From IMG/VR virus record IMGVR_UViG_3300032293_000813, positions 1 to 64,000 of that record: a stretch of 64,000 nucleotides of DNA, one strand, 5' to 3'. The stretch is from a virus. Position numbers and translations under genes: made by a program. A model generated the notes under the pieces. It did not search any database. It worked only from the letters and a program-made list of their open reading frames with translations, and had not been told where the DNA came from. Positions 1-64,000 of this stretch are shown one piece after another (within the stretch, counting starts at the first letter, position 1; each line of letters opens with the position of its first letter).

Positions 1-1658
1 CCATTTTCTATAGCTTGCTGATTACCGCCTAATAATAAATCGGTAACAACCCCATTAACCATATATCCAAAGTCTCTTCTACATTTTACTTCATCATATG
101 TAAAAGGAGTTCCTGTTTGGTCTTTACCTTTTATGAAAATATGTTGAATAAAATTAATAACTTCTTCTTGTAATAATGCTAAGTTTCCTAATAAAGCAGT
201 TTTTGCATTTAATACTTCCGGTAATGGGGGAGAAATAGTTCCTCCTGCAGCAATTATTCGTATCATTCTAGCCGCATAAGAAATAGATGCAATTGTTTCC
301 TCTTTTTGAGAATTTGCTACTCCACCTGCTCCGAATTGAACTTCTCCAAAATTACCATTATAATAAGAAATACCGGCCTGAACCGTTTTCTCATTTCCAC
401 CAAATACTAAATCATCTAAAACTGCATCTATAAGTAAACCAATATCTCTCTTACACCTTAACGGGTTATAAGTGAAAAATGGAAATACATATTTTATATA
501 TTCAACTGTTTCATCTTGAATAAATCCTTTATTTCTTAATACTAAATTTCTAGCATTTAATTTATTAGCATCCGCTGTAATTGTTTGTGAATTATTAACA
601 ACAACTGGTGCCGATGGAATCCCACCATCTACGATAGATAATAGAGTTGAAAAAGAAGAACTTATTGATTGCGATACTGCGTTTGTTCCAGCCGTACCTG
701 CTATTTGAGAATTTGCACTTAAATTTTTAGGTATTAATCCGTTTGGAACTAATACAGGTACTGAACCTAACCCATTTCCTAATATATCTAATACGGTAGA
801 AAACGATGAACTTATAGAAGCACCCTGTGATGCACTACCATAATTATCATATACACTTTGAGATACCGAACCGATTGTTATCAATGATGTTGAACCATTT
901 TTCACTTCAACTGGAGTTACACCCAACCCACCTGCTAATATTTCAGCAACAGTTGCATATGATTGTGAAATAATTGATGCCTCAGTTGCAGAACCACTTT
1001 GTCCAGACCCACTAACTTGTGAAGCGGATATTTGATAATTAGTGTATATACTTTGTACCGCTGCTTTAATTGTTTTAAAAGGAGTGGCAGGTGATTTACC
1101 TCTATGTGGAGTTATTAAATTATCATTACCATATTCTGCAACATAAACTTTCCTAGATTCTTCTGGAAAAATAAGCTGAGATGCTGATATTGGATTTATT
1201 GAAATATCTAATGAAGCGGTGTATTTACTAGTCGTTGTTCCAGATAATGTTCCTTCAGCTGAAATATCACCTCCTAAGAAGAATCTTTGTTCTTCTAATG
1301 CATTAACTCTAGCTTCAACAGATTGAGAAAACGGTCCTTTTAATGTTCCACTTACATATACATCTTGAATGAAAGTTGAATCTCTTGTTACAGTTACACT
1401 ACCCGTTATAATAGCTACACCAATTTGAGTAGATGAACCCGTAAGTAGTAAACTACCTGTTATTTCATGTGTACTAGAAGTGTGAACTCCAAATGAAGTA
1501 TTACCGGATGAATATAAATTACCCGATACCTCTAATGAATGCGAAAAAAACGCAACATCATTTGTTATTATTACTTCATTAACTGTATTTACAGCAATAG
1601 CGACTGAACCGCTTGTTACTACACCTAACCCTGAACTTTGTTTACCTATTACTTTCAT
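1..1658 (-). CDS. Virion fibre/structural protein, C-terminus off the left edge
   Basis: Partial gene: it starts at the ATG at 1658 and is open for about 552 codons to the window edge. The first 160 residues are Gly/Ser/Thr-rich beta-type fibre sequence (GSLLLTGSS, ITGSVTV). Around residues 171-200 there is a YVAEYGNDN...SPATPFKTIKAA motif, as in the entry rung of right-handed beta-helix fibre proteins. Two copies of a Cys/Arg-Asp repeat follow, FTYNPLRCKRDIGLLIDAV...GGN (about 390-480 on the plus strand) and FTYDEVKCRRDFGYMVNGV...GGN (about 25-115). From memory, such repeats occur in VrlC-type structural proteins of marine T4-like phages. The role is inferred to be in the tail or fibre. No Shine-Dalgarno sequence precedes the start. 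Confidence 0.7.
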   Translation of the reverse strand, partial: MKVIGKQSSGLGVVTSGSVAIAVNTVNEVIITNDVAFFSHSLEVSGNLYSSGNTSFGVHTSSTHEITGSLLLTGSSTQIGVAIITGSVTVTRDSTFIQDVYVSGTLKGPFSQSVEARVNALEEQRFFLGGDISAEGTLSGTTTSKYTASLDISINPISASQLIFPEESRKVYVAEYGNDNLITPHRGKSPATPFKTIKAAVQSIYTNYQISASQVSGSGQSGSATEASIISQSYATVAEILAGGLGVTPVEVKNGSTSLITIGSVSQSVYDNYGSASQGASISSSFSTVLDILGNGLGSVPVLVPNGLIPKNLSANSQIAGTAGTNAVSQSISSSFSTLLSIVDGGIPSAPVVVNNSQTITADANKLNARNLVLRNKGFIQDETVEYIKYVFPFFTYNPLRCKRDIGLLIDAVLDDLVFGGNEKTVQAGISYYNGNFGEVQFGAGGVANSQKEETIASISYAARMIRIIAAGGTISPPLPEVLNAKTALLGNLALLQEEVINFIQHIFIKGKDQTGTPFTYDEVKCRRDFGYMVNGVVTDLLLGGNQQAIEN

Positions 1659-1687
1659 TTAAGAAAAGAATTTATTTTATTTACTTA

Positions 1688-2020
1688 TTACCCTTGCTCT
1701 AAAACTGATACAATAGCATCTAAACAACTTGCTGCTGAACCTGTTACGGAAAGAAAATCTCCGGTTTCTAATACTAATTTTTGGTCTCCGCCGAATAATA
1801 CTAAGGTAGAACCGGCTGCCACAGTAAATTCTTTAATAACGTGAGATATTTTAGCAGTTGATATATCATGTGCTTTAACCGTCAGGTCTACATCAGTTCC
1901 TACTATATTTGCAACAGAAACTCCGATTACTGTCGAAGTTCTACCAGCTGGACAAGTGTAGACAACTGCTCCACCTGTTCCTATACTACTTTCTAAACTA
2001 TTTTTGAAAAAGTTTGCCAT
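1688..2020 (-). CDS. Small virion protein (110 aa), beta-sandwich-like
   Basis: A 110-residue protein with a hydrophobic beta-strand pattern (AVVYTCPAGRTSTVIGVSVAN, then VAAGSTLVLFGGDQKLVLETGD). From memory this pattern recurs in small phage proteins beside fibre genes. It sits between two fibre genes with short A/T-rich spacers, so a virion-surface or fibre-accessory role is likely. No enzyme motif, signal peptide or membrane segment is visible. The family assignment is from recall, and the function is unproven. Confidence 0.6.
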   Translation of the reverse strand: MANFFKNSLESSIGTGGAVVYTCPAGRTSTVIGVSVANIVGTDVDLTVKAHDISTAKISHVIKEFTVAAGSTLVLFGGDQKLVLETGDFLSVTGSAASCLDAIVSVLEQG

Positions 2021-2057
2021 TTGTTTTTAATTATATATAATTATTAAGTTCTTTATT

Positions 2058-4727
2058 TTATCCTAACGCAATTGCCAAAGCAACCGCAGTATCTATTATA
2101 TTATCTCCCGCAACCAATAAACTTCCACTCACATTAAAATCTTTATTCAAATTCATTCTTTGGTTTGCATGGTCCCAAGTGAATTGAATAGCTGTTGTAG
2201 GTCCTTCTATTGTTATACCCGCATCATTTGATTGTAAAGATGATAATGAACCTCTTGATACAATAACATTCTTATCTTCAATTTGTAAGTTACTAACATT
2301 TATATTAACAACATCACCCACTATATCAACGTTACCATCTACTTGTAAATTTCCACTTACTCTTAAATTCTTTTCAAAGAATGAACTTTCTTTAACAGTT
2401 AAAGATGAACTTAATTCAGTATTACCACTTACAAATAACCCACCACTTATTGCAGTTGAACCTGTTACTCTCAATGTACTATTTAATCCTACATTTCCTA
2501 ATACAGTAAGAGTAGAACCATTCCTAACTGCTCCACTAACATTTAATATACCAGGAATCTGAACAACATCTCCAGCTGCATCTCCTAAATTAGTTGAACC
2601 TGTTACAGATAAGTTTCCGTTTACTTCCAAATTACCGGTTACGGCCGCAGATGCAGTTACATTAAGTTTGTTTATTGCTGCATTTGTAATAGTAGCATTA
2701 ACTAATGTTATATTACCTTGTACCGCTAAATCACCATCAACATCTAAGTTTCCGGTAATATGTGCGTTATTTGAAATTTGTAATCCGTACCCATCATTAG
2801 GGTCACCGATTATATAAATTCCTTTATTTACTATTAATCTTTCACTACTTCCGGTAGTTGTATATCGAATAGATGCGTTAGCACCACTTATAAAAATACC
2901 AGCTCCTTCTGCCTCAAATCCCGCAGTAGAACCACTTGCTATTTCTAATAATTTTGGTTTAAGTGATGCTCTTGTTCCGTTTACATATAAATCTCTACCA
3001 ACTGTTACATCACTATCAAATGAAGCACTTCCTAATATTCCTGAACCAGATTGTGTTCTCAAATCTCCCATCGTAACAGTTCCTAACAATAAAGTTGAAC
3101 CTGTCACTTCTAACGAAGATGATATTTTAACCGTTCCTAAGTTTGCAATGTATCCCTGATTCCACACATTACCACTCATTGTAGTCGGTGAAGCAATTGT
3201 TAATAAATCATCACCACCTTGCCCCAATATAGTAGAACCACTAACTGTTAAATTTGATGAAATTTTAGTGTTACTATTTAAATTAATACCATCAGTTGCA
3301 GCTATATTTACTCTAATAGAACTACCGGTTGTAGTATTAAGATATTCAATTCCAATTCTACCCGCTGATGCTGCGGTTGCATTTGTTACACTTAAAACAC
3401 TACTTGTTACGTTAGTAATTAAATATGAATCCAATGTACCATCATTACTTCTATTCCTAATTACAATTTTTCCTGCAATTGGAGCAAGTCCTGATATAAG
3501 TGGAGAATTATCATCATCGAATGTTATAGATGAACTTTTTACTGCTGAATTTCTAATAAATAAATTTTGTAAAGCTGTTCCTGTGAAAAATTGATTAAAC
3601 GAACCACTTACAACAACTGAATCATTTTGTGCATCATCTCCTAATTTAGTCGAGCCACTTACAAAAACGGTACCGGCTCCACCAACATTTAAAACTACAT
3701 TACCCGCTACATCTAATCCATTACCAAACGAACCACTACCATCTACTCTTAAATTTTGATTAATATTAACATTAGCAGTTGCCCCAAGTACACTTAATGA
3801 ATTGTTTAGAGTTGTACCACCATCAACTTGCAATGTTTGTCTTAATATTGCGGATGAACCTGATATCTGACCTAATGCGTGAAATGTTCCACTTGTGAAT
3901 GTATTACCATTAGTTTTATTTACGGTAAATTTATTATTACCGATATCTAATCCATCTCCTACGAATCTTAAATCAGATGTATTTGTAAGGTATCCATTTG
4001 ATGCAATTACAATTGAATCATTTGAACCACCGGGTGCTCTTAAATTATCAAATGCCGCTGATACCGCAGTTACGGTTCCACCTGAAGATGAAATATTTGC
4101 TTTTAATACGATACCATTTGTACCACTTACATAAAGGTTACCACTTGCAAAAGTATTTCCTGTATTTGGTTCTACCCAAAATCTATCCTGTGAACCAGAA
4201 CCTAATCTTAATTTTGCTCCCTCAATATATTCAAAATCATTTGATGCAGTTAATTGATTTACTGCATTAACAAATATAATATTATTTGGTGCATCCACTC
4301 CTGCTAAACCAGCTAATGAAAGAGAACCTAAATAAGCAGTATTCCAATATTTTAAAGCAGTTCCTAAATTATAACTAGCTGATTGGTCTGGAATAAGGTC
4401 AGAACCGAAATCTGCTACAACCGTTACGGTATCAATATTGGAATCACCTAATTTAAGGCTACCACTAATAGTAACATCTCCTCTAAAATAAGCATTAGAT
4501 GCAGTAATATCTCCCGTTACCGAAAGTGAACCCTGATTTTCGAACACAGAAGCACTTCCCCATGTATTAGCACCTGCTAAGCCTGTACTTAATTTAACGA
4601 GGGTTATCTCTTCACTCCCACTTGCTCCGAATTGAACGGTTTGTAAGGTTGAATTAAAGAAAGGTTCACCATATTGTAGTGTCCCCTTAGTTCCGTTATT
4701 ACCCCTTCTTATCTGTAATAATGCCAT
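2058..4727 (-). CDS. Long tail-fibre protein (889 aa) with repeated beta modules
   Basis: The N-terminus (LLQIRRGNNGTKGTLQYGEPFF) resembles the attachment end of phage fibre proteins. The rest is built of repeats of the type GNLxVSGSTxLG, giving a regular turn pattern as in beta-helical or beta-prism fibres. A cassette reading LLEIASGSTAGFEAEGAGI (residues about 590-640), followed by NKGIYI, also occurs in the 1880-residue fibre at 8262. The C-terminus (NLQIEDKNVIVSRG...IQFTWDHANQRMNLNK) is a variant of the same cassette. It lies next to the neck genes, supporting a tail-fibre role. A candidate late promoter lies 30 nt upstream of the start. Base use is slightly richer in Ser, Thr and Gly codons than in the neighbours. 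Confidence 0.8.
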   Translation of the reverse strand: MALLQIRRGNNGTKGTLQYGEPFFNSTLQTVQFGASGSEEITLVKLSTGLAGANTWGSASVFENQGSLSVTGDITASNAYFRGDVTISGSLKLGDSNIDTVTVVADFGSDLIPDQSASYNLGTALKYWNTAYLGSLSLAGLAGVDAPNNIIFVNAVNQLTASNDFEYIEGAKLRLGSGSQDRFWVEPNTGNTFASGNLYVSGTNGIVLKANISSSGGTVTAVSAAFDNLRAPGGSNDSIVIASNGYLTNTSDLRFVGDGLDIGNNKFTVNKTNGNTFTSGTFHALGQISGSSAILRQTLQVDGGTTLNNSLSVLGATANVNINQNLRVDGSGSFGNGLDVAGNVVLNVGGAGTVFVSGSTKLGDDAQNDSVVVSGSFNQFFTGTALQNLFIRNSAVKSSSITFDDDNSPLISGLAPIAGKIVIRNRSNDGTLDSYLITNVTSSVLSVTNATAASAGRIGIEYLNTTTGSSIRVNIAATDGINLNSNTKISSNLTVSGSTILGQGGDDLLTIASPTTMSGNVWNQGYIANLGTVKISSSLEVTGSTLLLGTVTMGDLRTQSGSGILGSASFDSDVTVGRDLYVNGTRASLKPKLLEIASGSTAGFEAEGAGIFISGANASIRYTTTGSSERLIVNKGIYIIGDPNDGYGLQISNNAHITGNLDVDGDLAVQGNITLVNATITNAAINKLNVTASAAVTGNLEVNGNLSVTGSTNLGDAAGDVVQIPGILNVSGAVRNGSTLTVLGNVGLNSTLRVTGSTAISGGLFVSGNTELSSSLTVKESSFFEKNLRVSGNLQVDGNVDIVGDVVNINVSNLQIEDKNVIVSRGSLSSLQSNDAGITIEGPTTAIQFTWDHANQRMNLNKDFNVSGSLLVAGDNIIDTAVALAIALG

Positions 4728-4757
4728 TTATCTGTAGTTGTAGATTTCTTATACTTC

Positions 4758-4767
4758 TATAAATATA
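4758..4767 (-). promoter_or_regulatory. Candidate late-promoter motif upstream of fibre gene
   Basis: Plus-strand TATAAATATA, read on the minus strand as TATATTTATA, 30 nt before the ATG at 4727. The same element recurs before other virion genes (7231, 8245, 14302, 14718, 21335, 23373, 58806). Inference: the -10-like box of a phage late promoter. The genome is AT-rich, so single copies prove little. Confidence 0.4.
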
Positions 4768-4782
4768 ACTCTTTCGAATTAT

Positions 4783-5595
4783 CTAATATTTGCTCCCACT
4801 CCCAAACTCCGTTTCCGCAGATGTATCATTGAGTGAAAGTCTACCATTCAAATCATAACCATCTCCTCCTTGTAATAAAACCTCATTAGTTACCACAACC
4901 TTTCTAATTGTAAATCCTTTTTGTGTAGTAGGAACATTATCAGCTCTCTTAGGTAATAAATAAGCATTAACCGTCATAGTGAATGTAGTTCTTATTATTC
5001 TCTCTGTTCCTGCTCCTACTTCTTGTTGGTTATCAAAGTTATCAATCATAACTCTGAATTTATATTTATCCTCCTCACCCCAATATCTATCTGTGAAATA
5101 TTGGAATTGTTCTATAATTTTATTATTGTGTTCTGTAAAGTTTGTCCACACCATTACTTCGTATGTAACAGTAACATAATCCGGCATCTTTACATCAAAT
5201 GTTTCATATCTCTTTTTGAATTCTGAATTTAATAAAGAAAACCTATCGTATGCATTTTTATTCGAAAACTTTCTAATAGTTGGATATGTAATCTTATCAT
5301 CCTTTAAGAATTTCATTGCCTCATTCTTAGCAAAAGAGTTTCTCTTAAACATAATAAGTGGAATTTGAATCTTTCCCAATTTATCTTTTAAATATCCATC
5401 TTTTTGTGCACCTTTCCATCTTTCAGCATTTCCATATATTAGCGGAACTTTTACTTTAGATTTGTTTTGCTCTACTTCCGGAATGATATGCTTTTCCATA
5501 TAGGATGCAATAGTACTATCTATATCAACTAATGATATTGATAACATTTGTTGTTCATCCTGCTTTACTATTTTCGAAAAGTTTTTATCTGCCAT
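4783..5595 (-). CDS. Neck/tail terminator protein, gp15-like (tail sheath stabiliser)
   Basis: A 270-residue protein, close to the 272 residues of T4 gp15. The layout agrees: an N-terminal region ending in VKVPLIYGNAERWK (compare the VPITYASKEHF region of T4 gp15), an IPLIMFKRNSF strand, a central VTVTYEVMVWTNFTEHNNKIIEQF segment (compare YELSIFTRYEDDMFQIVEQ), and a late RTTFTMTVNAYLLP strand. In T4, gp15 closes the tail tube and sheath and docks it to the neck. It overlaps the stop of the gp14-like gene by 1 nt and follows gp13- and gp14-like genes, matching T4 order. The assignment rests on pattern and synteny, not on an alignment search. Confidence 0.6.
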   Translation of the reverse strand: MADKNFSKIVKQDEQQMLSISLVDIDSTIASYMEKHIIPEVEQNKSKVKVPLIYGNAERWKGAQKDGYLKDKLGKIQIPLIMFKRNSFAKNEAMKFLKDDKITYPTIRKFSNKNAYDRFSLLNSEFKKRYETFDVKMPDYVTVTYEVMVWTNFTEHNNKIIEQFQYFTDRYWGEEDKYKFRVMIDNFDNQQEVGAGTERIIRTTFTMTVNAYLLPKRADNVPTTQKGFTIRKVVVTNEVLLQGGDGYDLNGRLSLNDTSAETEFGSGSKY

Positions 5596-6050
5596 TATCT
5601 TACTCTTTCTTCGATGTTAATTGCACTATTTCTAGTAATAAATGTTTCACATATAACAGAGAACTTATTTTGATATCCACCGCCTATCCACTGGTCTTCA
5701 TTAACATTAGATACCTCATAATAAGAACCATCTAATAAAATTAAATCACCAACTTCAGGATAGAAATTTGCATCTATTAAAGTGTGTCTATTAAATCTGA
5801 AATTAGAAGTTCTACTCGCATCCGCGCCAAAACCCTCATAATTAGTTTCCGTAGGTGCTCTTTCTATTATAGTGTATGTATCCAATCCTCTATAATATTG
5901 TTTATCCAAACTTTCACCATATAAGTTGTAAGAAGTTTCAGCTGAATTTATTTTAAATAATGTAACCAATGTTTCGATTACATCATTAACCATTTCAGTT
6001 GATACTTGTTCAAAAAAACGTATGTCCCTTGCGGAGTTAAATCGTGGCAT
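5595..6050 (-). CDS. Neck protein, gp14-like
   Basis: 151 residues, shorter than T4 gp14 (256). A central FNRHTLIDANFYPEVGDLILLDGSYYEVSNV segment, then QNKFSVICETFI, matches the pattern of T4-like gp14 proteins (GDLIYFPL..LFEI..V, then a strand ending KCELF). In T4, gp13 and gp14 form the collar onto which the tail docks. It is translated between gp13-like (1 nt spacer) and gp15-like (1 nt overlap) genes, which supports a neck assignment. A general head-tail connector is the alternative. Confidence 0.5.
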   Translation of the reverse strand: MPRFNSARDIRFFEQVSTEMVNDVIETLVTLFKINSAETSYNLYGESLDKQYYRGLDTYTIIERAPTETNYEGFGADASRTSNFRFNRHTLIDANFYPEVGDLILLDGSYYEVSNVNEDQWIGGGYQNKFSVICETFITRNSAINIEERVR

Positions 6051-6051
6051 A

Positions 6052-7209
6052 TTATCCTACAAATATTGCTAAAGGTGCTTTCTGCAACATTTCCATTTGT
6101 TGGTTTGCTTCAGCAGCTTTATTTTCAAAAATCTTCTTTCTTGAAACCTCATCTAAATTCTCTCTTAATTGAGTTACTAGATTTTCTTTTTCAGTAGTTG
6201 CTTCCGCTCTTAATTGAGCACCATCCAATGTAGTTTCTCCACCTGGAATAGGGATACTACTATATTTCTCTCTAATTGCTCCTAATAATTCCTTACATAA
6301 AGCTAATGTATATTTTCTAATCCACTGTCTTCCTACATCATTAATTCTTTGATAAGGTATAAAATCATATCCTATATTTGAATAATCGGAAACTCTACCA
6401 TCTCTAAGCCCTAATGAATTTGTATCATACTCATCTCTAACATAGTATTCAAACCATAGTTTTTGATTAGTTGTTGGGACAGGGAATATTTTAAGTTTAC
6501 CATTTACAATACTAAACGTATGTGCTGATTTTCTAATTTGGTCGTTAAACTCGATAGCCTGAATCCTCAAGAGGTCTTCATAGAACGGCATTAATACGAA
6601 TTGAGTAGCAGTACTGAATGAACTGAATCCGAACTCCTGAGTGATGTTTAAAGTACCCATACCACTAATTGAATAAGGGTCGAAGAAACGAGCTAACGCA
6701 GGTTTAGGTTCAAAGAATACTTTTGTAATTTCTATCCTTTTTCCACTCTCACTTACATCCGCATATAATGTTTTTAAATCATAATCTTGCTCTAAACTCG
6801 TAATATCAATTGAACCACTTTTAATATCAGTTGCACCGCCCACACCTGCTGCAGTTCCATATGAATCCGATAAACGAATTACTTGATTTAAGAAAGAACC
6901 CTCTACTAATTTACCGGTGTAGTTAGAACCAGTAGCCTGCCCCATAATTTGAGGTAAGTTATTTCTAATATTGAATTGATTTACTTGAGCAGAATACTCA
7001 CTTACCGCCTCTTCAAATACTGCATAGAAGTGTTCATCTACCAATTCTACATCGATGATAGGGTAACCTAATCTTCTAGCACACCAAAGGGCTACTTTAG
7101 GTGCATCGTTTGAAAAATGGTAATCATTATCGTATATTTCGAATGGAGTCATTCCAGGAAAGAACGATGATGAACCAGGATAATGATTGATTGTTGAATC
7201 TACTGACAT
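6052..7209 (-). CDS. Neck protein, gp13-like head completion protein
   Basis: 385 residues. The segment from about residue 35 reads APKVALWCARRLGYPIIDVEL then VFEEAVSEYSA. This matches the opening of gp13-like neck proteins (helix, RLGAPVI.I, then a helix with D/E..V..Y). Further strands (GKLKIFPVPTTNQKLWFEYYV) resemble the barrel of connector proteins. It lies upstream of gp14- and gp15-like genes in the same order as T4. A candidate late motif lies 21 nt before the ATG. No membrane or enzymatic motifs are seen. Confidence 0.55.
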   Translation of the reverse strand: MSVDSTINHYPGSSSFFPGMTPFEIYDNDYHFSNDAPKVALWCARRLGYPIIDVELVDEHFYAVFEEAVSEYSAQVNQFNIRNNLPQIMGQATGSNYTGKLVEGSFLNQVIRLSDSYGTAAGVGGATDIKSGSIDITSLEQDYDLKTLYADVSESGKRIEITKVFFEPKPALARFFDPYSISGMGTLNITQEFGFSSFSTATQFVLMPFYEDLLRIQAIEFNDQIRKSAHTFSIVNGKLKIFPVPTTNQKLWFEYYVRDEYDTNSLGLRDGRVSDYSNIGYDFIPYQRINDVGRQWIRKYTLALCKELLGAIREKYSSIPIPGGETTLDGAQLRAEATTEKENLVTQLRENLDEVSRKKIFENKAAEANQQMEMLQKAPLAIFVG

Positions 7210-7230
7210 CTAATATAAGTTATTTACTTA

Positions 7231-7240
7231 TATAAATATT
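7231..7240 (-). promoter_or_regulatory. Candidate late-promoter motif upstream of gp13-like gene
   Basis: Plus-strand TATAAATATT, minus-strand AATATTTATA, 21 nt before the ATG at 7209. Member of the recurrent intergenic motif set. Confidence 0.4.
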
Positions 7241-7262
7241 CAGTTTATTAAATAAAGAAGTT

Positions 7263-7784
7263 TTAAACCAATCTGATTTTCAGAGTTCCGTTTGTGTGAT
7301 ACATTCCACCTAAGTTTATATTGCCCGCTGCCGCCGCTGCATCGTTAGCATAATTAGATGATGAAATTGAACTCAGATTGAAAGCGGTTCTATCTGTATC
7401 AGATGTTCTGATTTTAAGGTATCCATCTGTATGATATACCCCACCCAAAGGAACTCCTTGATTTTGTGCGGTATAATCTGTGGGATAATTAGATGCTGTA
7501 ACCGAACCCAATAAAACTGCCGCGGATGCGTTTCCACTATCCACTTTTAATTGAGAATATGCACCGGTTATATTAAGATTGTTAAGTGAAGCAGTTAACC
7601 CAAAGGTAATATTTCCACTAACAATTAAAGAACCACTAATACTTTGGTCACCATTAAATTGGTTAGAAGCAGTAGTAGCTCTAAATTCTATACTTGAAGT
7701 AATAGCAGAAAAGTTACTATCCATTTGTTCGATAGATAACTTATCCGATAAATTTTTTCGTAATGTTACTCCGCTAATTGCCAT
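7263..7784 (-). CDS. Short fibre-type virion protein (173 aa), GG-YH repeat family
   Basis: N-terminus LRKNLSDKLSIEQMDSNFSAITSSIE is a short predicted coiled coil. It is followed by a GSLIVSGNITFG fibre turn and two C-terminal units of the form SNY..D..A...G...GG.YH..G.LKIR (about residues 105-140 and 145-173). The neighbouring 140-residue protein shares the same N-terminal plan and one C-terminal unit, so the two are paralogues from a local duplication. Placement between neck genes and the giant fibre suggests a virion part. Function unknown. Confidence 0.65.
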   Translation of the reverse strand: MAISGVTLRKNLSDKLSIEQMDSNFSAITSSIEFRATTASNQFNGDQSISGSLIVSGNITFGLTASLNNLNITGAYSQLKVDSGNASAAVLLGSVTASNYPTDYTAQNQGVPLGGVYHTDGYLKIRTSDTDRTAFNLSSISSSNYANDAAAAAGNINLGGMYHTNGTLKIRLV

Positions 7785-7794
7785 TTATAATAAA

Positions 7795-8217
7795 TTAAAC
7801 TATTCTAATTCTGATTGCTCCTGCATTATGATACATACCTCCGATTGGAATTCCACCTGCCGCTGCGGCCGTATCATCTGCATAGTTTGAACCCAATACA
7901 GAGTTTCCACTACCACTCGCTATTACTCTACCTAAGAAGTTTGCTGAACCTGAATATGTTTGAGAACCAGAAACACTAAATGCACCAGTTACAAATAGGT
8001 TACCACTTGTGATTAATCCTGCACCACCTACACCATTAGCTCCTATTAATATGTTAGGAAAAGATGCGGTTAATTGAGTTCTAGTGGTATTTAAAGTAGC
8101 AATATTACTAGTACTAGCTTCCACACTAGATGTTATTGTCGAAAAATTACCATCTAATTCAGCGATAGTTAATTTACTACCCTTTATTGTTCTTAATGTT
8201 ACACCTGCTAATGCCAT
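7795..8217 (-). CDS. Short fibre-type virion protein (140 aa), paralogue of 7263-7784
   Basis: Starts MALAGVTLRTIKGSKLTIAELDGNFSTITSSVE and ends SNYADDTAAAAGGIPIGGMYH, then a strand with IRIRIV. Both ends match the 173-residue neighbour downstream (10 nt spacer). One fibre-like turn (GNLFVTGAFSVSGS) lies between. A candidate late motif is 27 nt before the ATG. From recall, related C-terminal units are common at the ends of marine-phage fibre proteins. The exact location in the virion is inferred. Confidence 0.65.
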   Translation of the reverse strand: MALAGVTLRTIKGSKLTIAELDGNFSTITSSVEASTSNIATLNTTRTQLTASFPNILIGANGVGGAGLITSGNLFVTGAFSVSGSQTYSGSANFLGRVIASGSGNSVLGSNYADDTAAAAGGIPIGGMYHNAGAIRIRIV

Positions 8218-8244
8218 TTTATTTTATTTTATTCTGTGTCTTTG

Positions 8245-8252
8245 TATAAATA
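8245..8252 (-). promoter_or_regulatory. Candidate late-promoter motif upstream of short fibre genes
   Basis: Plus-strand TATAAATA within tttgTATAAATAtataac, 27 nt before the ATG at 8217. Member of the recurrent motif set. Confidence 0.4.
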
Positions 8253-8261
8253 TATAACTTC

Positions 8262-11200
8262 TTAATAAACATAATCAGAATCTGCACCATCTACAACTGA
8301 TATATCGAAATAATCATCAGCGTAAAGTGTTTCATCCAACCAAACTGGAGTAATATATCTTCTTTTATTAGAACCCTGTCCAACAAAATATTCTAAATAT
8401 TCATCCGGAGTTCTTATCCACGCCCCACTTGAAGTATTATTAGTTGTAAAAGATGAACTCCATGCTTGAGCCTCAGTTAATCTATATATCGCGTCTCCTG
8501 GATTGTTTGAACCTGTTGCTCTAAGATTTGTAGTATTTCTTGTAAGAGAACCGGTGATTTCTAACCCTCCAGATATTATGATAGAATCTGCCATTGAATC
8601 TCCAAATAAGATAGGTGCTCCTTTTACAGATAATCCACCTGTTATAGCTAAACTTCCTGTTATATTTACATCAGAATCAAATGTTGCACTACCACTTACA
8701 TCCAACGTACCGCTTACTGCAAAGTTTCCACTAACTCTGTTACTTCCAGATATTGTTAAATTCCCACCTATAAATGTAGAACCGGTTATGAATGTAGAAC
8801 CCGTTACAACCAAATGTGCGAAAGAAGCAGTATTAGTTACTTTTAGTGATGAAGATATTGTGGTAGAACCTGTTACGATTAATGTAGATGCTATACCAAC
8901 TGCTCCACTAACATTTAATGTTGAATGAAATGTAGTTCCACCATTTACTTTTAATGAACCAGATGTTCTTATATTTCCAGTTGTATCATCTATTTCAAAT
9001 GCTCCACCGCCTACTTTGAATGTTACTCCATTATAAGTAAAGTTTGCACTATCAACTAAAGTATCGGTTGAATCCACATAAGGAATTCTACTCATACTTA
9101 AATCGTTTATCGCTAAACTCTTAACTCTCGTAGAACCTGATATAGCGGTTATATTTGAATTAAAGAATGTATCACTATCTACTCTTAAATTTAATGTGTT
9201 TAATCTAGTCTCATCTACTACCGCGTTTCCACCTGCACCAAGTGTTATTTGTGTAGTATCAATATCAACCTCTCCATTAATTCTAGTTAACCCTTCCACT
9301 CTTAAAGAAGATGCAGTTACCGCAGAAGATGCTGAAATTGTAGTTGCTATAAAGTTACCACTTACTGAAGTATTTTGTACAACTTGTAAGTTTCCACTAA
9401 CAGCTTCGTTTCCTGTTATCCAAACACTTCCTGTGAAATATGAACCACTTCCGTTTTGTCCAGCATTTACTCTTAATGAACCGGTGATTTGAACACCACC
9501 ATCATAATGAGCAGTATATCCTCCTGCTAAGTAATCACCAACTCTAATATCTCCTCCAACATATGCATTTGATACATAATCATTATCTGATACAAATAAT
9601 ATTGAATCTATTCTAGTCGCACCATTTTGAACGGTAAAGTTTCCTGATGGAACACCTCTTAAATCTATGGTAGTACTTCCTGTTAAAGATGTAGTACCAG
9701 ATACTATCAATGTTCCACTAACTGCTTGCTTTCCACTAACTGATGAAGTTAATAATGCACCATATTGAACGAATTGCAGAGATGAACTCACCACTGCGTT
9801 ATTAGCAATAATAGTTCCTCTTATATTAGATGCAGTAATATCATTTGTTACATAAACTGAACCGGTAAATCTATGAGTATCATTTGTATCATTTCCAAAT
9901 ATAGTAGAACCATTACTAAACGATGTAGTCATATAAGTTACCGAAGAACTTACGATGTATTGTTGAGCAATTATGTTTCCACTTACTATTAAATCGTTTT
10001 GAATATTTGCATTTCCTAATACTCTTAAATTACTTCCTGTTACCGATACCGCCCCTAATAGAGATGCTGTATAAGTGTTTAAACTAGAAGTAGAAGTATT
10101 AATAGATTGAGTAAATATGTTTATTACAGAACCCGTTGCAATAACCGATGCGGTGAATGTATTCATTATCGAACCCGTCGCTTTAACGGATGCACTAAAT
10201 GAATTTACACTTGAAGTAAATGTATTCATCAATGAGCCCGTTGCAATCACACTCGCACTAAATGTATTCAACGATTGAGTTGAGTTATTTAGAGATTGAG
10301 TTGTGTTATATAATGAACTCGTAATTATATTCAACGATTCAGTTGCAACCTGAGAAGCATTTATTGATGCAACAGATGCACTTAATAATCCAATAGATGA
10401 ACTTACTGAACTACTTAATGAAGAAGTTGCAGTATTGATTGATTCACTTATTGAACTTGTAAAGTTACTAAATCCGGTTGTTCCGCTTACATTTGTTTGA
10501 ATTGAAGAACTAAATGCTCCATTGAATATTCCTATAAATCCAGATGCACTAACTATACCGGATGAAGTTATTGATGCACTAACATTTAACCAAACTGGAT
10601 TAGCAACCGGGTCACTTGCACTAGCATATAAATTTATTTGACCATAGAAATTTGAAGTACCATTTATGGTTTGGTTATCACCATAAGTGTTACCAAATGT
10701 ATGATTACCATCAAAGTTAGATTCTGTTACATAATAAGTTGATGTACTTACAATATATTGTTGTGCAACTATATTACCAGTTACATAAAGATTACCACTA
10801 ACATTTACATCAGCTCCGTTTGGTTGCAATGCCGCTTTCAAAGAAGCAGTATAAGTATTTAAACTTGCAGTTGAATTATTAACTGATGAAGTGAACGTAT
10901 TAATTATTGAGCCACTTGCTCTAACGGATGCACTAAATGAATTTAAACTTGCAGTTGAAGTATATAACGAAGATGATATTCCATTAAATTCAGTTCTTTC
11001 TAAAAATCCCGTTCCAGTTACAATTGCATTTATTCTAGTATGTAAAGATGCAGTTGCAGTGAATAATGAAGCACTAAAACTTGATGATAAATTTATTGTA
11101 GTTAAAGCTATACTCGCTGATATTCCATTCGATGGATTCCAAATTGAAGATGATAGCGATGAACCAGATGAATATAATATAGCGGTTGTAGTTGCAACTG

Positions 11201-13904
11201 AACTACTATATGCTACTAATTCCGCATCAGTTGCATATCCACTATCCAAATTGGCTATTGCCGCTAAACTTTGGCTAATTCTACTTTCAAATGATGCCGA
11301 TATTCCAGGAAACACATTCGTAGTAAAATTATTACTTGCAGAAATACTTGAACTAAATTGATTTATTTTTGTATCGAAGTAAGTTCCGGATGCTTCTAAT
11401 GCCGCGATTCTAACACTCTGTGATACAACCGAACCGGAAACAGTTGAGATTGATGCGGTATATTGTTCTAATGAATTAACTCTTGCTCCAATGCCCGTTG
11501 CCCCAGCTCCTCCAATTGCAGCAGAGATAGAAGCAATTCTATTATCAAATGAAGCACTTGCAGTTGCAAATGTTCCACCATTACCAATCCAAGTTACTAT
11601 ACTAGCAGTAAATCCACACAATGCACTATCTTGAGTTTGTAACGATAATATAGAAGCCGATACAACTGATGCGGTTGCAAAAGTTGCACTAGCTGAAGCA
11701 TTTAAAGCATTTAACTGAATAACGGTACTTCCAGTAGTACTTATTAAACTTGCAACTGTCGAACCAATTCCTGTTATAGCACCCGCTTGAGCACTATTTG
11801 TAATCGCAGATAACGATGCACTTGTTTCTAACGCAGTTATTCTAGTTCCGGTTGCACCACCTCCTAATGAAGATGATAAACTTAATATCCTACTATCAAC
11901 TGATGTACTAAATGGTAAATAAGTTGAACCCGTAAATGTGTTTAATGATGCAGTTGTTGTATGAATAGAATTTAAACTATTACTTACAGATGCACTAAAT
12001 GTATTTTGTGAATTGTTTACACTATTAATTGTATCTATCGATGTTGCAAAAGAAGTACTATCGATTAAAAAACTACTACTTATTGTATTGAATGAACCAC
12101 TTAATTGTGATAACTCAACTCCATCAACTAATCCACTAACTGCAATATCTCCCGTTATACTAACTCCTTTATTTATAGCAATTTTAGATAAGTTATTATT
12201 CCAATCTATTCTTGCATCTGCACCACTAATATAAATACCAGCTCCGTCCGCCATCGCAGCAGTAGTTGAACCACTTGCTATTTCTATAAGTTTATCAGCT
12301 ACTTTTAAGTTAGTTGTGTTAAGAGCTATTTGAGTTCCTTGTACAACAAAGTTTCCTAATATTGTAGTAGTAGAACTAACTCCATTACCTGTCACATCTA
12401 TGGCTTCTTTTAATGATGCAGTATATGTGTTTAATGAAGCGGTTGCAGTATTAACTGAAGATGTATGTGTATTAACAGAAGTAGTAAATGAATTTACACT
12501 TGCACTAAATGAATTATGTGAACCACTACTTACTTCTAATGCATCTATTCTACTTTTTGCAGATGATGCTGATGTAGCTAATGAACTACCACTACTTACT
12601 AAACTAGAAGTAAGTGTATTCAAACTTTCGGTTGTGGAATTAACACTTGCAGTAAATGTATTAACTGAACCTGATGTTGATTCTAATTGAGTTAATCTAG
12701 TTAAAACAGCTGATGCTGAACTTGCTAAAGAAGATGCTGATACTTCTAAACTACCACTTCTAATATTAAGAGCAATAATTGAAATATTAGCACTTGAAGT
12801 AAATGTATTTAATGAAGCAGTTGCGGTATTAACCGAACTACTAAATGTATTCACACTTGCACTAAATAAATTTAATGCAGAAATATTTGTAGATGCTCCC
12901 CAACTTGCTGATGCCGCTTCAATTGAATCTAATCTACTGTCCGCTGAAGATGTAAAAGCACTTAATGAAGCAGTTATAGAAAGAATAGAACCTGTCAATG
13001 CTTCTATTAAATCAACCCTACTTTCATGATTAGAAGTAGATACAAATAAACTTTGAGTAGCAGCTTCTAATGAATTTATTCTACCATCATCTATAGAAGT
13101 ACTTACAAATAAAGCTAATAAATCAGTTGTTACACTTCCTGATTTTGTTTCCAATGAAGTTAATCTGTTTTCAATTGAACCTGTCTTTGTGTTCAATGAA
13201 GCAGTTACTAAATTAAGAGATGATGTTGTACTATTTACAGATGATGTATGTGCATTATGAGCCAATCTAATACTACCACTAGCTGCTTCTAACGATGCTA
13301 ATCTAGGTTCTACAATAGAAGATGTATAACTTTCATAGTTTGATTTACTTAAGAAAGGAGTTACTACAATACTTCCAAATTTAGAATTGATTGTAGCTGT
13401 AACACTTCCACTTAATGAACCAATTGATGAACTCAAATTAGCTACAGAATGTGATAATGATTGTGAAATCGAAGAACTGAATGTTGAATATCCAGTTGTA
13501 TTAGCTAAAGTTACTCCTTGTGAAGCACTTATTAAATTTGTTCCAATTACATTTATAGTTCCACCACTAACAATTAAACTTCCTGTTATAGTAGTTGAAC
13601 CCGATACATTTACAGAACCACTAAATGAAGCTGGTCCAATGTTTACTAAAGTATTTGAACCTGATAGGATAAATGAACCCGTTACGATTACATTTCCGTT
13701 TATCGCTTGTTGCCCTACCCAATTATTACTACCACTCGATGATAATATTGTACCACCCGCATTTATAACTGTCCCATCGGAAAGTGTTATAATTAAATTA
13801 GAACCAGAGAATGAAGCATTTACTACATGAGCTCCTGTCAACCCTCTTGTTCCTGCGGTTGCTACTGTTAATTGCGGTGAGTTATTTACTAATGTTACAG
13901 ACAT
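8262..13904 (-). CDS. Giant tail-fibre protein (1880 aa) with long heptad stalk
   Basis: N-terminus MSVTLVNNSPQLTVATAGTRG is a typical fibre attachment start. From about residue 150 to 1100 the chain is dominated by seven-residue repeats such as ASVNTFT / SSVNTAT / ASLNTFT. Leu or Val falls at a fixed heptad position and the rest is Ser, Thr, Asn, as in trimeric coiled-coil adhesin stalks. Interspersed are beta cassettes (NLKVADKLIEIASGS..ADGAGIYISGADARI) shared with the 889-residue fibre, and GNLYVTGNIVAQQYIVS units. The C-terminus changes to GSLTVSG-type turns and ends with an aromatic, acidic tail (WIRTPDEYLEYF...DSDYVY). It overlaps no gene and is 1 nt from the upstream 125-residue gene. 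A rigid receptor-binding fibre is likely. Confidence 0.8.
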   Translation of the reverse strand: MSVTLVNNSPQLTVATAGTRGLTGAHVVNASFSGSNLIITLSDGTVINAGGTILSSSGSNNWVGQQAINGNVIVTGSFILSGSNTLVNIGPASFSGSVNVSGSTTITGSLIVSGGTINVIGTNLISASQGVTLANTTGYSTFSSSISQSLSHSVANLSSSIGSLSGSVTATINSKFGSIVVTPFLSKSNYESYTSSIVEPRLASLEAASGSIRLAHNAHTSSVNSTTSSLNLVTASLNTKTGSIENRLTSLETKSGSVTTDLLALFVSTSIDDGRINSLEAATQSLFVSTSNHESRVDLIEALTGSILSITASLSAFTSSADSRLDSIEAASASWGASTNISALNLFSASVNTFSSSVNTATASLNTFTSSANISIIALNIRSGSLEVSASSLASSASAVLTRLTQLESTSGSVNTFTASVNSTTESLNTLTSSLVSSGSSLATSASSAKSRIDALEVSSGSHNSFSASVNSFTTSVNTHTSSVNTATASLNTYTASLKEAIDVTGNGVSSTTTILGNFVVQGTQIALNTTNLKVADKLIEIASGSTTAAMADGAGIYISGADARIDWNNNLSKIAINKGVSITGDIAVSGLVDGVELSQLSGSFNTISSSFLIDSTSFATSIDTINSVNNSQNTFSASVSNSLNSIHTTTASLNTFTGSTYLPFSTSVDSRILSLSSSLGGGATGTRITALETSASLSAITNSAQAGAITGIGSTVASLISTTGSTVIQLNALNASASATFATASVVSASILSLQTQDSALCGFTASIVTWIGNGGTFATASASFDNRIASISAAIGGAGATGIGARVNSLEQYTASISTVSGSVVSQSVRIAALEASGTYFDTKINQFSSSISASNNFTTNVFPGISASFESRISQSLAAIANLDSGYATDAELVAYSSSVATTTAILYSSGSSLSSSIWNPSNGISASIALTTINLSSSFSASLFTATASLHTRINAIVTGTGFLERTEFNGISSSLYTSTASLNSFSASVRASGSIINTFTSSVNNSTASLNTYTASLKAALQPNGADVNVSGNLYVTGNIVAQQYIVSTSTYYVTESNFDGNHTFGNTYGDNQTINGTSNFYGQINLYASASDPVANPVWLNVSASITSSGIVSASGFIGIFNGAFSSSIQTNVSGTTGFSNFTSSISESINTATSSLSSSVSSSIGLLSASVASINASQVATESLNIITSSLYNTTQSLNNSTQSLNTFSASVIATGSLMNTFTSSVNSFSASVKATGSIMNTFTASVIATGSVINIFTQSINTSTSSLNTYTASLLGAVSVTGSNLRVLGNANIQNDLIVSGNIIAQQYIVSSSVTYMTTSFSNGSTIFGNDTNDTHRFTGSVYVTNDITASNIRGTIIANNAVVSSSLQFVQYGALLTSSVSGKQAVSGTLIVSGTTSLTGSTTIDLRGVPSGNFTVQNGATRIDSILFVSDNDYVSNAYVGGDIRVGDYLAGGYTAHYDGGVQITGSLRVNAGQNGSGSYFTGSVWITGNEAVSGNLQVVQNTSVSGNFIATTISASSAVTASSLRVEGLTRINGEVDIDTTQITLGAGGNAVVDETRLNTLNLRVDSDTFFNSNITAISGSTRVKSLAINDLSMSRIPYVDSTDTLVDSANFTYNGVTFKVGGGAFEIDDTTGNIRTSGSLKVNGGTTFHSTLNVSGAVGIASTLIVTGSTTISSSLKVTNTASFAHLVVTGSTFITGSTFIGGNLTISGSNRVSGNFAVSGTLDVSGSATFDSDVNITGSLAITGGLSVKGAPILFGDSMADSIIISGGLEITGSLTRNTTNLRATGSNNPGDAIYRLTEAQAWSSSFTTNNTSSGAWIRTPDEYLEYFVGQGSNKRRYITPVWLDETLYADDYFDISVVDGADSDYVY

Positions 13905-13905
13905 C

Positions 13906-14283
13906 TTATCGGGTTACATTTTTTGACAATTTCACTTGTCCTTCTAATAATCTCGTAACCTCATTACCACTTACCATTTCTAAATCATAGTAAGCAGTAT
14001 CAAAATTTAATAAAGAAGAGGTAGCTGCTGAAATGTATATTCCAATAGAACCACTTTGAACTGGCGTTAACCCATCAGAACCACTCATATTCAACCCAGT
14101 ACCATCTGTTTGACGTGATGAACTTAGTGATAAATAAACGGTCTCAGATGTAGCGGATGGTCTGATTTGCATTCTCCCGCCATATCCAGAAAGGTTTACA
14201 CTCCCAGTCTCATCTTGCCATGTGACCTGTATGTTTGTAGTTGCTCCCTGCTCTATGATAAAGGAATATCTTGCTGCTGCCAT
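13906..14283 (-). CDS. Small virion protein (125 aa), baseplate/fibre-associated type
   Basis: Sequence pattern RYSFIIEQGATTNIQVTWQD...VNLSGYGGRMQIR....GSIGIYISAATSSLL..DTAYYDLEMV...RLLEGQVKLSKNVTR. From memory, this layout (IEQGAT, Y-x-x-RMQ-R, YDLE, G-x-V-x-x-S-x-x-VT) is a widespread family of small phage virion proteins encoded beside fibre genes. It lies directly upstream of the 1880-residue fibre (1 nt spacer), suggesting an adaptor between fibre and tail. No biochemical role is known to me. Confidence 0.6.
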   Translation of the reverse strand: MAAARYSFIIEQGATTNIQVTWQDETGSVNLSGYGGRMQIRPSATSETVYLSLSSSRQTDGTGLNMSGSDGLTPVQSGSIGIYISAATSSLLNFDTAYYDLEMVSGNEVTRLLEGQVKLSKNVTR

Positions 14284-14301
14284 TAATGTTCTTCTTTAAT
14301 A

Positions 14302-14309
14302 TATAAATA
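14302..14309 (-). promoter_or_regulatory. Candidate late-promoter motif
   Basis: Plus-strand TATAAATA in aTATAAATAttac, 18 nt before the ATG at 14283. Member of the recurrent motif set. Confidence 0.4.
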
Positions 14310-14321
14310 TTACAAATCCGA

Positions 14322-14693
14322 TTAACCTAAATTAATCAATTTGTATTTAGTTGAGTATAACAAAGTAGCTATATTATCTATATCATTTTGAAACCAACTA
14401 TATTTTAATTTTTCATCTTTTCTAGCTGATTCTAAGAATTTACAAAGTTTATCGAAATAGTTAACCATATTTTGTTTTTCAGCATTGTTATCTACCCCAC
14501 TAACTGCTTTGTATTCTATTAAACCATGCATACCCTGATACGATTCAATCAAACCATCTATCAAAGGTACAATTCCTTCATAGTATGTTTGTAAAGCAGT
14601 ATGAGCTGCAAATGAACCCTGTCCGGATACTCTTGTGTGAAATATATGTGCCTGTGTTCTACTATGTAAAAATACCGAAGCCAATTCTTCCAT
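14322..14693 (-). CDS. Helical protein, DUF5856-like (ferritin/Dps-like fold possible)
   Basis: 123 residues, all predicted helical. The opening FLHSRTQAHIFHTRVSGQGSF followed by HTALQTYYEGIVPLIDGLIE recalls Dps/ferritin-like four-helix proteins (H..HW, then L..Y...D...E). I recall a phage family named DUF5856 with this start, but cannot verify it here. Conserved H and D/E residues could bind metal; this is inference. It stands between the methyltransferase gene and fibre genes, with a late-type motif 24 nt upstream, so late expression is likely. Virion component or small metal-binding protein are both possible. Confidence 0.5.
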   Translation of the reverse strand: MEELASVFLHSRTQAHIFHTRVSGQGSFAAHTALQTYYEGIVPLIDGLIESYQGMHGLIEYKAVSGVDNNAEKQNMVNYFDKLCKFLESARKDEKLKYSWFQNDIDNIATLLYSTKYKLINLG

Positions 14694-14717
14694 TTATATT
14701 AAATTTAATTATACATC

Positions 14718-14725
14718 TATAAATA
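14718..14725 (-). promoter_or_regulatory. Candidate late-promoter motif
   Basis: Plus-strand TATAAATA abutting the stop codon of the methyltransferase gene, 24 nt before the ATG at 14693. Member of the recurrent motif set. Confidence 0.4.
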
Positions 14726-15373
14726 TCACTTCCTAATTAAAAAAGAGTTTGGAAATATCTGAATCTTGTGATTTGGTATATTTTCTCTCTCAATCAACTC
14801 ATTCATAGCCTTAAGAACCGATGGATACGCATCTATATCATCTCCTCCTAAGTATCCACCTACCTTAACTCTACTCCACCAATTATCCATATCTAACTTA
14901 ACTATCTCATAATTGTGGTCTCCATCTATGTAAACAAATTGTAAGGATTCCTTATCATACCATTTCCACAACCATCTACTATCACCTATCATAAGGTTAA
15001 TGTACTCATCTACTCCACATAATCGGTAATGGGCTTTGATTAGCTCATCAATTGGAATATCCTTAAGTTGTTCTGAAAATCTATAATCGTAAAATGATTT
15101 TGGATGGTCTCCTCTTCTAACATCCGCATCTATCTGCCAAAGAGAATCTATTGTATCGAAGTGTATCTTTTTTCCGCTTTCTTTTATAAGAGAAGCCATA
15201 AAGATTGTAGATTGACCGAAAAATGTTCCAATCTCTACTATTGAATCCCCATCATTTAATTCTTTGAATACTAATCCGTAGATATCTTCAGCACAACCAA
15301 TCCATCCTGGTACATCTTCGTAGGTTTTGATTTTACCTATTTCGTACTTATCCTTTATTGTATGTAACCTCAT
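14726..15373 (-). CDS. Class I SAM-dependent methyltransferase (Methyltransf_24/CmcI-like)
   Basis: About 215 residues. Motif I is IVEIGTFFGQSTIFMA (SAM-binding Gly loop), then HFDTIDSLW (acidic end of strand 2) and FVYIDGDHNYEIVKLDM (motif with the D-G-D-H seen in TylF/CmcI-type O-methyltransferases). The substrate is unknown. An upstream GTG (15415) would add 14 residues, but those codons lie inside the terminator hairpin at 15394-15418. The ATG at 15373 is therefore the better start. It lies between the major capsid gene and virion genes. It may belong functionally with the sugar genes further right, where a second methyltransferase (51132) has a similar D-A-G-H-S-Y-E motif. Confidence 0.75.
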   Translation of the reverse strand: MRLHTIKDKYEIGKIKTYEDVPGWIGCAEDIYGLVFKELNDGDSIVEIGTFFGQSTIFMASLIKESGKKIHFDTIDSLWQIDADVRRGDHPKSFYDYRFSEQLKDIPIDELIKAHYRLCGVDEYINLMIGDSRWLWKWYDKESLQFVYIDGDHNYEIVKLDMDNWWSRVKVGGYLGGDDIDAYPSVLKAMNELIERENIPNHKIQIFPNSFLIRK

Positions 15374-15393
15374 AAATTTAAATATAAAGACAT

Positions 15394-15418
15394 AAAAAAA
15401 GGGGTGATTTCTCACCCC
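15394..15418 (-). terminator. Intrinsic terminator after the major capsid gene
   Basis: On the minus strand GGGGTGA-GAAA-TCACCCC forms a 7-bp perfect stem with a GAAA tetraloop (15401-15418 on plus), followed directly by seven T (15394-15400). It lies about 50 nt past the capsid stop codon. It is the only GC-rich hairpin with a T run that I found. Confidence 0.9.
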
Positions 15419-15470
15419 CTCTTTATTATACTCTAAGTTACGTTAGAATTTAATTAACTGAATCCGAAGA

Positions 15471-17138
15471 TTATAAGTTAGCTAAATCTTTTACATAAAT
15501 CTTACCATAGAATTCTGGACGCACTATTTTCTTAGCGTATCTTGTCATAACTCCTCTTCTTGGAGTGAAGTTATCTGGGTCATACACTAATGGAGTCATA
15601 ATCAATGGAACGTATGGAGCGTAAACCGCACCAGTCTCCAAGAAGTTAGCTCCTTTAAATCCTAATAAGATTTGGTTAGAAGTCATATAAGGGTTTTTGT
15701 AAACAGTATATCTGTTAGAGATTGAACCTACTACAGAAACACCAGCTGCAAATTGTAATGAATCTTTCTCAGCATTCACATGGAATCCAGGAATTGATTC
15801 TAAAATTGTAGCTACGTCAGGAGAACATACGATAAAGTTTGCTCCACCTCTCATTGTTAATTGGTGAATCTTGTTAGATACTTTGTTTAACTTAACTCCT
15901 AAAGTCTGGAACCAAGTCGCCTTTTGGTATGCTAAAGAAGATGAACCCGCAGTCCAAGTTCCTGTTTGAGCATTATACTCTTCACCAACGTTTGTTGACC
16001 AGTAATCAACAGTCAATGCGTTAACTTGTAACATATCTAAGATTTCTAAGTCGATTTCTAAAGAGATGTATTCAGATAACATTGAAGTTAATTCTGCTTC
16101 AGCATCAATTGAGTGATAAGCATTTAAGTCTTGTGCCAACTCAGGAGTCCACACAGCCTTTAATTTTCTTGTTTTAGCAACAATAGATTCACTCTTTAAT
16201 TCTAAGTCAACTTCTGGAATATTCAAGTTAGTACCTGAAGATGGATTAGAAATTGGGTTTTGGTCTTCGAAATCACCTCTGTCATAAGCTAAAGGTTGCT
16301 CATTATAACTCAATGCAAATGTACCAGATGCATATGTTGCACTACCAGTTGGTATAGTTGTTGAATTTGATGCAGATACGAAGAATGTTAACTGACTAGC
16401 TGCATAGTTATGCGATGCAAACTGAGCGATATGTCCATTTGCACTTTGAGAACCAGATGAAATATTAACTGAACTTGTTGTTGATGTAAATTTAGCCGCT
16501 TTGATAGCTTCTGTATCAATGTTTGTGAACGCAGATGCATTAACTACAACTTTTCTAATTTGTCTAGCATCAATAGAAGCTGTAAATCTTGAATCCCAAC
16601 CTAAATCAGCACTAGTTGCATCTGTTATAGTTAAGTTTTGAGTAGCACCACTTACTGCTGCTGCAATTTGAGGAGCTAATGTGTATCCATATTGACCTTC
16701 TCCGTAAAGACCGCCTTGTGCTAATTCAGTTCTACCGAACTTAGAACCAGTTCCGTATAAAGAATCACCTGCAGTTTTACCACCTCTAGTTGTACCATAT
16801 TTGAAATCCATGAAGAAAATCAAACCTGAAGGTAAGTTCATTGGTTGAACTGAAACGAATTCTTTAGCTGCGATTTCTCCGAAGATTCTTCTTACTAAAG
16901 GTAAAGCAACACCAGACCACTCTTCTGAACCTGCAGAAGTACCTGTTTGAGTTGCCTCAGATAATAATTGTTGTGCTTGGTTTTCCAAAAGCACTGCCAT
17001 AGAATGTTGGTCTCTATCTTTCATTCCTTCTAACAATCCGGTTTTGTCCCATTTTGTTCTAAGTCCTCTAGTTTGCTCCAACATCACAGCTTGAGGGTTT
17101 TTCGCCTCTAATAATGATTTAACATTAAAGTTTGCCAT
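15471..17138 (-). CDS. Major capsid protein (gp23-like)
   Basis: 555 residues (T4 gp23 is 521). Near residues 50-115 the gp23 signature is clear: AVLLENQAQQLLSEA, then VALPLVRRIFGEIAAKEFVSVQPMNLPSGLIFFM. A gp21-type cleavage site (L-S-E before A62) lies at residue 61, close to the Glu65 cleavage in T4 gp23, so the first 61 residues are probably removed during maturation. A Ser/Thr-rich stretch (about 190-290) looks like a surface insertion. The C-terminal half carries typical gp23 text (WTPELAQDLNAYHSIDAEAEL). It is preceded by the scaffold gene (29-nt A/T-only style leader, no Shine-Dalgarno) and followed by a strong terminator, consistent with high expression. Confidence 0.95.
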   Translation of the reverse strand: MANFNVKSLLEAKNPQAVMLEQTRGLRTKWDKTGLLEGMKDRDQHSMAVLLENQAQQLLSEATQTGTSAGSEEWSGVALPLVRRIFGEIAAKEFVSVQPMNLPSGLIFFMDFKYGTTRGGKTAGDSLYGTGSKFGRTELAQGGLYGEGQYGYTLAPQIAAAVSGATQNLTITDATSADLGWDSRFTASIDARQIRKVVVNASAFTNIDTEAIKAAKFTSTTSSVNISSGSQSANGHIAQFASHNYAASQLTFFVSASNSTTIPTGSATYASGTFALSYNEQPLAYDRGDFEDQNPISNPSSGTNLNIPEVDLELKSESIVAKTRKLKAVWTPELAQDLNAYHSIDAEAELTSMLSEYISLEIDLEILDMLQVNALTVDYWSTNVGEEYNAQTGTWTAGSSSLAYQKATWFQTLGVKLNKVSNKIHQLTMRGGANFIVCSPDVATILESIPGFHVNAEKDSLQFAAGVSVVGSISNRYTVYKNPYMTSNQILLGFKGANFLETGAVYAPYVPLIMTPLVYDPDNFTPRRGVMTRYAKKIVRPEFYGKIYVKDLANL

Positions 17139-17167
17139 TTTGTTATTTTTTTAAATTTTTTGTTCAA

Positions 17168-18250
17168 TTACTTGATAATACCAGCTAATTTTTTGAATCT
17201 GTTTGCAGCAGAATTATCTTCAGCGATAATTTGTTTTGGTGCAGTAGATTGTGCTGGCTTTGATGCATAACTTTCTGTAAGTTTAGCAGTTACTTTCTTA
17301 GTTGCTCCGTTTCCAAATTTGAAACTTTCAGCAATTGTTGAGAATACTAACTTAACTTCTCTTACATTTTTAGTTCTATCTAATGTTTCAACAACTTTAG
17401 ATTTTTGTTCGTTTGTTAAATTGAATGAACGGAACAATTTGTTCACATACAATAATTTAGCATTCAAAAGGTTTACTTCGTTGATTGTACCTTTTAAAGA
17501 TTTGATTACGCTGATAGCTTCACCTAATTCAGATTGAACTGATTTTAATTCTGCTTTCAATGCATCTAATTCTTCTCCAGATTCTTCACCTTCAGTAGCA
17601 GCAACTGGTGCTTCTTCTTCTGCAGGCTCATCTCCGTATCCCATTTCTCTTAGAATTTCATCTAAGTCAATTTCATCTTCTTCAGCTACTGGCTCTTCTG
17701 CTGGTGCTTCAGTTGGTTCAGCTACAGGAGCTTCCATTTCTTCTTCACCTTCAGTTGCGTATGATTCTTCATCATCAGCTGCTGCTTCTAATTCTTTGAT
17801 AATTTCATCGATTTCAGAGTCAACGTCATCCATTTCCTCTTCTTCGTTTACTGCTGTATCAGGAGTTGCTCCTGTTACATCTTCTTCTTCACCTTCTGTG
17901 ATTCCTGCTACTTTCTCAGCGTTCTCATCTTCTGAACCTACTGCTGCAGTTTGTTTGTCAACATCTGCTGCTGCTAATTCATCTGACTCAGCTGCTGAAC
18001 TGAAAGCTTTAGCTGCTGGCATTTTATTGCCATCACCACCACCGATTTCTGAAGATACATCATTCTCTTGAGTTAATTCTACTTCTTCTTCACTTTCATC
18101 GCCTTCTAATTCCTCTTGTAATTTTTTAGAAAGCATAGATTGTAATTTAGGAGTAAAAGCCTCTTCAAGAGCGATTTTTGCGTTTGCTAATGCCGTTTCT
18201 CTAACCGCTTTAGCATCTGCGATTGCTTCTTTCAAAAGTTTACTATTCAT
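17168..18250 (-). CDS. Prohead core scaffold protein (gp22-like)
   Basis: 360 residues. The N-terminus KEAIADAKAVRETALANAKIALEEAFTPKLQSMLSKKL is the helical start typical of T4-like scaffold proteins. A long Glu/Asp/Ala/Pro-rich low-complexity core follows (about 50-225). A C-terminal coiled coil (LDALKAELKSVQSEL...LLNAKLLYVNKLFRSF) precedes a basic end. It forms the internal core on which the capsid assembles and is degraded by the gp21 protease. It sits immediately before the capsid gene, as in T4, and after the bS21 gene with an unusually long 127-nt leader. Confidence 0.85.
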   Translation of the reverse strand: MNSKLLKEAIADAKAVRETALANAKIALEEAFTPKLQSMLSKKLQEELEGDESEEEVELTQENDVSSEIGGGDGNKMPAAKAFSSAAESDELAAADVDKQTAAVGSEDENAEKVAGITEGEEEDVTGATPDTAVNEEEEMDDVDSEIDEIIKELEAAADDEESYATEGEEEMEAPVAEPTEAPAEEPVAEEDEIDLDEILREMGYGDEPAEEEAPVAATEGEESGEELDALKAELKSVQSELGEAISVIKSLKGTINEVNLLNAKLLYVNKLFRSFNLTNEQKSKVVETLDRTKNVREVKLVFSTIAESFKFGNGATKKVTAKLTESYASKPAQSTAPKQIIAEDNSAANRFKKLAGIIK

Positions 18251-18266
18251 TTTACTTTTTGGATTG

Positions 18267-18335
18267 CCTTAGGCTAATGAGTGTGTGCCTAAATAAGATT
18301 ATTTGATTATATGTGATTCCATATAGAGATGGAAT
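18267..18335 (-). promoter_or_regulatory. Structured 5' leader of the scaffold gene
   Basis: The 127-nt gap between the bS21 stop and the scaffold ATG holds two inverted repeats. One is TTAGGC (18269-18274) with GCCTAA (18287-18292), loop 12. The other is ATTCCAT (18316-18322) with ATGGAAT (18329-18335), loop 6. Neither has a T run, so they are not terminators. They could be mRNA stability or translation control elements, or a promoter region. Nothing else is seen in the gap. Confidence 0.4.
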
Positions 18336-18377
18336 ATTCGAATCAATTACATATAAGTATATAACAATTATAGAAAA

Positions 18378-18593
18378 CTAAAGAAAATTAAAATTATTTT
18401 TTCTTTTTGCTTTCTCTTTTTGTAATCTTTTCTTTACAGAAGGTTTCAAAAATTCCTTCCTATCACGCAATTCCTGCGTTATTTTTAGCTTAAAAACTTT
18501 GTTTTTGTAATCTTTGAGAGCCTTTTCTACATTACGATGGCTCTCTTCTTTGGATGACCCCTGCTTAACTTTTATTACGATTCGTGCTGGCAT
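18378..18593 (-). CDS. rpsU: Ribosomal protein bS21 homologue (phage-encoded)
   Basis: 71 residues, the size of bS21. It matches the family plan: N-terminal strand IVIKVKQG, helix with EKALKDYKNKV (family: RALKRFKRKV), a helix ELRDRKEFLKPSVKKR (family: LRRREYYEKPSVKRK), then a Lys/Arg-rich tail. bS21 sits on the small subunit beside the 3' end of 16S rRNA. In Flavobacterium it helps hide the anti-Shine-Dalgarno sequence (established for that genus). Phage bS21 genes are known, also in phages of Bacteroidota, with late expression reported. Here it is placed within the head operon, 1 nt after the protease gene and before the scaffold gene. The tail ends in NFNFL and lacks a Tyr. Confidence 0.85.
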   Translation of the reverse strand: MPARIVIKVKQGSSKEESHRNVEKALKDYKNKVFKLKITQELRDRKEFLKPSVKKRLQKEKAKRKNNFNFL

Positions 18594-18594
18594 A

Positions 18595-19200
18595 CTATGC
18601 TAACTCTTCTATAATTTCTCTAATTAAGTGTTGAGTTTTACACCACTCTCCACATACATCTGTTCCGTATGTTTCGTTAATTGGTTGTTTATTAGATACT
18701 GATTCATTTAGGTTTTCCATAAATGCACCTTGAGTTGATGGGTTTGATACAAAATCCCACCCAATCAATTCAAAATCTTCAGCCACCATTACTTTATTAT
18801 CTCCAATGGATTGAACTGAGCCCATACCTCTACTTGAGATACCTAAACGGATTCCCGCTTTTAATAATTCCTTTAATATGTTACCAGATGGAGTTGGTAA
18901 TATCTCTACGACACCTACCACATCATCTCCTTTCCAATAGCATTCTCTTATGTTATGGGATACATTCTTCAAACTAACTACAGATGATTCAGGATGGTCT
19001 AATTCTCCCAACGCTCTCTTCTCTGTAATAAGTTGTTGATATTTCTTAACTTCTCTTTCTAATATTTCTTTAGGATACACTCTACCATTTTGGTTTTGAG
19101 CATCCGCTCTTTGTAATACACCTTTAACCAAAACTACTCCGTTTTCGTCTTCGTTAATCTTTCCCTCAAATAATTTTGTTTCTATTAAAAGTGATTTCAT
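18595..19200 (-). CDS. Prohead core protease (gp21-like)
   Basis: 201 residues (T4 gp21 is 212). The herpes-assemblin-like serine protease motifs are present: GRVYPKEILEREV, the catalytic His in GELDHPESS (about residue 94), and the catalytic Ser in GISSRGMGSV (about 140). It cleaves scaffold and capsid N-termini after (L/I)-x-E. Matching sites exist in the capsid protein here (L-S-E at 59-61). It is located one nucleotide upstream of bS21 and in T4-like order before gp22 and gp23. Confidence 0.9.
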   Translation of the reverse strand: MKSLLIETKLFEGKINEDENGVVLVKGVLQRADAQNQNGRVYPKEILEREVKKYQQLITEKRALGELDHPESSVVSLKNVSHNIRECYWKGDDVVGVVEILPTPSGNILKELLKAGIRLGISSRGMGSVQSIGDNKVMVAEDFELIGWDFVSNPSTQGAFMENLNESVSNKQPINETYGTDVCGEWCKTQHLIREIIEELA

Positions 19201-19209
19201 TTTACTTAT

Positions 19210-19974
19210 TTAGTTTAATAATCCAATTGCAATGTCACCAACTATTCTTTCTGCATCGTTTGCATACTTTTTGTTTACAATTGCAACAACGGTGCCGGAT
19301 ACTTTAATCATATACATTGGAATCATAGAAGTTGAAAAATCATATTTGATACCAGCTTTTCTTAATTCATTACCTACATTCATAAAAGATAATGCGTTCT
19401 TAACAGCTGCTTCAATCTTATCTAAATCAGCATCGTATTTTCCTTCTTTTAATTTAGCTTCATTTACCTTTGTAATATTATACATTTTACCCGCACCACT
19501 CTTAACTAAGGTTTCACCTTCTTTACTTAATATCTTAGTTAAAGAAGTTGGTTCTTCTACTTCTCCTTCAGTTTTTGCACCAGCTCTTAATTTAGATAAA
19601 TCAGAACCGTCAACTTTACCATTTTTATTCAAATCTATTTTTTGTTGAGCAGCTGATAATTCCGCTTCTGTTTTAGTACCTGCTCTTAATTTAGATAAAT
19701 CATCTCCATCAACTTTACCATTTTTGTTTAAATCTATCTTTTGTTGCTTTGAAGTTAACTCATCTTCTTTTAATTGAACCAATCTTTCACTTACACCTTT
19801 CCAAGTATCTTCTACTTTATTGAAAAATGATTTCTTCTCTTCATCTGATTTGAATTCATCAGGTGAAGATACACCATGCTTCTTTAGCATTGCTTGAAAG
19901 AATGATTGATAATCTTTTTCTTCTTGTAGAACTTCTCCAACGATGGTTCTTAATTGCTCTCTAGTTATTTTCAT
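19210..19974 (-). CDS. Head-region protein (254 aa) with two dockerin-like Ca-binding loops
   Basis: N-terminus MKITREQLRTIVGEVLQEE is an amphipathic helix common at the start of T4-like head-region proteins. It is followed by MLKKHGVSSPDEFKSDEEKKSFFNKV, a motif I have seen in such proteins. Residues 77-103 and 110-136 are near-identical repeats, each with a D-x-N-x-N-G-x-V-D-x-x-D loop (D81/N83/N85/D89/D92 and D114/N116/N118/D122/D125). This is the geometry of EF-hand/dockerin Ca loops. The C-terminal 90 residues form a small alpha/beta domain. Its place between portal and protease corresponds to T4 gp67/gp68, so a prohead core role is inferred. The start has an AGGA element 7-10 nt upstream, one of few here. 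Confidence 0.55.
   Translation of the reverse strand: MKITREQLRTIVGEVLQEEKDYQSFFQAMLKKHGVSSPDEFKSDEEKKSFFNKVEDTWKGVSERLVQLKEDELTSKQQKIDLNKNGKVDGDDLSKLRAGTKTEAELSAAQQKIDLNKNGKVDGSDLSKLRAGAKTEGEVEEPTSLTKILSKEGETLVKSGAGKMYNITKVNEAKLKEGKYDADLDKIEAAVKNALSFMNVGNELRKAGIKYDFSTSMIPMYMIKVSGTVVAIVNKKYANDAERIVGDIAIGLLN
19567..19746 (-). repeat. Two-copy 99-nt-period repeat encoding Ca-binding loops
   Basis: Copies at 19666-19746 and 19567-19647 encode QQKIDLNKNGKVDG(D/S)D-LSKLRAG(T/A)KTE with a 33-codon period. Nucleotide identity is high with mostly silent differences, indicating a fairly recent internal duplication. Confidence 0.85.
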
Positions 19975-19987
19975 AGGGATTCCTAAT

Positions 19988-20443
19988 TTATTTTCTTAAG
20001 GTGGTTACATTTTTACCAATGTTAGATAACCTTTCCTTTATTCTATAAATATGGTGATTAGTTCTTTTCCAAAAGTTTTCACCTTTTAGAGAGTTCTCTT
20101 TTTTGATTTTACCATACCATTCTAAGAATTTTTCGATTTCATCCACTTTTCTACGAATTTCTCTAACACCTAATCCAATCTTTTGATTCGGAGTCATTGT
20201 TTGGTCTAATCTTAATTTTTGAAATCTATTTTCGTTAACTGCTGAATATCCAGTTAAACTCGCCATCCTCTTAGTGTATCCGCTTTTGTGCTGACCATTA
20301 CTAGAAAATGCACGAGGAGTATCATATCCTGCTACATCTCCGGTAACAGTTGTCTCCTTTTTTAATTTATCTTCCTCTTCCTTTTCTATTTCAGAAAGGA
20401 TTTCTCTGATACTATTTTTTAGTTGTTCCAACTGTGTTGACAT
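19988..20443 (-). CDS. Conserved head-region protein (151 aa), unknown function
   Basis: N-terminal coiled coil (LEQLKNSIREILSEIEKEEEDKLKKE), then a VTGDVAGYDTPRAFSS motif that I recall from T4-like phage proteins encoded next to the prohead core genes. A basic helical C-terminal half follows (RRKVDEIEKFLEWYGKIKKE). It overlaps the end of the upstream 292-residue gene by 32 nt. The genes lie between portal and protease, where T4 has the gp67/gp68 core proteins. No enzymatic motif is seen. A minor prohead core or virion protein is the best guess. Confidence 0.55.
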   Translation of the reverse strand: MSTQLEQLKNSIREILSEIEKEEEDKLKKETTVTGDVAGYDTPRAFSSNGQHKSGYTKRMASLTGYSAVNENRFQKLRLDQTMTPNQKIGLGVREIRRKVDEIEKFLEWYGKIKKENSLKGENFWKRTNHHIYRIKERLSNIGKNVTTLRK

Positions 20444-21290
20444 TCCTTATTTCTTTTAATAATTCGTATGTAAGCATTAAAACTGAAACTTGCTTATCTT
20501 GATTTTCTTTAAGAAATTTATCTGATTTATATAATTTAATCATCTCAGATATTTTTATCTTAGTCACTTTATCACTAATACTCTTTGATTCCTTTACTAA
20601 ATTATTAAGAACTTTTTTAGTTTCTTCTTCTATGAATTTTGGGAATGCGGAGGTATTGGTAACATTATTTATGAATTCTCTCAATAAACCTTTCTGAGAA
20701 TCATCTAAATTAGAATACTTCTTATTGAAGCTTTCTATTAATAATTTATAAGTTAACAATCTTAAATCTTCCGATTGTTGTTTAAATGATTCATATAATG
20801 TATCAGATACTTTTGTTGAGATTCTTTTGTTTACAATATGCTCTAATATAGTATTATTAGAATCAATAAAATCTCTAATTTCAACCTTTCTACCTAAAGT
20901 TTTGGTTTCAAACACCTTATAAACAGAAGCTAATAATTTATAATTCTGTAGGTTCGATGATAGGAATTTATCTAAATCATACGATTCCTTTATTGTTTTG
21001 ATAAGATTATACTTTTCTTTATTTAGTTTATTCTCATCTAACTTTACTCTTTCCTTAGCCACTTCTTCTAAGAATAGCTTAGCATCATCAATCGAAGAAT
21101 ACTTTTCTTTAACGATTTGATTGTATAATTTCAATTCTTTAGCCAACTCTTTGTTTGAACTAAAAAATTCCTTTATAATCTTTTCAGACACATTTTTTGT
21201 CGAATTTGATAATACCTCTTGCGTAATTTGCTTGACAAGTAGTTCAAACAAAATAGCCGTATTCTTAAACTTTGAGTGTTTAACTTTCAT
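20412..21290 (-). CDS. Conserved head-region helical protein (292 aa), unknown function
   Basis: Almost entirely helical, Lys/Glu/Leu/Asn-rich. The N-terminus KNTAILFELLVKQITQEVL resembles proteins found near prohead genes of T4-like phages (YRNTGILFELLVRQIT type, from recall). No catalytic motif or membrane segment is seen. It follows the portal gene (77-nt gap with two late-type motifs). Likely a core or assembly protein made with the head. Confidence 0.55.
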   Translation of the reverse strand: MKVKHSKFKNTAILFELLVKQITQEVLSNSTKNVSEKIIKEFFSSNKELAKELKLYNQIVKEKYSSIDDAKLFLEEVAKERVKLDENKLNKEKYNLIKTIKESYDLDKFLSSNLQNYKLLASVYKVFETKTLGRKVEIRDFIDSNNTILEHIVNKRISTKVSDTLYESFKQQSEDLRLLTYKLLIESFNKKYSNLDDSQKGLLREFINNVTNTSAFPKFIEEETKKVLNNLVKESKSISDKVTKIKISEMIKLYKSDKFLKENQDKQVSVLMLTYELLKEIRNVNTVGTTKK

Positions 21291-21334
21291 CAGAATTTAT
21301 TATTTTTCTTTACTATATATGTAAATATTACTTC

Positions 21335-21342
21335 TATAAATA
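21335..21342 (-). promoter_or_regulatory. Candidate late-promoter motif
   Basis: Plus-strand TATAAATA (then TT), 44 nt before the ATG at 21290. A weaker copy, TGTAAATA, lies at 21320-21327, 29 nt before the ATG. Confidence 0.4.
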
Positions 21343-21367
21343 TTAGGAAACTTTGAATAAGTGATTT

Positions 21368-23278
21368 TTACACATCTGGTAAGATATTATTATCATCTAA
21401 CAGTGAACCCGTATCATCACTTAATCCATTTATATCCTCGTTTATAATCTTTTTACCCGCTTTCCTAGCGTTATTTGATTTAATTTTATTTCTTATTCCA
21501 TCTCTTAATTTCTTATCCTTATCAGCAATACTCTTAAGTTTTTCACCTATTCTCTTATGACGAGTTTCCCTTCCAAAATTACGAGTGATATCTGCTTTAC
21601 CCAATGGGTCTCTTCCAAATGCATTATCATCTGTGCCATTGTTTCCTGTCATTTGAGGTCTACCACCCAATTTACCATTCTCTATACTAGCATCAGCCGC
21701 TTCTTGAGTAGGTTGCTCATCATTTGGCTCTGTCATCATACCCGTTTCAGGTTGTTCTCCTTCAGCTGGTTGCTCACCTTCTGCGGGTTGTTCACCTCCA
21801 GGTTGTTCTTCGTATGGGTCTACTCCTTCTTGCTCAATCTTATTTAATCGGTTTAAATCGAATGTATCATATACCACATTAACAGATTCTTCAGCAATTT
21901 CATCTTCTGATAATTTGAATATGTTGGTATAAATCCAATTATTAGATAATAACTTTAATGCTTTCATATCAGTTGCCAATCTAACTTTCTCAGCCCATAG
22001 ATTGATTTTCTCTTGCTCATAGATTGTAGATGGGTTAGTTAACTCTAATTTGAAATCAACCGCATCCATACCCTCAACTCCCTGAGCAATCAAATGTGCG
22101 ATAGCTACCTGAGTTAATTCAGATACTACCACTCTTTGAATTCTTTCAATAGTTCTAGCGAAACGAATATCTTCAGCTGCTAATGTAGCTTTACCGTTGA
22201 TATCCTCTTCATATCCTAAGAAAGCTTTTGGAACTTTTAATGCCGCAAATAGTTTAGCTTTTAAGTAATCGATATCTTCTATAGCAGTATATTGTAATCC
22301 ACCCAATGTATCAATCGAAGTTCCACTATCCCCACCTCTCACAGGCATAAAGAAATCCTCTGTGATGTTCATCATATTATACTTAAGATTATAATCTCCA
22401 GTCTTTTGGTCTTGAAAAGGAGTTTTCTTAATCTTATTGATAATCTTCTGCATATAGTTATCAACCTCTTGAGGAGGAATGTTACCTATATCAATTTTGA
22501 ATATTCTTTTCTCAGGTGCTCTCATAATACGATGTATCATCATCGCATCTTCCATCAATGTAATTTGCTTCCACAATCTTCTTGCGTTTTCAATCATTGA
22601 TTTACCGTAAGGTAAGTAGTTTGTATCTGAATACAAACGGAAGTGAGCTACCTCAAAGTTATCATATTCATGCTTACCCAATCTATCCGGGTCAATGGTG
22701 AATTTAATACCTTCTTGTCTTCTATTAACTCTCGTTGGGTCGTTTAATCCTTCAGTTCTAGTTACATGATACACCGATTGTGGATGTACGTTAACTACAC
22801 CTTCTCCTTCAGCTATCTCCAATACAATAAAACAATCACCATATTTAGTTAAATTTCTAACCCAAGGCCAAAGATTAAACTCTATGTTCATTGTATCATA
22901 GAATAAACTCTCTAATATTTCCTTAACTTGTTGATTTTCTGTTTTTATAGTAAGAACATCCCCATACTCATTTTTAGTAGTAGATTCATCTGCATAGATA
23001 TCCAACGCCGATGCTATGATTGGGTCGTTATCCATTGCATCATAATCTAAGAATAACTCTCTACGAATTACTTGATATGATAATTGGGTTTGATATACAT
23101 CCTGCGTATATCCTGATTGCAATCTATAAAATCTATCCTTTAACGATTTTAAGTTAGTTACCTGTTGACTGTTTTCGGTATCAATAACTCTCGTTCTGTT
23201 TCCTTCTTTTTTGACAATAACACCAGTCGAAAAGACCTTTCGTAATCTATCAAAAAAAGAATTGCTGTTTTCTGCCAT
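21368..23278 (-). CDS. Portal protein (gp20-like)
   Basis: 636 residues (T4 gp20 is 524). Typical gp20 text is seen in order: LSYQVIRRELFLDYDAMDNDPIIASALDIYADEST, then FNLWPWVRNLTKYGDCF, ENARRLWKQITLMEDAMMIHRIMRAPEKRIFKIDIGN, and LKVPKAFLGYEED. It forms the dodecameric vertex for DNA entry and docks terminase and neck. The extra length is a C-terminal tail of about 130 residues. That tail starts with an acidic low-complexity repeat (GEQPAE repeated) and ends with a basic segment. It lies after the terminase gene as in T4-like gene order. Confidence 0.95.
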   Translation of the reverse strand: MAENSNSFFDRLRKVFSTGVIVKKEGNRTRVIDTENSQQVTNLKSLKDRFYRLQSGYTQDVYQTQLSYQVIRRELFLDYDAMDNDPIIASALDIYADESTTKNEYGDVLTIKTENQQVKEILESLFYDTMNIEFNLWPWVRNLTKYGDCFIVLEIAEGEGVVNVHPQSVYHVTRTEGLNDPTRVNRRQEGIKFTIDPDRLGKHEYDNFEVAHFRLYSDTNYLPYGKSMIENARRLWKQITLMEDAMMIHRIMRAPEKRIFKIDIGNIPPQEVDNYMQKIINKIKKTPFQDQKTGDYNLKYNMMNITEDFFMPVRGGDSGTSIDTLGGLQYTAIEDIDYLKAKLFAALKVPKAFLGYEEDINGKATLAAEDIRFARTIERIQRVVVSELTQVAIAHLIAQGVEGMDAVDFKLELTNPSTIYEQEKINLWAEKVRLATDMKALKLLSNNWIYTNIFKLSEDEIAEESVNVVYDTFDLNRLNKIEQEGVDPYEEQPGGEQPAEGEQPAEGEQPETGMMTEPNDEQPTQEAADASIENGKLGGRPQMTGNNGTDDNAFGRDPLGKADITRNFGRETRHKRIGEKLKSIADKDKKLRDGIRNKIKSNNARKAGKKIINEDINGLSDDTGSLLDDNNILPDV

Positions 23279-23372
23279 TTTTTATATTATTTTCTATAAT
23301 TCTTAAAACTATATTGTATATACATATATATAGAGAATTTACACTAAAACATTAATATATAAGTAAACTTAT

Positions 23373-23380
23373 TATAAATA
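23373..23380 (-). promoter_or_regulatory. Candidate late-promoter motif in the terminase-portal gap
   Basis: Plus-strand TATAAATA immediately after the terminase stop codon, 95 nt before the portal ATG. The rest of this 102-nt gap is AT-rich with a GTATATAC palindrome and no gene. Confidence 0.35.
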
Positions 23381-24967
23381 TCAAAGTAACCATCTTATAT
23401 CTTCTTTTTCGCTACCAAAATCCATTTCATACGGATTTTGTCTAAAAGTTTGATGATTATACACCCCCATTTCGTTTCCTGTGGATGCAAATGAGTTTAA
23501 TCCTTGTTTAGCTAAATCCATTCTTTCTTGTCTTAAACGTAGTGCGGTATCCCTTACCCATAACCCAATCGCCAAACACATTGTTAAGTCGTCATTATAC
23601 CCCCTCATAGCTTCCGCTCTGTTTGTGAACCATATAAAGGTAAATAACTCATCGATTGTTCTCATCGATTGGATTACTACCGATTTTTCTCTGAAGTATT
23701 CATCCAATTTAGATATCATAAGAGGACGGGTTTTAGATGATGTTGTAAATCCTGCTACCTGTCTTCTATCTTCTGCTCCGTGTCTGTTAGTATATTGTTT
23801 TTCTACATCGATGTATGTATAATCCGATGTTTGATAATATAGATTGTTATATCCCCTATCTATTATCTGTTGTAGTGCCGCCCACCCAATATTTGCATTC
23901 TCCACAACTAATAGTGCATTATTATAATCCGTTGCTACCGAAACTAAGAAATTACCAAATTCCTTTGTATCTATCTTACCTCTATATTCCGCAACCTGAA
24001 CATTGTTAACTACATCCATAACGTGGAAAGCTGAGTAATCCGATGCATCACCTCTGGCAACGTCGGCTACAACCATATAAGATTTATTGTAATCAGGATA
24101 TTCCCATTTCCAATAGTTTCCATCCCACCCACCTTTTTCAACCGGGTCTTTAACAAATGTTTCCTTATACCACATTAGGATTTCAGGAGATATTACCGTA
24201 TCACCGGAAGATATAAAGTCACAATCACACTCTTGTGCTGCCAACTTTTCTCCCAATACTTTTGTTTGTTCATCTCTCCATCTTTGGTCTCTTTCAGGAT
24301 GAACGGTCCAATGTAGATGGATTGGATTGAACTCATTTGTTCCTTCCTCCGAACCTACCCATTGTTTGTGAAACCAATTACCCACACCATTCGGTGTAGA
24401 AAGTGCTATACAGCTACCACCCGTTGATAGGGCCGGAGTTGCAGATGCCCAAATCTCATTAATATCCGGTACGAAAGCCGCCTCATCGACAACCAGTAGT
24501 GATAGGGCTTCCGAACGACCTGCATCAGGTGAAGATGGAATAGCTTTTACTTGTGAACCATTTACTAATCGCAATGAGAGTTTGTTATCTTCCTGTGTTG
24601 CTACCTTTAAACAGCTCGGTAAGTTATCATACATAACCCTTAACTTTGTTACTAAGTTCTTAGCAACCTCCTGCTTAATCGCAATAACAAGTACGTTATA
24701 ATCTTGATTAAATATCATCTTCCACAAAGAATAACCTGCGGTTAGTGTGGAGATACCTGTTTGTCGGGATTTAAGAACTAAGTTGTATCGATGTTCTTTA
24801 AATTGCAATAAAGTTTTTTCCTGATATGGAAATAACTCAAACCTTAACTTACCTTTTGTAGGGTGTTGAATCTTACAATACTTACGCATGAAATATACGG
24901 GGTCTGCCGCACACTTAACATACTCTTGTCTGATTACATCCTTTAAAGATAATTGTTTATCCTGCAT
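23381..24967 (-). CDS. Terminase large subunit (gp17-like)
   Basis: 528 residues. ATPase half: adenine-binding FELFPYQEKTL (about 43-53), Walker A-like LKSRQTGIST (65-74), Walker B LSLLVVDEAAF (156-165), and a coupling motif in IALSTPNG. Nuclease half: RNase H-like Asp clusters in MVVADVARGD, LVVENANIG and GYNDDLTMCLAIGLW. It packages DNA through the portal. Its ATG overlaps the TAA of the upstream gene (TAATG), so translation is probably coupled. T4 gp17 is 610 residues; here the N-terminal part is shorter. Confidence 0.95.
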   Translation of the reverse strand: MQDKQLSLKDVIRQEYVKCAADPVYFMRKYCKIQHPTKGKLRFELFPYQEKTLLQFKEHRYNLVLKSRQTGISTLTAGYSLWKMIFNQDYNVLVIAIKQEVAKNLVTKLRVMYDNLPSCLKVATQEDNKLSLRLVNGSQVKAIPSSPDAGRSEALSLLVVDEAAFVPDINEIWASATPALSTGGSCIALSTPNGVGNWFHKQWVGSEEGTNEFNPIHLHWTVHPERDQRWRDEQTKVLGEKLAAQECDCDFISSGDTVISPEILMWYKETFVKDPVEKGGWDGNYWKWEYPDYNKSYMVVADVARGDASDYSAFHVMDVVNNVQVAEYRGKIDTKEFGNFLVSVATDYNNALLVVENANIGWAALQQIIDRGYNNLYYQTSDYTYIDVEKQYTNRHGAEDRRQVAGFTTSSKTRPLMISKLDEYFREKSVVIQSMRTIDELFTFIWFTNRAEAMRGYNDDLTMCLAIGLWVRDTALRLRQERMDLAKQGLNSFASTGNEMGVYNHQTFRQNPYEMDFGSEKEDIRWLL

Positions 24968-25635
24968 TAAAATATTCTGTTTATGATAGGATTATTGAGT
25001 TCCCTCAACTTAGTATCATATATAACTATATCTTCTTCTAATTCTAATAATCCTTTATCAATATTAGCAATTTCCAATTCCATATCAGCTTTCATTTCAT
25101 CCATTGGTTTTGGTAAATGCCATATCTCAGTTTGTCCATTTTCTAAGATATACTCATATTGAGGTTTGAGGTCTTTGATACCACTTTGTATTTGTTCTCT
25201 AGCCTCTTTTGCCTTAGCAATTGCTCTACCAAATACTCTATAGTTCTTATACTCTTCAAATACTCCTAGTTTGGTTGCTTCTGCATCTATTTCTACGTTA
25301 CAATCAATACATAGACCCGATTGCTTAATTAAAAACATATCGTTTGGTCCATATTTTTCTTTAGAACAATCTGGATTTTTACAATTATCCTTTTCCCTTA
25401 AAAATTCTCTTGCTGATTGAAATGCGTCGTGGTTCTTACCTGTTTTTAAAACGAACCCCTCTTTCTGTTCATAACGATGAATCTCGTCTTCCCATACCTC
25501 ACCAATTTCCCTTTTAGTGTGTGGATTGGGTTTCTCATAACCAAATGCTTTACTAGGGTCTTCCCCTCTAAACACAAAATCCACCAATTCACGGCGGGTT
25601 TTATGCATTAAATCTTTTCTAAATTCTTTAGCCAT
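24967..25635 (-). CDS. Zinc-ribbon, coiled-coil protein upstream of terminase; possible small terminase subunit
   Basis: 222 residues. Four cysteines (C85, C90, C109, C112; C-x4-C...C-x2-C) form a likely zinc ribbon. The N-terminal 60 residues are charged helix and the C-terminal 90 residues are predicted coiled coil (MKADMELEIANIDKGLLELEEDI). The TAATG overlap with the large terminase gene and the absence of another candidate make a DNA-binding packaging partner plausible. T4 gp16 (164 residues) has no zinc ribbon, however, so this is inference from position. I do not recognise the family. Confidence 0.45.
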   Translation of the reverse strand: MAKEFRKDLMHKTRRELVDFVFRGEDPSKAFGYEKPNPHTKREIGEVWEDEIHRYEQKEGFVLKTGKNHDAFQSAREFLREKDNCKNPDCSKEKYGPNDMFLIKQSGLCIDCNVEIDAEATKLGVFEEYKNYRVFGRAIAKAKEAREQIQSGIKDLKPQYEYILENGQTEIWHLPKPMDEMKADMELEIANIDKGLLELEEDIVIYDTKLRELNNPIINRIF

Positions 25636-25678
25636 ATAACCTATTTTTGTATATCTATATATATTATGGAAAATAAGA

Positions 25679-26503
25679 TTAAGGTAATTTTACAACCTCA
25701 ATCTTAATCTTAGGAGTGTACCCATCTGGTAGTTCAACTCTAACTCCTTCGAATGATTCTACTTTACTTTCAAAGTAGTTTATCTGCAATATTCTATCTG
25801 TAAGATTCATCACCGTTTGAGAAGATGTCCACATTTCGTCGCTTTGTCTTCTCATATTTAATTGTGAATCCGTTTTAAAAAATTCTTTTCTCATTGCCGC
25901 CGCTATCTCAGTCCAATCACTTACCTTATCTACTGATTTTTCAGCAGTTGTCTTTCTCATCTTAGAAGATAAATACTTAATTCCGTTTGTATATCCTGCA
26001 TCTGTAAATACATGTCCATGATTAGTTCTAACTACAGGACTTTCAGTATTTTGTAGTTTAATATCAGGCTTATGTTTTGATGTAGTTTCAATACTAACCA
26101 TATGTTTTGGAGATGATACGAATGTATGACCTTTAAGTGAAAGCTTTGATTTACCCTTATATGTAAGTGCAGCTTTGATAGCATCCTTAAGAGTTGGTTG
26201 TTTAATGATGTTTCTCATTTTATCACCATCTGGTCCTTGTTTACCACCCTTCTTTACAATTTTATGTTCCGCTTCATCGTGTCCAACTAATAGTGCAGAA
26301 TTGATAACTCCTATACCATTTGCATTCATGCCTTCACTCCAATCGGTGATTATATCATGTAAGTATGCAACTTCTACACCATCTATAATGGTATGAACTA
26401 TTTCTAATTTAGGTTTATATGCTCTATCTCTATTCTTTGCTAGGATAAATTTATCATTAACCTCCTTAGATACAATAATACATTCGGTTACCGGTTTGCT
26501 CAT
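25679..26503 (-). CDS. Ntn-hydrolase/acyltransferase-like protein (C45/AAT type)
   Basis: 274 residues. The N-terminal layout TECIIVSKEVNDKFILAKNRDR...YLHDIITDWSEGMNANGIGVIN matches Ntn-hydrolases of the penicillin acyltransferase/conjugated bile acid hydrolase type. These have a nucleophile Cys exposed by removal of a short leader (here C8), N-x-D/R-R, and G-M-N..G. A later VRTNHGHVF matches the conserved N-H. Such enzymes cut or form linear amide bonds; the substrate here is unknown. The gene precedes the terminase pair with a 43-nt gap. A cell-wall, signal-amide or protein-modifying role is open. No signal peptide is seen. Confidence 0.6.
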   Translation of the reverse strand: MSKPVTECIIVSKEVNDKFILAKNRDRAYKPKLEIVHTIIDGVEVAYLHDIITDWSEGMNANGIGVINSALLVGHDEAEHKIVKKGGKQGPDGDKMRNIIKQPTLKDAIKAALTYKGKSKLSLKGHTFVSSPKHMVSIETTSKHKPDIKLQNTESPVVRTNHGHVFTDAGYTNGIKYLSSKMRKTTAEKSVDKVSDWTEIAAAMRKEFFKTDSQLNMRRQSDEMWTSSQTVMNLTDRILQINYFESKVESFEGVRVELPDGYTPKIKIEVVKLP

Positions 26504-26533
26504 TAGGGAATATTATAGTAATAAATATTAGAA

Positions 26534-27049
26534 TTAAACAAATAGATTATGTCTATCAAAACTATTTTCCAAAACATTTTTCATAGAACCCGCTTCCCAT
26601 TTCATATCCAATAAATAAGCAACCCTAATATTATCACCTGTATTAATTACATTATGTTCTATCCTCTGTGAATCAAACCAATGTATTTTACCATCTTCGA
26701 ATCTAGTACTGTATTCAACTTCATCCAATTTAAACCAATTTATGCAATTTTCATTTGAGATAATAGGAAGTATAAATCTTCTATATTCATGCCCACCATC
26801 TTTGTGCCAATCTAATTTACCAGAAGGATGTGTAAAAAATAAAAATATATTATCGATTTCTAACCCATCGAATATAGGTAATACTAATTCATTAAATTGT
26901 TTCAACTTAGGTAACTGATAATTACTATCTAAATTATGCATTGTTACCGTTGGGGTGTGCTCTGATATGGAACTCGTATCATACTGCGCCTTTATTTCCT
27001 TTAGTAACAAATCGGAATCGAATGTTATTTTAGATGTATATAATTCCAT
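26534..27049 (-). CDS. 2-oxoglutarate/Fe(II) oxygenase-like protein (Asp/Asn hydroxylase type)
   Basis: 171 residues. The segment LDWHKDGGHEYRRFILPI holds an H-x-D pair (H82, D84), and IEHNVINTGDNIRVAYLLDM holds the distal His (H132) and a 2OG-binding Arg (R142). The spacing and flanking text (RRFILPI, Trp-rich strand, HWFDSQ, H-x-V-x-N-T-G..R) match the aspartyl/asparaginyl beta-hydroxylase-like cupin family. The substrate is unknown; a peptide, lipid or sugar is possible. It shares 1 nt with the next upstream gene (TAATG) and ends the long accessory block. A second, divergent member lies at 39578. Confidence 0.7.
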   Translation of the reverse strand: MELYTSKITFDSDLLLKEIKAQYDTSSISEHTPTVTMHNLDSNYQLPKLKQFNELVLPIFDGLEIDNIFLFFTHPSGKLDWHKDGGHEYRRFILPIISNENCINWFKLDEVEYSTRFEDGKIHWFDSQRIEHNVINTGDNIRVAYLLDMKWEAGSMKNVLENSFDRHNLFV

Positions 27050-30000
27050 TATCTACTAAATGTGAATATTCCTAAAATTTGATTCAATGGTGCAAAAGCT
27101 CCAGTTAATTTATAGGTTGCTCCCTTATAAGAAAATACAATACCTTCATTCGGTACAATCTTATCAAATCCACCTAATGCATTTAATCTAGTCAATTCTA
27201 TTTCTAATTTAGCTAAGTTTTTCGCATCACCGGTTGCTCTAATAGATGATATAGCAGTTTCTAGTCTACCCACCATTTCTTGTTTAGCCGCTTCCGGATT
27301 TGCAGTTAATACTGATGTCATAAATGAAAGAACATCTGCGCCAACTCCTAAGAATATCTCTTCAAACTTAAGAAGATTATCCTTTGTTATTTTAGCCTGG
27401 TCTTTCTTATCAGTTTGGTCTGCCCACGCTTTTAGCTTTGTATCTTTGATATCAGCTAAACGGAAACTCTTATCTCCGAAAGCCCATCTCTTAACTAATC
27501 CTATCTTTTGCTGTTCATCTAATGAAGGTGCGTTCTTATCTACAAATTGTCTCCACCAAGCCTGATGATAATCTGCTACACCATTTTTATCAGTTAATCC
27601 AAACTCACTTTGAAGTTTAGTTATCATTGCTAAGTAAATTGATTGCTTAGCTTTTAAATCTTTATTAACAGGTAGTTTTTGAATTGGAGGCCCTTGTATA
27701 GTAAACTTAGATTGAACATCTGCGTTTATTTTCTTAACCATTGCCGCCAACTTAGCCCCTGCTGCAGGATTTTCTCCTACTGCATCTCCACTTTCGTTGT
27801 ATTCCATTGTTCCATGAAATACTAATAATGATGTACCATATGGAACTACGTTTGTATTCTCTGGATAAATGATTTCACAATTCATAAAACATTTACCATC
27901 TTTGAATATACCTTTCTTATCCGTATCAGATAATCCTCTTACCGCTGATTCTAAATCTTTAATTGCAAACGTAAACGCATCTGATACAGAACCTCTACCA
28001 GCAAACTTACTGATTACATCCTGAACTCCCATTGCATCTTTACCTTTACTCTTTAAATGTGATTTATTTCTAGCAGCTACTAATCTTCCGTTTACCCAAC
28101 TAATAGCCAATGCCTGTCCATCTGTTTTTTCTCTCGCTAATTCCAACTTACCATTTAATGCCTGTTTAACTATATTCTTTAAATCAGCGAATGTAAGATT
28201 CATCTGTACATCAAATGGATGATTCATATGTCCGTATGCACCACCTTCCATTATTAAGGATTCAGTTGTGAATACTGGAGTAGCCGATTTGAAATCCGCT
28301 TTTCGCATCACCGTCTTAGCAATCAATTTATTAGCCACTTTGATAAATGCTATATTGATTTTAGAACGATTATCCGTTACAACAAACTCTCTATATTTTT
28401 GTAAGAATTCTAAGAATTTCTTTTTATTTTTTGCCAATCTTTTAAAGAATCCAGTTAATTCGGCGGGAGATATTTCCTTACCATTTCTAGGGTCGTTTAA
28501 CCTTTGAAAGAAATGGTCGGTTTCTTTTCCTAACTCTACATCCTCTGGACTCATTTGAGAATCTGCATATTTTTCAACAGCATCCATATCAGCTTTCGCC
28601 ATTTCAAATGCTTTATTCTTAATCTTATACCATCCACCTCCTGGTGTTCTGAATATTCTTGCAGGAATTTTAAATGTAGAACCTATTGGTAATTTACTCT
28701 GATATTGCTTATCTATATGAATTACCTTTGTTATGAATTCTTTTGTTTTGTTATCCGCTCCAACTAATTCTACTTCTATTTTTACAGGTGTTCCCCCAAT
28801 CTTAATAGTTCCACCATATAAGCCGGCATTAAGTTCTGTTATAACACTTTCCTTTTCCATTTTTGCCAACTTATCGTAGTACTTAGGGTCTTCGTATAAA
28901 TGGTCAAATGCAATTTCTTTGGCAACATTAACATCTGTCGTATGTTCCATTTCTACCTTCATACCCCTTTTAAGGTCTTTAACAATAGTATCAACACTTA
29001 TATTGTGTTTTTTTGCAATATCATTAAGTGTCATTCCTTTTGCTAATCCTCCTGGTATCTTATCTTCTCTAAATGGTTTTACCGGCCCCTTTATGGTAGC
29101 ATGGATTGAAGCCCATTTTTTAGCTAAATCTCTCTGTGCTATTCCTATATTAGAATCCTTTTCAGTTGGTTTAGTTATACCACCCATTACATTTCCATTA
29201 GGAGTATTTGGTGTCTTAGGTTGTCTAAGATAAGGATTGGGAACTTTTAAATCATCAACTCCCAATCCAGATGGATGGGGAATTTCTCTCGGATGTCTAA
29301 TATTATTATCGGCATCATCATCTGTATATTCAACTTTTCCTTCCCAAAATCTTTTAATCTTTTTTACTTTCTTACCCGCATCCACATTTTCCCAATCTTC
29401 TACTTTATGTGGCTGTGTCGCAGGGTCTAAATCCGTTCCTTTTATATTCTGAACCTTATAGTATAATTTTCTAAACTGAGATTCTTTATCTTTAGTTCTA
29501 CCCTTACCCCTCATATTATCCGCTCTAGGTTTGTCGATTTGTTTCATTCCTAATTGCTTTAACCAAGGCTCAGGCTTACCTCTATCTATAATTCTCAGAT
29601 TACCATCCGGTGTATATCCTGAATCCGGTTCTCCATCTGATTCAACTCCACCGGTTCTAGCTATCTCTGATATAACTTCTTCGGATAACTTAGATAATTT
29701 AAGTGTTATTAGTTTGAATATACTCTCATCAAATTTAGGATATGCTTTTAGAAAATCTTTCTTAGATTGCTCATCCCCAGCCTTTAACCAATTTCTAACC
29801 TCCGTTCCACTAATTGGGTTTGATTGAGCAGGAGATGCATAAACATATCCTTTATCCCTATACCCCACTTCTACCTTACCCTTATATGGAGTAAAATATT
29901 TACCACTTAATCTCATTTCATCCTTTTCACCAACTACTGTAATAAACCCAGTTGTTTCCTCCGGATATGAAGCTAACACCTCCATCGGTGCGTAAGGATT

Positions 30001-30270
30001 TCTAACCTCTACGATTTTATTAGATGGTATCCCAAACATCTTCTGCATAATCATCTTTTTCTCCCTAAAATTAAATGGAGATTTTTGATTATCAGTTTTA
30101 TTAGATGTTGCAATATACACACTATCCTTACCAAATTTCTTTATAAGATTTTCATAGGTTGCAAAGTGTCCCTTATGAAATGGTTGAAATCTACCGGAAT
30201 ATACCACTATGGTCTTCTCTATCCCTTCCAAAAGAATCCCATCTACTAAAAATTGAGTTAAACTATTCAT
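27049..30270 (-). CDS. Fusion: NMN/nucleotide adenylyltransferase domain plus KxDG nucleotidyltransferase-like domain
   Basis: A TTG at 30288 could add 6 residues, but the ATG at 30270 fits better. Numbering here is from that TTG. Residues 27-200: adenylyltransferase with SGRFQPFHKGH (H38-x-x-H41), a Rossmann core and ISGTEVR (159-165), as in NadM/NadR and other HIGH-type cytidylyl/adenylyltransferases. Residues 200-410: Pro/Lys-rich linker. Residues 418-480: a helix-turn-helix-like segment, then MEHTTDVNVAKEIAFDHL (DUF5661-like, from recall). Residues 685-1079: a region resembling DUF6267, with EKTDGQAL (K721-T-D-G), RLVAARN (735-741) and FMNCEIIY (801-808). These are reminiscent of motifs I, Ia and III of covalent ligases. 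Possible roles are NAD or RNA-end metabolism. Confidence 0.65.
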   Translation of the reverse strand: MNSLTQFLVDGILLEGIEKTIVVYSGRFQPFHKGHFATYENLIKKFGKDSVYIATSNKTDNQKSPFNFREKKMIMQKMFGIPSNKIVEVRNPYAPMEVLASYPEETTGFITVVGEKDEMRLSGKYFTPYKGKVEVGYRDKGYVYASPAQSNPISGTEVRNWLKAGDEQSKKDFLKAYPKFDESIFKLITLKLSKLSEEVISEIARTGGVESDGEPDSGYTPDGNLRIIDRGKPEPWLKQLGMKQIDKPRADNMRGKGRTKDKESQFRKLYYKVQNIKGTDLDPATQPHKVEDWENVDAGKKVKKIKRFWEGKVEYTDDDADNNIRHPREIPHPSGLGVDDLKVPNPYLRQPKTPNTPNGNVMGGITKPTEKDSNIGIAQRDLAKKWASIHATIKGPVKPFREDKIPGGLAKGMTLNDIAKKHNISVDTIVKDLKRGMKVEMEHTTDVNVAKEIAFDHLYEDPKYYDKLAKMEKESVITELNAGLYGGTIKIGGTPVKIEVELVGADNKTKEFITKVIHIDKQYQSKLPIGSTFKIPARIFRTPGGGWYKIKNKAFEMAKADMDAVEKYADSQMSPEDVELGKETDHFFQRLNDPRNGKEISPAELTGFFKRLAKNKKKFLEFLQKYREFVVTDNRSKINIAFIKVANKLIAKTVMRKADFKSATPVFTTESLIMEGGAYGHMNHPFDVQMNLTFADLKNIVKQALNGKLELAREKTDGQALAISWVNGRLVAARNKSHLKSKGKDAMGVQDVISKFAGRGSVSDAFTFAIKDLESAVRGLSDTDKKGIFKDGKCFMNCEIIYPENTNVVPYGTSLLVFHGTMEYNESGDAVGENPAAGAKLAAMVKKINADVQSKFTIQGPPIQKLPVNKDLKAKQSIYLAMITKLQSEFGLTDKNGVADYHQAWWRQFVDKNAPSLDEQQKIGLVKRWAFGDKSFRLADIKDTKLKAWADQTDKKDQAKITKDNLLKFEEIFLGVGADVLSFMTSVLTANPEAAKQEMVGRLETAISSIRATGDAKNLAKLEIELTRLNALGGFDKIVPNEGIVFSYKGATYKLTGAFAPLNQILGIFTFSR

Positions 30271-30284
30271 ATCTCTAATAAATA

Positions 30285-31115
30285 TCAAAAAGTATCGTAT
30301 TTCTCTTTTATGTAACCATCCAATAATTCTGCGAATTTGATATGGGAAAAATAACCTGGATGTAAATCCATAGTTAGTAAATCCGTATCCTCTGCTATAG
30401 TAGATTTAGTATCAACTGAAAATTGGTGGAAATCCGTATAAATTTTATTCCCTATTTTCAATTTTAACATATTATTCTGTTTGAATATAGAATCTATACC
30501 TATATTGAACTCTCCTTCAAAAAATATAAATTTTATATTATTAAGCTTAAGAAATGATAAAAATGTATCCAATTCTCTGGTTATCTTTGTAAACTCTGTT
30601 TTTCTACTATAGAAGTTTTCTAAATAAACTCTAAGATTTTTAGCCCCAATTCTATCAAAATCCATATAAGTTTCTTCCGTTGAGTATTTTCTAGTTGCAA
30701 AAAGATGATTATATGTCTCATCACTATAATCGGTTGAGGTATATAGTATGTTACATATAATATAATCGTTGAGCTTTTTAGAAAACATATCCAATCTAGC
30801 TAATGATGGTAATTCTAATATAAGAAATAACTCATCCTTTTGTTTCCAATTCTTTTTGACAAACTCATACGCCATTCGAATACTTCTACCTGTACCTCCA
30901 CCACTTGTGGAATCATTTACCACATCACAACCAATTATATTAGCTAACCTATGTGAATAGGTAGTCTCTTCTTGAGTATCCCACCATACATTATATCTAT
31001 CTCTATAGTAGTCTCTAACAAAGGTTTTATTATCTGTCAGAGTAGAGGTTAATTCTAATCCTCCTCCTGCACTATGCGAACATCCGTTACAATAAATTAG
31101 CTTTATATTCTTCAC
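30285..31115 (-). CDS. SGNH/GDSL-like hydrolase
   Basis: 276 residues. Block I is CNGCSHSAGG (Ser nucleophile candidate near residue 13), block II/III region NDSTSGGGTGRSI, and the C-terminal D-x-H is in MDLHPGYFSHIKFAELL. These fit SGNH esterases, which often add or remove acyl groups on sugars. The start is a GTG at 31115 overlapping the upstream gene by 29 nt. A later start would remove the first beta strand (IKLIYCNGCSH), so GTG is kept. The neighbours are GT-like and epimerase genes, suggesting glycan acylation or deacylation. Confidence 0.6.
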   Translation of the reverse strand: MKNIKLIYCNGCSHSAGGGLELTSTLTDNKTFVRDYYRDRYNVWWDTQEETTYSHRLANIIGCDVVNDSTSGGGTGRSIRMAYEFVKKNWKQKDELFLILELPSLARLDMFSKKLNDYIICNILYTSTDYSDETYNHLFATRKYSTEETYMDFDRIGAKNLRVYLENFYSRKTEFTKITRELDTFLSFLKLNNIKFIFFEGEFNIGIDSIFKQNNMLKLKIGNKIYTDFHQFSVDTKSTIAEDTDLLTMDLHPGYFSHIKFAELLDGYIKEKYDTF

Positions 31116-32415
31116 CTAAAATTTCTTTACATAAATTAACTTCAGCCATTTCGTAATCGAAAGTAAGAAGTTTCATTTGGTTATATAATAAAATATCCTC
31201 TATTTCTTTAATCTTTATTTTTAACTCTTCTATTGGTATATTACAGATTCTATTGATTTCCGCATTTACCATAGATAACCGCTTCATATCATCGAATTCG
31301 ATATCATAACTTTCATCTATAAATCCATCGAATGTTTTGAACCCCATTTCCCTAACCGCTTTTAAATATAATGGAGGAGCTGCTATTAAGAACGGCTGAA
31401 GATACATTATAGGTTTAAATATCTTTTCTGATATAAACCCCTGTTGTTTAAAAAATATAGTATCACTAATCAAACTTATAAATGATTTTTTATAAACTGA
31501 TATATCCTCAAAACCATACCCACTTATCTTAAGAGTTGTATCAAAATCTACCCTATGTTCTGGTAGTGTTAAAACATATTGATAATCCTCCCATAATCCT
31601 AATTCTTTTATTTGGTTTTCATAATCAAATCTATGTTCTCCCAAACTCTCATAAAACTTTGGATTAAATGAAATTAAGAATTTAGATTGCAAATCATTTT
31701 TAAACACATTTGTTATAATGTTTATACGATGATGATGTAACCATTGATTAAAACTTAAGAAATGAAATTGTTTTTGTGAGTAATCTAACAATTCAGGAAT
31801 GTAATTATCTTTCAGATTACTTTGAAAATATTTAGCACTTCTGTTTAGATAATAATTAAATGGAATAAAACTTATATTCTTAGATGCTATATTTGAAAAA
31901 TCATTTAGATAATCATTATAGATAAAAATAACCTTTTTATATTTTAATTTTTTTAATATTTCTAATATAAAAAATTCGTTTAAATGCCCTTCATGTGAAT
32001 AATTGATTAGTATAGTTGCATTTATCTTCTTTATCTTTTCAAATAATCCGTAACTTACACCTTCATAATTGTTCTTAAAAAAATTAATGTGACCAAACGG
32101 TTCTAATATATAGAAAAACTTCTGCCCTTTATATTCTCCCCATTTTTCTATTACATCATCTATATGATGTGTTTTCATCTTAACATCGTATTTCTGATTG
32201 TACTCATTCAATGTTAAAATCTGAAACCCCATATTATTACCCATTACGGTAATATCATTTGAAAATTTGGAGAATAGATGCTTTACCAAATGTCCACCAT
32301 CAGTAGATTTATTTTCGATAATCCACCTCATCGCCGCATCCAACACTTCAGGTGGTTGCCCGTTTGGTAGACATAAATCTTTTATCTTATTATCATATAC
32401 AAAATTAAGATGCAT
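31087..32415 (-). CDS. Glycosyltransferase-like protein, EK-x-FKP family, copy 1
   Basis: 442 residues from the ATG at 32415; a TTG at 32436 would add 7. The C-terminal third holds the diagnostic run FISEKIFKPIMYLQPFLIAA..YLKAVREMGFKTFDGFIDESYD. Two neighbours share this run (35699 and 36903: LTEKSFKG..., LTEKSFKPFI...). It resembles the nucleotide-sugar binding end of GT-B transferases (E-K followed by a hydrophobic region), and I recall phage proteins of this type being annotated as glycosyltransferases. The N-terminal half is alpha/beta with no obvious motif. It overlaps the upstream TPP gene by 11 nt. Confidence 0.5.
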   Translation of the reverse strand: MHLNFVYDNKIKDLCLPNGQPPEVLDAAMRWIIENKSTDGGHLVKHLFSKFSNDITVMGNNMGFQILTLNEYNQKYDVKMKTHHIDDVIEKWGEYKGQKFFYILEPFGHINFFKNNYEGVSYGLFEKIKKINATILINYSHEGHLNEFFILEILKKLKYKKVIFIYNDYLNDFSNIASKNISFIPFNYYLNRSAKYFQSNLKDNYIPELLDYSQKQFHFLSFNQWLHHHRINIITNVFKNDLQSKFLISFNPKFYESLGEHRFDYENQIKELGLWEDYQYVLTLPEHRVDFDTTLKISGYGFEDISVYKKSFISLISDTIFFKQQGFISEKIFKPIMYLQPFLIAAPPLYLKAVREMGFKTFDGFIDESYDIEFDDMKRLSMVNAEINRICNIPIEELKIKIKEIEDILLYNQMKLLTFDYEMAEVNLCKEILGEEYKANLL

Positions 32416-32947
32416 AGTATAGTTCAGGATATTCAACTAAACAATGTATTCCTACATTATCCATAGCATATTTGTAACCCAACTCTATATCTTGCCACGA
32501 TTTTAAATCGTGAAATTCTATATTCTTACATAGAGATTTAAATTCATCTAAGTAGTTTCCTTTATGTTGATGTCCAGGGTCTAATGGTTTATCAGAACCC
32601 TTTCCCAATCTAATTAAGATGTGAGGTTTAACTCCGGTCATCATTTCGTATTTATCCAAATGATTAACCAACTGATTAGTCGCTGATATAATGAAATCCC
32701 AACGTGGATAAAATGTAACCACACACTTTCCTGCCATAGCTAATCCTAAACTCATACCCATTTGCGTTTCCTCCATTACAGGCAATTCAATCATTAAGTT
32801 TTTATCTACATTATCCAAAGTAGTACTCATAGGATTCCCTCTATAGATAATCTGTTGTCCGATGAAAACGATATTATCTTTTTTGGAAAGTTCTTCCATC
32901 GATTTACTTAACGCATCTTTATATGGTGTGTATTCTGGTTGACTCAT
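32405..32947 (-). CDS. TPP-dependent enzyme, beta-like subunit (transketolase pyrimidine-binding domain only)
   Basis: 180 residues from the ATG at 32947, which overlaps the upstream stop as ATGA. An earlier start at 33016 would add 23 basic residues out of keeping with the family. Text matches E1-beta/transketolase Pyr domains: TPYKDALSKSMEELSK, VFIGQQ, then LPVMEETQMGMSLGLAMAGK containing the Glu that activates thiamine (VMEE). YPRWDFIISATNQLVNHLDK follows. Usual E1-beta proteins have about 325 residues; the C-terminal transketolase domain is missing. The matching alpha-like subunit is at 38156. Together they could make one active enzyme for carbon-carbon ligation or decarboxylation in a sugar pathway. 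Confidence 0.75.
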   Translation of the reverse strand: MSQPEYTPYKDALSKSMEELSKKDNIVFIGQQIIYRGNPMSTTLDNVDKNLMIELPVMEETQMGMSLGLAMAGKCVVTFYPRWDFIISATNQLVNHLDKYEMMTGVKPHILIRLGKGSDKPLDPGHQHKGNYLDEFKSLCKNIEFHDLKSWQDIELGYKYAMDNVGIHCLVEYPELYYAS

Positions 32948-33849
32948 TTTATATATTTTACCAATTCTTCGTTTACAAATTTTTTGTTTAAGATTGATGA
33001 TGGGTGTCCGTACCAATCAAAGTTTCCATCTAAGTTTTCACTAAATAGAACCTTCTTCAATCCATCATAGTTATCCACATTCTTTTGATTTCGAACTGCA
33101 TATTCATATAATCCTCCTTTCCTCAGACCTTCCTCTTCATAAAACCAAAATTTATGGAATGGGAGCTTATTCAAATATACGGAAAAATATTGAGAATTCC
33201 TAATAAAGTAATCCATATTTTCATTCTTATATATCTCACCATTATAAACATCAGTTGTTCTAAACTCTGGCTCATAGAATATATCCTTAAGTGTAAAGTA
33301 TGTATAATCTATTCTTTCCTTTTCTAAATAATTTGAAAGGTCTATTATAGTTTCCACTAAAGAATAGGAATGATTTTGGCTTAACATTTGATGATGAGTT
33401 TTCAATATCCCATCTAACCCAATATACTTTGAGTTATTGGTTTCATAATATCCACCTGTTAAATACCAAAACTCATCTTTGTAATTTTTAGGTGTAGGTA
33501 GATAGTTCACTGTATGCGAACCTATTTCCAATTCACCTTTGTAATCCTTTATTAAGAATGAATCTCTATAAGGTTGAGTCCATTGTGCAAATACTTTATC
33601 AACTATACCACCATTCTCTCTGATATATTCTATCCAATATGTAATACTCCTTTTAATAGTGTTATTGTCGTTCGTAGGGTTGCCCAAATTTAAGACGATG
33701 TATTCATCTCCTAACATATTTTGCAACCATTCTGGCCACTGCAAACCCTCTACATTGTAAAGGTCTTTTGTCATATGGTTCAATGGTCGTAGGTTAGTAA
33801 ATGAACACCCGCCACAAAGAATATATTTCTTATTTTTTGAGATATTCAC
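32944..33849 (-). CDS. SGNH-like hydrolase, second copy (divergent)
   Basis: 301 residues. N-terminal strand plus ILCGGCSFTN (Ser in a G-x-S turn) corresponds to NGCSHSAG in the 30285 protein. LNLGNPTNDNNTI fits the Gly/Asn block, and DWYGHPSSILNKKFVNEEL fits the C-terminal His block. The middle is rich in Tyr, Asn and Trp. It lies between an epimerase (20-nt overlap upstream) and the TPP beta-like gene (ATGA overlap). Probably another acyl-modifying enzyme of the same programme, though the catalytic Asp of the D-x-x-H pair is not plain. Confidence 0.45.
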   Translation of the reverse strand: MNISKNKKYILCGGCSFTNLRPLNHMTKDLYNVEGLQWPEWLQNMLGDEYIVLNLGNPTNDNNTIKRSITYWIEYIRENGGIVDKVFAQWTQPYRDSFLIKDYKGELEIGSHTVNYLPTPKNYKDEFWYLTGGYYETNNSKYIGLDGILKTHHQMLSQNHSYSLVETIIDLSNYLEKERIDYTYFTLKDIFYEPEFRTTDVYNGEIYKNENMDYFIRNSQYFSVYLNKLPFHKFWFYEEEGLRKGGLYEYAVRNQKNVDNYDGLKKVLFSENLDGNFDWYGHPSSILNKKFVNEELVKYIK

Positions 33850-34789
33850 TCTTATACCAATTTATACTTTTTTCTAATCCTTCCTTAATTGAAGTTTTAG
33901 CAATCCATCCTAATTTATCAAAAATCTTAAATGAATCAATTAATCTTTTTGGAATCATAGGTGCTTTGTTATTCACATAATCAATAGGAGATTCTAATCC
34001 TTCTATTTCTTTAAGGTATTCTATTACTTCGTTTACCGAATATCCTGCATTAGAACCTACATTATAGATTTCATGATGTTCTTCTTTCTCCATTATGATT
34101 TGAAGAGCCTCACAAAAATCTTCTACATAAAGAAGGTCTCTAATTTCAGTTCCATCCCCCCAAACAGGAATTGGGTCTAATCGAGTCGCCACTTTGATAA
34201 TTGAAGCAGGTGTAACATGACACTTATCTAAATCATACTTATCATGCGGCCCATATAGATTTGCAGGTCTAACGATTACAGTTTGCATTGGATTAATTAA
34301 AATCTCTGAATACATCTTGCATAATACTTCCGCATATCTTTTCATCCAACCAACTGGAAAATATGTTTTGTAAATTGATTCGTAGATGTTATCAGTTTCA
34401 CACACTGCTCTTTCACCACTCTCAGGATAGATTGTAGATGAAGATAAGAATATAAACTTCTTAACACCTTCTTTATATGCTTTCTCCATTGTTAAAGCAT
34501 TGATGATTACATTTGGAGTAACGTGAAGTAATGGTGCATAAATTGTATCTACTGCATTTGAAGTAGATGCTGCACAATGGTACACTACATCAACTCCCTT
34601 CATAATTTCCTCTACAAACTTATCATCTCTTAAATCACCCTGAACTGATTCTCCGAATCCTTCTAACTTTCTATTGAATCCGTGATTACGAAGGTTGGTA
34701 TATCCTTCTTTGTATAATCTCTCCGCTAAGTTTCTACCAACGAAACCTGTAGCACCTAAAATTAGGATTTTGCTATTTGTGTTTATCAT
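33830..34789 (-). CDS. NAD(P)-dependent epimerase/reductase (extended SDR, GDP-fucose synthase-like)
   Basis: 319 residues. Rossmann motif GATGFVGRNLAERL (about 12-25), FLSSSTIYPE (active-site Ser strand), then PVGWMKRYAEVLC, VRPANLYGPHDKYD, and the substrate-binding PVWGDGTEIRDLLYVEDFCEAL. These fit GDP-4-keto-6-deoxymannose epimerase/reductase or NDP-sugar epimerases. Oddity: in the Y-x-x-x-K pair the Tyr position is Val (V-G-W-M-K), so either the proton donor differs or this is a specialised subfamily. It overlaps the upstream SDR gene by 17 nt. The pairing suggests two successive steps on one NDP-sugar. Confidence 0.8.
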   Translation of the reverse strand: MINTNSKILILGATGFVGRNLAERLYKEGYTNLRNHGFNRKLEGFGESVQGDLRDDKFVEEIMKGVDVVYHCAASTSNAVDTIYAPLLHVTPNVIINALTMEKAYKEGVKKFIFLSSSTIYPESGERAVCETDNIYESIYKTYFPVGWMKRYAEVLCKMYSEILINPMQTVIVRPANLYGPHDKYDLDKCHVTPASIIKVATRLDPIPVWGDGTEIRDLLYVEDFCEALQIIMEKEEHHEIYNVGSNAGYSVNEVIEYLKEIEGLESPIDYVNNKAPMIPKRLIDSFKIFDKLGWIAKTSIKEGLEKSINWYKSEYLKK

Positions 34790-35702
34790 AATATTCGTAT
34801 GTCTTTTTTAATGCTGATTCAAACCCCAATGTAGGTAATAATCCAATTTGTTCTTGTTTAGTTGTATCCATCTGTCTTCTCAAATCTCCGTTTGGTTTAG
34901 ATGTATTCCAATTTATTTTTAAATCCTTTCCACTAATCTTAATAAGTGTTTCTATCATTGATTTAATTGTAATCTCTTCTCCTGCTCCAAAGTTAATTGT
35001 AGTATGAAGTTTACTTGTATATAATCTAAGAATCACATCTGCTACATCTCCCGCATATACAAAATCTCTAATAGGTGAACCATCTCCCCATGCTTCAATC
35101 TCATCCGTTGCTTCTACAATCTTTTTAATAGTAGATGCAATTACAGTTCCGTTTCCTGTAAAATCATCATATTCCCCAAAGATATTAGCTGGTCGAATGA
35201 TAGCCCAATTGTGGTAGTTATATTGAACTGAATAGGCTTCCAATAAAATCTCACCCATTCTCTTACTCCACGATGGAAACCAATCTGCTTCTCCAGGTAG
35301 AGTTTTCCACACATCATCTTCTACAAACTTTTCAGCAGGTGCATATACTCCTACTGAACTTACAAATACTAACCAAATGTTTTGCAATGCACATTGATTG
35401 ATTATCTCTGTATTAATTTTAAAAGATGGATAAAGGAAATCTACTGGCTTTTGTTTTGCTCTGATTGGCGAACCTTTTACCCCAAAGCAATTGAATACTG
35501 CATCGAACTTATGGTTCATAAATAGGTATTCTATTGCAAATGGTTTTGTTAAATCATCTTGAATGAATTCCCAGCCATTTGATGGAAGTTGTTTTCCTTT
35601 TTTCAAATCAACTCCTACAACCTGATACCCTTCGTTCAAACACTTTTTTAATAGGTGAGTTCCCACTAACCCATTTACTCCTGTAATTAAAACCTTTTTC
35701 AT
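34773..35702 (-). CDS. NAD(P)-dependent epimerase/dehydratase (extended SDR)
   Basis: 309 residues. GVNGLVGTHLLKKCL (Rossmann), VFVSSVGVYAP (Ser strand), FPSWSKRMGEILLEAY, IRPANIFGEYDD, and AWGDGSPIRDFVYAGDVADV. It is a close relative in plan of the adjacent SDR at 33830. The usual catalytic Tyr of Y-x-x-x-K is absent here too (P-S-W-S-K). Start and stop overlap the neighbours (4 and 17 nt). Likely NDP-hexose epimerase, dehydratase or reductase for the glycan made by this operon; exact sugar unknown. Confidence 0.8.
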   Translation of the reverse strand: MKKVLITGVNGLVGTHLLKKCLNEGYQVVGVDLKKGKQLPSNGWEFIQDDLTKPFAIEYLFMNHKFDAVFNCFGVKGSPIRAKQKPVDFLYPSFKINTEIINQCALQNIWLVFVSSVGVYAPAEKFVEDDVWKTLPGEADWFPSWSKRMGEILLEAYSVQYNYHNWAIIRPANIFGEYDDFTGNGTVIASTIKKIVEATDEIEAWGDGSPIRDFVYAGDVADVILRLYTSKLHTTINFGAGEEITIKSMIETLIKISGKDLKINWNTSKPNGDLRRQMDTTKQEQIGLLPTLGFESALKKTYEYYDKHK

Positions 35703-36919
35703 ATTATATTTTTATAACTTTCAGTTGAACTAAATTGTTTTTTTAAATCCCCTATTGTTTCCTTAATCATATCGGAGAACTTATATTCAAAAAACTTACT
35801 CTTATTATGTTCTATTTTATCTATGTTCTTTTTATACCATTCTAAGATACCATTTCCTCCTATATTATATATTCGTTTTACTTCTTTTAATGCTGAATTT
35901 AACCTAATTTCGCTATCATCTATTGAATCAAATGAATAATCTATCAAATCCTCATATAATTCAAATCCTAAATCTTTTATATGTGTATGAGTGTTAACAT
36001 CACCTATTACCAAATATGGGTGGCAGTTTGCGATACCCTTAAAACTCTTCTCTGTTAGGTTTAAACTATTAGTATCACAGGTTGTCTCTGTTATTATGTT
36101 AAATACTGTATCCGCATAATGAGATTTGGTAGTGTATCTAAGACTAGAAAAAACATCATTTTGATAATTAGGATAATCCCAATCCAATATATTAAATCCT
36201 TTTTCTTCAAATTGGTTAAACCATGCTATTAAATCATATAGTTCATCTTTATCCGAACGTAATCTATTTCTATCAAAATTACCATTCTTTATTAGTATCG
36301 ATACATAACTATCATCTATTATCCCCGTCTTCATCAACCATAATAATAATTGAACTCTAAATGGTTTAGTTGTATTCTTATTATAACTTAAGAAAAACTT
36401 CTTCTTTTCAGAATCTATATATTCATCGGTTGAAAGTAATCCAATGATGGTATTATTATGTTCAATTGGGGTATGTAATATATCTTTATAATGGTCAGCC
36501 AAAAACCCCAATAGATATGGTTTGTATATTACATCTATCATTTTTTTATACACACTTACATTTGCGTTATTAGTTATAATACACACTTGATGATTAGCTA
36601 ATCCAACTCTATTTTTTAATTGAATTAGTTTTTCTATAAATTGATTAGGTGTTCCTCCTTCGTGAAAATTAGTAAATGTTAATTTTACATTAGGTTTATC
36701 TTTCACCGATTCAAATACAGATTTAATATATTCTATATTTTCATCAAATATATGTGGTAAGAATCCACCCCTTATCGAGAAATTCCATATTATAGGCTCG
36801 TCTGTTAGTTTAATAGTCTTCATTTGAAACCCATACTCCCAGTCTAAATTTGATATCTCACAAAACCCATTTCCATTTGGAATATTACGGAAATCTTCAT
36901 TTTCATAATAAAACTTCAT
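35699..36919 (-). CDS. Glycosyltransferase-like protein, EK-x-FK family, copy 2
   Basis: 406 residues. The C-terminal motif SLNLTEKSFKGIANCHPYLVIG..THIKDLGFELYEDLIDYSFD aligns by eye with copies at 31087 and 36903. The middle carries FFLSYNKNTTKPFRVQLLLWLMK, matching RFNFLCFNRVPKAHRVSLLVKLTK in copy 3, so copies 2 and 3 are closest. No signal or membrane segment is seen. Probable transferase of the same glycan programme. Overlaps of 4 nt downstream and 17 nt upstream point to coupled translation. Confidence 0.5.
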   Translation of the reverse strand: MKFYYENEDFRNIPNGNGFCEISNLDWEYGFQMKTIKLTDEPIIWNFSIRGGFLPHIFDENIEYIKSVFESVKDKPNVKLTFTNFHEGGTPNQFIEKLIQLKNRVGLANHQVCIITNNANVSVYKKMIDVIYKPYLLGFLADHYKDILHTPIEHNNTIIGLLSTDEYIDSEKKKFFLSYNKNTTKPFRVQLLLWLMKTGIIDDSYVSILIKNGNFDRNRLRSDKDELYDLIAWFNQFEEKGFNILDWDYPNYQNDVFSSLRYTTKSHYADTVFNIITETTCDTNSLNLTEKSFKGIANCHPYLVIGDVNTHTHIKDLGFELYEDLIDYSFDSIDDSEIRLNSALKEVKRIYNIGGNGILEWYKKNIDKIEHNKSKFFEYKFSDMIKETIGDLKKQFSSTESYKNII

Positions 36920-38171
36920 CTGCTAATTTTTTAAAATATTCTGTACAACTTTCTCTCTTCCAAAAATTGAAAGCAACACTTTGGTTATACTCTAATATAT
37001 CCTTTGCCTGAGAATATAGTTTATGTAATGTATCTCTGTCGTTTATATCCGTTATCAATTTAACTACTGCATCCATTCTATCTTTAGGAGATATAATATC
37101 ATCATAACTCTCATCCCATAAATCTCCAAATGTTTTGAATCCATAACTCCTTAATCTTTCCAAATGTTTATATGGAGCAAGAAATACTCCTAAATGTAAA
37201 TTAATAAATGGTTTGAAACTCTTTTCAGTTAAATGCTCTTCATTATTCTCAAACGATGTTTCGGTTACAATACTACAATAAGAGTTATCATAACTTTGTT
37301 TATAATGAGTAGTTTTAGTATCACCAAAATATTCAAATATATTTTTAGATTCAGGTTCATATATAGTTTTCTTTTTAGTAACAAAGAAATATCTTAATTC
37401 CTTTTCTAAACTATATAATTCTTTTCTATCAAAGTATTTTGAAAAATGTTGAACATCAAATATGTTTTTTCCTTTATGTTTTGTTTCACCGTAAAATGGC
37501 AAGAATTCATTAGGGGCAAACAACATAGACCAATCTGTGTTGGATATCACTCCTTCTTTTGTTAATTTTACCAACAATGAAACTCTATGTGCTTTTGGAA
37601 CTCTATTAAAACATAAAAAATTAAATTTACGAACTACATCCTCAAATGTTCTTTTTTCAAATTTGTATCCTAATTCGTTTACCGTATTATCTTCTATTGC
37701 TTTATTTAATTGAAGAGAGGTATGCTCTAATAACCAATCTGTAATATGTAGATTCATCCCAATATCACCTATTGATTCATCGTAGTATTTAAATAAGTTT
37801 TTGTTAGCAAAGTGAATATAAAAAGATTCAGTATGTAGATTATTATCTTTTATTAACTGATATAGTTTCTTAAAGAACTCCTTATGGTCTCCGCCACCCT
37901 CATGCTCTCTTAATAATAAAACTTTAATTTTTTTATTATGTAAGAGTGATAAAATATTTTGAGAGAAAAATCCTTTTCTAAAAATACAATTAAAATCTGA
38001 GTTAAGTGATATTGGATAATATACATTTATACCATTCAATCCATCAACCGATAAATTGCGCGTAGATATGTACTCGGAACAATATGGGAATGTACACCCA
38101 TATTGATTTCCGTTAGGAAGTGGATTTCCATTTTCCCACTTATCAAATAAAAGATTTAGAATGCTATCCAT
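36903..38171 (-). CDS. Glycosyltransferase-like protein, EK-x-FKP family, copy 3
   Basis: 422 residues. It contains CSIVTETSFENNEEHLTEKSFKPFINLH then RLRSYGFKTFGDLWDESYDD, the family signature. Upstream is FLCFNRVPKAHRVSLLVKL, shared with copy 2. The N-terminal region (about 1-150) is alpha/beta and includes VLLLREHEGGG, compare FTNFHEGG in copy 2. It overlaps the TPP alpha-like gene by 16 nt. Substrates cannot be inferred. Confidence 0.5.
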   Translation of the reverse strand: MDSILNLLFDKWENGNPLPNGNQYGCTFPYCSEYISTRNLSVDGLNGINVYYPISLNSDFNCIFRKGFFSQNILSLLHNKKIKVLLLREHEGGGDHKEFFKKLYQLIKDNNLHTESFYIHFANKNLFKYYDESIGDIGMNLHITDWLLEHTSLQLNKAIEDNTVNELGYKFEKRTFEDVVRKFNFLCFNRVPKAHRVSLLVKLTKEGVISNTDWSMLFAPNEFLPFYGETKHKGKNIFDVQHFSKYFDRKELYSLEKELRYFFVTKKKTIYEPESKNIFEYFGDTKTTHYKQSYDNSYCSIVTETSFENNEEHLTEKSFKPFINLHLGVFLAPYKHLERLRSYGFKTFGDLWDESYDDIISPKDRMDAVVKLITDINDRDTLHKLYSQAKDILEYNQSVAFNFWKRESCTEYFKKLADEVLL

Positions 38172-38785
38172 TTCCCACTTCCGTAATGCGGATATTTTGA
38201 TTTGTAAGTATAATGAATTACATCAGATGGTACTTCTCTTTTAATATTCCAAGTAGCATCTGTAGGTGTATAAGTTGATACTCCATTATCTTCAACTACA
38301 AAGTATAATGGTAGGTCAAAGTTTCTGGCATACTTGTGAACTTCATAGAATATACCACTCTCAAAACTCATATCACCAACAAATACCCAAACCTTTTCAT
38401 TTCCCCCATCTTTCTTTATAGCAGATGCTACTCCTAATGCAATTGGCAAAGTTCCACCTACAATAGCGGATGCGTAAAATCTTTCTTCATGCTCACACAT
38501 TGTAATAGATTTACCTTCCTTAATTATTTCAGTAGCATAATCAGCTGATAATCCTTTCAATACCCAATGATAATGTGAACGCCAAGTTGAGAATACCCAA
38601 TCGGTTTCTTTAATTCTTTTAAAGATTTCAATTAATGAGGCTTCATTACCATTTGATAAATGTACCGGCCCTTTGATTTTACCAGCTTCCCATATATCAA
38701 CTATTGATTGCTCGAATCTAATCAGCTTTTCTTCTGTCCAATCGATATCTCTTACTATTGGATATTGTTCTAAATTTTTTATCAT
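38156..38785 (-). CDS. TPP-dependent enzyme, alpha-like subunit (E1-alpha type)
   Basis: 209 residues. It matches E1-alpha/transketolase PP domains: GPVHLSNGNEASL, STWRSHYHWVLKG, VGGTLPIALGVASAIK, then the TPP-magnesium motif VGDMSFESGIF...VVEDNGVSTYTPT. That is G-D-M, 26 residues, D-N (canonical GDG-x26-30-NN). Usual E1-alpha has 320-370 residues; the C-terminal part is absent. The partner Pyr-domain subunit is encoded 5.2 kb downstream (32405). The two are separated by GT-like, epimerase and SGNH genes, unusual because such subunits are normally adjacent. It overlaps the PLP gene (4 nt). Confidence 0.75.
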   Translation of the reverse strand: MIKNLEQYPIVRDIDWTEEKLIRFEQSIVDIWEAGKIKGPVHLSNGNEASLIEIFKRIKETDWVFSTWRSHYHWVLKGLSADYATEIIKEGKSITMCEHEERFYASAIVGGTLPIALGVASAIKKDGGNEKVWVFVGDMSFESGIFYEVHKYARNFDLPLYFVVEDNGVSTYTPTDATWNIKREVPSDVIHYTYKSKYPHYGSGKWIAF

Positions 38786-39639
38786 ATTAAAAGGTCACTT
38801 ATACAAACTCTATTTTTTTCAGAGCCTCTGTTTAAAGAATTATATTCATCTCCTCCGATACCAAACATTACACAATCGGTTTCTTCTAAATTAAGTTCTT
38901 TACAAACTTCAGAATACTTCCCCCCATATGTATCCCAATTGTAATCTACTGAGAAGTTATTCATCAATTCCAATCCCAATGCTGCTCCAAATCTGTTTAC
39001 CATTTGTTGCTCATTAAAAGCAGTTATACCATCATCTAATGTTCTGTATTCATTAACCATTCTAACTCCAACTCTCATGTGTTCCATCCCATAAAATGGC
39101 TTAGATAAAGAAAAACATATGGATTGAATACATTTATGATTTAAATTAACGTTTATATTTTTTGCCATTGGATAATATGCAAAATCTAATAAACATGGGA
39201 TACTATTTTCATCACAATAATTTAAAAAATCTTCCGTTAATAAAGGATGTTGTTTTCCGTAATCAGAAAATGGTACACTTAGGATAACCGCATCTCCATT
39301 CTTAATTTCATCATCTTCTATATAAGCCCAATTCCAATCATGTCTAAATGAACATTTATGATAAAAGAATTCTCCTTTAAAGAAGCGGAATCTTTTCTTT
39401 TTTTGAATTAAGTAGAAATGGTCAAATGCTTGAACAGTTCCATGTATATAACTAACATCGTGGTAAACTTCTAACCCACTTAATTTGTTATTTTTACTAC
39501 TCTTAATCCAACTTACGAATTTAGATTTAAATTTATCTAAAACCAAATCATCGTAAATAAGGTCTGTTCTTTTAAAATCAGTAATGAACTTCTTTACTAA
39601 TGGATTTGGTATAGGTTTCGCTCCTCTTAAATTCTTCAT
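38782..39639 (-). CDS. PLP-dependent aminotransferase-like protein (fold type I, short)
   Basis: 285 residues, about 100 shorter than class I/II aminotransferases. The PLP core is visible: AVILSVPFSDYGKQH, then the pyridine-N Asp in CLLDFAYYPM (D152), and the Schiff-base Lys in CFSLSKPFYGMEHMRVGVRM (K180, with an R-x-G downstream). The C-terminal substrate-binding small domain is reduced. It may aminate a keto-sugar or keto acid made by the TPP enzyme (inference from adjacency). It overlaps the 39578 gene by 62 nt, the largest overlap here. The ATG at 39639 is kept because no later Met precedes the core closely. Confidence 0.65.
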   Translation of the reverse strand: MKNLRGAKPIPNPLVKKFITDFKRTDLIYDDLVLDKFKSKFVSWIKSSKNNKLSGLEVYHDVSYIHGTVQAFDHFYLIQKKKRFRFFKGEFFYHKCSFRHDWNWAYIEDDEIKNGDAVILSVPFSDYGKQHPLLTEDFLNYCDENSIPCLLDFAYYPMAKNINVNLNHKCIQSICFSLSKPFYGMEHMRVGVRMVNEYRTLDDGITAFNEQQMVNRFGAALGLELMNNFSVDYNWDTYGGKYSEVCKELNLEETDCVMFGIGGDEYNSLNRGSEKNRVCISDLLI

Positions 39640-40108
39640 ATAAACCTGTTATTTGCATTGTATATTTTGGCTCCATCCCCATATTTCCACTAAGGTGAAG
39701 TTCTCCATATCTAATTACTTTAAAATTCATTTTTCCCCATCCCACAAATGGTTCATCTAATATTTCAAAATAGTGACCACTTTTCCACGACTCCAAAAAG
39801 AAATTCAATCTACATACTTCCTCTTTACTACATCCATTCTTTTCTGAAAACTTATAGAATGTATCAAAATGAGAGGGTATTGTTTGACCCGGCATTTGTT
39901 TAATTACACTCAATGAATATTCTGAAAATATTGTTTTAGCAAAAGTATGATACTCCTCCGGTAATTCAAATGCCTGATAATACTGAGTGTTCTTATCCGT
40001 ATATCCTGCCACTATGTAAGCAATATTCTGAGCATCATAGTTATCCGAATTACCTAAACTTACGTTATCCGAAAGTGTATCAAATTTTATGTTATGTATT
40101 GTTAGCAT
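39578..40108 (-). CDS. 2OG/Fe(II) oxygenase-like cupin protein
   Basis: 176 residues. SVIKQMPGQTIPSHFDTFYKF contains H80-x-D82. RLNFFLESWKSGHYFEILDEPFVGW follows, then a distal His (H138 in GELHLSGNM). The arrangement is that of double-stranded beta-helix hydroxylases. The Arg that should hold 2OG is not clear (a Lys lies 10 residues on), so confidence is moderate. It lies between the epimerase at 40092 (17-nt overlap) and the PLP gene, suggesting hydroxylation of an intermediate. Confidence 0.5.
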   Translation of the reverse strand: MLTIHNIKFDTLSDNVSLGNSDNYDAQNIAYIVAGYTDKNTQYYQAFELPEEYHTFAKTIFSEYSLSVIKQMPGQTIPSHFDTFYKFSEKNGCSKEEVCRLNFFLESWKSGHYFEILDEPFVGWGKMNFKVIRYGELHLSGNMGMEPKYTMQITGLYEEFKRSETYTKSISKEVHY

Positions 40109-41060
40109 ATCCTAATGGGAATCCGTTTCTAAATTCAGATGTCATTCTAGGTATAAGTACTTGATAGGTTTTAATCAACTCTTCAATCCCATCATCTAAA
40201 CTATACTTAGGTTTCCAATCTGTTTTCTCTATCTTTTCATTCGATACTATATAATCTCTCTTATCAGGGTCTTCATAGAAATCCGAATAAGTGATTGCAA
40301 AATCAGGAATATATTGTTGTATCTTCTCTAATAATTCTTGTTTACTCAAATTAGCATCACTCAATCCTACATTATATACATTATGTTTCATAGTTTCATA
40401 GTTATGCAATCCATGATAGAATACTCTACTAACATCTTGTATATGAATGAAATTTCTTTTAAAATGTCTTTCAAACACAACAATATATTTGTCGGTTAAT
40501 GCTTTATAAACAAATTCGTTTACTAATAAATCCGTTCTCATTCTCAGAGATGAACCAAATACGGTTGCTAATCTAAAACAAACTGCAGATGTTGATTCCA
40601 TTAATAACTTCTCCGCTGCAACTTTACTCTCCCCATAAACTGATATAGGATTCAATGGTGATTCTTCTGTGCAAAACTTACCATCTTCACCAACACCATA
40701 TCCACTATTTGTATTTGGATATAATATCATCTGTTGGTCGGAAACTACTTTTGCGATATTTTCAATCTGATTGTAGTTTATTTCCCATGCTAACTTAGGG
40801 TCTTTTGCACACGCAGGAAATCCTACGATGGCAGCCAATGGTATTACAACATCATGTGTTCCCACTAGCTTCGTTAAAAGTGCTTCGTTCCTAACATCAC
40901 CATAGATGAAGTTATATCGTTTGTTAGCGGTAAACGCCAAAGGTGATATTTGATTGAATGATAGGTTATCTAATACTGTAACTTCGTGCCCTAAACTTAA
41001 AAAGTTATCGGTAATTACAGAACCTAAGTAACCTGCTCCTCCTGTTATTAAAATTTTCAT
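40092..41060 (-). CDS. NAD-dependent nucleotide-sugar epimerase (UDP-glucose 4-epimerase-like)
   Basis: 322 residues. Rossmann GGAGYLGSVITDNFL (7-21), VTVLDNLSFNQ, GDVRN, LAAIVG, the Ser/Thr strand LYPNTNSGYG, and the intact catalytic pair in SVYGESKVAAEKLL (Y-x-x-x-K). RHFKRNFIHIQDVSR corresponds to the usual R-D-F/Y-I-H-V-x-D. Unlike the two SDR proteins at 33830 and 34773, the catalytic Tyr is present. Probably interconverts an NDP-sugar. It overlaps the LamG gene by 4 nt. Confidence 0.85.
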   Translation of the reverse strand: MKILITGGAGYLGSVITDNFLSLGHEVTVLDNLSFNQISPLAFTANKRYNFIYGDVRNEALLTKLVGTHDVVIPLAAIVGFPACAKDPKLAWEINYNQIENIAKVVSDQQMILYPNTNSGYGVGEDGKFCTEESPLNPISVYGESKVAAEKLLMESTSAVCFRLATVFGSSLRMRTDLLVNEFVYKALTDKYIVVFERHFKRNFIHIQDVSRVFYHGLHNYETMKHNVYNVGLSDANLSKQELLEKIQQYIPDFAITYSDFYEDPDKRDYIVSNEKIEKTDWKPKYSLDDGIEELIKTYQVLIPRMTSEFRNGFPLGYANNT

Positions 41061-41794
41061 TCTCCTTTTATTTTATCTAAAATTCTATTTTGTATATCAT
41101 TTACATTATAATCTTGATATAAGAATCCATGATTCCCATTACCACTATAATCCCAAACTTTAAATCTGTTAATCTTATCTTTTAGGAATCTATATCTTGC
41201 TAAAGTAAATCTTCTAGTTATTTCACTATTAAACAAATCCATTTCTTCCTTTGATAATGCCTTTTCCATAATAACTACATCATCTATATTACCTTTATAC
41301 CACCAACTATATTGTTTCAAATGGTCTTCGATATAATGGGGTGCTCCTGCTCCTATATAGAAAGGTGTGTTATCATAATTTATAACTTCCGTTTTAAACT
41401 TATGTTCTCTATCGATTCCATTAACTCTAATTCTAAAAACTTTATTAGTATAATCAACACTATAGAATACTTCATTCCACTCTCTATCGAAATCATATGG
41501 GTCTGAAAAAGAAATATTCTCTTTATCCAATACACCTGTCAGCCATAATTGATTTGATATTACAAATAAATCATCTTGCTTATTTATAAAACATCCACTA
41601 TGAAGACCTGATTTTGAGAATACTGCATATACCTCATTACCCTTTTCTTCTATCTTAGGAGTTCTAAACTTAGCATAGGCCGTAAAATCATGCTGAAAGA
41701 ATGTTTTAAAGTTTGGTTTCTTAGATGTATTGAAAGATGAATTCTCCCATACTTTATAACTCAAATCTTTATCAAAATTTACATATTGTGTCAT
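41057..41794 (-). CDS. LamG-like (concanavalin A-type) domain protein, copy 1
   Basis: 245 residues with no signal peptide. The central part fits Laminin_G_3 domains: TAYAKFRTPKIEEKGNEVYAVFSKSG, WNEVFYSVDYTNKVFRIRVNG, TPFYIGAGAP, WWYKGNIDDVVIMEKALSKEEM. The end is the typical WDYSGNGNHGFLY. LamG folds bind sugars or proteins. The gene directly precedes a radical SAM gene downstream (TAATG overlap). The same LamG-then-radical-SAM pair is repeated at 43172-45231, so the two are probably partners. Confidence 0.75.
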   Translation of the reverse strand: MTQYVNFDKDLSYKVWENSSFNTSKKPNFKTFFQHDFTAYAKFRTPKIEEKGNEVYAVFSKSGLHSGCFINKQDDLFVISNQLWLTGVLDKENISFSDPYDFDREWNEVFYSVDYTNKVFRIRVNGIDREHKFKTEVINYDNTPFYIGAGAPHYIEDHLKQYSWWYKGNIDDVVIMEKALSKEEMDLFNSEITRRFTLARYRFLKDKINRFKVWDYSGNGNHGFLYQDYNVNDIQNRILDKIKGE

Positions 41795-43179
41795 TATCTA
41801 AGGTTTTTACATAAGTTCCAAAATTCTTCTAACTCTGGAAATGTTTTTAAGAAATCAGTTCCTCTTCTTCTATCATGCTCAGTAAAGAACCTAAAAAAAT
41901 CTTTTCTATCTCTTTTTAATGAGTGTTCTTCTTTCGGTGCAGTTACTACATCATATATTCTTCTTAATTTATGAATCTCCACATCGGTATATCCTATTGG
42001 ATTTTGCGTTCCTAATGTTTCATAGAAATCCATTAATTGCGCTTGCTCATAAACTTCTTTGTGCCAATCATCTGTTATAATGTTTGCCGCCTGATGGTTT
42101 GGATGTCTTAAATAAGAACTATCCAATCCAATTGGGTAGAACCAATATCTATCTGTGTTGGTAAATTGTTGTTTCAATTTATACACATCTTCTATTAATC
42201 CTTTATATGAAGGAATACTCAATACATTATAAGTTCCCATAATAGAAATAGTAAGTTTAGGAATCTCTTCCAATAACTCTGCGCATCTATCATACCATTG
42301 GTTATAATCAAACCCATTTCTAATATATTCCGATTGCTTACCTTTACCATCGCAAGATGTAAATAAGACAAACTCTCTAACCAATCCTTCTCCACTAATT
42401 CTTTTAATCTTCTCCTTTGCCATTTGATATAACTTATCAGGTGCACCTAAGTTAGAATTGATTGCCAACTTTAACTTTGGATTAGGATTATCGATTACAT
42501 AATCAAATACCTTAAAGGTATCTTTGTGTAAAAGGGGTTCACCACCGGTAATTCTAAAGTTTAGAAGGTCTTTATATAAATCAGGCCACCACTTCCAAAA
42601 TGCTTCCACATAAGGATTATGTTCAGTTTGCTTAAATGGTTGCTTACCATCTCTGATTAATTGGTCTAAACTATTATGTCGGGTCGAAGTTGGATACGCA
42701 CCAAATTGTTCAATCTCATCCCACCATTGTGTAGAGAATTGTGGATAACAATATGAACATTTAAAGTTACATACATTTGAGAACGATACTTCAACGTATG
42801 AAGGGTTTACATCCTCTAAGTAAGAACTATTTTTAATCTCTTCATAATAAGGTAATGCCCACTCTTCCGCAGATTTAAAAGTTCTATCTGAAAACTCATT
42901 TGAGCTATCTTCAACTTTCCAACAATAATCGCATTCATTTGGTTTGATACCTTGCAACATTTCTCTTCTCAATTCCTTTTTGTATTTGGTATTGTGAAGT
43001 GCGGATGGGTTACCTTCCAATTCTTCAGGTACAATTTTATGTAATCCAGGATGGTGGCAAGAGTGATTCTGCCCTATATGTAAATGTAGGGTAACTTGTT
43101 TCCACTTAGCTAAACAAAATCCTTGTCCAACTGAATTTAGTTTTTTCCTTATTTCGGAATATCTCTCTATATTATCCAT
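41794..43179 (-). CDS. Radical SAM enzyme (twitch-type), copy 1
   Basis: 461 residues. The radical SAM cluster motif is C-NFK-C-SY-C (C137, C141, C144) in VSFSNVCNFKCSYC. FRITGGEPLLHKDTF (about 208-222) is the SAM-binding GGEP. INSNLGAP and FVLFTSCDG follow. The N-terminal region carries C22 (GFCLAKW), C41 (HSCHHP) and C83/C86 (CDYC), which could hold another Fe-S cluster. These positions are conserved in the copy at 43837. Radical SAM enzymes of this type modify peptides or small molecules; the substrate here is unknown. The neighbouring LamG proteins and GT7-LamG fusions suggest a shared glycoconjugate target. Confidence 0.8.
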   Translation of the reverse strand: MDNIERYSEIRKKLNSVGQGFCLAKWKQVTLHLHIGQNHSCHHPGLHKIVPEELEGNPSALHNTKYKKELRREMLQGIKPNECDYCWKVEDSSNEFSDRTFKSAEEWALPYYEEIKNSSYLEDVNPSYVEVSFSNVCNFKCSYCYPQFSTQWWDEIEQFGAYPTSTRHNSLDQLIRDGKQPFKQTEHNPYVEAFWKWWPDLYKDLLNFRITGGEPLLHKDTFKVFDYVIDNPNPKLKLAINSNLGAPDKLYQMAKEKIKRISGEGLVREFVLFTSCDGKGKQSEYIRNGFDYNQWYDRCAELLEEIPKLTISIMGTYNVLSIPSYKGLIEDVYKLKQQFTNTDRYWFYPIGLDSSYLRHPNHQAANIITDDWHKEVYEQAQLMDFYETLGTQNPIGYTDVEIHKLRRIYDVVTAPKEEHSLKRDRKDFFRFFTEHDRRRGTDFLKTFPELEEFWNLCKNLR

Positions 43180-43840
43180 ATTTATTCGGTCTGGCTTTCG
43201 AAACGAAATCCATTATTTTATCGTGTTTAAATTTAACAGGCTCAGATATTAACCCATGATTACCATTTCCACTATTATCAAATATCTTAAAATTAGTTTT
43301 AGTATCCATATCCAACGAGGTATAAATTCCTTCTTCTTCTAATACAACATCTCTCTTTAAATTAAAAGATATTTCATGTGGTTCTAATGGTCTATCGTAT
43401 ATAACTAATCTACTCAATTCACCTTCCAATAAATTTTCATCGGTTGTTTTCTCATGAATATTATCAGCTAAAAAAGTAAAGTAATTATTCTCATCTACTA
43501 CTTTTGGATAGTCAGGTTTGAAATCAAAACTAACTACTTTATTTCCATTAAAATAAGTAAATTTATGTCTCTTATAATCAATGTTAATAAAGAAATCAAA
43601 TTCGTTTCCAATATCATCTACTATATAAGAATGATATGTTCCCAAATCTTGAAACTGAAAGTGTAATTTATCTTCCGAAATAATAAGTGTTTCAGTTGAT
43701 AGATTTCTTCTATATAAGTAACCTACTTTCTTTGTGCAATTATGTGAACCAGTAAATCTAATAGAATACCCTGCAACTAAGTCTGTAAACTTTTTTGTGT
43801 TGGTTTTATTATTGGATTCATTTTGTATTGTGAATATCAT
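43172..43840 (-). CDS. LamG-like domain protein, copy 2
   Basis: 222 residues. Strand pattern GYSIRFTGSHNCTKKVGYLYRR, EFDFFINIDYKRHKFTYFNGN, LLEGELSRLVIYDRPLEPHEI, ending FKIFDNSGNGNHGL. These are the same landmarks as the 41057 protein, and the two are divergent paralogues. It overlaps the downstream radical SAM gene by 8 nt and the upstream one by 4 nt. Carbohydrate binding is inferred from the fold family. Confidence 0.7.
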   Translation of the reverse strand: MIFTIQNESNNKTNTKKFTDLVAGYSIRFTGSHNCTKKVGYLYRRNLSTETLIISEDKLHFQFQDLGTYHSYIVDDIGNEFDFFINIDYKRHKFTYFNGNKVVSFDFKPDYPKVVDENNYFTFLADNIHEKTTDENLLEGELSRLVIYDRPLEPHEISFNLKRDVVLEEEGIYTSLDMDTKTNFKIFDNSGNGNHGLISEPVKFKHDKIMDFVSKARPNKYG

Positions 43841-45231
43841 AGTTTTCCTTTTCTACATTTTTTATAAAGTTCATCGAATTCAGGGAATGTTTCTAAGAAA
43901 TTAGTTCCCCTTCTCATATCATGATGTCTTACAAAGATAAAGAAATCTTTTCTATTTTTCAAGAAAGTTGAATCATCATCGTGGTTTTTCATCCATTCTG
44001 CAATTCTCTTTACTTTAGTAATTTCAATATCTGTAAATCCATAACCATCTTCCCCTACTCTTACTTGCTCATAAAAATCCATAAGTTGAGCCTGTGAGTT
44101 TACTTCCTCTATCCATTCCTTATCTAATATCTTAACACTTTGATGCGGAGGCCATCTAAGATACGAACTATCTAATAATACCGAACTACCATAGTATCTA
44201 CTAGAACTATGATATTTCTTTTTCAATTCATATACATCTCTAATCAATCCTTTATAAGATGGAACTGATAAAGCATTATATGTACTCATTATGATAATAG
44301 TAAGTTTAGGATTTTCTGTTAATAAAATGTTTATTCTTTCGATAAACAAATCATAATTAAACCCATGTCTTATATAGTTTGCCTGCTCACCATGCGCATC
44401 ACAAGATGTGAATAGAATAAACTCATTAACTCTTTCTTCATCCATTAACTTTTTAATCTTCTCTCTGAACTCATTGAATATCTTTTCAGGAGCATTTAAG
44501 TTAGTGTTAATAGAAAGATTCAATGCCTTATTAGGATTAGGTTCACTATTGATGAAATCTAATACATCAAATGTATCCTTTGCCAAAAGAGGTTCTCCTC
44601 CTGTGATTCTGAATGTATGTAAATCCTTATACAAATCCGGCCACCATTTCCAAAACGCATCAACGTATGGATTCTTTTTATTATGAGGTATCGGCATCTG
44701 GTCAGTACTCTTCAAATAATCTAAGTTATTAAAATTAGTTGAAGTAGGGTATGAACCATGTTGTTGAATTTCGTCCATCCATTGAGATGAAAACGCAGGC
44801 CCACAATATGAACATTTAAAGTTACATACATTTGAGAACGATACTTCCACATATTTTGGGTTAATATCTTTTTCACCTTTTGTTTTCAATACCTCATCGA
44901 AATATTGCATCGACCAGGGTTCGGTAGATTTATATACTCTATCAGAAAACTCATTTGAATTATCCTCTATGTTCCAACAATAATCACACTCTTTAGGTCT
45001 TAATCCTTCCATCATTTCTCTTCTTCTATTCTTCTTATAGTTTGTATTGTGAAGAGCAGATGGATTCTGTGCCACCTCTAATTCAGAAATCTTATGTGTT
45101 ACGGGGTGATGACACGAATGGTTATGACCCGTTTGCAGTTGAAGTGTAACCTGAGTCCACTTAGCTAAACAAAACCCTTTTCCAACTTTGTCTAACTTCT
45201 CTTTTGTTTTTTCGAAATGTTCGTTTAGCAT
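43837..45231 (-). CDS. Radical SAM enzyme (twitch-type), copy 2
   Basis: 464 residues, a clear paralogue of 41794. They share GFCLAKW, SCHHP, NPSALHNT, ECDYCW, FSNVCNFKCSYC (C136, C140, C143), FRITGGEPLL and FILFTSCD. The largest differences are in the middle and at the C-terminus (RRGTNFLETFPEFDELYKKC). Both keep all catalytic and extra cysteines, so both are probably active, maybe on different substrates. It overlaps the upstream GT7-LamG gene by 7 nt. Confidence 0.8.
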   Translation of the reverse strand: MLNEHFEKTKEKLDKVGKGFCLAKWTQVTLQLQTGHNHSCHHPVTHKISELEVAQNPSALHNTNYKKNRRREMMEGLRPKECDYCWNIEDNSNEFSDRVYKSTEPWSMQYFDEVLKTKGEKDINPKYVEVSFSNVCNFKCSYCGPAFSSQWMDEIQQHGSYPTSTNFNNLDYLKSTDQMPIPHNKKNPYVDAFWKWWPDLYKDLHTFRITGGEPLLAKDTFDVLDFINSEPNPNKALNLSINTNLNAPEKIFNEFREKIKKLMDEERVNEFILFTSCDAHGEQANYIRHGFNYDLFIERINILLTENPKLTIIIMSTYNALSVPSYKGLIRDVYELKKKYHSSSRYYGSSVLLDSSYLRWPPHQSVKILDKEWIEEVNSQAQLMDFYEQVRVGEDGYGFTDIEITKVKRIAEWMKNHDDDSTFLKNRKDFFIFVRHHDMRRGTNFLETFPEFDELYKKCRKGKL

Positions 45232-46667
45232 TTACAATTTATTAATACTGAATTATTACCAATGTCTTCTATATTCAATAGTTCGTATTTCAAACTATTC
45301 ATCCCATCATTCTGCCAATTATATTTTCCCTGCTGCATCTCTAACACATATCTCTTCTCATTTCTTGCAGTTGTTGCCCCTTTCTTCCATTTACCATTTA
45401 CCAATCCTTCGGTTTCATGTGGTAAACATTCAAACTTACCATTTCTTCTATAAGGTATAACGGTTGATGGTATCTCCATTTTCTCTTTGGTAAATGTAAC
45501 ATTATGCATTTTACCATGATTACCATTTCCCGTTTTATCTTCAACCATCTCATCGATGAAAGAATCAAAATCATAATGAAGTTGTAAACCATCTTCTTCT
45601 AAATGAAATGGAATATCTGCTACCTCACCATCCGTCATACATCTATCATACATTCTAACTTCAGCAATTTCTCCCTTAAAAAACTTGTTCGGTTGATTTT
45701 GATTTATAGAAGGAGATGTTCCCATATAAAATCCTTCCGTTCCATATCTCTTTAAATCACCACTATATTCCATTGGAGAAGTTACACCTGTTCCAAATCT
45801 AGCATCTGTTTCTCTTCCGTTTAAATAGAAGTGAATCTTTTTATTATAAGCATCCACTTTCAAAGTTACCCATGTCCATAAATTCTCATATCGCTTCATC
45901 CACATATATTGCATCTCCTTCTCACTATTCCATAACATCGAAGTAAATGCTCTACTATTGTTATATGATAATCCCCAATCATATCCTGGTCTTCTTAAGA
46001 TAGGATATTCCCAAAATCTTCTATTCTCATCTCCGATTAAGTAGATAGGAATCTTTTCTTCTTGTTGGTGTGCCTTTACTAATACTGAAATAGTATGAGA
46101 ACGATTACACATAAATCGGATAGAACGAGATTGTGCGGTTTCTATATAGGATTTTATTCCATCAAAATTAGCCACACTAAATTCATTCTGTGGTTTGATA
46201 TATGTTTGGTCTGCCATCCCATTTAATGCACATCTCCAAAACAAATCATCATCTTCCATACCCCAATCCCAATAATCATTTGAGTAACCATTGGTTTTGT
46301 AAACTTGTTCTTTTGTAAACAATACAGCGCCCCCAAAATACTCCTCATATTTGAGGTTATAATCTGTTTGAGATATTCTTACCGCCAAATGTTTTGGGTT
46401 CTCAGGATTGTAACTATAATCACACGAATCATCTTCTGGTATCATATCAATATCATGCCATACGATATAATCACATCCATCCTTAAATGCCACATCCGCT
46501 GCAATGTTTTTCATCTTACCTCTGTTAAAAAGTAAGTTATCACATTGGTGTGCAAAATATATTTTATGCTCAATACCTCTCTCTTCCAAAAATTTGTGAA
46601 CTCTCGGTGAGAACTGAGCTAAATGTTCTTCTCTGTTTCTATATGGTACACATACCCCTAACTTCAT
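45225..46667 (-). CDS. GT7-type glycosyltransferase fused to LamG and a C-terminal domain, copy A
   Basis: 480 residues in three parts. Residues 1-165 are a galactosyltransferase-7-like GT-A domain: CVPYRNREEHL, LLFNRGKMKN, VWHDIDMIPED (D-x-D for metal), YFGGAVLFTKE, and NGYSNDYWDWGMEDDDLFWR. The last matches the EDDD of beta-1,4-galactosyltransferases. Residues about 170-385 are LamG (LWTWVTLKVDAYNKKIHFYLNG; MVEDKTGNGNHGK). Residues about 400-480 are a small domain ending GMNSLKYELL...VLINCKC, seen also in copies B and C. No signal peptide or membrane segment, so it acts in the cytoplasm. The acceptor is unknown. Confidence 0.8.
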   Translation of the reverse strand: MKLGVCVPYRNREEHLAQFSPRVHKFLEERGIEHKIYFAHQCDNLLFNRGKMKNIAADVAFKDGCDYIVWHDIDMIPEDDSCDYSYNPENPKHLAVRISQTDYNLKYEEYFGGAVLFTKEQVYKTNGYSNDYWDWGMEDDDLFWRCALNGMADQTYIKPQNEFSVANFDGIKSYIETAQSRSIRFMCNRSHTISVLVKAHQQEEKIPIYLIGDENRRFWEYPILRRPGYDWGLSYNNSRAFTSMLWNSEKEMQYMWMKRYENLWTWVTLKVDAYNKKIHFYLNGRETDARFGTGVTSPMEYSGDLKRYGTEGFYMGTSPSINQNQPNKFFKGEIAEVRMYDRCMTDGEVADIPFHLEEDGLQLHYDFDSFIDEMVEDKTGNGNHGKMHNVTFTKEKMEIPSTVIPYRRNGKFECLPHETEGLVNGKWKKGATTARNEKRYVLEMQQGKYNWQNDGMNSLKYELLNIEDIGNNSVLINCKC

Positions 46668-48100
46668 AACTCTACTGAAATCATTTTAGCCTTTTCAGAT
46701 AATTCTTTTTCTTCTACCTTTTTATATCTTAATGTATTCAATCCTTCAATCGAATAGAATAACACATCGTCTTTAATTGAATTGAATCTTAACTGATTCT
46801 TTCTAGTCTCTTCCCAAACCCATCTATTTCCTTCTACACTATTAGATGAATGTTTAAGTGTTTTGAACTTACAATCCTTTTTAGTTGGAATCGTAACCTC
46901 TACCATAAACTTACTATTCATCAATGTGTTAGCCTGGCAATTGATAATCTCAGCATCAAAGTTGTTACCGGATATATCAATCAATTTATCCTTTCTATAA
47001 TGTCTGAAATCGTAATATGTTTTTAAACTCTTAGATGATTTATATTTACCAAAATTATTCAATAGGGATTTCTTAGCTGAATCTTTATATATTTGATTGA
47101 TTTCAGGCAAACTTAATGCCTTATCAAATACCGCAAACTCAGAAATCAATCCTTTGAAATAATAATTCTCATAATTCTTAGATGGATTGGCAACTCCTAA
47201 ATAGAAATCGGTTACATTGTAATCATACATATCTTCTATAAATTCCTCACCTATTAATTTACCATTGATAAACAACTCAATACTTTTACTACGATAGTTT
47301 CGTTTGATAACTGCGTGTACCCACATATCAGGACTAATATCAGATGTTATACTTCTACTCTTTTCTTCTTTATCCCATATATCCAATTTGTATCTATTGA
47401 AACTATTATAGGATAGAGAGAAGTTAAAACCAGGAATAGAGAATATTGTGTATTCATCGTATTCTCTGTTTGAGTTATTAACTAAATCCTCTGCTTTAAA
47501 TTTAATAGAGATACTGAAATCATCATTAAGTATCTTTTTAAATTGAGGAAATGGAATACTAACAAATGAATCAATTCCGTTAAAGTAGAAATAATTCAAT
47601 ACAAAGTTTTCATCCTCTATACCAAATACTTTTTTATCCAATGTAAGATTACAACTCTCACATCTTTTTAAAAGGTCATCATCCTCAAAACCCCAACCCC
47701 AATATTCGTTAGAGTAACCATTAATAATTTTGAAATCTAATTTACTCAATATAGTAACTCCACCAAAATAGTTATAGAAACTTTCTTCGCCATTAAGAGT
47801 GTTAGCTAAGTGAGTTGGTACATCACAATACGAATAATCCGCATCGATAGGTAACATATCCACATCATGAAAACAATAGTAATCAAAATCAGGTCCACTT
47901 TCTTTATAACCTACATTCAACAACTTACCTCTATTAAAAGGTTTATCATCTTTTTGTTCAATGACAAAAACCTTGTAATCAACTTTAGTTCCTAAATATT
48001 CTTCAATATATGGAATAAAGATGTTAAGGTGAGATTCCCTATTTCTGTAAGGAACTATTATTGCTAATTTCTTAGTTGTTGTTTTACTGCGGTCTTTCAT
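46664..48100 (-). CDS. GT7-LamG-C-terminal domain glycosyltransferase, copy B
   Basis: 478 residues. GT7 part: AIIVPYRNRESHLNIF, PFNRGKLLNVGY, FHDVDMLPIDADY, YFGGVTILSKLDF, NGYSNEYWGWGFEDDDLLKR, with all catalytic landmarks intact. LamG part about 190-390 (VHAVIKRNYRSKSIELFINGK; YFKGLISEFAVFDKALSLPEI; LIDISGNNFDAEI). The C-terminal domain ends GLNTLRYKKVEEKELSEKAKMI. It overlaps copy A downstream by 4 nt and the small gene at 48084 by 17 nt. Confidence 0.8.
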   Translation of the reverse strand: MKDRSKTTTKKLAIIVPYRNRESHLNIFIPYIEEYLGTKVDYKVFVIEQKDDKPFNRGKLLNVGYKESGPDFDYYCFHDVDMLPIDADYSYCDVPTHLANTLNGEESFYNYFGGVTILSKLDFKIINGYSNEYWGWGFEDDDLLKRCESCNLTLDKKVFGIEDENFVLNYFYFNGIDSFVSIPFPQFKKILNDDFSISIKFKAEDLVNNSNREYDEYTIFSIPGFNFSLSYNSFNRYKLDIWDKEEKSRSITSDISPDMWVHAVIKRNYRSKSIELFINGKLIGEEFIEDMYDYNVTDFYLGVANPSKNYENYYFKGLISEFAVFDKALSLPEINQIYKDSAKKSLLNNFGKYKSSKSLKTYYDFRHYRKDKLIDISGNNFDAEIINCQANTLMNSKFMVEVTIPTKKDCKFKTLKHSSNSVEGNRWVWEETRKNQLRFNSIKDDVLFYSIEGLNTLRYKKVEEKELSEKAKMISVEL

Positions 48101-48317
48101 CGTTAGGTCTTTCTGAATCTCTCATTGGTCGAGATACACTTCCTAAGTTTTTAGCTTTTAAAATAGTGTGAAATTCATGTAAGTACCATTCAACTCTTGT
48201 TCCCCAAGCTGATTTATCGATTTCAAACATCCAATCATTTAAATCTCTGAAAGATGAAGCAATATCTTCTAATGCTCTTACCTTTCTCTCTTCTAAGTTT
48301 TTTTCGTCTACTGCCAT
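48084..48317 (-). CDS. Small acidic/aromatic protein (77 aa), twin of 48332-48565
   Basis: Shares with its upstream twin the plan EER-V-A-E-IA-S-...DWM-E-D...W..R-EWYL-EF..I-KAK, followed by a charged tail that ends ERPQ (here SVSRPMRDSERPNDERPQ). No cysteine and no membrane segment. It lies among GT7-LamG genes. I do not recognise the family beyond having seen similar small phage proteins. It could be a subunit, an adaptor, or, more speculatively, a peptide substrate of the radical SAM or glycosyl enzymes. Confidence 0.6.
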   Translation of the reverse strand: MAVDEKNLEERKVRALEDIASSFRDLNDWMFEIDKSAWGTRVEWYLHEFHTILKAKNLGSVSRPMRDSERPNDERPQ

Positions 48318-48331
48318 AACTTAATGTTTAA

Positions 48332-48565
48332 TTATTGAGGTCTTTCAGTTCCCTTTTCAGGTCTTCCTGTGTTACCAATAGTTTTCGCTTTTGCAATCAT
48401 ATAGAATTCGTTTAAATACCATTCTAATCTTTCCGACCATCCTTTGGTATCTAACTCATACATCCAATCTTGAATGTTTTCCAATGAACCTGCAATCTTT
48501 TCAAAAGCCTTAACAGCTCTTTCTTCGATGTTATCGGTTTGTTCTGGTTTTTTAGATGTTGCCAT
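48332..48565 (-). CDS. Small protein (77 aa), twin of 48084-48317
   Basis: EERAVKAFEKIAGSLENIQDWMYEL then WSERLEWYLNEFYMIAKAKTIG, then a tail TGRPEKGTERPQ. It aligns end to end with the downstream twin, including the last four residues ERPQ, so the pair arose by tandem duplication. 14 nt separate them. Helical Trp/Tyr-rich core plus disordered tail. Function unknown. Confidence 0.6.
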   Translation of the reverse strand: MATSKKPEQTDNIEERAVKAFEKIAGSLENIQDWMYELDTKGWSERLEWYLNEFYMIAKAKTIGNTGRPEKGTERPQ

Positions 48566-48566
48566 T

Positions 48567-48815
48567 TTATTTATTTTTTAATTTATTTTCTGTTTTGTGT
48601 TGAAAGAATCCTGTTGGAAATGGAGTAGCCTGCCTCGATGAATAATATTCTCTTAATAATTCTAATGCAGAGAATATTATCGGTTGTACATATGAGAAGG
48701 TTTGAAGTGTTTTATTCTTTTCAAAAACTTCTAATGCTTCCGCTACTCTTTCCGCTTTACTAACAAATTCTTCGTTGTTAATAAGTTTTTTTACTATAGA
48801 ACTATCTTTATCCAT
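48567..48815 (-). CDS. Small hypothetical protein (82 aa)
   Basis: Helical, no recognised motif: VKKLINNEEFVSKAERVAEALEVFEKNKT then a more hydrophobic segment SYVQPIIFSALELLREYY. Its start overlaps the upstream GT7-LamG copy C by 22 nt and its stop is 1 nt from the twin gene. Likely real because of coupling in the operon. Function unknown. Confidence 0.5.
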   Translation of the reverse strand: MDKDSSIVKKLINNEEFVSKAERVAEALEVFEKNKTLQTFSYVQPIIFSALELLREYYSSRQATPFPTGFFQHKTENKLKNK

Positions 48816-50281
48816 GTTGCTTTTTCATTTATTTGTTCTTCTGATAAAATCTTATAATTTAAATAATTCAATCCTACCTCTTTTGTATCCAATCTATTTG
48901 TTAATACTTCGTTGAAATATATTTGAGAGTTTTGTACAATATCCGGGTCCCAACTATAAAACTTCTCCGTTATTTGGTCATCACCTTCGTGGATTAAAGA
49001 TTGATACTTACCTAATATTCTAGATGGAACTGATAAACGGGATGTTTTTGGTATCGTATCCTTTTTAAGATACTCCGAATAGTTTCCGAATTCAGGTCCA
49101 TATATCTTAACGTGATTAAGAGTTAATGAATCATCTAAAATAAAATCTCTATATGTTTTATCAAACTTAATATTCAATACAGGCTCTAAATCTGTATTCT
49201 TTTTCTCATCATTATATCCTTCTAAATAAAGGTTATCAATTTCTCGTTGTTCTAACACATAATCAAATAACAATACGTTAGCCATCTTACCATTATATCT
49301 AGCGGTATTCAAACTACTACATCCTAAGAATAAGTGTTCGTTTGTATAATCATATAAAGGTGTTACGATGTAAGGTTGTTGGTCTCCTGTATAACTTATC
49401 TTAACTGAGTTTAAATACATCTCAATTAATTCCTTATTATAATCAACAACAAATACTACATGATTCCAAACACCTGGTTCATATTTCTTATATGCAAAAC
49501 AATACTGTTTATCATTATCATAAACATTCACTCTTATTGTACCATCTTTCTGTAATGATATACCGGTATTAAATCCTTTCCAAGCAATTAAGTATTCCTC
49601 TTCTTCTACCATATCAGAATTGAACCATAATGCGGCAGTAAAACTATCTCTCGTAATATCTCTTAATTGAGCATTAGGAAATATCTTTAGGTACAAATCG
49701 TTACCACTAAAGTCCGCATAGTTTACCTGCTCAATATATTTCTTATCTGTTATCTTAATCTTTTCAAATTCATAATAAGAATCTATGCGAGGAAAAATTG
49801 TTTCTTCATCTAATTCAATTTCGTTTATTCTACATCTGTGAAGTAAATCTAAATCAGCAAACCCCCATCCCCAATACTCATTTGAAAATCCATTTATCTT
49901 TTCGAAATCTTCTTTACTAAACATAACAACACCACCCATATATTCTAAGTAAGGTAACTTAAACTTATGAGCAGATACTCTAGTTGCCATATGAACGGGA
50001 TATCCACCAATGTGAATGTAATTGTAATCACAATCATCACTTACAGGCAGCATATCAATGTCGTGGAAACAGAAATAATCAAATTTATCTTTCAATAAAG
50101 AGAATCCTATATTACAGATTTTTCCATAGTTAAATGGTTTATCATCGGTTTGCTCAACAATAATAATTTCATACTCTACATCTTTGTTCTTAAAGAACTC
50201 AATCATGTGAGGTACGAAAGTATCTAACTGCTCTCGTCTATCCCTATAGGGTACTATTATCGCTATCTTTTTTCCGTACAT
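48794..50281 (-). CDS. GT7-LamG-C-terminal domain glycosyltransferase, copy C (altered EDDD motif)
   Basis: 495 residues with the same three-part plan as copies A and B. GT7 part: AIIVPYRDRREQLDTF, PFNYGKICNIGF, FHDIDMLPVSDD, YMGGVVMFSKED, NGFSNEYWGWGFADLDLLHR. The usual EDDD reads ADLD here, so two of four acidic residues are lost while the one equivalent to the proposed catalytic base of beta4GalT1 remains. LamG about 200-400 (VWNHVVFVVDYNKELIEMYLNS; NGKMANVLLFDYVLEQREI). C-terminal domain LNYLNYKILSEEQINEKATWI. Activity may be changed or lost. Confidence 0.75.
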   Translation of the reverse strand: MYGKKIAIIVPYRDRREQLDTFVPHMIEFFKNKDVEYEIIIVEQTDDKPFNYGKICNIGFSLLKDKFDYFCFHDIDMLPVSDDCDYNYIHIGGYPVHMATRVSAHKFKLPYLEYMGGVVMFSKEDFEKINGFSNEYWGWGFADLDLLHRCRINEIELDEETIFPRIDSYYEFEKIKITDKKYIEQVNYADFSGNDLYLKIFPNAQLRDITRDSFTAALWFNSDMVEEEEYLIAWKGFNTGISLQKDGTIRVNVYDNDKQYCFAYKKYEPGVWNHVVFVVDYNKELIEMYLNSVKISYTGDQQPYIVTPLYDYTNEHLFLGCSSLNTARYNGKMANVLLFDYVLEQREIDNLYLEGYNDEKKNTDLEPVLNIKFDKTYRDFILDDSLTLNHVKIYGPEFGNYSEYLKKDTIPKTSRLSVPSRILGKYQSLIHEGDDQITEKFYSWDPDIVQNSQIYFNEVLTNRLDTKEVGLNYLNYKILSEEQINEKATWIKIVL

Positions 50282-51135
50282 TATATTGAAACTATGTGTT
50301 TAGATAGTTTATTCCAATTACTGAAAGATACGAAGGATTTTTCAGATTTCCAAGTGAATTCTTTGTATTTTTCCAAATCTATACAATATCCATAATCCTC
50401 TATACCATTCAACATTATCTGATATTCTCTTGAGTAAGAATAATCTTGTCCAATCTTTGCTACCGCTTTCAATCTATCTACTACACTCTTATCCCATTTG
50501 AAATGGTGAACTTGTACAAATCCCTTATTAATTGGATATCTCAATGGGTGATTCCAACCTTGCCATCTCCAAGTTGATTGCCCTTCTATTTGAGCATAAT
50601 GTTGACCGGATGTTACTTCAATTCTACCTTTACATAATGTAACTTTATTTGGACAGGCTCCACTCATTGGGTATCTAAAAAATGAACTGATAGGAAATGC
50701 TTCCCATAAATCCGTATTCTCATCTACAAATGGAAAACTACCATCTTCTCCAATCTTATCTATAAATCCACCGGTTACAAATTCCCATCCATTATGTTCA
50801 CACTCTTCTATTATAGAATTTACATCATCCCAATACAAATGTAATTCATCATCATCCGCTACTATCCACCAATCGTTGGGATATAAGTTCTTTATCTCAT
50901 TGTAGAAATGTGTTACTGAAATCCAATTGAATGCATCCGATTCTCTTTCGTGCACAATACATCCAAATTCTTCAGCAATCTCATTAACTCTATCGAATGA
51001 TTCTTTATTGTTTACATCAAGAGTTCTGTAATTAACCAAATGAATTTCACTCACTATATCTTTATAATGAGATAACATCTGTCGTAGAGTATTTGTTCTA
51101 TGACCAGTAACGGTTATTAATCTAGGTTTTTTCAT
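50281..51135 (-). CDS. Glycosyltransferase family 2-like protein
   Basis: 284 residues. Strand-loop start RLITVTGHRTNTLRQMLSHY, then IHLVNYRT, a DWWIVADDDELHLYWDD segment (acidic metal-binding motif of GT-A enzymes), and further on QHYAQIEGQSTWRWQGWNHPLRYPINKGFVQVHHFKWD. The last resembles GT2/GT92-like transferases that end with an H-F-K/R-W segment. It overlaps the MTase gene (4 nt) and copy C (1 nt). Donor and acceptor unknown. Confidence 0.7.
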   Translation of the reverse strand: MKKPRLITVTGHRTNTLRQMLSHYKDIVSEIHLVNYRTLDVNNKESFDRVNEIAEEFGCIVHERESDAFNWISVTHFYNEIKNLYPNDWWIVADDDELHLYWDDVNSIIEECEHNGWEFVTGGFIDKIGEDGSFPFVDENTDLWEAFPISSFFRYPMSGACPNKVTLCKGRIEVTSGQHYAQIEGQSTWRWQGWNHPLRYPINKGFVQVHHFKWDKSVVDRLKAVAKIGQDYSYSREYQIMLNGIEDYGYCIDLEKYKEFTWKSEKSFVSFSNWNKLSKHIVSI

Positions 51136-51890
51136 TTTCTTCGTATGAGTGTTAATCCAGTAGATGATGGTTTATTTTTTATGATACCAAAATTAAATAA
51201 GTTAAATACTTCCCAATCTTTACTATCTTTCAATTCTTTTACAAATTGAATAGGCCCACTCCAATCATCGTGGTCACCTCTATCTTTTATTTCATTTGTT
51301 ATAATATAGTTATCAGCATATTTCGAATCAGTATCGTGTATTGAGATGATACCATTTTCTGATAATATTTGTGAGTATAAATCAAAATCTTCCTTAACGT
51401 TTTCATATGAATGTCCTGCATCTATGTGTAAATAATCAATCTTAATATCGTTTAATACAAAGTAATTGTGAAATGCCTCTTCGGTAGTTGTGTTAATAAT
51501 TCTAGGATGAAAAGTTCTTCTGTAAAATGATTCTTCTGCAAACCAATCTACATTACCACCAATACCATTCATTGCATCAACTACATAAGTTGTTCCAATA
51601 TCTCCCCAATTATAATCAGCATTTCCTTCGAAGATTCCTTGCCTATGTAAATCGTATCTAGATTGTGTCATTAGACGAGGAATAAATCCTCCTCCACTAC
51701 CTAAACATACACATACTTTAGCTCTCATATATTGTATAATAGAATATATGATTAAACCATCGCCTAAGTGTACATCGGTTGCTCCGTGAGACCATCTATA
51801 GGGAACAGGATGCTCCTCTTCTTCACCTCTAAAATCAAACTCTAAATTGTTAGTGAGGTACTTCTTTATGTAGTTTAAGTCTTGTAACAT
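51132..51890 (-). CDS. Class I SAM-dependent methyltransferase (CmcI/Methyltransf_24-like)
   Basis: 252 residues. VCVCLGSGGGFIPRLMTQ is the SAM Gly loop. IDYLHIDAGHSYENVKEDFDLYSQIL and GIISIHDTDSKY are the late motifs with D-A-G-H and H-D-T-D, typical of TylF/CmcI-like O-methyltransferases and sugar methyltransferases. It is the first gene of the long accessory operon, with a Bacteroidota-type promoter 30 nt upstream. It is a distant relative of the 14726 protein (IDGDHNYE). Probably methylates a sugar of the same glycan. Confidence 0.75.
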   Translation of the reverse strand: MLQDLNYIKKYLTNNLEFDFRGEEEEHPVPYRWSHGATDVHLGDGLIIYSIIQYMRAKVCVCLGSGGGFIPRLMTQSRYDLHRQGIFEGNADYNWGDIGTTYVVDAMNGIGGNVDWFAEESFYRRTFHPRIINTTTEEAFHNYFVLNDIKIDYLHIDAGHSYENVKEDFDLYSQILSENGIISIHDTDSKYADNYIITNEIKDRGDHDDWSGPIQFVKELKDSKDWEVFNLFNFGIIKNKPSSTGLTLIRRK

Positions 51891-51919
51891 CTATTGAATA
51901 TAACTATTATAATATACTA

Positions 51920-51950
51920 CAAAGATACTAAAAATTCATCACTTTTCCAA
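51920..51950 (-). promoter_or_regulatory. Bacteroidota-type promoter before the accessory operon
   Basis: On the minus strand TTG (plus 51948-51950), 20 nt, then TATCTTTG (plus 51920-51927). This equals the known Bacteroidota primary-sigma pattern TTG / TAnnTTTG, with the -7 box about 30 nt before the ATG at 51890. The same box and spacing occur at 62214-62244. Confidence 0.7.
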
Positions 51951-52920
51951 CTTTATTTTTCCAATTTTCTAAGGATGCAAACCCCCCCATATACTCTCTT
52001 AACTTATTGAATTCCAACACTTTAGAGTCATATGTTTCGATTGCAATTTCCTTCACAATTTCATCAAAATCTTCCTTAGTTTCTACCCTATATTTGTAAT
52101 CACATTCTACTCCCCAATCTTTATGAAGTATAGGAAGTTTACCATAGTTTACCGCATCAAATACTGAATACCCAAATGGTTCGTTTTTGTAAGCAGAATG
52201 AAATGTTTGCCAACTCTTATCTATAAACCATTGACGGTGAATACTCATATCAAACTCATAGAACTTACATCTCTTAAAATCGTATTGCTCTGATATGTTA
52301 TAATAATCATATTTGTGAGTGAGAACTTTTGCAGTATGCCCACTTAACCAATGTGGATTCTTTCTACTTTCAAATCGTGCAGCGTATCCAATAGTTTCCG
52401 TATCTACATCAACCAATTCTCTATTCTCCGTAAATGTATAATAATTAGGTATAGTAATACAATCCCATTCATCTAAAAGTGAAGAGTGATTTAATCCTAT
52501 CCAAATTCTATTCTTACATTTTCTTAATAGTAGATTTTGCCATCCTAAATCAATCTTTGTTGGATATAATTTAAAATCAGTTCCAGCTTCTGTTATATCT
52601 TTTGCATATGCCTGAATGAATACTGAATTCCACTTATCCTGATATTCCATAAGGTACTCTCTATGTGAATACGGTGGGTGTAGGAAGATTATTCTATCAC
52701 ATCTATCCAATGTATCCTCCACCATTTTGGGGTTCTCTAAACGGAAGATATGGGGTATAGAAATGGATGATTGAATATGTTTAGCAGGTCGTTTATTATC
52801 GATTATCAAACATACTTCTTCTTCGATGGTAGGAACTATATGTTGAATAAAATTATTTACCCATATATCCCCTCCACCGATAATTTGATTACCCGCAGAT
52901 GTCGTAACAAATACTATCAT
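51928..52920 (-). CDS. Glycosyltransferase family 4-like protein (GT-B)
   Basis: 330 residues. N-terminal Rossmann strand IVFVTTSAGNQIIGGGDIWVNNFI, with the Gly-rich loop expected for GT-B enzymes. C-terminal half TIGYAARFESRKNPHWL (the G-R..K strand), then EPFGYSVFDAVNYGKLPILHKD, matching the E-x7-E-like nucleotide-sugar site (here E-P-F-G...D-A) of GT4. It follows the S74 fibre gene by 6 nt and is separated from the accessory operon by a promoter, so it may be co-expressed with the fibre. A fibre-glycosylating role is possible but unproven. Confidence 0.7.
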   Translation of the reverse strand: MIVFVTTSAGNQIIGGGDIWVNNFIQHIVPTIEEEVCLIIDNKRPAKHIQSSISIPHIFRLENPKMVEDTLDRCDRIIFLHPPYSHREYLMEYQDKWNSVFIQAYAKDITEAGTDFKLYPTKIDLGWQNLLLRKCKNRIWIGLNHSSLLDEWDCITIPNYYTFTENRELVDVDTETIGYAARFESRKNPHWLSGHTAKVLTHKYDYYNISEQYDFKRCKFYEFDMSIHRQWFIDKSWQTFHSAYKNEPFGYSVFDAVNYGKLPILHKDWGVECDYKYRVETKEDFDEIVKEIAIETYDSKVLEFNKLREYMGGFASLENWKNKVGKVMNF

Positions 52921-52926
52921 AACTTT

Positions 52927-55900
52927 TTATATCGAACCACTAAGTTGTGCCTCTAAATAAATAACTTTATCGTTTAATTCTTGAATAGCCTTAATCATTG
53001 GTGCAATTAACTCAGTATAATTTAATCCCATATACCCTTCTTTTTGATAATTAATATCTCTTTCAACCGATTCCCAATTAGATTGTGTTTTAAATTTTTC
53101 AATCTGCTCATCTGTATATTCTAATGATGAAGTATGTATAAATGAAACATCATCTGTTCCATGTCCATATTCTGATAACGATGAACTTATTTCTTGTGCC
53201 ACAAAACCATAATGATATCTAGGTGTTTTTGATTCATTATATTTAAATTTCTTTGGTTTTAATTTATTAAGAAATTCTAATCCCAAATCACTATCCTCAA
53301 TTGAATTTTTTAATCTTTCATCCGAAATATTTAATGCATTATTCGTCCAAACAGTTCTCCATCTATTACCCGTAGTTCCTAAATCATTCGTATTACCAAC
53401 GAATGGATGCCATACACCATTACAATAACTAAATTGACCACTACCATTAGAATCAAAATAAACAGTACCTTTTAGTTTTATCTTATCCCCGACTCTGTTC
53501 ATCTTTATATAATCATTTGCACTATCTGCAATTATTATTCCTTTATCCGATATTTCAGCAAGAGATACTGCTTTATTATATGTTTTACTACCCTGTGATT
53601 CTTGAGAGATTGTATAATCTATGTATCCTGAATTTATAAATTTCATTACCTCAGTAACGGGTTTCATATAATATGTTCCAGCTGCAGGAAATGTAAATGA
53701 TTGGAATTGGCTCATCAATCCACTGTACACCGTACCCGAATCCATTGCGGTGAATGAATTAGCTGAATTTACATACATTGTTCCATAGACAGTTCCACCT
53801 GCATCGACAACATTTACATAACTATATAGGAATAAATATCCAGAAAAAGCTGGACTTGTTCCGTATTGTATATACGATGACCCCCAATTATATTTAACAG
53901 TAACAACATATGTTCCTGCTGCAGGAACCGAGAATGAAGTTGTTGTACCACTAGTCGTTACATTACCGGATGTAGTTATACCATATTCAGTAACAAGTAC
54001 TTGATTTATAGTTGCAGAAAAATTATCCGCTGATTCTGGGTCTGTAAGTGAACCAATTTTTATATTTAATTTTGTTTCACCTGTTGTATCCGCGTATTCA
54101 ATATTTGGTGCACTCGGATTTAGTGTGATTTTTCCCGTTGAAGATGAACCTATTAACTTTCCTACATTATCAACTACCCATCCACCGATACTACCTGCGG
54201 TTGCAGTTACGGTACCGGTAATGTTTGCAGTAGTTGCACTAAGTACACCTGCAGTAGATACACTAAATGGAGCCGATGCGAATGAATTATTACCTAACCA
54301 TATTCCAGTAGTATCTGCTTTAAAGATATTAGGTGCAGTTCCAATTGCAATACTACCACCGGTTATACTTGCTCCACTAACAGTTCCACCACTAACAGTT
54401 CCACCACTAATAGTACCACCTGAAATTGTTGCAACGGATGTAATGTTTCCACTAAAGTATCCAGATGATGCACTTATGATACCATTAACGCTTAAAGAAC
54501 TACCATCCCATTTTAAAAACCCACTAGCTCCAACTAATGACATCCTATAATTGCCTGAATCATTACCTAACCAAATACCCGTTGAACCATATGTTTTAGT
54601 TGTTTGCCCAACTGAAATATAAGGATACGCATTTCCACCATAAATTGTTACGTTCGATGCATTTCCCGCTGCATTAGTACCAACATTTATTGTGTTTTGT
54701 ACATAAGATTCTTCTGCAATTAAAAGACCCGTTGCTACTGCACTAAAAGAAGTAAATTCTTCCCAAGTTGCATCCCCTCCATTAGTTGGGGTTGAGGTAG
54801 CGTTAATCGTTGTTAAATCGGCTCCTCTGAAAGCGTAGAATTTTCCACTATGTTTTACCGCATCTTTTTTAGTTGCACTATTATTTAAAACAAATCCAGG
54901 TTCCGCTGCTTTCTTTGTTGCATAATCACCGATGTATAAAAGACCAGGACCCTGTCTACCATCTTTAACAGGAGTTACTTTATGAGTTCGAACTTCACTT
55001 CCCGCTACTCCTTCTGAATTTACATAGTTAACCGTTATAGTAGTTGTAGTACCTGCATCAGTTGTAGGAGTGGTAGGCGTAACGGTTCCATTATTATTGT
55101 TTGTACCACCTGTTACAGATACATAAAATGTACTATTACCATAAGGAGAACTATCATCATAGCTATAATCAGAAGATTCTTTTGCTTTAATTGTTACCAC
55201 CGCCGGAGCCGTATATCCTCCGGAAGATGATGCAACGTTTTGCCCTTCAGGTGTTATCGTTACTAATGTAGTAGGTGCCGCATTTTTAACTTTCGATAAT
55301 GATATACTATCTGTTACTACTCTAGTCGTTCCCTCACTATCTGTTATAGTAGCACTAACTGCAACGGTTGTACTATCAGTTGCCGATGCCAATGTTCTAC
55401 CATTTAATGTAATTATTCCTGTTGCAGGTGCTGTTCCGATTGTTGCTATATCGGCAGATGTTGCATTTAAAGTGGTTATTGTTTTTGTTGTAGTTGAACC
55501 ATCATATGTTTCACTCACTGTCACAACTGAATTACTAAATGCTCCAATTTGTGCACCCGTTGATTTCCCACTTACACTTTGTATTTTGTTTGTTATCTCT
55601 ATCTTTAATACTGGTGCCGCTTTTCTTGCCTTTGTTACAGATGATTTTAATGAACCAGTTCCATAAGAACCTTCACCAAATGTATAATGAACTTCATCCA
55701 ACGTTAATTGAACCGAATCACTACCGCTCACCATATTATTAAGTGTAACAGTGTTGGTTGATATCGCAGTAGTAATTGTAGTAACAGGAACTTGTGATAC
55801 GGATTTTATTCTATTAAATCTATCTGTTCCATTTTCAGTTGCAGTTACATTTAATGTTGTATATCCCGCAGTTGTATTACCACCTGCTACCGCACCAATA

Positions 55901-58764
55901 CTATTTGCGGATAATGTTTGAGATGTTGGATTAACATTCAAATCAATTGTAGGAACTGAATTTCTTTGTTTCTTAAATGTAATTGTCTTTGTTGCAGTTT
56001 CAATTACACCTAATGCATCTCTGTAGTTTATATTTACCGTTACTAAACCTTGCTCATAAGAGTTGTTTGTAAAAGCACTAATACCAACATCAATTCCATC
56101 CGCCGCTAAAGAACCCGTCGTAGTTGTAGCTAAACATCCACTTACCGCAGTTGTAATCCAAAATCTATTTGTAGTAGAAGATGCTGCTGGTACAATTGCT
56201 TCTCCACCAACATTCACCGTCACTTTTGCTTTTTGTGAAGTAAATTGTGCTGATTCCGTTACATCATTATTAGCAGTTGAAAACTGAGATGCATACAATG
56301 ATGATTTTGCTCTTAAAGTAAAATTATCATTTGATAGATTAACGGCTAATGGAGAATTAATAACAACCGGGTCAATAGTTACCGAACCCGTATATGCAAC
56401 TCCTCTTCTATCTAATTGTTGGAACACATATGTAGTAGAGTTATATCCGCTTCCTGTTACAAATTTATCAACTGGAGTAGTGCCAGCATCCAATACAAAT
56501 GTTATCGGCGATGTGTTCGAAGACCCACTTAATGAGGCGGTTATGTTTCCACCAATTTTAGATTGTGTAATAGGATATACGGATGATGATGGTAAATTTA
56601 ATCTATCAACTGATAATACTATTCTTTGATTAGATGGGTCTGGCTCTAATGTAGTTCTCTTATATGTAAATTGATTTTTATTTGCTCTTACTAAAACTTG
56701 TTTATCTTTCTCACCATCGGATTGTCTAAATATTGTAAAGTTTTTAGTAGCCGGTAATGATGATGATGTTTCAGTTAAAGTATAAACAATTCTATCTACA
56801 ATAACTGATGTTGCAGCTGGTGGGTTTGCATGTCTACTTCCTGTGAAAGATGAAAGTGTTAATACTGCACTTCCACTATAAAGATTTTCAGAATAACTTC
56901 CAAATGCACCAGGATATGGAGATAAAACCGCTGAGTATGATGCGGGTGGAATAGGAACACCACCGGTATCAAATGCCTGAGATGTAATCAACAAATCACC
57001 CAATACTCTATTCTTACTAATTGAGATATTAACTTGTTGTGAGGCGGGTATTGCAATTAAATCCGAATCAAATGAGAAATAATTTTTATCAGCATCTACT
57101 ATAATTTCTTTATCAATTAATTTTATATTTCCACTAACAAATTGTTTAGTAGCAAATACATCGATAGGAACATAGTTATTATTTATATCAAAAAATTCAA
57201 ACTTAAAATCAAATGTTTCTTGTTCCAACTGTCTATCAATTGGAATTATAAAATTAAATGAATCAGGTGAATATCCTAATTCGTTTGATGATTTTAAACT
57301 AACTGAACCAACTTGCCAATAAGCGTTTGCAGTAGAAGTAGTTGATTTAAAATTAAGAGTCCAATCATCTGTTCTGTACGGTATAAAATTAATCGAACGC
57401 TTTACTGAGTTTCTAAATTCATTAGAGCCTGTTAGATTTTCTAAACTCTGAGTTAGATAATAATTTGAAATACCACTTCCACTTCTTAAAGTAGAAGTTA
57501 GATATACACTCAAAGAATCATTAGCATTACTTGATGCGGAATCATATAAAGTGTAATATTCTAATGTGTATTCACTACCACTATACAATCTTAAATCATT
57601 TCCTAAATTTGAAGAAATGGTATTATTTTTAAATTTAACCGCTTTGTATATCTTAGAAGAATCTAATGATGTGTTTGCACTACTAGCGGTATTCCAATAT
57701 GTGTTCCAATTTGTACCATCTAAATAAGAACCGGTAAAAAATCCAACTCTTTCAATAGAGCCAGAAATTACATTTGTTAATATTTCCGCTGAATCAACTC
57801 GTGTATCCTGAATAGTAGCATAATCTAAATTACTTGCTCTACTCTTTTTAAATACTTTCAATCTTTCAACATCACCGACAAATGTAGCTAAGTTACTTAC
57901 AGAAAATCTACCGAATGAACCTAATATTGGAGATTCGGTTGGGTTGGTAAAATATTGATAATTTAATGCATATGATGCACCGGTAAAAGATTGTATAGTT
58001 CCTTCTGAGCCTGTGTAAGGAACTCTCACAACAACCGTATTTTGATTCAGATATTCTAATACATCTGCATCTTGTATCCCAGTTCCAGCTACAGAAATAG
58101 TAGTTGCGCCATCTTTAAAATCACCCCCTTCATTTTCTATATAGTATCGTATAGCTCCTCTATATCCTCTTACAAATGTTCCTTCAGATGGAGTTAAAGC
58201 ATATCCTCTTACGGTAGAAGATGATTGTGCAGTTGATACTAAAGTCTTTGCATAAAAACTCTCATCTAATTCTTCAATTTCAATTTCAGGTCTTTTGACA
58301 AACCTTACTCTCGTTTCGTTTGGAATATTTTTATTTATCTTTACATTTCTCTCCCACTTTACATTATATATACCTTCCCAATCAGCAGGGACAGGTTGCT
58401 CAAATCCATTCTCATCCACATAACTCCTAAGCTCACCTAATATAGTAATCTTACCGATACCGATTGGAGTGTCTTGATAAACATGAGCAGTTATTAATTT
58501 AGATAACCCCTCATAATATTCTGGAATACCTTCACCTGCTTGCACAAATAATGGATTACCCTCTACATCCAATACCTCTATTTTAATTTCAGTATCCCCT
58601 TTTAAATAAGGTGAACCTTCTATAAGAAACCCATTTTTACCAGAGGTGAATGTATCAGCTAATTCTGATATTCTAAAATAATTAGATGAACCTATCGTAT
58701 CATTAATAAAAACTTGAAAGTTTTGTAGGTTAAGTAAAGGTGATATTTTTTCGATTTTTGCCAT
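52927..58764 (-). CDS. Giant tail-fibre/tailspike-like protein with C-terminal S74 self-cleaving chaperone
   Basis: 1945 residues. The N-terminal 300 residues form a folded attachment domain (LQNFQVFINDTIGSSNYFRISELADTF). The middle 900 residues are Ig/Big-like beta repeats rich in Thr/Ser/Val (KITNKIQSVSG, VTKARKAAPVLKI). Residues about 1430-1480 carry GGT(I/V)S pentapeptide repeats. The end (about 1812-1945) is peptidase S74: NISDERLKNSI with the Ser/Lys pair (S1814, K1819), then KFKYNESKTPRYHYGFVAQE, VSFIHTSSLEY and a trimer helix (IKAIQELNDKVIYLEAQL). S74 domains fold trimeric fibres and then cut themselves off. Confidence 0.9.
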   Translation of the reverse strand: MAKIEKISPLLNLQNFQVFINDTIGSSNYFRISELADTFTSGKNGFLIEGSPYLKGDTEIKIEVLDVEGNPLFVQAGEGIPEYYEGLSKLITAHVYQDTPIGIGKITILGELRSYVDENGFEQPVPADWEGIYNVKWERNVKINKNIPNETRVRFVKRPEIEIEELDESFYAKTLVSTAQSSSTVRGYALTPSEGTFVRGYRGAIRYYIENEGGDFKDGATTISVAGTGIQDADVLEYLNQNTVVVRVPYTGSEGTIQSFTGASYALNYQYFTNPTESPILGSFGRFSVSNLATFVGDVERLKVFKKSRASNLDYATIQDTRVDSAEILTNVISGSIERVGFFTGSYLDGTNWNTYWNTASSANTSLDSSKIYKAVKFKNNTISSNLGNDLRLYSGSEYTLEYYTLYDSASSNANDSLSVYLTSTLRSGSGISNYYLTQSLENLTGSNEFRNSVKRSINFIPYRTDDWTLNFKSTTSTANAYWQVGSVSLKSSNELGYSPDSFNFIIPIDRQLEQETFDFKFEFFDINNNYVPIDVFATKQFVSGNIKLIDKEIIVDADKNYFSFDSDLIAIPASQQVNISISKNRVLGDLLITSQAFDTGGVPIPPASYSAVLSPYPGAFGSYSENLYSGSAVLTLSSFTGSRHANPPAATSVIVDRIVYTLTETSSSLPATKNFTIFRQSDGEKDKQVLVRANKNQFTYKRTTLEPDPSNQRIVLSVDRLNLPSSSVYPITQSKIGGNITASLSGSSNTSPITFVLDAGTTPVDKFVTGSGYNSTTYVFQQLDRRGVAYTGSVTIDPVVINSPLAVNLSNDNFTLRAKSSLYASQFSTANNDVTESAQFTSQKAKVTVNVGGEAIVPAASSTTNRFWITTAVSGCLATTTTGSLAADGIDVGISAFTNNSYEQGLVTVNINYRDALGVIETATKTITFKKQRNSVPTIDLNVNPTSQTLSANSIGAVAGGNTTAGYTTLNVTATENGTDRFNRIKSVSQVPVTTITTAISTNTVTLNNMVSGSDSVQLTLDEVHYTFGEGSYGTGSLKSSVTKARKAAPVLKIEITNKIQSVSGKSTGAQIGAFSNSVVTVSETYDGSTTTKTITTLNATSADIATIGTAPATGIITLNGRTLASATDSTTVAVSATITDSEGTTRVVTDSISLSKVKNAAPTTLVTITPEGQNVASSSGGYTAPAVVTIKAKESSDYSYDDSSPYGNSTFYVSVTGGTNNNNGTVTPTTPTTDAGTTTTITVNYVNSEGVAGSEVRTHKVTPVKDGRQGPGLLYIGDYATKKAAEPGFVLNNSATKKDAVKHSGKFYAFRGADLTTINATSTPTNGGDATWEEFTSFSAVATGLLIAEESYVQNTINVGTNAAGNASNVTIYGGNAYPYISVGQTTKTYGSTGIWLGNDSGNYRMSLVGASGFLKWDGSSLSVNGIISASSGYFSGNITSVATISGGTISGGTVSGGTVSGASITGGSIAIGTAPNIFKADTTGIWLGNNSFASAPFSVSTAGVLSATTANITGTVTATAGSIGGWVVDNVGKLIGSSSTGKITLNPSAPNIEYADTTGETKLNIKIGSLTDPESADNFSATINQVLVTEYGITTSGNVTTSGTTTSFSVPAAGTYVVTVKYNWGSSYIQYGTSPAFSGYLFLYSYVNVVDAGGTVYGTMYVNSANSFTAMDSGTVYSGLMSQFQSFTFPAAGTYYMKPVTEVMKFINSGYIDYTISQESQGSKTYNKAVSLAEISDKGIIIADSANDYIKMNRVGDKIKLKGTVYFDSNGSGQFSYCNGVWHPFVGNTNDLGTTGNRWRTVWTNNALNISDERLKNSIEDSDLGLEFLNKLKPKKFKYNESKTPRYHYGFVAQEISSSLSEYGHGTDDVSFIHTSSLEYTDEQIEKFKTQSNWESVERDINYQKEGYMGLNYTELIAPMIKAIQELNDKVIYLEAQLSGSI
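54376..54420 (-). repeat. 15-bp tandem repeat in the S74 fibre gene
   Basis: Three units of actaacagttccacc: 54376-54390 and 54391-54405 are identical, and 54406-54420 differs at two bases. They encode the G-G-T-V-S pentapeptide run. In-frame units allow length change without frameshift. Confidence 0.8.
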
Positions 58765-58805
58765 TCTGTGTAATTTCTTATAGATAAATACCGTTTTATT
58801 GTATT

Positions 58806-58817
58806 TATTTATAAATA
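58806..58817. promoter_or_regulatory. 12-bp palindrome TATTTATAAATA between divergent genes
   Basis: Perfect palindrome containing the recurrent late-type motif in both directions. It is 19 nt before the plus-strand ATG at 58837 and 41 nt before the minus-strand ATG at 58764. Candidate bidirectional promoter or operator. A second near copy (tagataaata, 58781-58790) lies closer to the fibre gene. Confidence 0.45.
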
Positions 58818-58836
58818 TACTAAAGAAATCTAAAGA

Positions 58837-59022
58837 ATGATAAAGAAATCAGAAAGATATGCAATGTTACAACTCCCAAAAGAGATTCATACTGCATTAA
58901 AAGACTATTGCGATGAGAGAGGTTATAAAATGAGTAGGTTCGTATCTAACCTAATTAAAGATAAAATACGAACCACTAATAAAGCTAGGAATGTTCTTCC
59001 TGTCGATAAAGTTAGAATTTAA
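58837..59022 (+). CDS. Ribbon-helix-helix DNA-binding protein (Arc/CopG-like)
   Basis: 61 residues, the only convincing plus-strand gene. RHH plan: strand YAMLQLP (8-14), helix KEIHTALKDYCDERG (15-29), turn, helix MSRFVSNLIKDKI (32-44), then a basic tail. Such proteins bind operators as dimers. It is divergent from the S74 fibre gene across a 72-nt gap with a palindrome, and its end overlaps the end of the nuclease gene by 11 nt (convergent). It is well placed to regulate the divergent pair or to switch classes of promoter (inference). Accepted because the fold pattern and the upstream motif agree. Confidence 0.75.
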   Translation: MIKKSERYAMLQLPKEIHTALKDYCDERGYKMSRFVSNLIKDKIRTTNKARNVLPVDKVRI

Positions 59023-62000
59023 CTGAACTGAATCCGTTATCTTTTTTAATCTCCAATAAACTATCGACCACATCCCTCATTGAATCGATGTGTGAGATTA
59101 CTATTACAAACTCAAATTGAGTTTTAAGATATGCAAATGCCATAAATAGAGATTGTAAGTTCTCACTATCCAATGTACCAAATCCTTCATCAATTACTAA
59201 GAAGTTTGGACGAGGTAAGTTGCATATATTGATTAAAGCAACTCTAATTGCTAATCCACTTACAAATTTCTCCATACCACTACACATTTCTAATGGCCAC
59301 TTTCTGTTATCCCCATAATTAATATAAGCATTGACATTCTTACCATCCATTTGTAGGTTCATACTGAAATCTACAATCTGACCTAAAATGTTATTAATCT
59401 CACCTTCAATTGCAGGAAGTGTTCTACTGATTAATTCATACGATATACCATCTCTTTTTACTGCATCTAAATAGTAATCATATAATTTGTTAGTTTCTTC
59501 TAACTTCTTAATTTGAGCAATCCTACCTTCAATTCCTTCTTTTTCTTGCTTTGCTTTAGAAACTATACTATTGATAGATAATTTTTCATCATCAACTTCT
59601 TTGATTTGTTTTTTAATACCATTGATAACCTCTTTAGTATCAGTAATATCTTTACGAAGTTGTTTATTCAATTCTATTTGCTCTTTGTTTCTATGATACT
59701 CTTCAATCTTAGAAGTTGAATCTTTTATACCATCCTCAGAATCTCTTATATCCAATTTAGTTTTAGAAATATACTCTTTGATTCTACTAACTAAAGTTTT
59801 AGAATCGTTTACCTCCTTATGCTTAGATTGATATGATTTGTATGCATCCTCAACATCATCCCATCTATCCAAAGTTTGTTGAATACCAGTAGTATCAACT
59901 AATGCCTGTTTAACTATTGCTTCCAATTCAGGTAATGCATTTTTTGCAACCATCGCATCTTTAACAAATGTATTATCACAACAATATTTACAATTTGGGT
60001 CATATTCATGTTTATCCAAATGTTTTATCTTTTCTTCAGCTAAACTTAAATATAATTTTGCATTTGAATATACTTTCTCTGCTTCAATTAGTTTTTTCTG
60101 TTCTTCTTGATAATTTGAATATACAACTTCTATATCAATACCATTATATTTAGATAGATGGGATTGTGATTCAATTAACTCCGATACTATACCTTCTGCC
60201 TGTGTTAATTGTTCTTCCATCTTCACAAGTTTACCATTATCGGTTTCTAATGAACTTGTAAAAGATTCTAATCGTTTTGTCTCAACATCTAAATCAATTG
60301 AAAGAGTAGTTTGTTGAATTTGAGATTCTAAATTAGATAACTTCCTTTCTACTTCGGTTTTATCTTGCTCAAACTCATCCTTCTTTTCAACTAACTCATT
60401 AAATACCTTTCCATTAGTGTTAACAATCTCATCTAATTCCGCCAATCTCAAAGAGAAATCATCCTTCTTAAAATTCTTTAATAGAATTGCAGCTTCTTTG
60501 TTATCTTCGTTTACAACATCAAATAACTTATCAAATACATTTACTCCTATATATTGTGCTAGAATATCTTTTCTTTCTGATTGTGATTTATCAATGAATA
60601 AAGCATTGTTACCTTGCAATGAAAGCGAAGTCATTACAAAATCTTCATAAGTACCTAAATACTTTTTGATTACATCATTTGTATTTCGTCTCTCATCTCC
60701 GTTTAAAGATTCATCTGTTCCATCAACTACTCTCCAAAAATTAACATTTACCTTAACCTTTTCTGTTTTAGTTGTATGAGCCTCTCTTTCGATAAAATAA
60801 TCTATACCATCAATCTCAAAATTAAATTTACAACTGAATGTATCTTTTTGATTATTCATAATATGAGTAGCCTTAAATGCTCTACTACACTTATCGAATA
60901 TACAAAATGAAAGTGAATCGAATAAGGATGATTTACCTTGTGTGTTTGGTGCAAATAAACCAATGATTCCTTTTGCTCTATCGAATTCTATTTTATTACC
61001 TTCACCATATGAGAACATATTACTGAATTCAAACTTCTTAGGAATCCATAGAATATTATCCGTATCTTCGTGGGTAATCTTTGTGTTAACGTTATTGTTA
61101 ATTTCAATTACTTTATTTACAGTCTCATTATCTAAAAGGAATTGCCTTTCTAAATACTCTTTAATTAATCCGTTCTGAATGTTTACATCCTTAACATTAC
61201 CCGCTAAGTTTCTGGCGTTTCTGTTTTTAGTTTTAAGAGAGTTCAATGTATCCTGTCTAGTAACGGTAATTTCAGATATATTAAACATCTTTTGTAATTC
61301 CGTTGATACTAACTTAATATCACCACCCTCTGTTTCCTGAAATCTAACTCTTAGTCGAGGTTGTTTAGGTAACTTAGTTCCTATCTCATCGTGAACCCAT
61401 TGTGGTATAACTCCATTAGTTACATCAATAGTTAAGTAACCATAATCATTATGAATATTAAACTCTTCAAAAGTTTCATTCTTTACATCCCATAATAGGT
61501 AACCATGATTCTCTAAGTATTCTCCGTGATTTTGTTGAACTATTGAACCTGCGTAAACTACAATTGGTTTACCATTTGCCTTATCTCTTTGTTGAACGAT
61601 TTGTCTTTTGTGAATATCTCCCATCAATACCATATCAAACCCATCAAACATATCGGGTGTGAAATTGTTAGATGATACCACATAACCAATATCGGTTCTA
61701 GCCGCATCTACAGGTCCATGAAAGAAACAAATCTTTTTCTTTCCTTCTACATCTTTACCCAAAGGCCAGTTTGCTTTCTTATCTAAAATTGAATAGACCG
61801 TAAAAGTTAATTCATCATTGATATGAGTTGTACCGGTATCTCTTAAGTAATATAAATTTGGATTGTTTAGGTTATCACAGATAGGAGTTAATACATCCAA
61901 TCTATCCATATTGTTTAAGTTACAATCGTGGTTTCCTGTGATTACGAATGTAGGGAAACGATTTGCACATTCATTGAAGAACCAAGTTATTTCTCTAACT

Positions 62001-62191
62001 AATTCCGGACTCATTTCCGTTTTAGCGTGTGCAATATCTCCTGCTAAATAAATAACTGCGTTCTCCTTCTTTTGTGAATCTACATCCACTAAGAATTTAT
62101 TTAGAATCTCTCTATACTCCTTATGACGTTTTAAGTTACGGATGTGTAAATCCGCTAAGTGATAGATGTAATCTACTTTTATGTTAAGCAT
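59012..62191 (-). CDS. Mre11-Rad50-type recombination nuclease as one polypeptide (T4 gp47-gp46 fusion)
   Basis: 1059 residues. Residues 1-380 are an Mre11/SbcD phosphoesterase: HLADLH (D14, H16), LAGDIAHA (D52), ITGNHDC (N87, H88), FFHGP (H158), MGDIHKRQ (H194). Residues 383-1059 are a Rad50/SbcC ATPase: Walker A-like LFAPNTQGKSS (412-422), long coiled coils with a zinc hook C734-KY-C737 at the apex, signature CSGMEKFVSGLAIR (970-983), and Walker B FLVIDEGFGTLD (997-1008). It processes double-strand ends for recombination-dependent replication, as gp46/gp47 do in T4 as two proteins. All key residues look intact. A host-type promoter lies directly upstream. Confidence 0.95.
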   Translation of the reverse strand: MLNIKVDYIYHLADLHIRNLKRHKEYREILNKFLVDVDSQKKENAVIYLAGDIAHAKTEMSPELVREITWFFNECANRFPTFVITGNHDCNLNNMDRLDVLTPICDNLNNPNLYYLRDTGTTHINDELTFTVYSILDKKANWPLGKDVEGKKKICFFHGPVDAARTDIGYVVSSNNFTPDMFDGFDMVLMGDIHKRQIVQQRDKANGKPIVVYAGSIVQQNHGEYLENHGYLLWDVKNETFEEFNIHNDYGYLTIDVTNGVIPQWVHDEIGTKLPKQPRLRVRFQETEGGDIKLVSTELQKMFNISEITVTRQDTLNSLKTKNRNARNLAGNVKDVNIQNGLIKEYLERQFLLDNETVNKVIEINNNVNTKITHEDTDNILWIPKKFEFSNMFSYGEGNKIEFDRAKGIIGLFAPNTQGKSSLFDSLSFCIFDKCSRAFKATHIMNNQKDTFSCKFNFEIDGIDYFIEREAHTTKTEKVKVNVNFWRVVDGTDESLNGDERRNTNDVIKKYLGTYEDFVMTSLSLQGNNALFIDKSQSERKDILAQYIGVNVFDKLFDVVNEDNKEAAILLKNFKKDDFSLRLAELDEIVNTNGKVFNELVEKKDEFEQDKTEVERKLSNLESQIQQTTLSIDLDVETKRLESFTSSLETDNGKLVKMEEQLTQAEGIVSELIESQSHLSKYNGIDIEVVYSNYQEEQKKLIEAEKVYSNAKLYLSLAEEKIKHLDKHEYDPNCKYCCDNTFVKDAMVAKNALPELEAIVKQALVDTTGIQQTLDRWDDVEDAYKSYQSKHKEVNDSKTLVSRIKEYISKTKLDIRDSEDGIKDSTSKIEEYHRNKEQIELNKQLRKDITDTKEVINGIKKQIKEVDDEKLSINSIVSKAKQEKEGIEGRIAQIKKLEETNKLYDYYLDAVKRDGISYELISRTLPAIEGEINNILGQIVDFSMNLQMDGKNVNAYINYGDNRKWPLEMCSGMEKFVSGLAIRVALINICNLPRPNFLVIDEGFGTLDSENLQSLFMAFAYLKTQFEFVIVISHIDSMRDVVDSLLEIKKDNGFSSVKF

Positions 62192-62213
62192 GTTTATACT
62201 ATGTGTTGTGTTA

Positions 62214-62244
62214 CAAAGATACGAAAAAAAGGTGAGAATACCAA
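62214..62244 (-). promoter_or_regulatory. Bacteroidota-type promoter before the recombination nuclease
   Basis: Minus strand TTG (plus 62242-62244), 20 nt, TATCTTTG (plus 62214-62221), 22 nt before the ATG at 62191. Spacing and -7 box are identical to the 51920 promoter. It fits early transcription by host RNA polymerase. Confidence 0.7.
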
Positions 62245-62245
62245 A

Positions 62246-62638
62246 TTATTTACCAATTAAATCCATTGGTGTATTGCGGAATATTCTATATGAATCCTCA
62301 TTAAAGTGTTGAGTACTAACCTCATATATAGTAGATAAATCATCTATAGCTTGCAGTTGATGTGGTAGCCCTCTTTCTATTGTAACCGAATCCCCAGCTT
62401 TAATTATTTGTGATACCAATTTACCGTCTTCTACATCTAACCAACTGAATATAAAACTACCCTGTTGAACATACCAACTCTCTTTTTTCTTTAAGTGATA
62501 ATGCATTGAGAACTTATCACCGGTATTATTGAATACTAATAATTTTCCACAATACTCTTCATCATTGTGAATCCATAATTCGTAACCCCATGCCTTTTCT
62601 ACTTTAAGGGGTTGTTTAATTTCTACTTCTAATTTCAT
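62246..62638 (-). CDS. Cupin, mannose-6-phosphate isomerase-like
   Basis: 130 residues. VEKAWGYELWIHND is the opening of type II phosphomannose isomerase/GMP cupins (P-W-G-x-E). MHYHLKKKESWYVQQGSF gives the metal-binding His pair and Glu, and GLPHQLQAI the later His. Similar small cupins often isomerise or bind sugar phosphates. It could supply GDP-mannose-type precursors for the glycan operon, but catalytic activity is unproven. It follows the thymidylate synthase gene with a 1-nt spacer. Confidence 0.7.
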   Translation of the reverse strand: MKLEVEIKQPLKVEKAWGYELWIHNDEEYCGKLLVFNNTGDKFSMHYHLKKKESWYVQQGSFIFSWLDVEDGKLVSQIIKAGDSVTIERGLPHQLQAIDDLSTIYEVSTQHFNEDSYRIFRNTPMDLIGK

Positions 62639-62639
62639 A

Positions 62640-63686
62640 TTAATTACTTAATGGTGCTTTAATTTTTGGATGTGATTCGTATCCTATTAATTCGAAACAA
62701 TCGGGTCTATAACTTTTAAGTTTCTCATCTAAAGTTTTTTCACCTAATCTCTCTTTAACCAATTGATGTTGATACCAATTCCTTTCGGTAATTTGTATTG
62801 TTGGTAAATCAAATGATGTTCTACTGATTTGTTCTTTTGCCTGTTCGATATGATTTTTATACAGATGAACATCTCCTAAGTTTCCAATCAGTTCATCCGG
62901 AATCATATTAACTTCCTTTGCAATAATCTCTAATAACAATCCGTATGATGCAATGTTAAATGGTAATCCTAAAAATGTATCTACACTTCTTTGATTCCAC
63001 ATTAGGGAGATTGCTCTATATTTTCCTGGATTAACTATCTTTTCTTCTCTTGTTGTTTTTCTCGTGTAAAGTTGAAATCCATAATGACAGGGTGGAAGAA
63101 CCATTTGGTCTAACTCACCTACATTCCAAGCAGATACCATCAATCTTCTACTATCTGGATTTGTTTTAAGTTCGTTGATTAGGTTTTGGATTTGGTCAGT
63201 ATCTTTACTACTCCAATCTTCTTGCCAATATTGACTTGTATCTACACTTTCCCAATTTCTCCATTGCTTACCATAGATTGGTCCTAACTCACCCCATTTT
63301 TCAGCAAATGTTTCATCGGTTTTGATTTTGTTCGTGAATTGTTCTTTTGTTAAACAAACATTATCATATGGCCCAGAGAATGGTGGATTTTCTTTTAACC
63401 ATTCTGTTTGATAGTTTTTATAAGCATCACCATCCCAAATATGACAATCATAATCCAATAGGAATTTAATATTAGTATCACCTCTTAAAAACCATAGGAG
63501 TTCTGTTACGATAGAATTCCAATGCATCTTCTTTGTAGTAAGTAATGGAAACCCTTCACTCATTTTGTGTCGAAATTGATGTCCGAATTCTGATATAGTA
63601 CCAGTTCCGGTTCTATCTTCTTTCTCTACACCAAATTCAATTATATCACTTAATAGTTGTTGATATTTTTTGTCTAAGTTATTCAT
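62640..63686 (-). CDS. thyA: Thymidylate synthase (ThyA type)
   Basis: 348 residues against the usual 264-316. EDRTGTGTISEFGHQFRHKMSEGFPLLTTKK (folate/dUMP region), ELLWFLRGDTN, GPIYGKQWRNW, then the catalytic Cys in LPPCHYGFQLY, SLMWNQRSVDTFLGLPFNIASYG, and GDVHLYKNH. All active-site text is intact. Extra length lies in the insertion after LDYDCHIWDGDAY (about 85-135) and in the middle (about 150-180). It makes dTMP from dUMP for phage DNA. Start overlaps the primase stop (TAATG). Confidence 0.95.
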   Translation of the reverse strand: MNNLDKKYQQLLSDIIEFGVEKEDRTGTGTISEFGHQFRHKMSEGFPLLTTKKMHWNSIVTELLWFLRGDTNIKFLLDYDCHIWDGDAYKNYQTEWLKENPPFSGPYDNVCLTKEQFTNKIKTDETFAEKWGELGPIYGKQWRNWESVDTSQYWQEDWSSKDTDQIQNLINELKTNPDSRRLMVSAWNVGELDQMVLPPCHYGFQLYTRKTTREEKIVNPGKYRAISLMWNQRSVDTFLGLPFNIASYGLLLEIIAKEVNMIPDELIGNLGDVHLYKNHIEQAKEQISRTSFDLPTIQITERNWYQHQLVKERLGEKTLDEKLKSYRPDCFELIGYESHPKIKAPLSN

Positions 63687-64000
63687 TATGTAAACGATAG
63701 TTTTAATCTTATTAAATCCTCAAATGATGAGGTTGTGTTTTGTTGTATTTGTTTTGTTACTTCTACAAATCCCATTTCCGAAGGGTCTTTCCCACTTAAT
63801 CTAACTAACTTACAATCGATTCCATTTGCAGTTAAGTATTCATAGTGTCTAATCGCATCTCCCATTGCATCATCATCTAATACAATATTGATTGATGGTT
63901 TTTCCGTTAGGATTTTATCGGTTAATTCTTTCGATAATGTTTTACCCAATACCGGAGAAGCATTTCTTTTGATTGCTATTGCATCAAATGCTCCTTCACA
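63686..64000 (-). CDS. DNA primase, TOPRIM C-terminal part (5' end off the right edge)
   Basis: Open from the window edge: CEGAFDAIAIKRNASPVLGK gives the TOPRIM E-G..D-A motif and NIVLDDDAMGDAIRHYEYL gives the D-x-D motif. LVRLSGKDPSEMGF follows, as in DnaG-type phage primases. A TTG at 63949 could look like a start but lies inside the TOPRIM fold, so the gene continues rightward. It primes lagging-strand synthesis, grouped here with thymidylate synthase. Confidence 0.8.
   Translation of the reverse strand, partial: CEGAFDAIAIKRNASPVLGKTLSKELTDKILTEKPSINIVLDDDAMGDAIRHYEYLTANGIDCKLVRLSGKDPSEMGFVEVTKQIQQNTTSSFEDLIRLKLSFT

Follow-up and report, generated by a model that had tools for sequence, protein, structure and literature searches.

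The window, that is, the whole stretch of 64,000 nucleotides analyzed here, comes from an IMG/VR contig of 164,499 b whose terminase, portal, and major head genes are of T4 type. An ORF check finds a quartet of genes on its (-) strand, two encoding radical SAM (rSAM) enzymes and two encoding stand-alone LamG proteins, and confirms the coordinates, the alternating order, and the 1- to 8-nt overlaps described in the initial annotation: 1 nt (41794), 8 nt (43172-43179), and 4 nt (43837-43840). At its borders the quartet overlaps by 7 nt an upstream gene (45225) for a GT7 glycosyltransferase (GT) that itself carries a LamG domain (GT7-LamG), and by 4 nt the downstream SDR gene (41057-41060). Transcription runs from GT7-LamG through rSAM 43837, LamG 43172, rSAM 41794, and LamG 41057 to the SDR gene, each gene being named here by its lower coordinate; the first of these, GT7-LamG 45225, is preceded by GT7-LamG 48794, the small genes 48567, 48332, and 48084, and GT7-LamG 46664, in that order. 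SDR, RmlC-type, and GT genes surround the pairs, with sugar-nucleotide genes downstream of the quartet, and the tail-fibre gene sits just upstream of the glycan genes. The features, in order of transcription, are as follows.

52927..58764, (-) strand: tail fibre protein with Peptidase_S74 chaperone (PHROG 1980 tail fiber; Pfam PF13884)
51132..51890, (-) strand: methyltransferase (Methyltransf_24) of a conserved upstream block, found in 68/81 loci
48794..50281, (-) strand: third GT7-LamG glycosyltransferase (Pfam)
46664..48100, (-) strand: second GT7-LamG glycosyltransferase (Pfam)
45225..46667, (-) strand: B4GalT-like GT7 with LamG apparently inserted in the catalytic domain (Pfam Glyco_transf_7N/7C and Laminin_G_3)
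43837..45231, (-) strand: rSAM enzyme 1, N_Twi_rSAM, 464 aa, first pair
44977..45171, (-) strand: N-terminal twitch cysteines of enzyme 1 (C21, C40, C82, C85; sequence alignment)
44803..44826, (-) strand: CxxxCxxC [4Fe-4S]/SAM site of enzyme 1 (C136, C140, C143)
43172..43840, (-) strand: stand-alone LamG, 222 aa, partner of enzyme 1
41794..43179, (-) strand: rSAM enzyme 2, N_Twi_rSAM, 461 aa, second pair
42922..43116, (-) strand: N-terminal twitch cysteines of enzyme 2 (C22, C41, C83, C86; codons located)
42748..42771, (-) strand: CxxxCxxC site of enzyme 2 (C137, C141, C144; codons located)
41057..41794, (-) strand: stand-alone LamG, 245 aa, partner of enzyme 2
41600..41602, (-) strand: H65 of LamG 41057 (GxHxG)
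41159..41161, (-) strand: K212 of LamG 41057
40092..41060, (-) strand: SDR, NAD-dependent sugar epimerase/dehydratase, after the last LamG (Pfam Epimerase, 1.1e-33)

Both enzymes are full-length members of the NCBIfam family NF033640 (N_Twi_rSAM), scoring 328 bits (enzyme 1) and 324 bits (enzyme 2) against a curated cutoff of 170 bits and covering the model from position 2/3 to position 398 of 398. They are 56% identical, and their earlier description as paralogues with a CxxxCxxC site and four further cysteines holds: all seven cysteines are invariant across 53 aligned relatives. The N-terminal twitch cysteines are presumed to carry an auxiliary Fe-S cluster. Compared with solved structures, the AlphaFold2 model of rSAM 43837 (pLDDT 93.3, pTM 0.90) is closest to anSME, a protein-modifying rSAM (2.5e-4), with weaker matches to viperin, AprD4, MoaA, SuiB, and BlsE; they identify the superfamily, not the substrate. 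On the window rSAMs no RRE/PqqD domain was matched and no RiPP-maturase family exceeded its curated cutoff. Among ORFs of at least 60 aa no short RiPP precursor gene adjoins an rSAM, the neighbor being a LamG gene of 190-280 aa. We found no reaction assigned to the N_Twi_rSAM family.

The two stand-alone LamG proteins are related, as initially proposed, and their likeness is weak (34% over 65 aa, E=4e-5; 19% in a multiple alignment). LamG 41057 matches Pfam Laminin_G_3 with 32.9 bits (8.6e-8), above the Pfam cutoff of 27.6, whereas LamG 43172 falls below it (14.9 bits, 0.031) and is recognized by the family profile (2.4e-17). The AlphaFold2 model of LamG 41057 (pLDDT 89.8, pTM 0.87) is a predicted beta-sandwich for which Foldseek returned 194 PDB matches at E<=0.001 with ConA-like folds, including a Bacteroides carbohydrate-binding protein (TM 0.64), pentraxins, CBM40 modules, and laminin-G domains, as well as enzymes with such a domain, e.g., dimethylformamidase. 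From fold similarity, the stand-alone LamG may bind carbohydrate. Two residues appear as candidate contacts with the enzyme or a ligand, or as a candidate modified site: K212, kept in 56/58 stand-alone LamGs and near-invariant only in these rSAM partners, with no fixed residue there in GT7-LamG (the conserved Lys codon of LamG 43172 lies at 43286-43288), and H65, present in 46/58, with Asp at the equivalent position in 33/36 GT7-LamG. A DxSGNGNHG motif at the LamG C terminus raised the suggestion of a circular permutation; a Pfam search with C-terminal LamG fragments gave no match.

GTs with a LamG domain stand at each such locus, a feature that the initial annotation did not mention and that is probably the key to function. 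The upstream GTs of the window match Glyco_transf_7N and 7C at 1e-17 to 2e-24 and the B4GalT1 profile at 1e-46, and a GWGxEDDD-type motif is present (WDWGMEDDD at residue 133 of GT 45225). The match to B4GalT1 is strong over the first 152 residues, and the piece that follows the LamG is collinear with the B4GalT1 C terminus, its score alone being not significant. Since the flanking pieces are collinear with B4GalT1, the second weakly so, the LamG appears to be inserted in the GT fold, and judged by its position it appears to lie on the acceptor side.

We examined gene order around viral relatives of the enzymes and of the GTs; each scan comprised the best 80 matches, and the frequencies given here describe those best matches and not phages in general. 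Nearly all of the rSAM-drawn loci (the best 80 viral loci, from 453 relatives) have the order GT7-LamG, GT7-LamG, rSAM, LamG. Of 88 stand-alone LamG ORFs in these 80 loci, 84 lie directly 3' of an rSAM, and the neighborhood search that had been proposed thus yields 84/84 for the internal ones; the remaining 4 are found at the ends of contigs and are probably what is left of a truncated GT7-LamG. The rSAM-LamG junctions range from -22 to +5 nt, and LamG-like genes below the profile cutoff also stand 3' of rSAMs in three loci (L070, L074, L082). In a second draw, made with the upstream GT, relatives of GT7-LamG 45225 adjoin an rSAM in all 80 loci kept. This draw contained 28 rSAMs with no identical counterpart in the first set, and 26 of them precede a LamG, which was recognized by profile in 24 cases and by eye in 2. 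The pairing, seen across a large group of uncultured T4-like phages, is not due to chance. Searches for natural fusions returned a GT7-LamG-rSAM fusion in L054, where comparison with L029 indicates an in-frame deletion of at least ~75 nt at the junction; we give it little weight because it is found on a single contig and may be an assembly effect. Among bacterial rosetta fusions, L095 is an rSAM-rSAM fusion and L105 looks like a start-calling artefact.

The pairing has clear limits within the enzyme family. We find the rSAM without LamG in about two dozen bacterial loci, mostly from Bdellovibrionota, and in a scan built on bacterial and LamG-less phage rSAMs, 67 of the best 80 viral loci with close homologues have neither LamG nor GT7-LamG. 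rSAM homologues without LamG neighbors, named in the initial annotation as evidence against the partnership, are therefore widespread in the family and not in the paired clade. In a tree of 145 rSAMs, LamG pairing is confined to one 64-row clade (100*), and the pairing state changes 3 times, compared with 45.7 times in shuffles. Of the 64 rows, 58 have a LamG, 5 have GT7-LamG but no LamG, and 1 has neither; members of the clade without LamG are found in L046/L047, L061, the second rSAM of L070, L264, and L266. Because close homologues without LamG are common, LamG is the partner of one rSAM clade and not of the enzyme family. Stand-alone LamG occurs essentially only in loci with an upstream GT7-LamG; LamG tracks the GT7-LamG context. 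In many LamG-less phages the rSAM is preceded by a protein of ~310 aa whose [VI]DGDN motif suggests a GT; it matched nothing in Pfam, PHROGs, the PDB, or a profile comparison with GT7.

Within the paired clade the two proteins diverge in step. Over 48 dereplicated single-pair loci, pairwise distances of rSAM and LamG correlate at 0.83, compared with 0.23 for rSAM and GT7-LamG; in the 26 loci where the SDR could be included the values are 0.90 (LamG), 0.27 (GT7-LamG), and 0.68 (SDR). As a yardstick, the catalytic and LamG parts of one GT7-LamG polypeptide correlate at 0.89. LamG evolves faster than its enzyme (mean distance 0.76 vs. 0.34). The rSAM and LamG trees agree: pair 43837/43172 groups with L021/L074/L082 in both and pair 41794/41057 with L009/L010/L012/L015, and groupings in the multi-pair loci L074 and L082 are likewise alike. 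From these trees the rSAM-LamG pair is inherited as a unit. The dedicated partnership first proposed from the window is thus supported by synteny in 80 loci and a second draw, by correlated divergence, and by matching trees.

The further proposal that the pair was duplicated as a unit fares less well. The window pairs group with two different single-pair clades, so a better fit is that a second pair was acquired or that the duplication is old; forcing the window rSAM lineages to be sisters costs 38 log units (p-AU 0.07), and a local tandem duplication, disfavored but not firmly rejected at that value, is not supported by the trees. Two pairs from two clades would probably mean two different modifications in the window phage.

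Co-inheritance could also arise if LamG served the glycan cluster as a general-purpose lectin or chaperone and never contacted the rSAM, the gene order being inherited operon structure. Phage operons do move as blocks, the SDR correlates with the rSAM too, and LamG is confined to GT7-LamG loci, all of which this explanation would accommodate. It does not account for the low correlation of the GT7-LamG gene, which is equally close on the other side of the rSAM, or for the paralogous pairs retaining the matching LamG type, and we consider it rather unlikely.

Near-constant pairing, evolution in step, and occurrence only beside LamG-bearing GTs argue that LamG is probably a dedicated helper of the rSAM. 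In the mechanism that we propose, the two would form a two-component unit in which LamG serves as a clade-specific recognition subunit, acting in trans to dock the N-twitch rSAM onto an acceptor. That acceptor, whether a glycan or a glycosylated protein, would be the one that the upstream B4GalT-like transferases elongate; the catalytic fold of these transferases appears to contain a LamG of the same kind. The rSAM would then make a radical change on the acceptor, e.g., an epimerization, dehydration, or cross-link, thereby altering phage fibres or host surfaces. The physical docking, the glycan-linked substrate, the chemistry, and the biological role are parts that we infer. The pairing, the co-divergence, the GT7-LamG restriction, the intact cysteines, and the predicted lectin-type fold count in favor of a recognition role in which LamG would guide the rSAM to whatever acceptor the LamG-type GTs use; the LamG-less close homologues, the few LamG-less members of the clade, and the weak correlation of the stand-alone LamG with the LamG of the GT (0.37), which leaves a shared acceptor a conjecture, count against it. 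On balance we give this reading an even chance of being right.

A serious rival, which we nevertheless judge unlikely, makes LamG the substrate: the rSAM would modify the folded LamG, perhaps in the K212 region (FKVWD), and the product would be an effector or a virion decoration. One-to-one pairing with a fast-evolving partner recalls maturase-precursor pairs, K212 and H65 are specific to the rSAM-partner LamGs, and the best fold match of the enzyme modifies proteins, as twitch-type rSAM enzymes frequently do. The LamG alignment, however, has no invariant column or tail (W214 is found in 35/58), and because close rSAM homologues occur without any LamG, LamG cannot be the general substrate of the rSAM family. 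That the rSAM acts instead on a small molecule, a nucleotide sugar or precursor from the SDR and RmlC-type genes, with LamG belonging to a separate step, would agree with the sugar-nucleotide genes downstream and the distant fold matches to AprD4, BlsE, and viperin, but is improbable, since a one-to-one co-diverging lectin-type partner is unexpected for a soluble small substrate and the rSAM is found in many contexts without SDR/RmlC-type genes.

The proposed recognition subunit has partial counterparts in known systems. PqqE, with PqqD/RRE, is an rSAM maturase whose substrate is presented by a small separate partner in trans, an arrangement like the one proposed here; in the window, however, the partner has a ConA-like LamG lectin fold, no precursor peptide is seen, and the setting is a glycan cluster. 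The GT27 polypeptide GalNAc-transferases contain a GT and a lectin domain in one protein, the lectin domain guiding the choice of acceptor, and we propose the like for GT7-LamG; the difference is that here the lectin-like domain is a LamG that appears to interrupt a B4GalT-like fold, and that another copy is encoded separately next to an rSAM. Within NF033640, the two window enzymes share the full length of the model, the CxxxCxxC site, and the N-terminal twitch cysteines, and the LamG-paired clade forms a distinct sub-branch, most sampled phage and bacterial relatives outside it being without LamG. A similar setting is that of T4-like pelagimyophages, in which rSAM cassettes lie in the host-recognition cluster, among GTs near tail fibres (PMC7029224); LamG is not mentioned in that text. 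A search of 50,697 cultured-phage records gave no match to GT7-LamG or LamG, and the rSAM of cultured phages (Vibrio phages) reaches only ~25% identity. The initial annotation knew of no such partnership from the literature, and among open-licence full texts we likewise found no paper on rSAM-LamG pairing.

Environmental T4-like phages and Bdellovibrionota frequently encode N_Twi_rSAM enzymes, and a strict, co-diverging partner provides a handle on what one clade of them acts on. The pairing ties the rSAM to an unusual LamG-bearing, B4GalT-like pathway adjoining the tail fibre. We advance more tentatively, with somewhat less than even confidence, the broader picture of a two-component rSAM system in which a lectin-type LamG, shared in kind with the GTs, hands the enzyme an already assembled glycoconjugate of the phage or its host, so that radical chemistry would act on polymeric sugars or glycoproteins and stacked enzyme-lectin pairs would diversify decoration. 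If true, this would add lectin-guided substrate recognition in trans to radical SAM biology and would show a way in which phages diversify the decoration of surfaces or fibres.

Beyond the N_Twi_rSAM (NF033640) radical SAM (rSAM) enzymes and their stand-alone LamG partners, the window encodes several further proteins, listed here by position:

27049-30288: protein of 1079 aa that combines a cytidylyltransferase-like domain with DUF5661
31087-32436, 35699-36919 and 36903-38171: three paralogues of one large family
38156-38785: piece of an E1-alpha-like thiamine-diphosphate enzyme, 209 aa
45225-46667, 46664-48100 and 48794-50281: three B4GalT-like glycosyltransferases
48084-48317 and 48332-48565: a pair of 77-aa proteins that resemble each other, encoded between the glycosyltransferase genes

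In all three glycosyltransferases, a LamG domain appears to be inserted within the catalytic fold (GT7-LamG), and a search of cultured phages returned no match to the 45225 enzyme. The family of the 77-aa proteins is found in 64 of the 81 loci, as is that of the three paralogues, for which a Pfam search gave no match; the E1-alpha-like piece keeps a length of ~211 aa in 46/81.

Among the related loci fetched for comparison, four (L074, L079, L082, and L021) have their rSAM genes in arrays of 4 to 9 that mix several subtypes. Another type of rSAM, extended at its C terminus (L012:13072-14616 and similar genes; 508-522 aa), lies downstream in the related loci, without LamG, and a single gene of a Bdellovibrio MAG (L095:9989-12493) codes for a fusion of two rSAMs, one N_Twi_rSAM-like and the other divergent. 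Many of the close phage homologues that lack a LamG neighbor are directly preceded by a conserved protein, with no assignment from Pfam, PHROGs, or PDB:

L216:3027-3956, with up to 56 similar neighbor genes: protein of ~310 aa that bears a [VI]DGDN motif

In bacterial LamG domains, the motif FKVWDYSGNGNHG usually lies close to the domain start. The stand-alone LamG protein at 41057-41794 has it at the C terminus; this protein may be circularly permuted.
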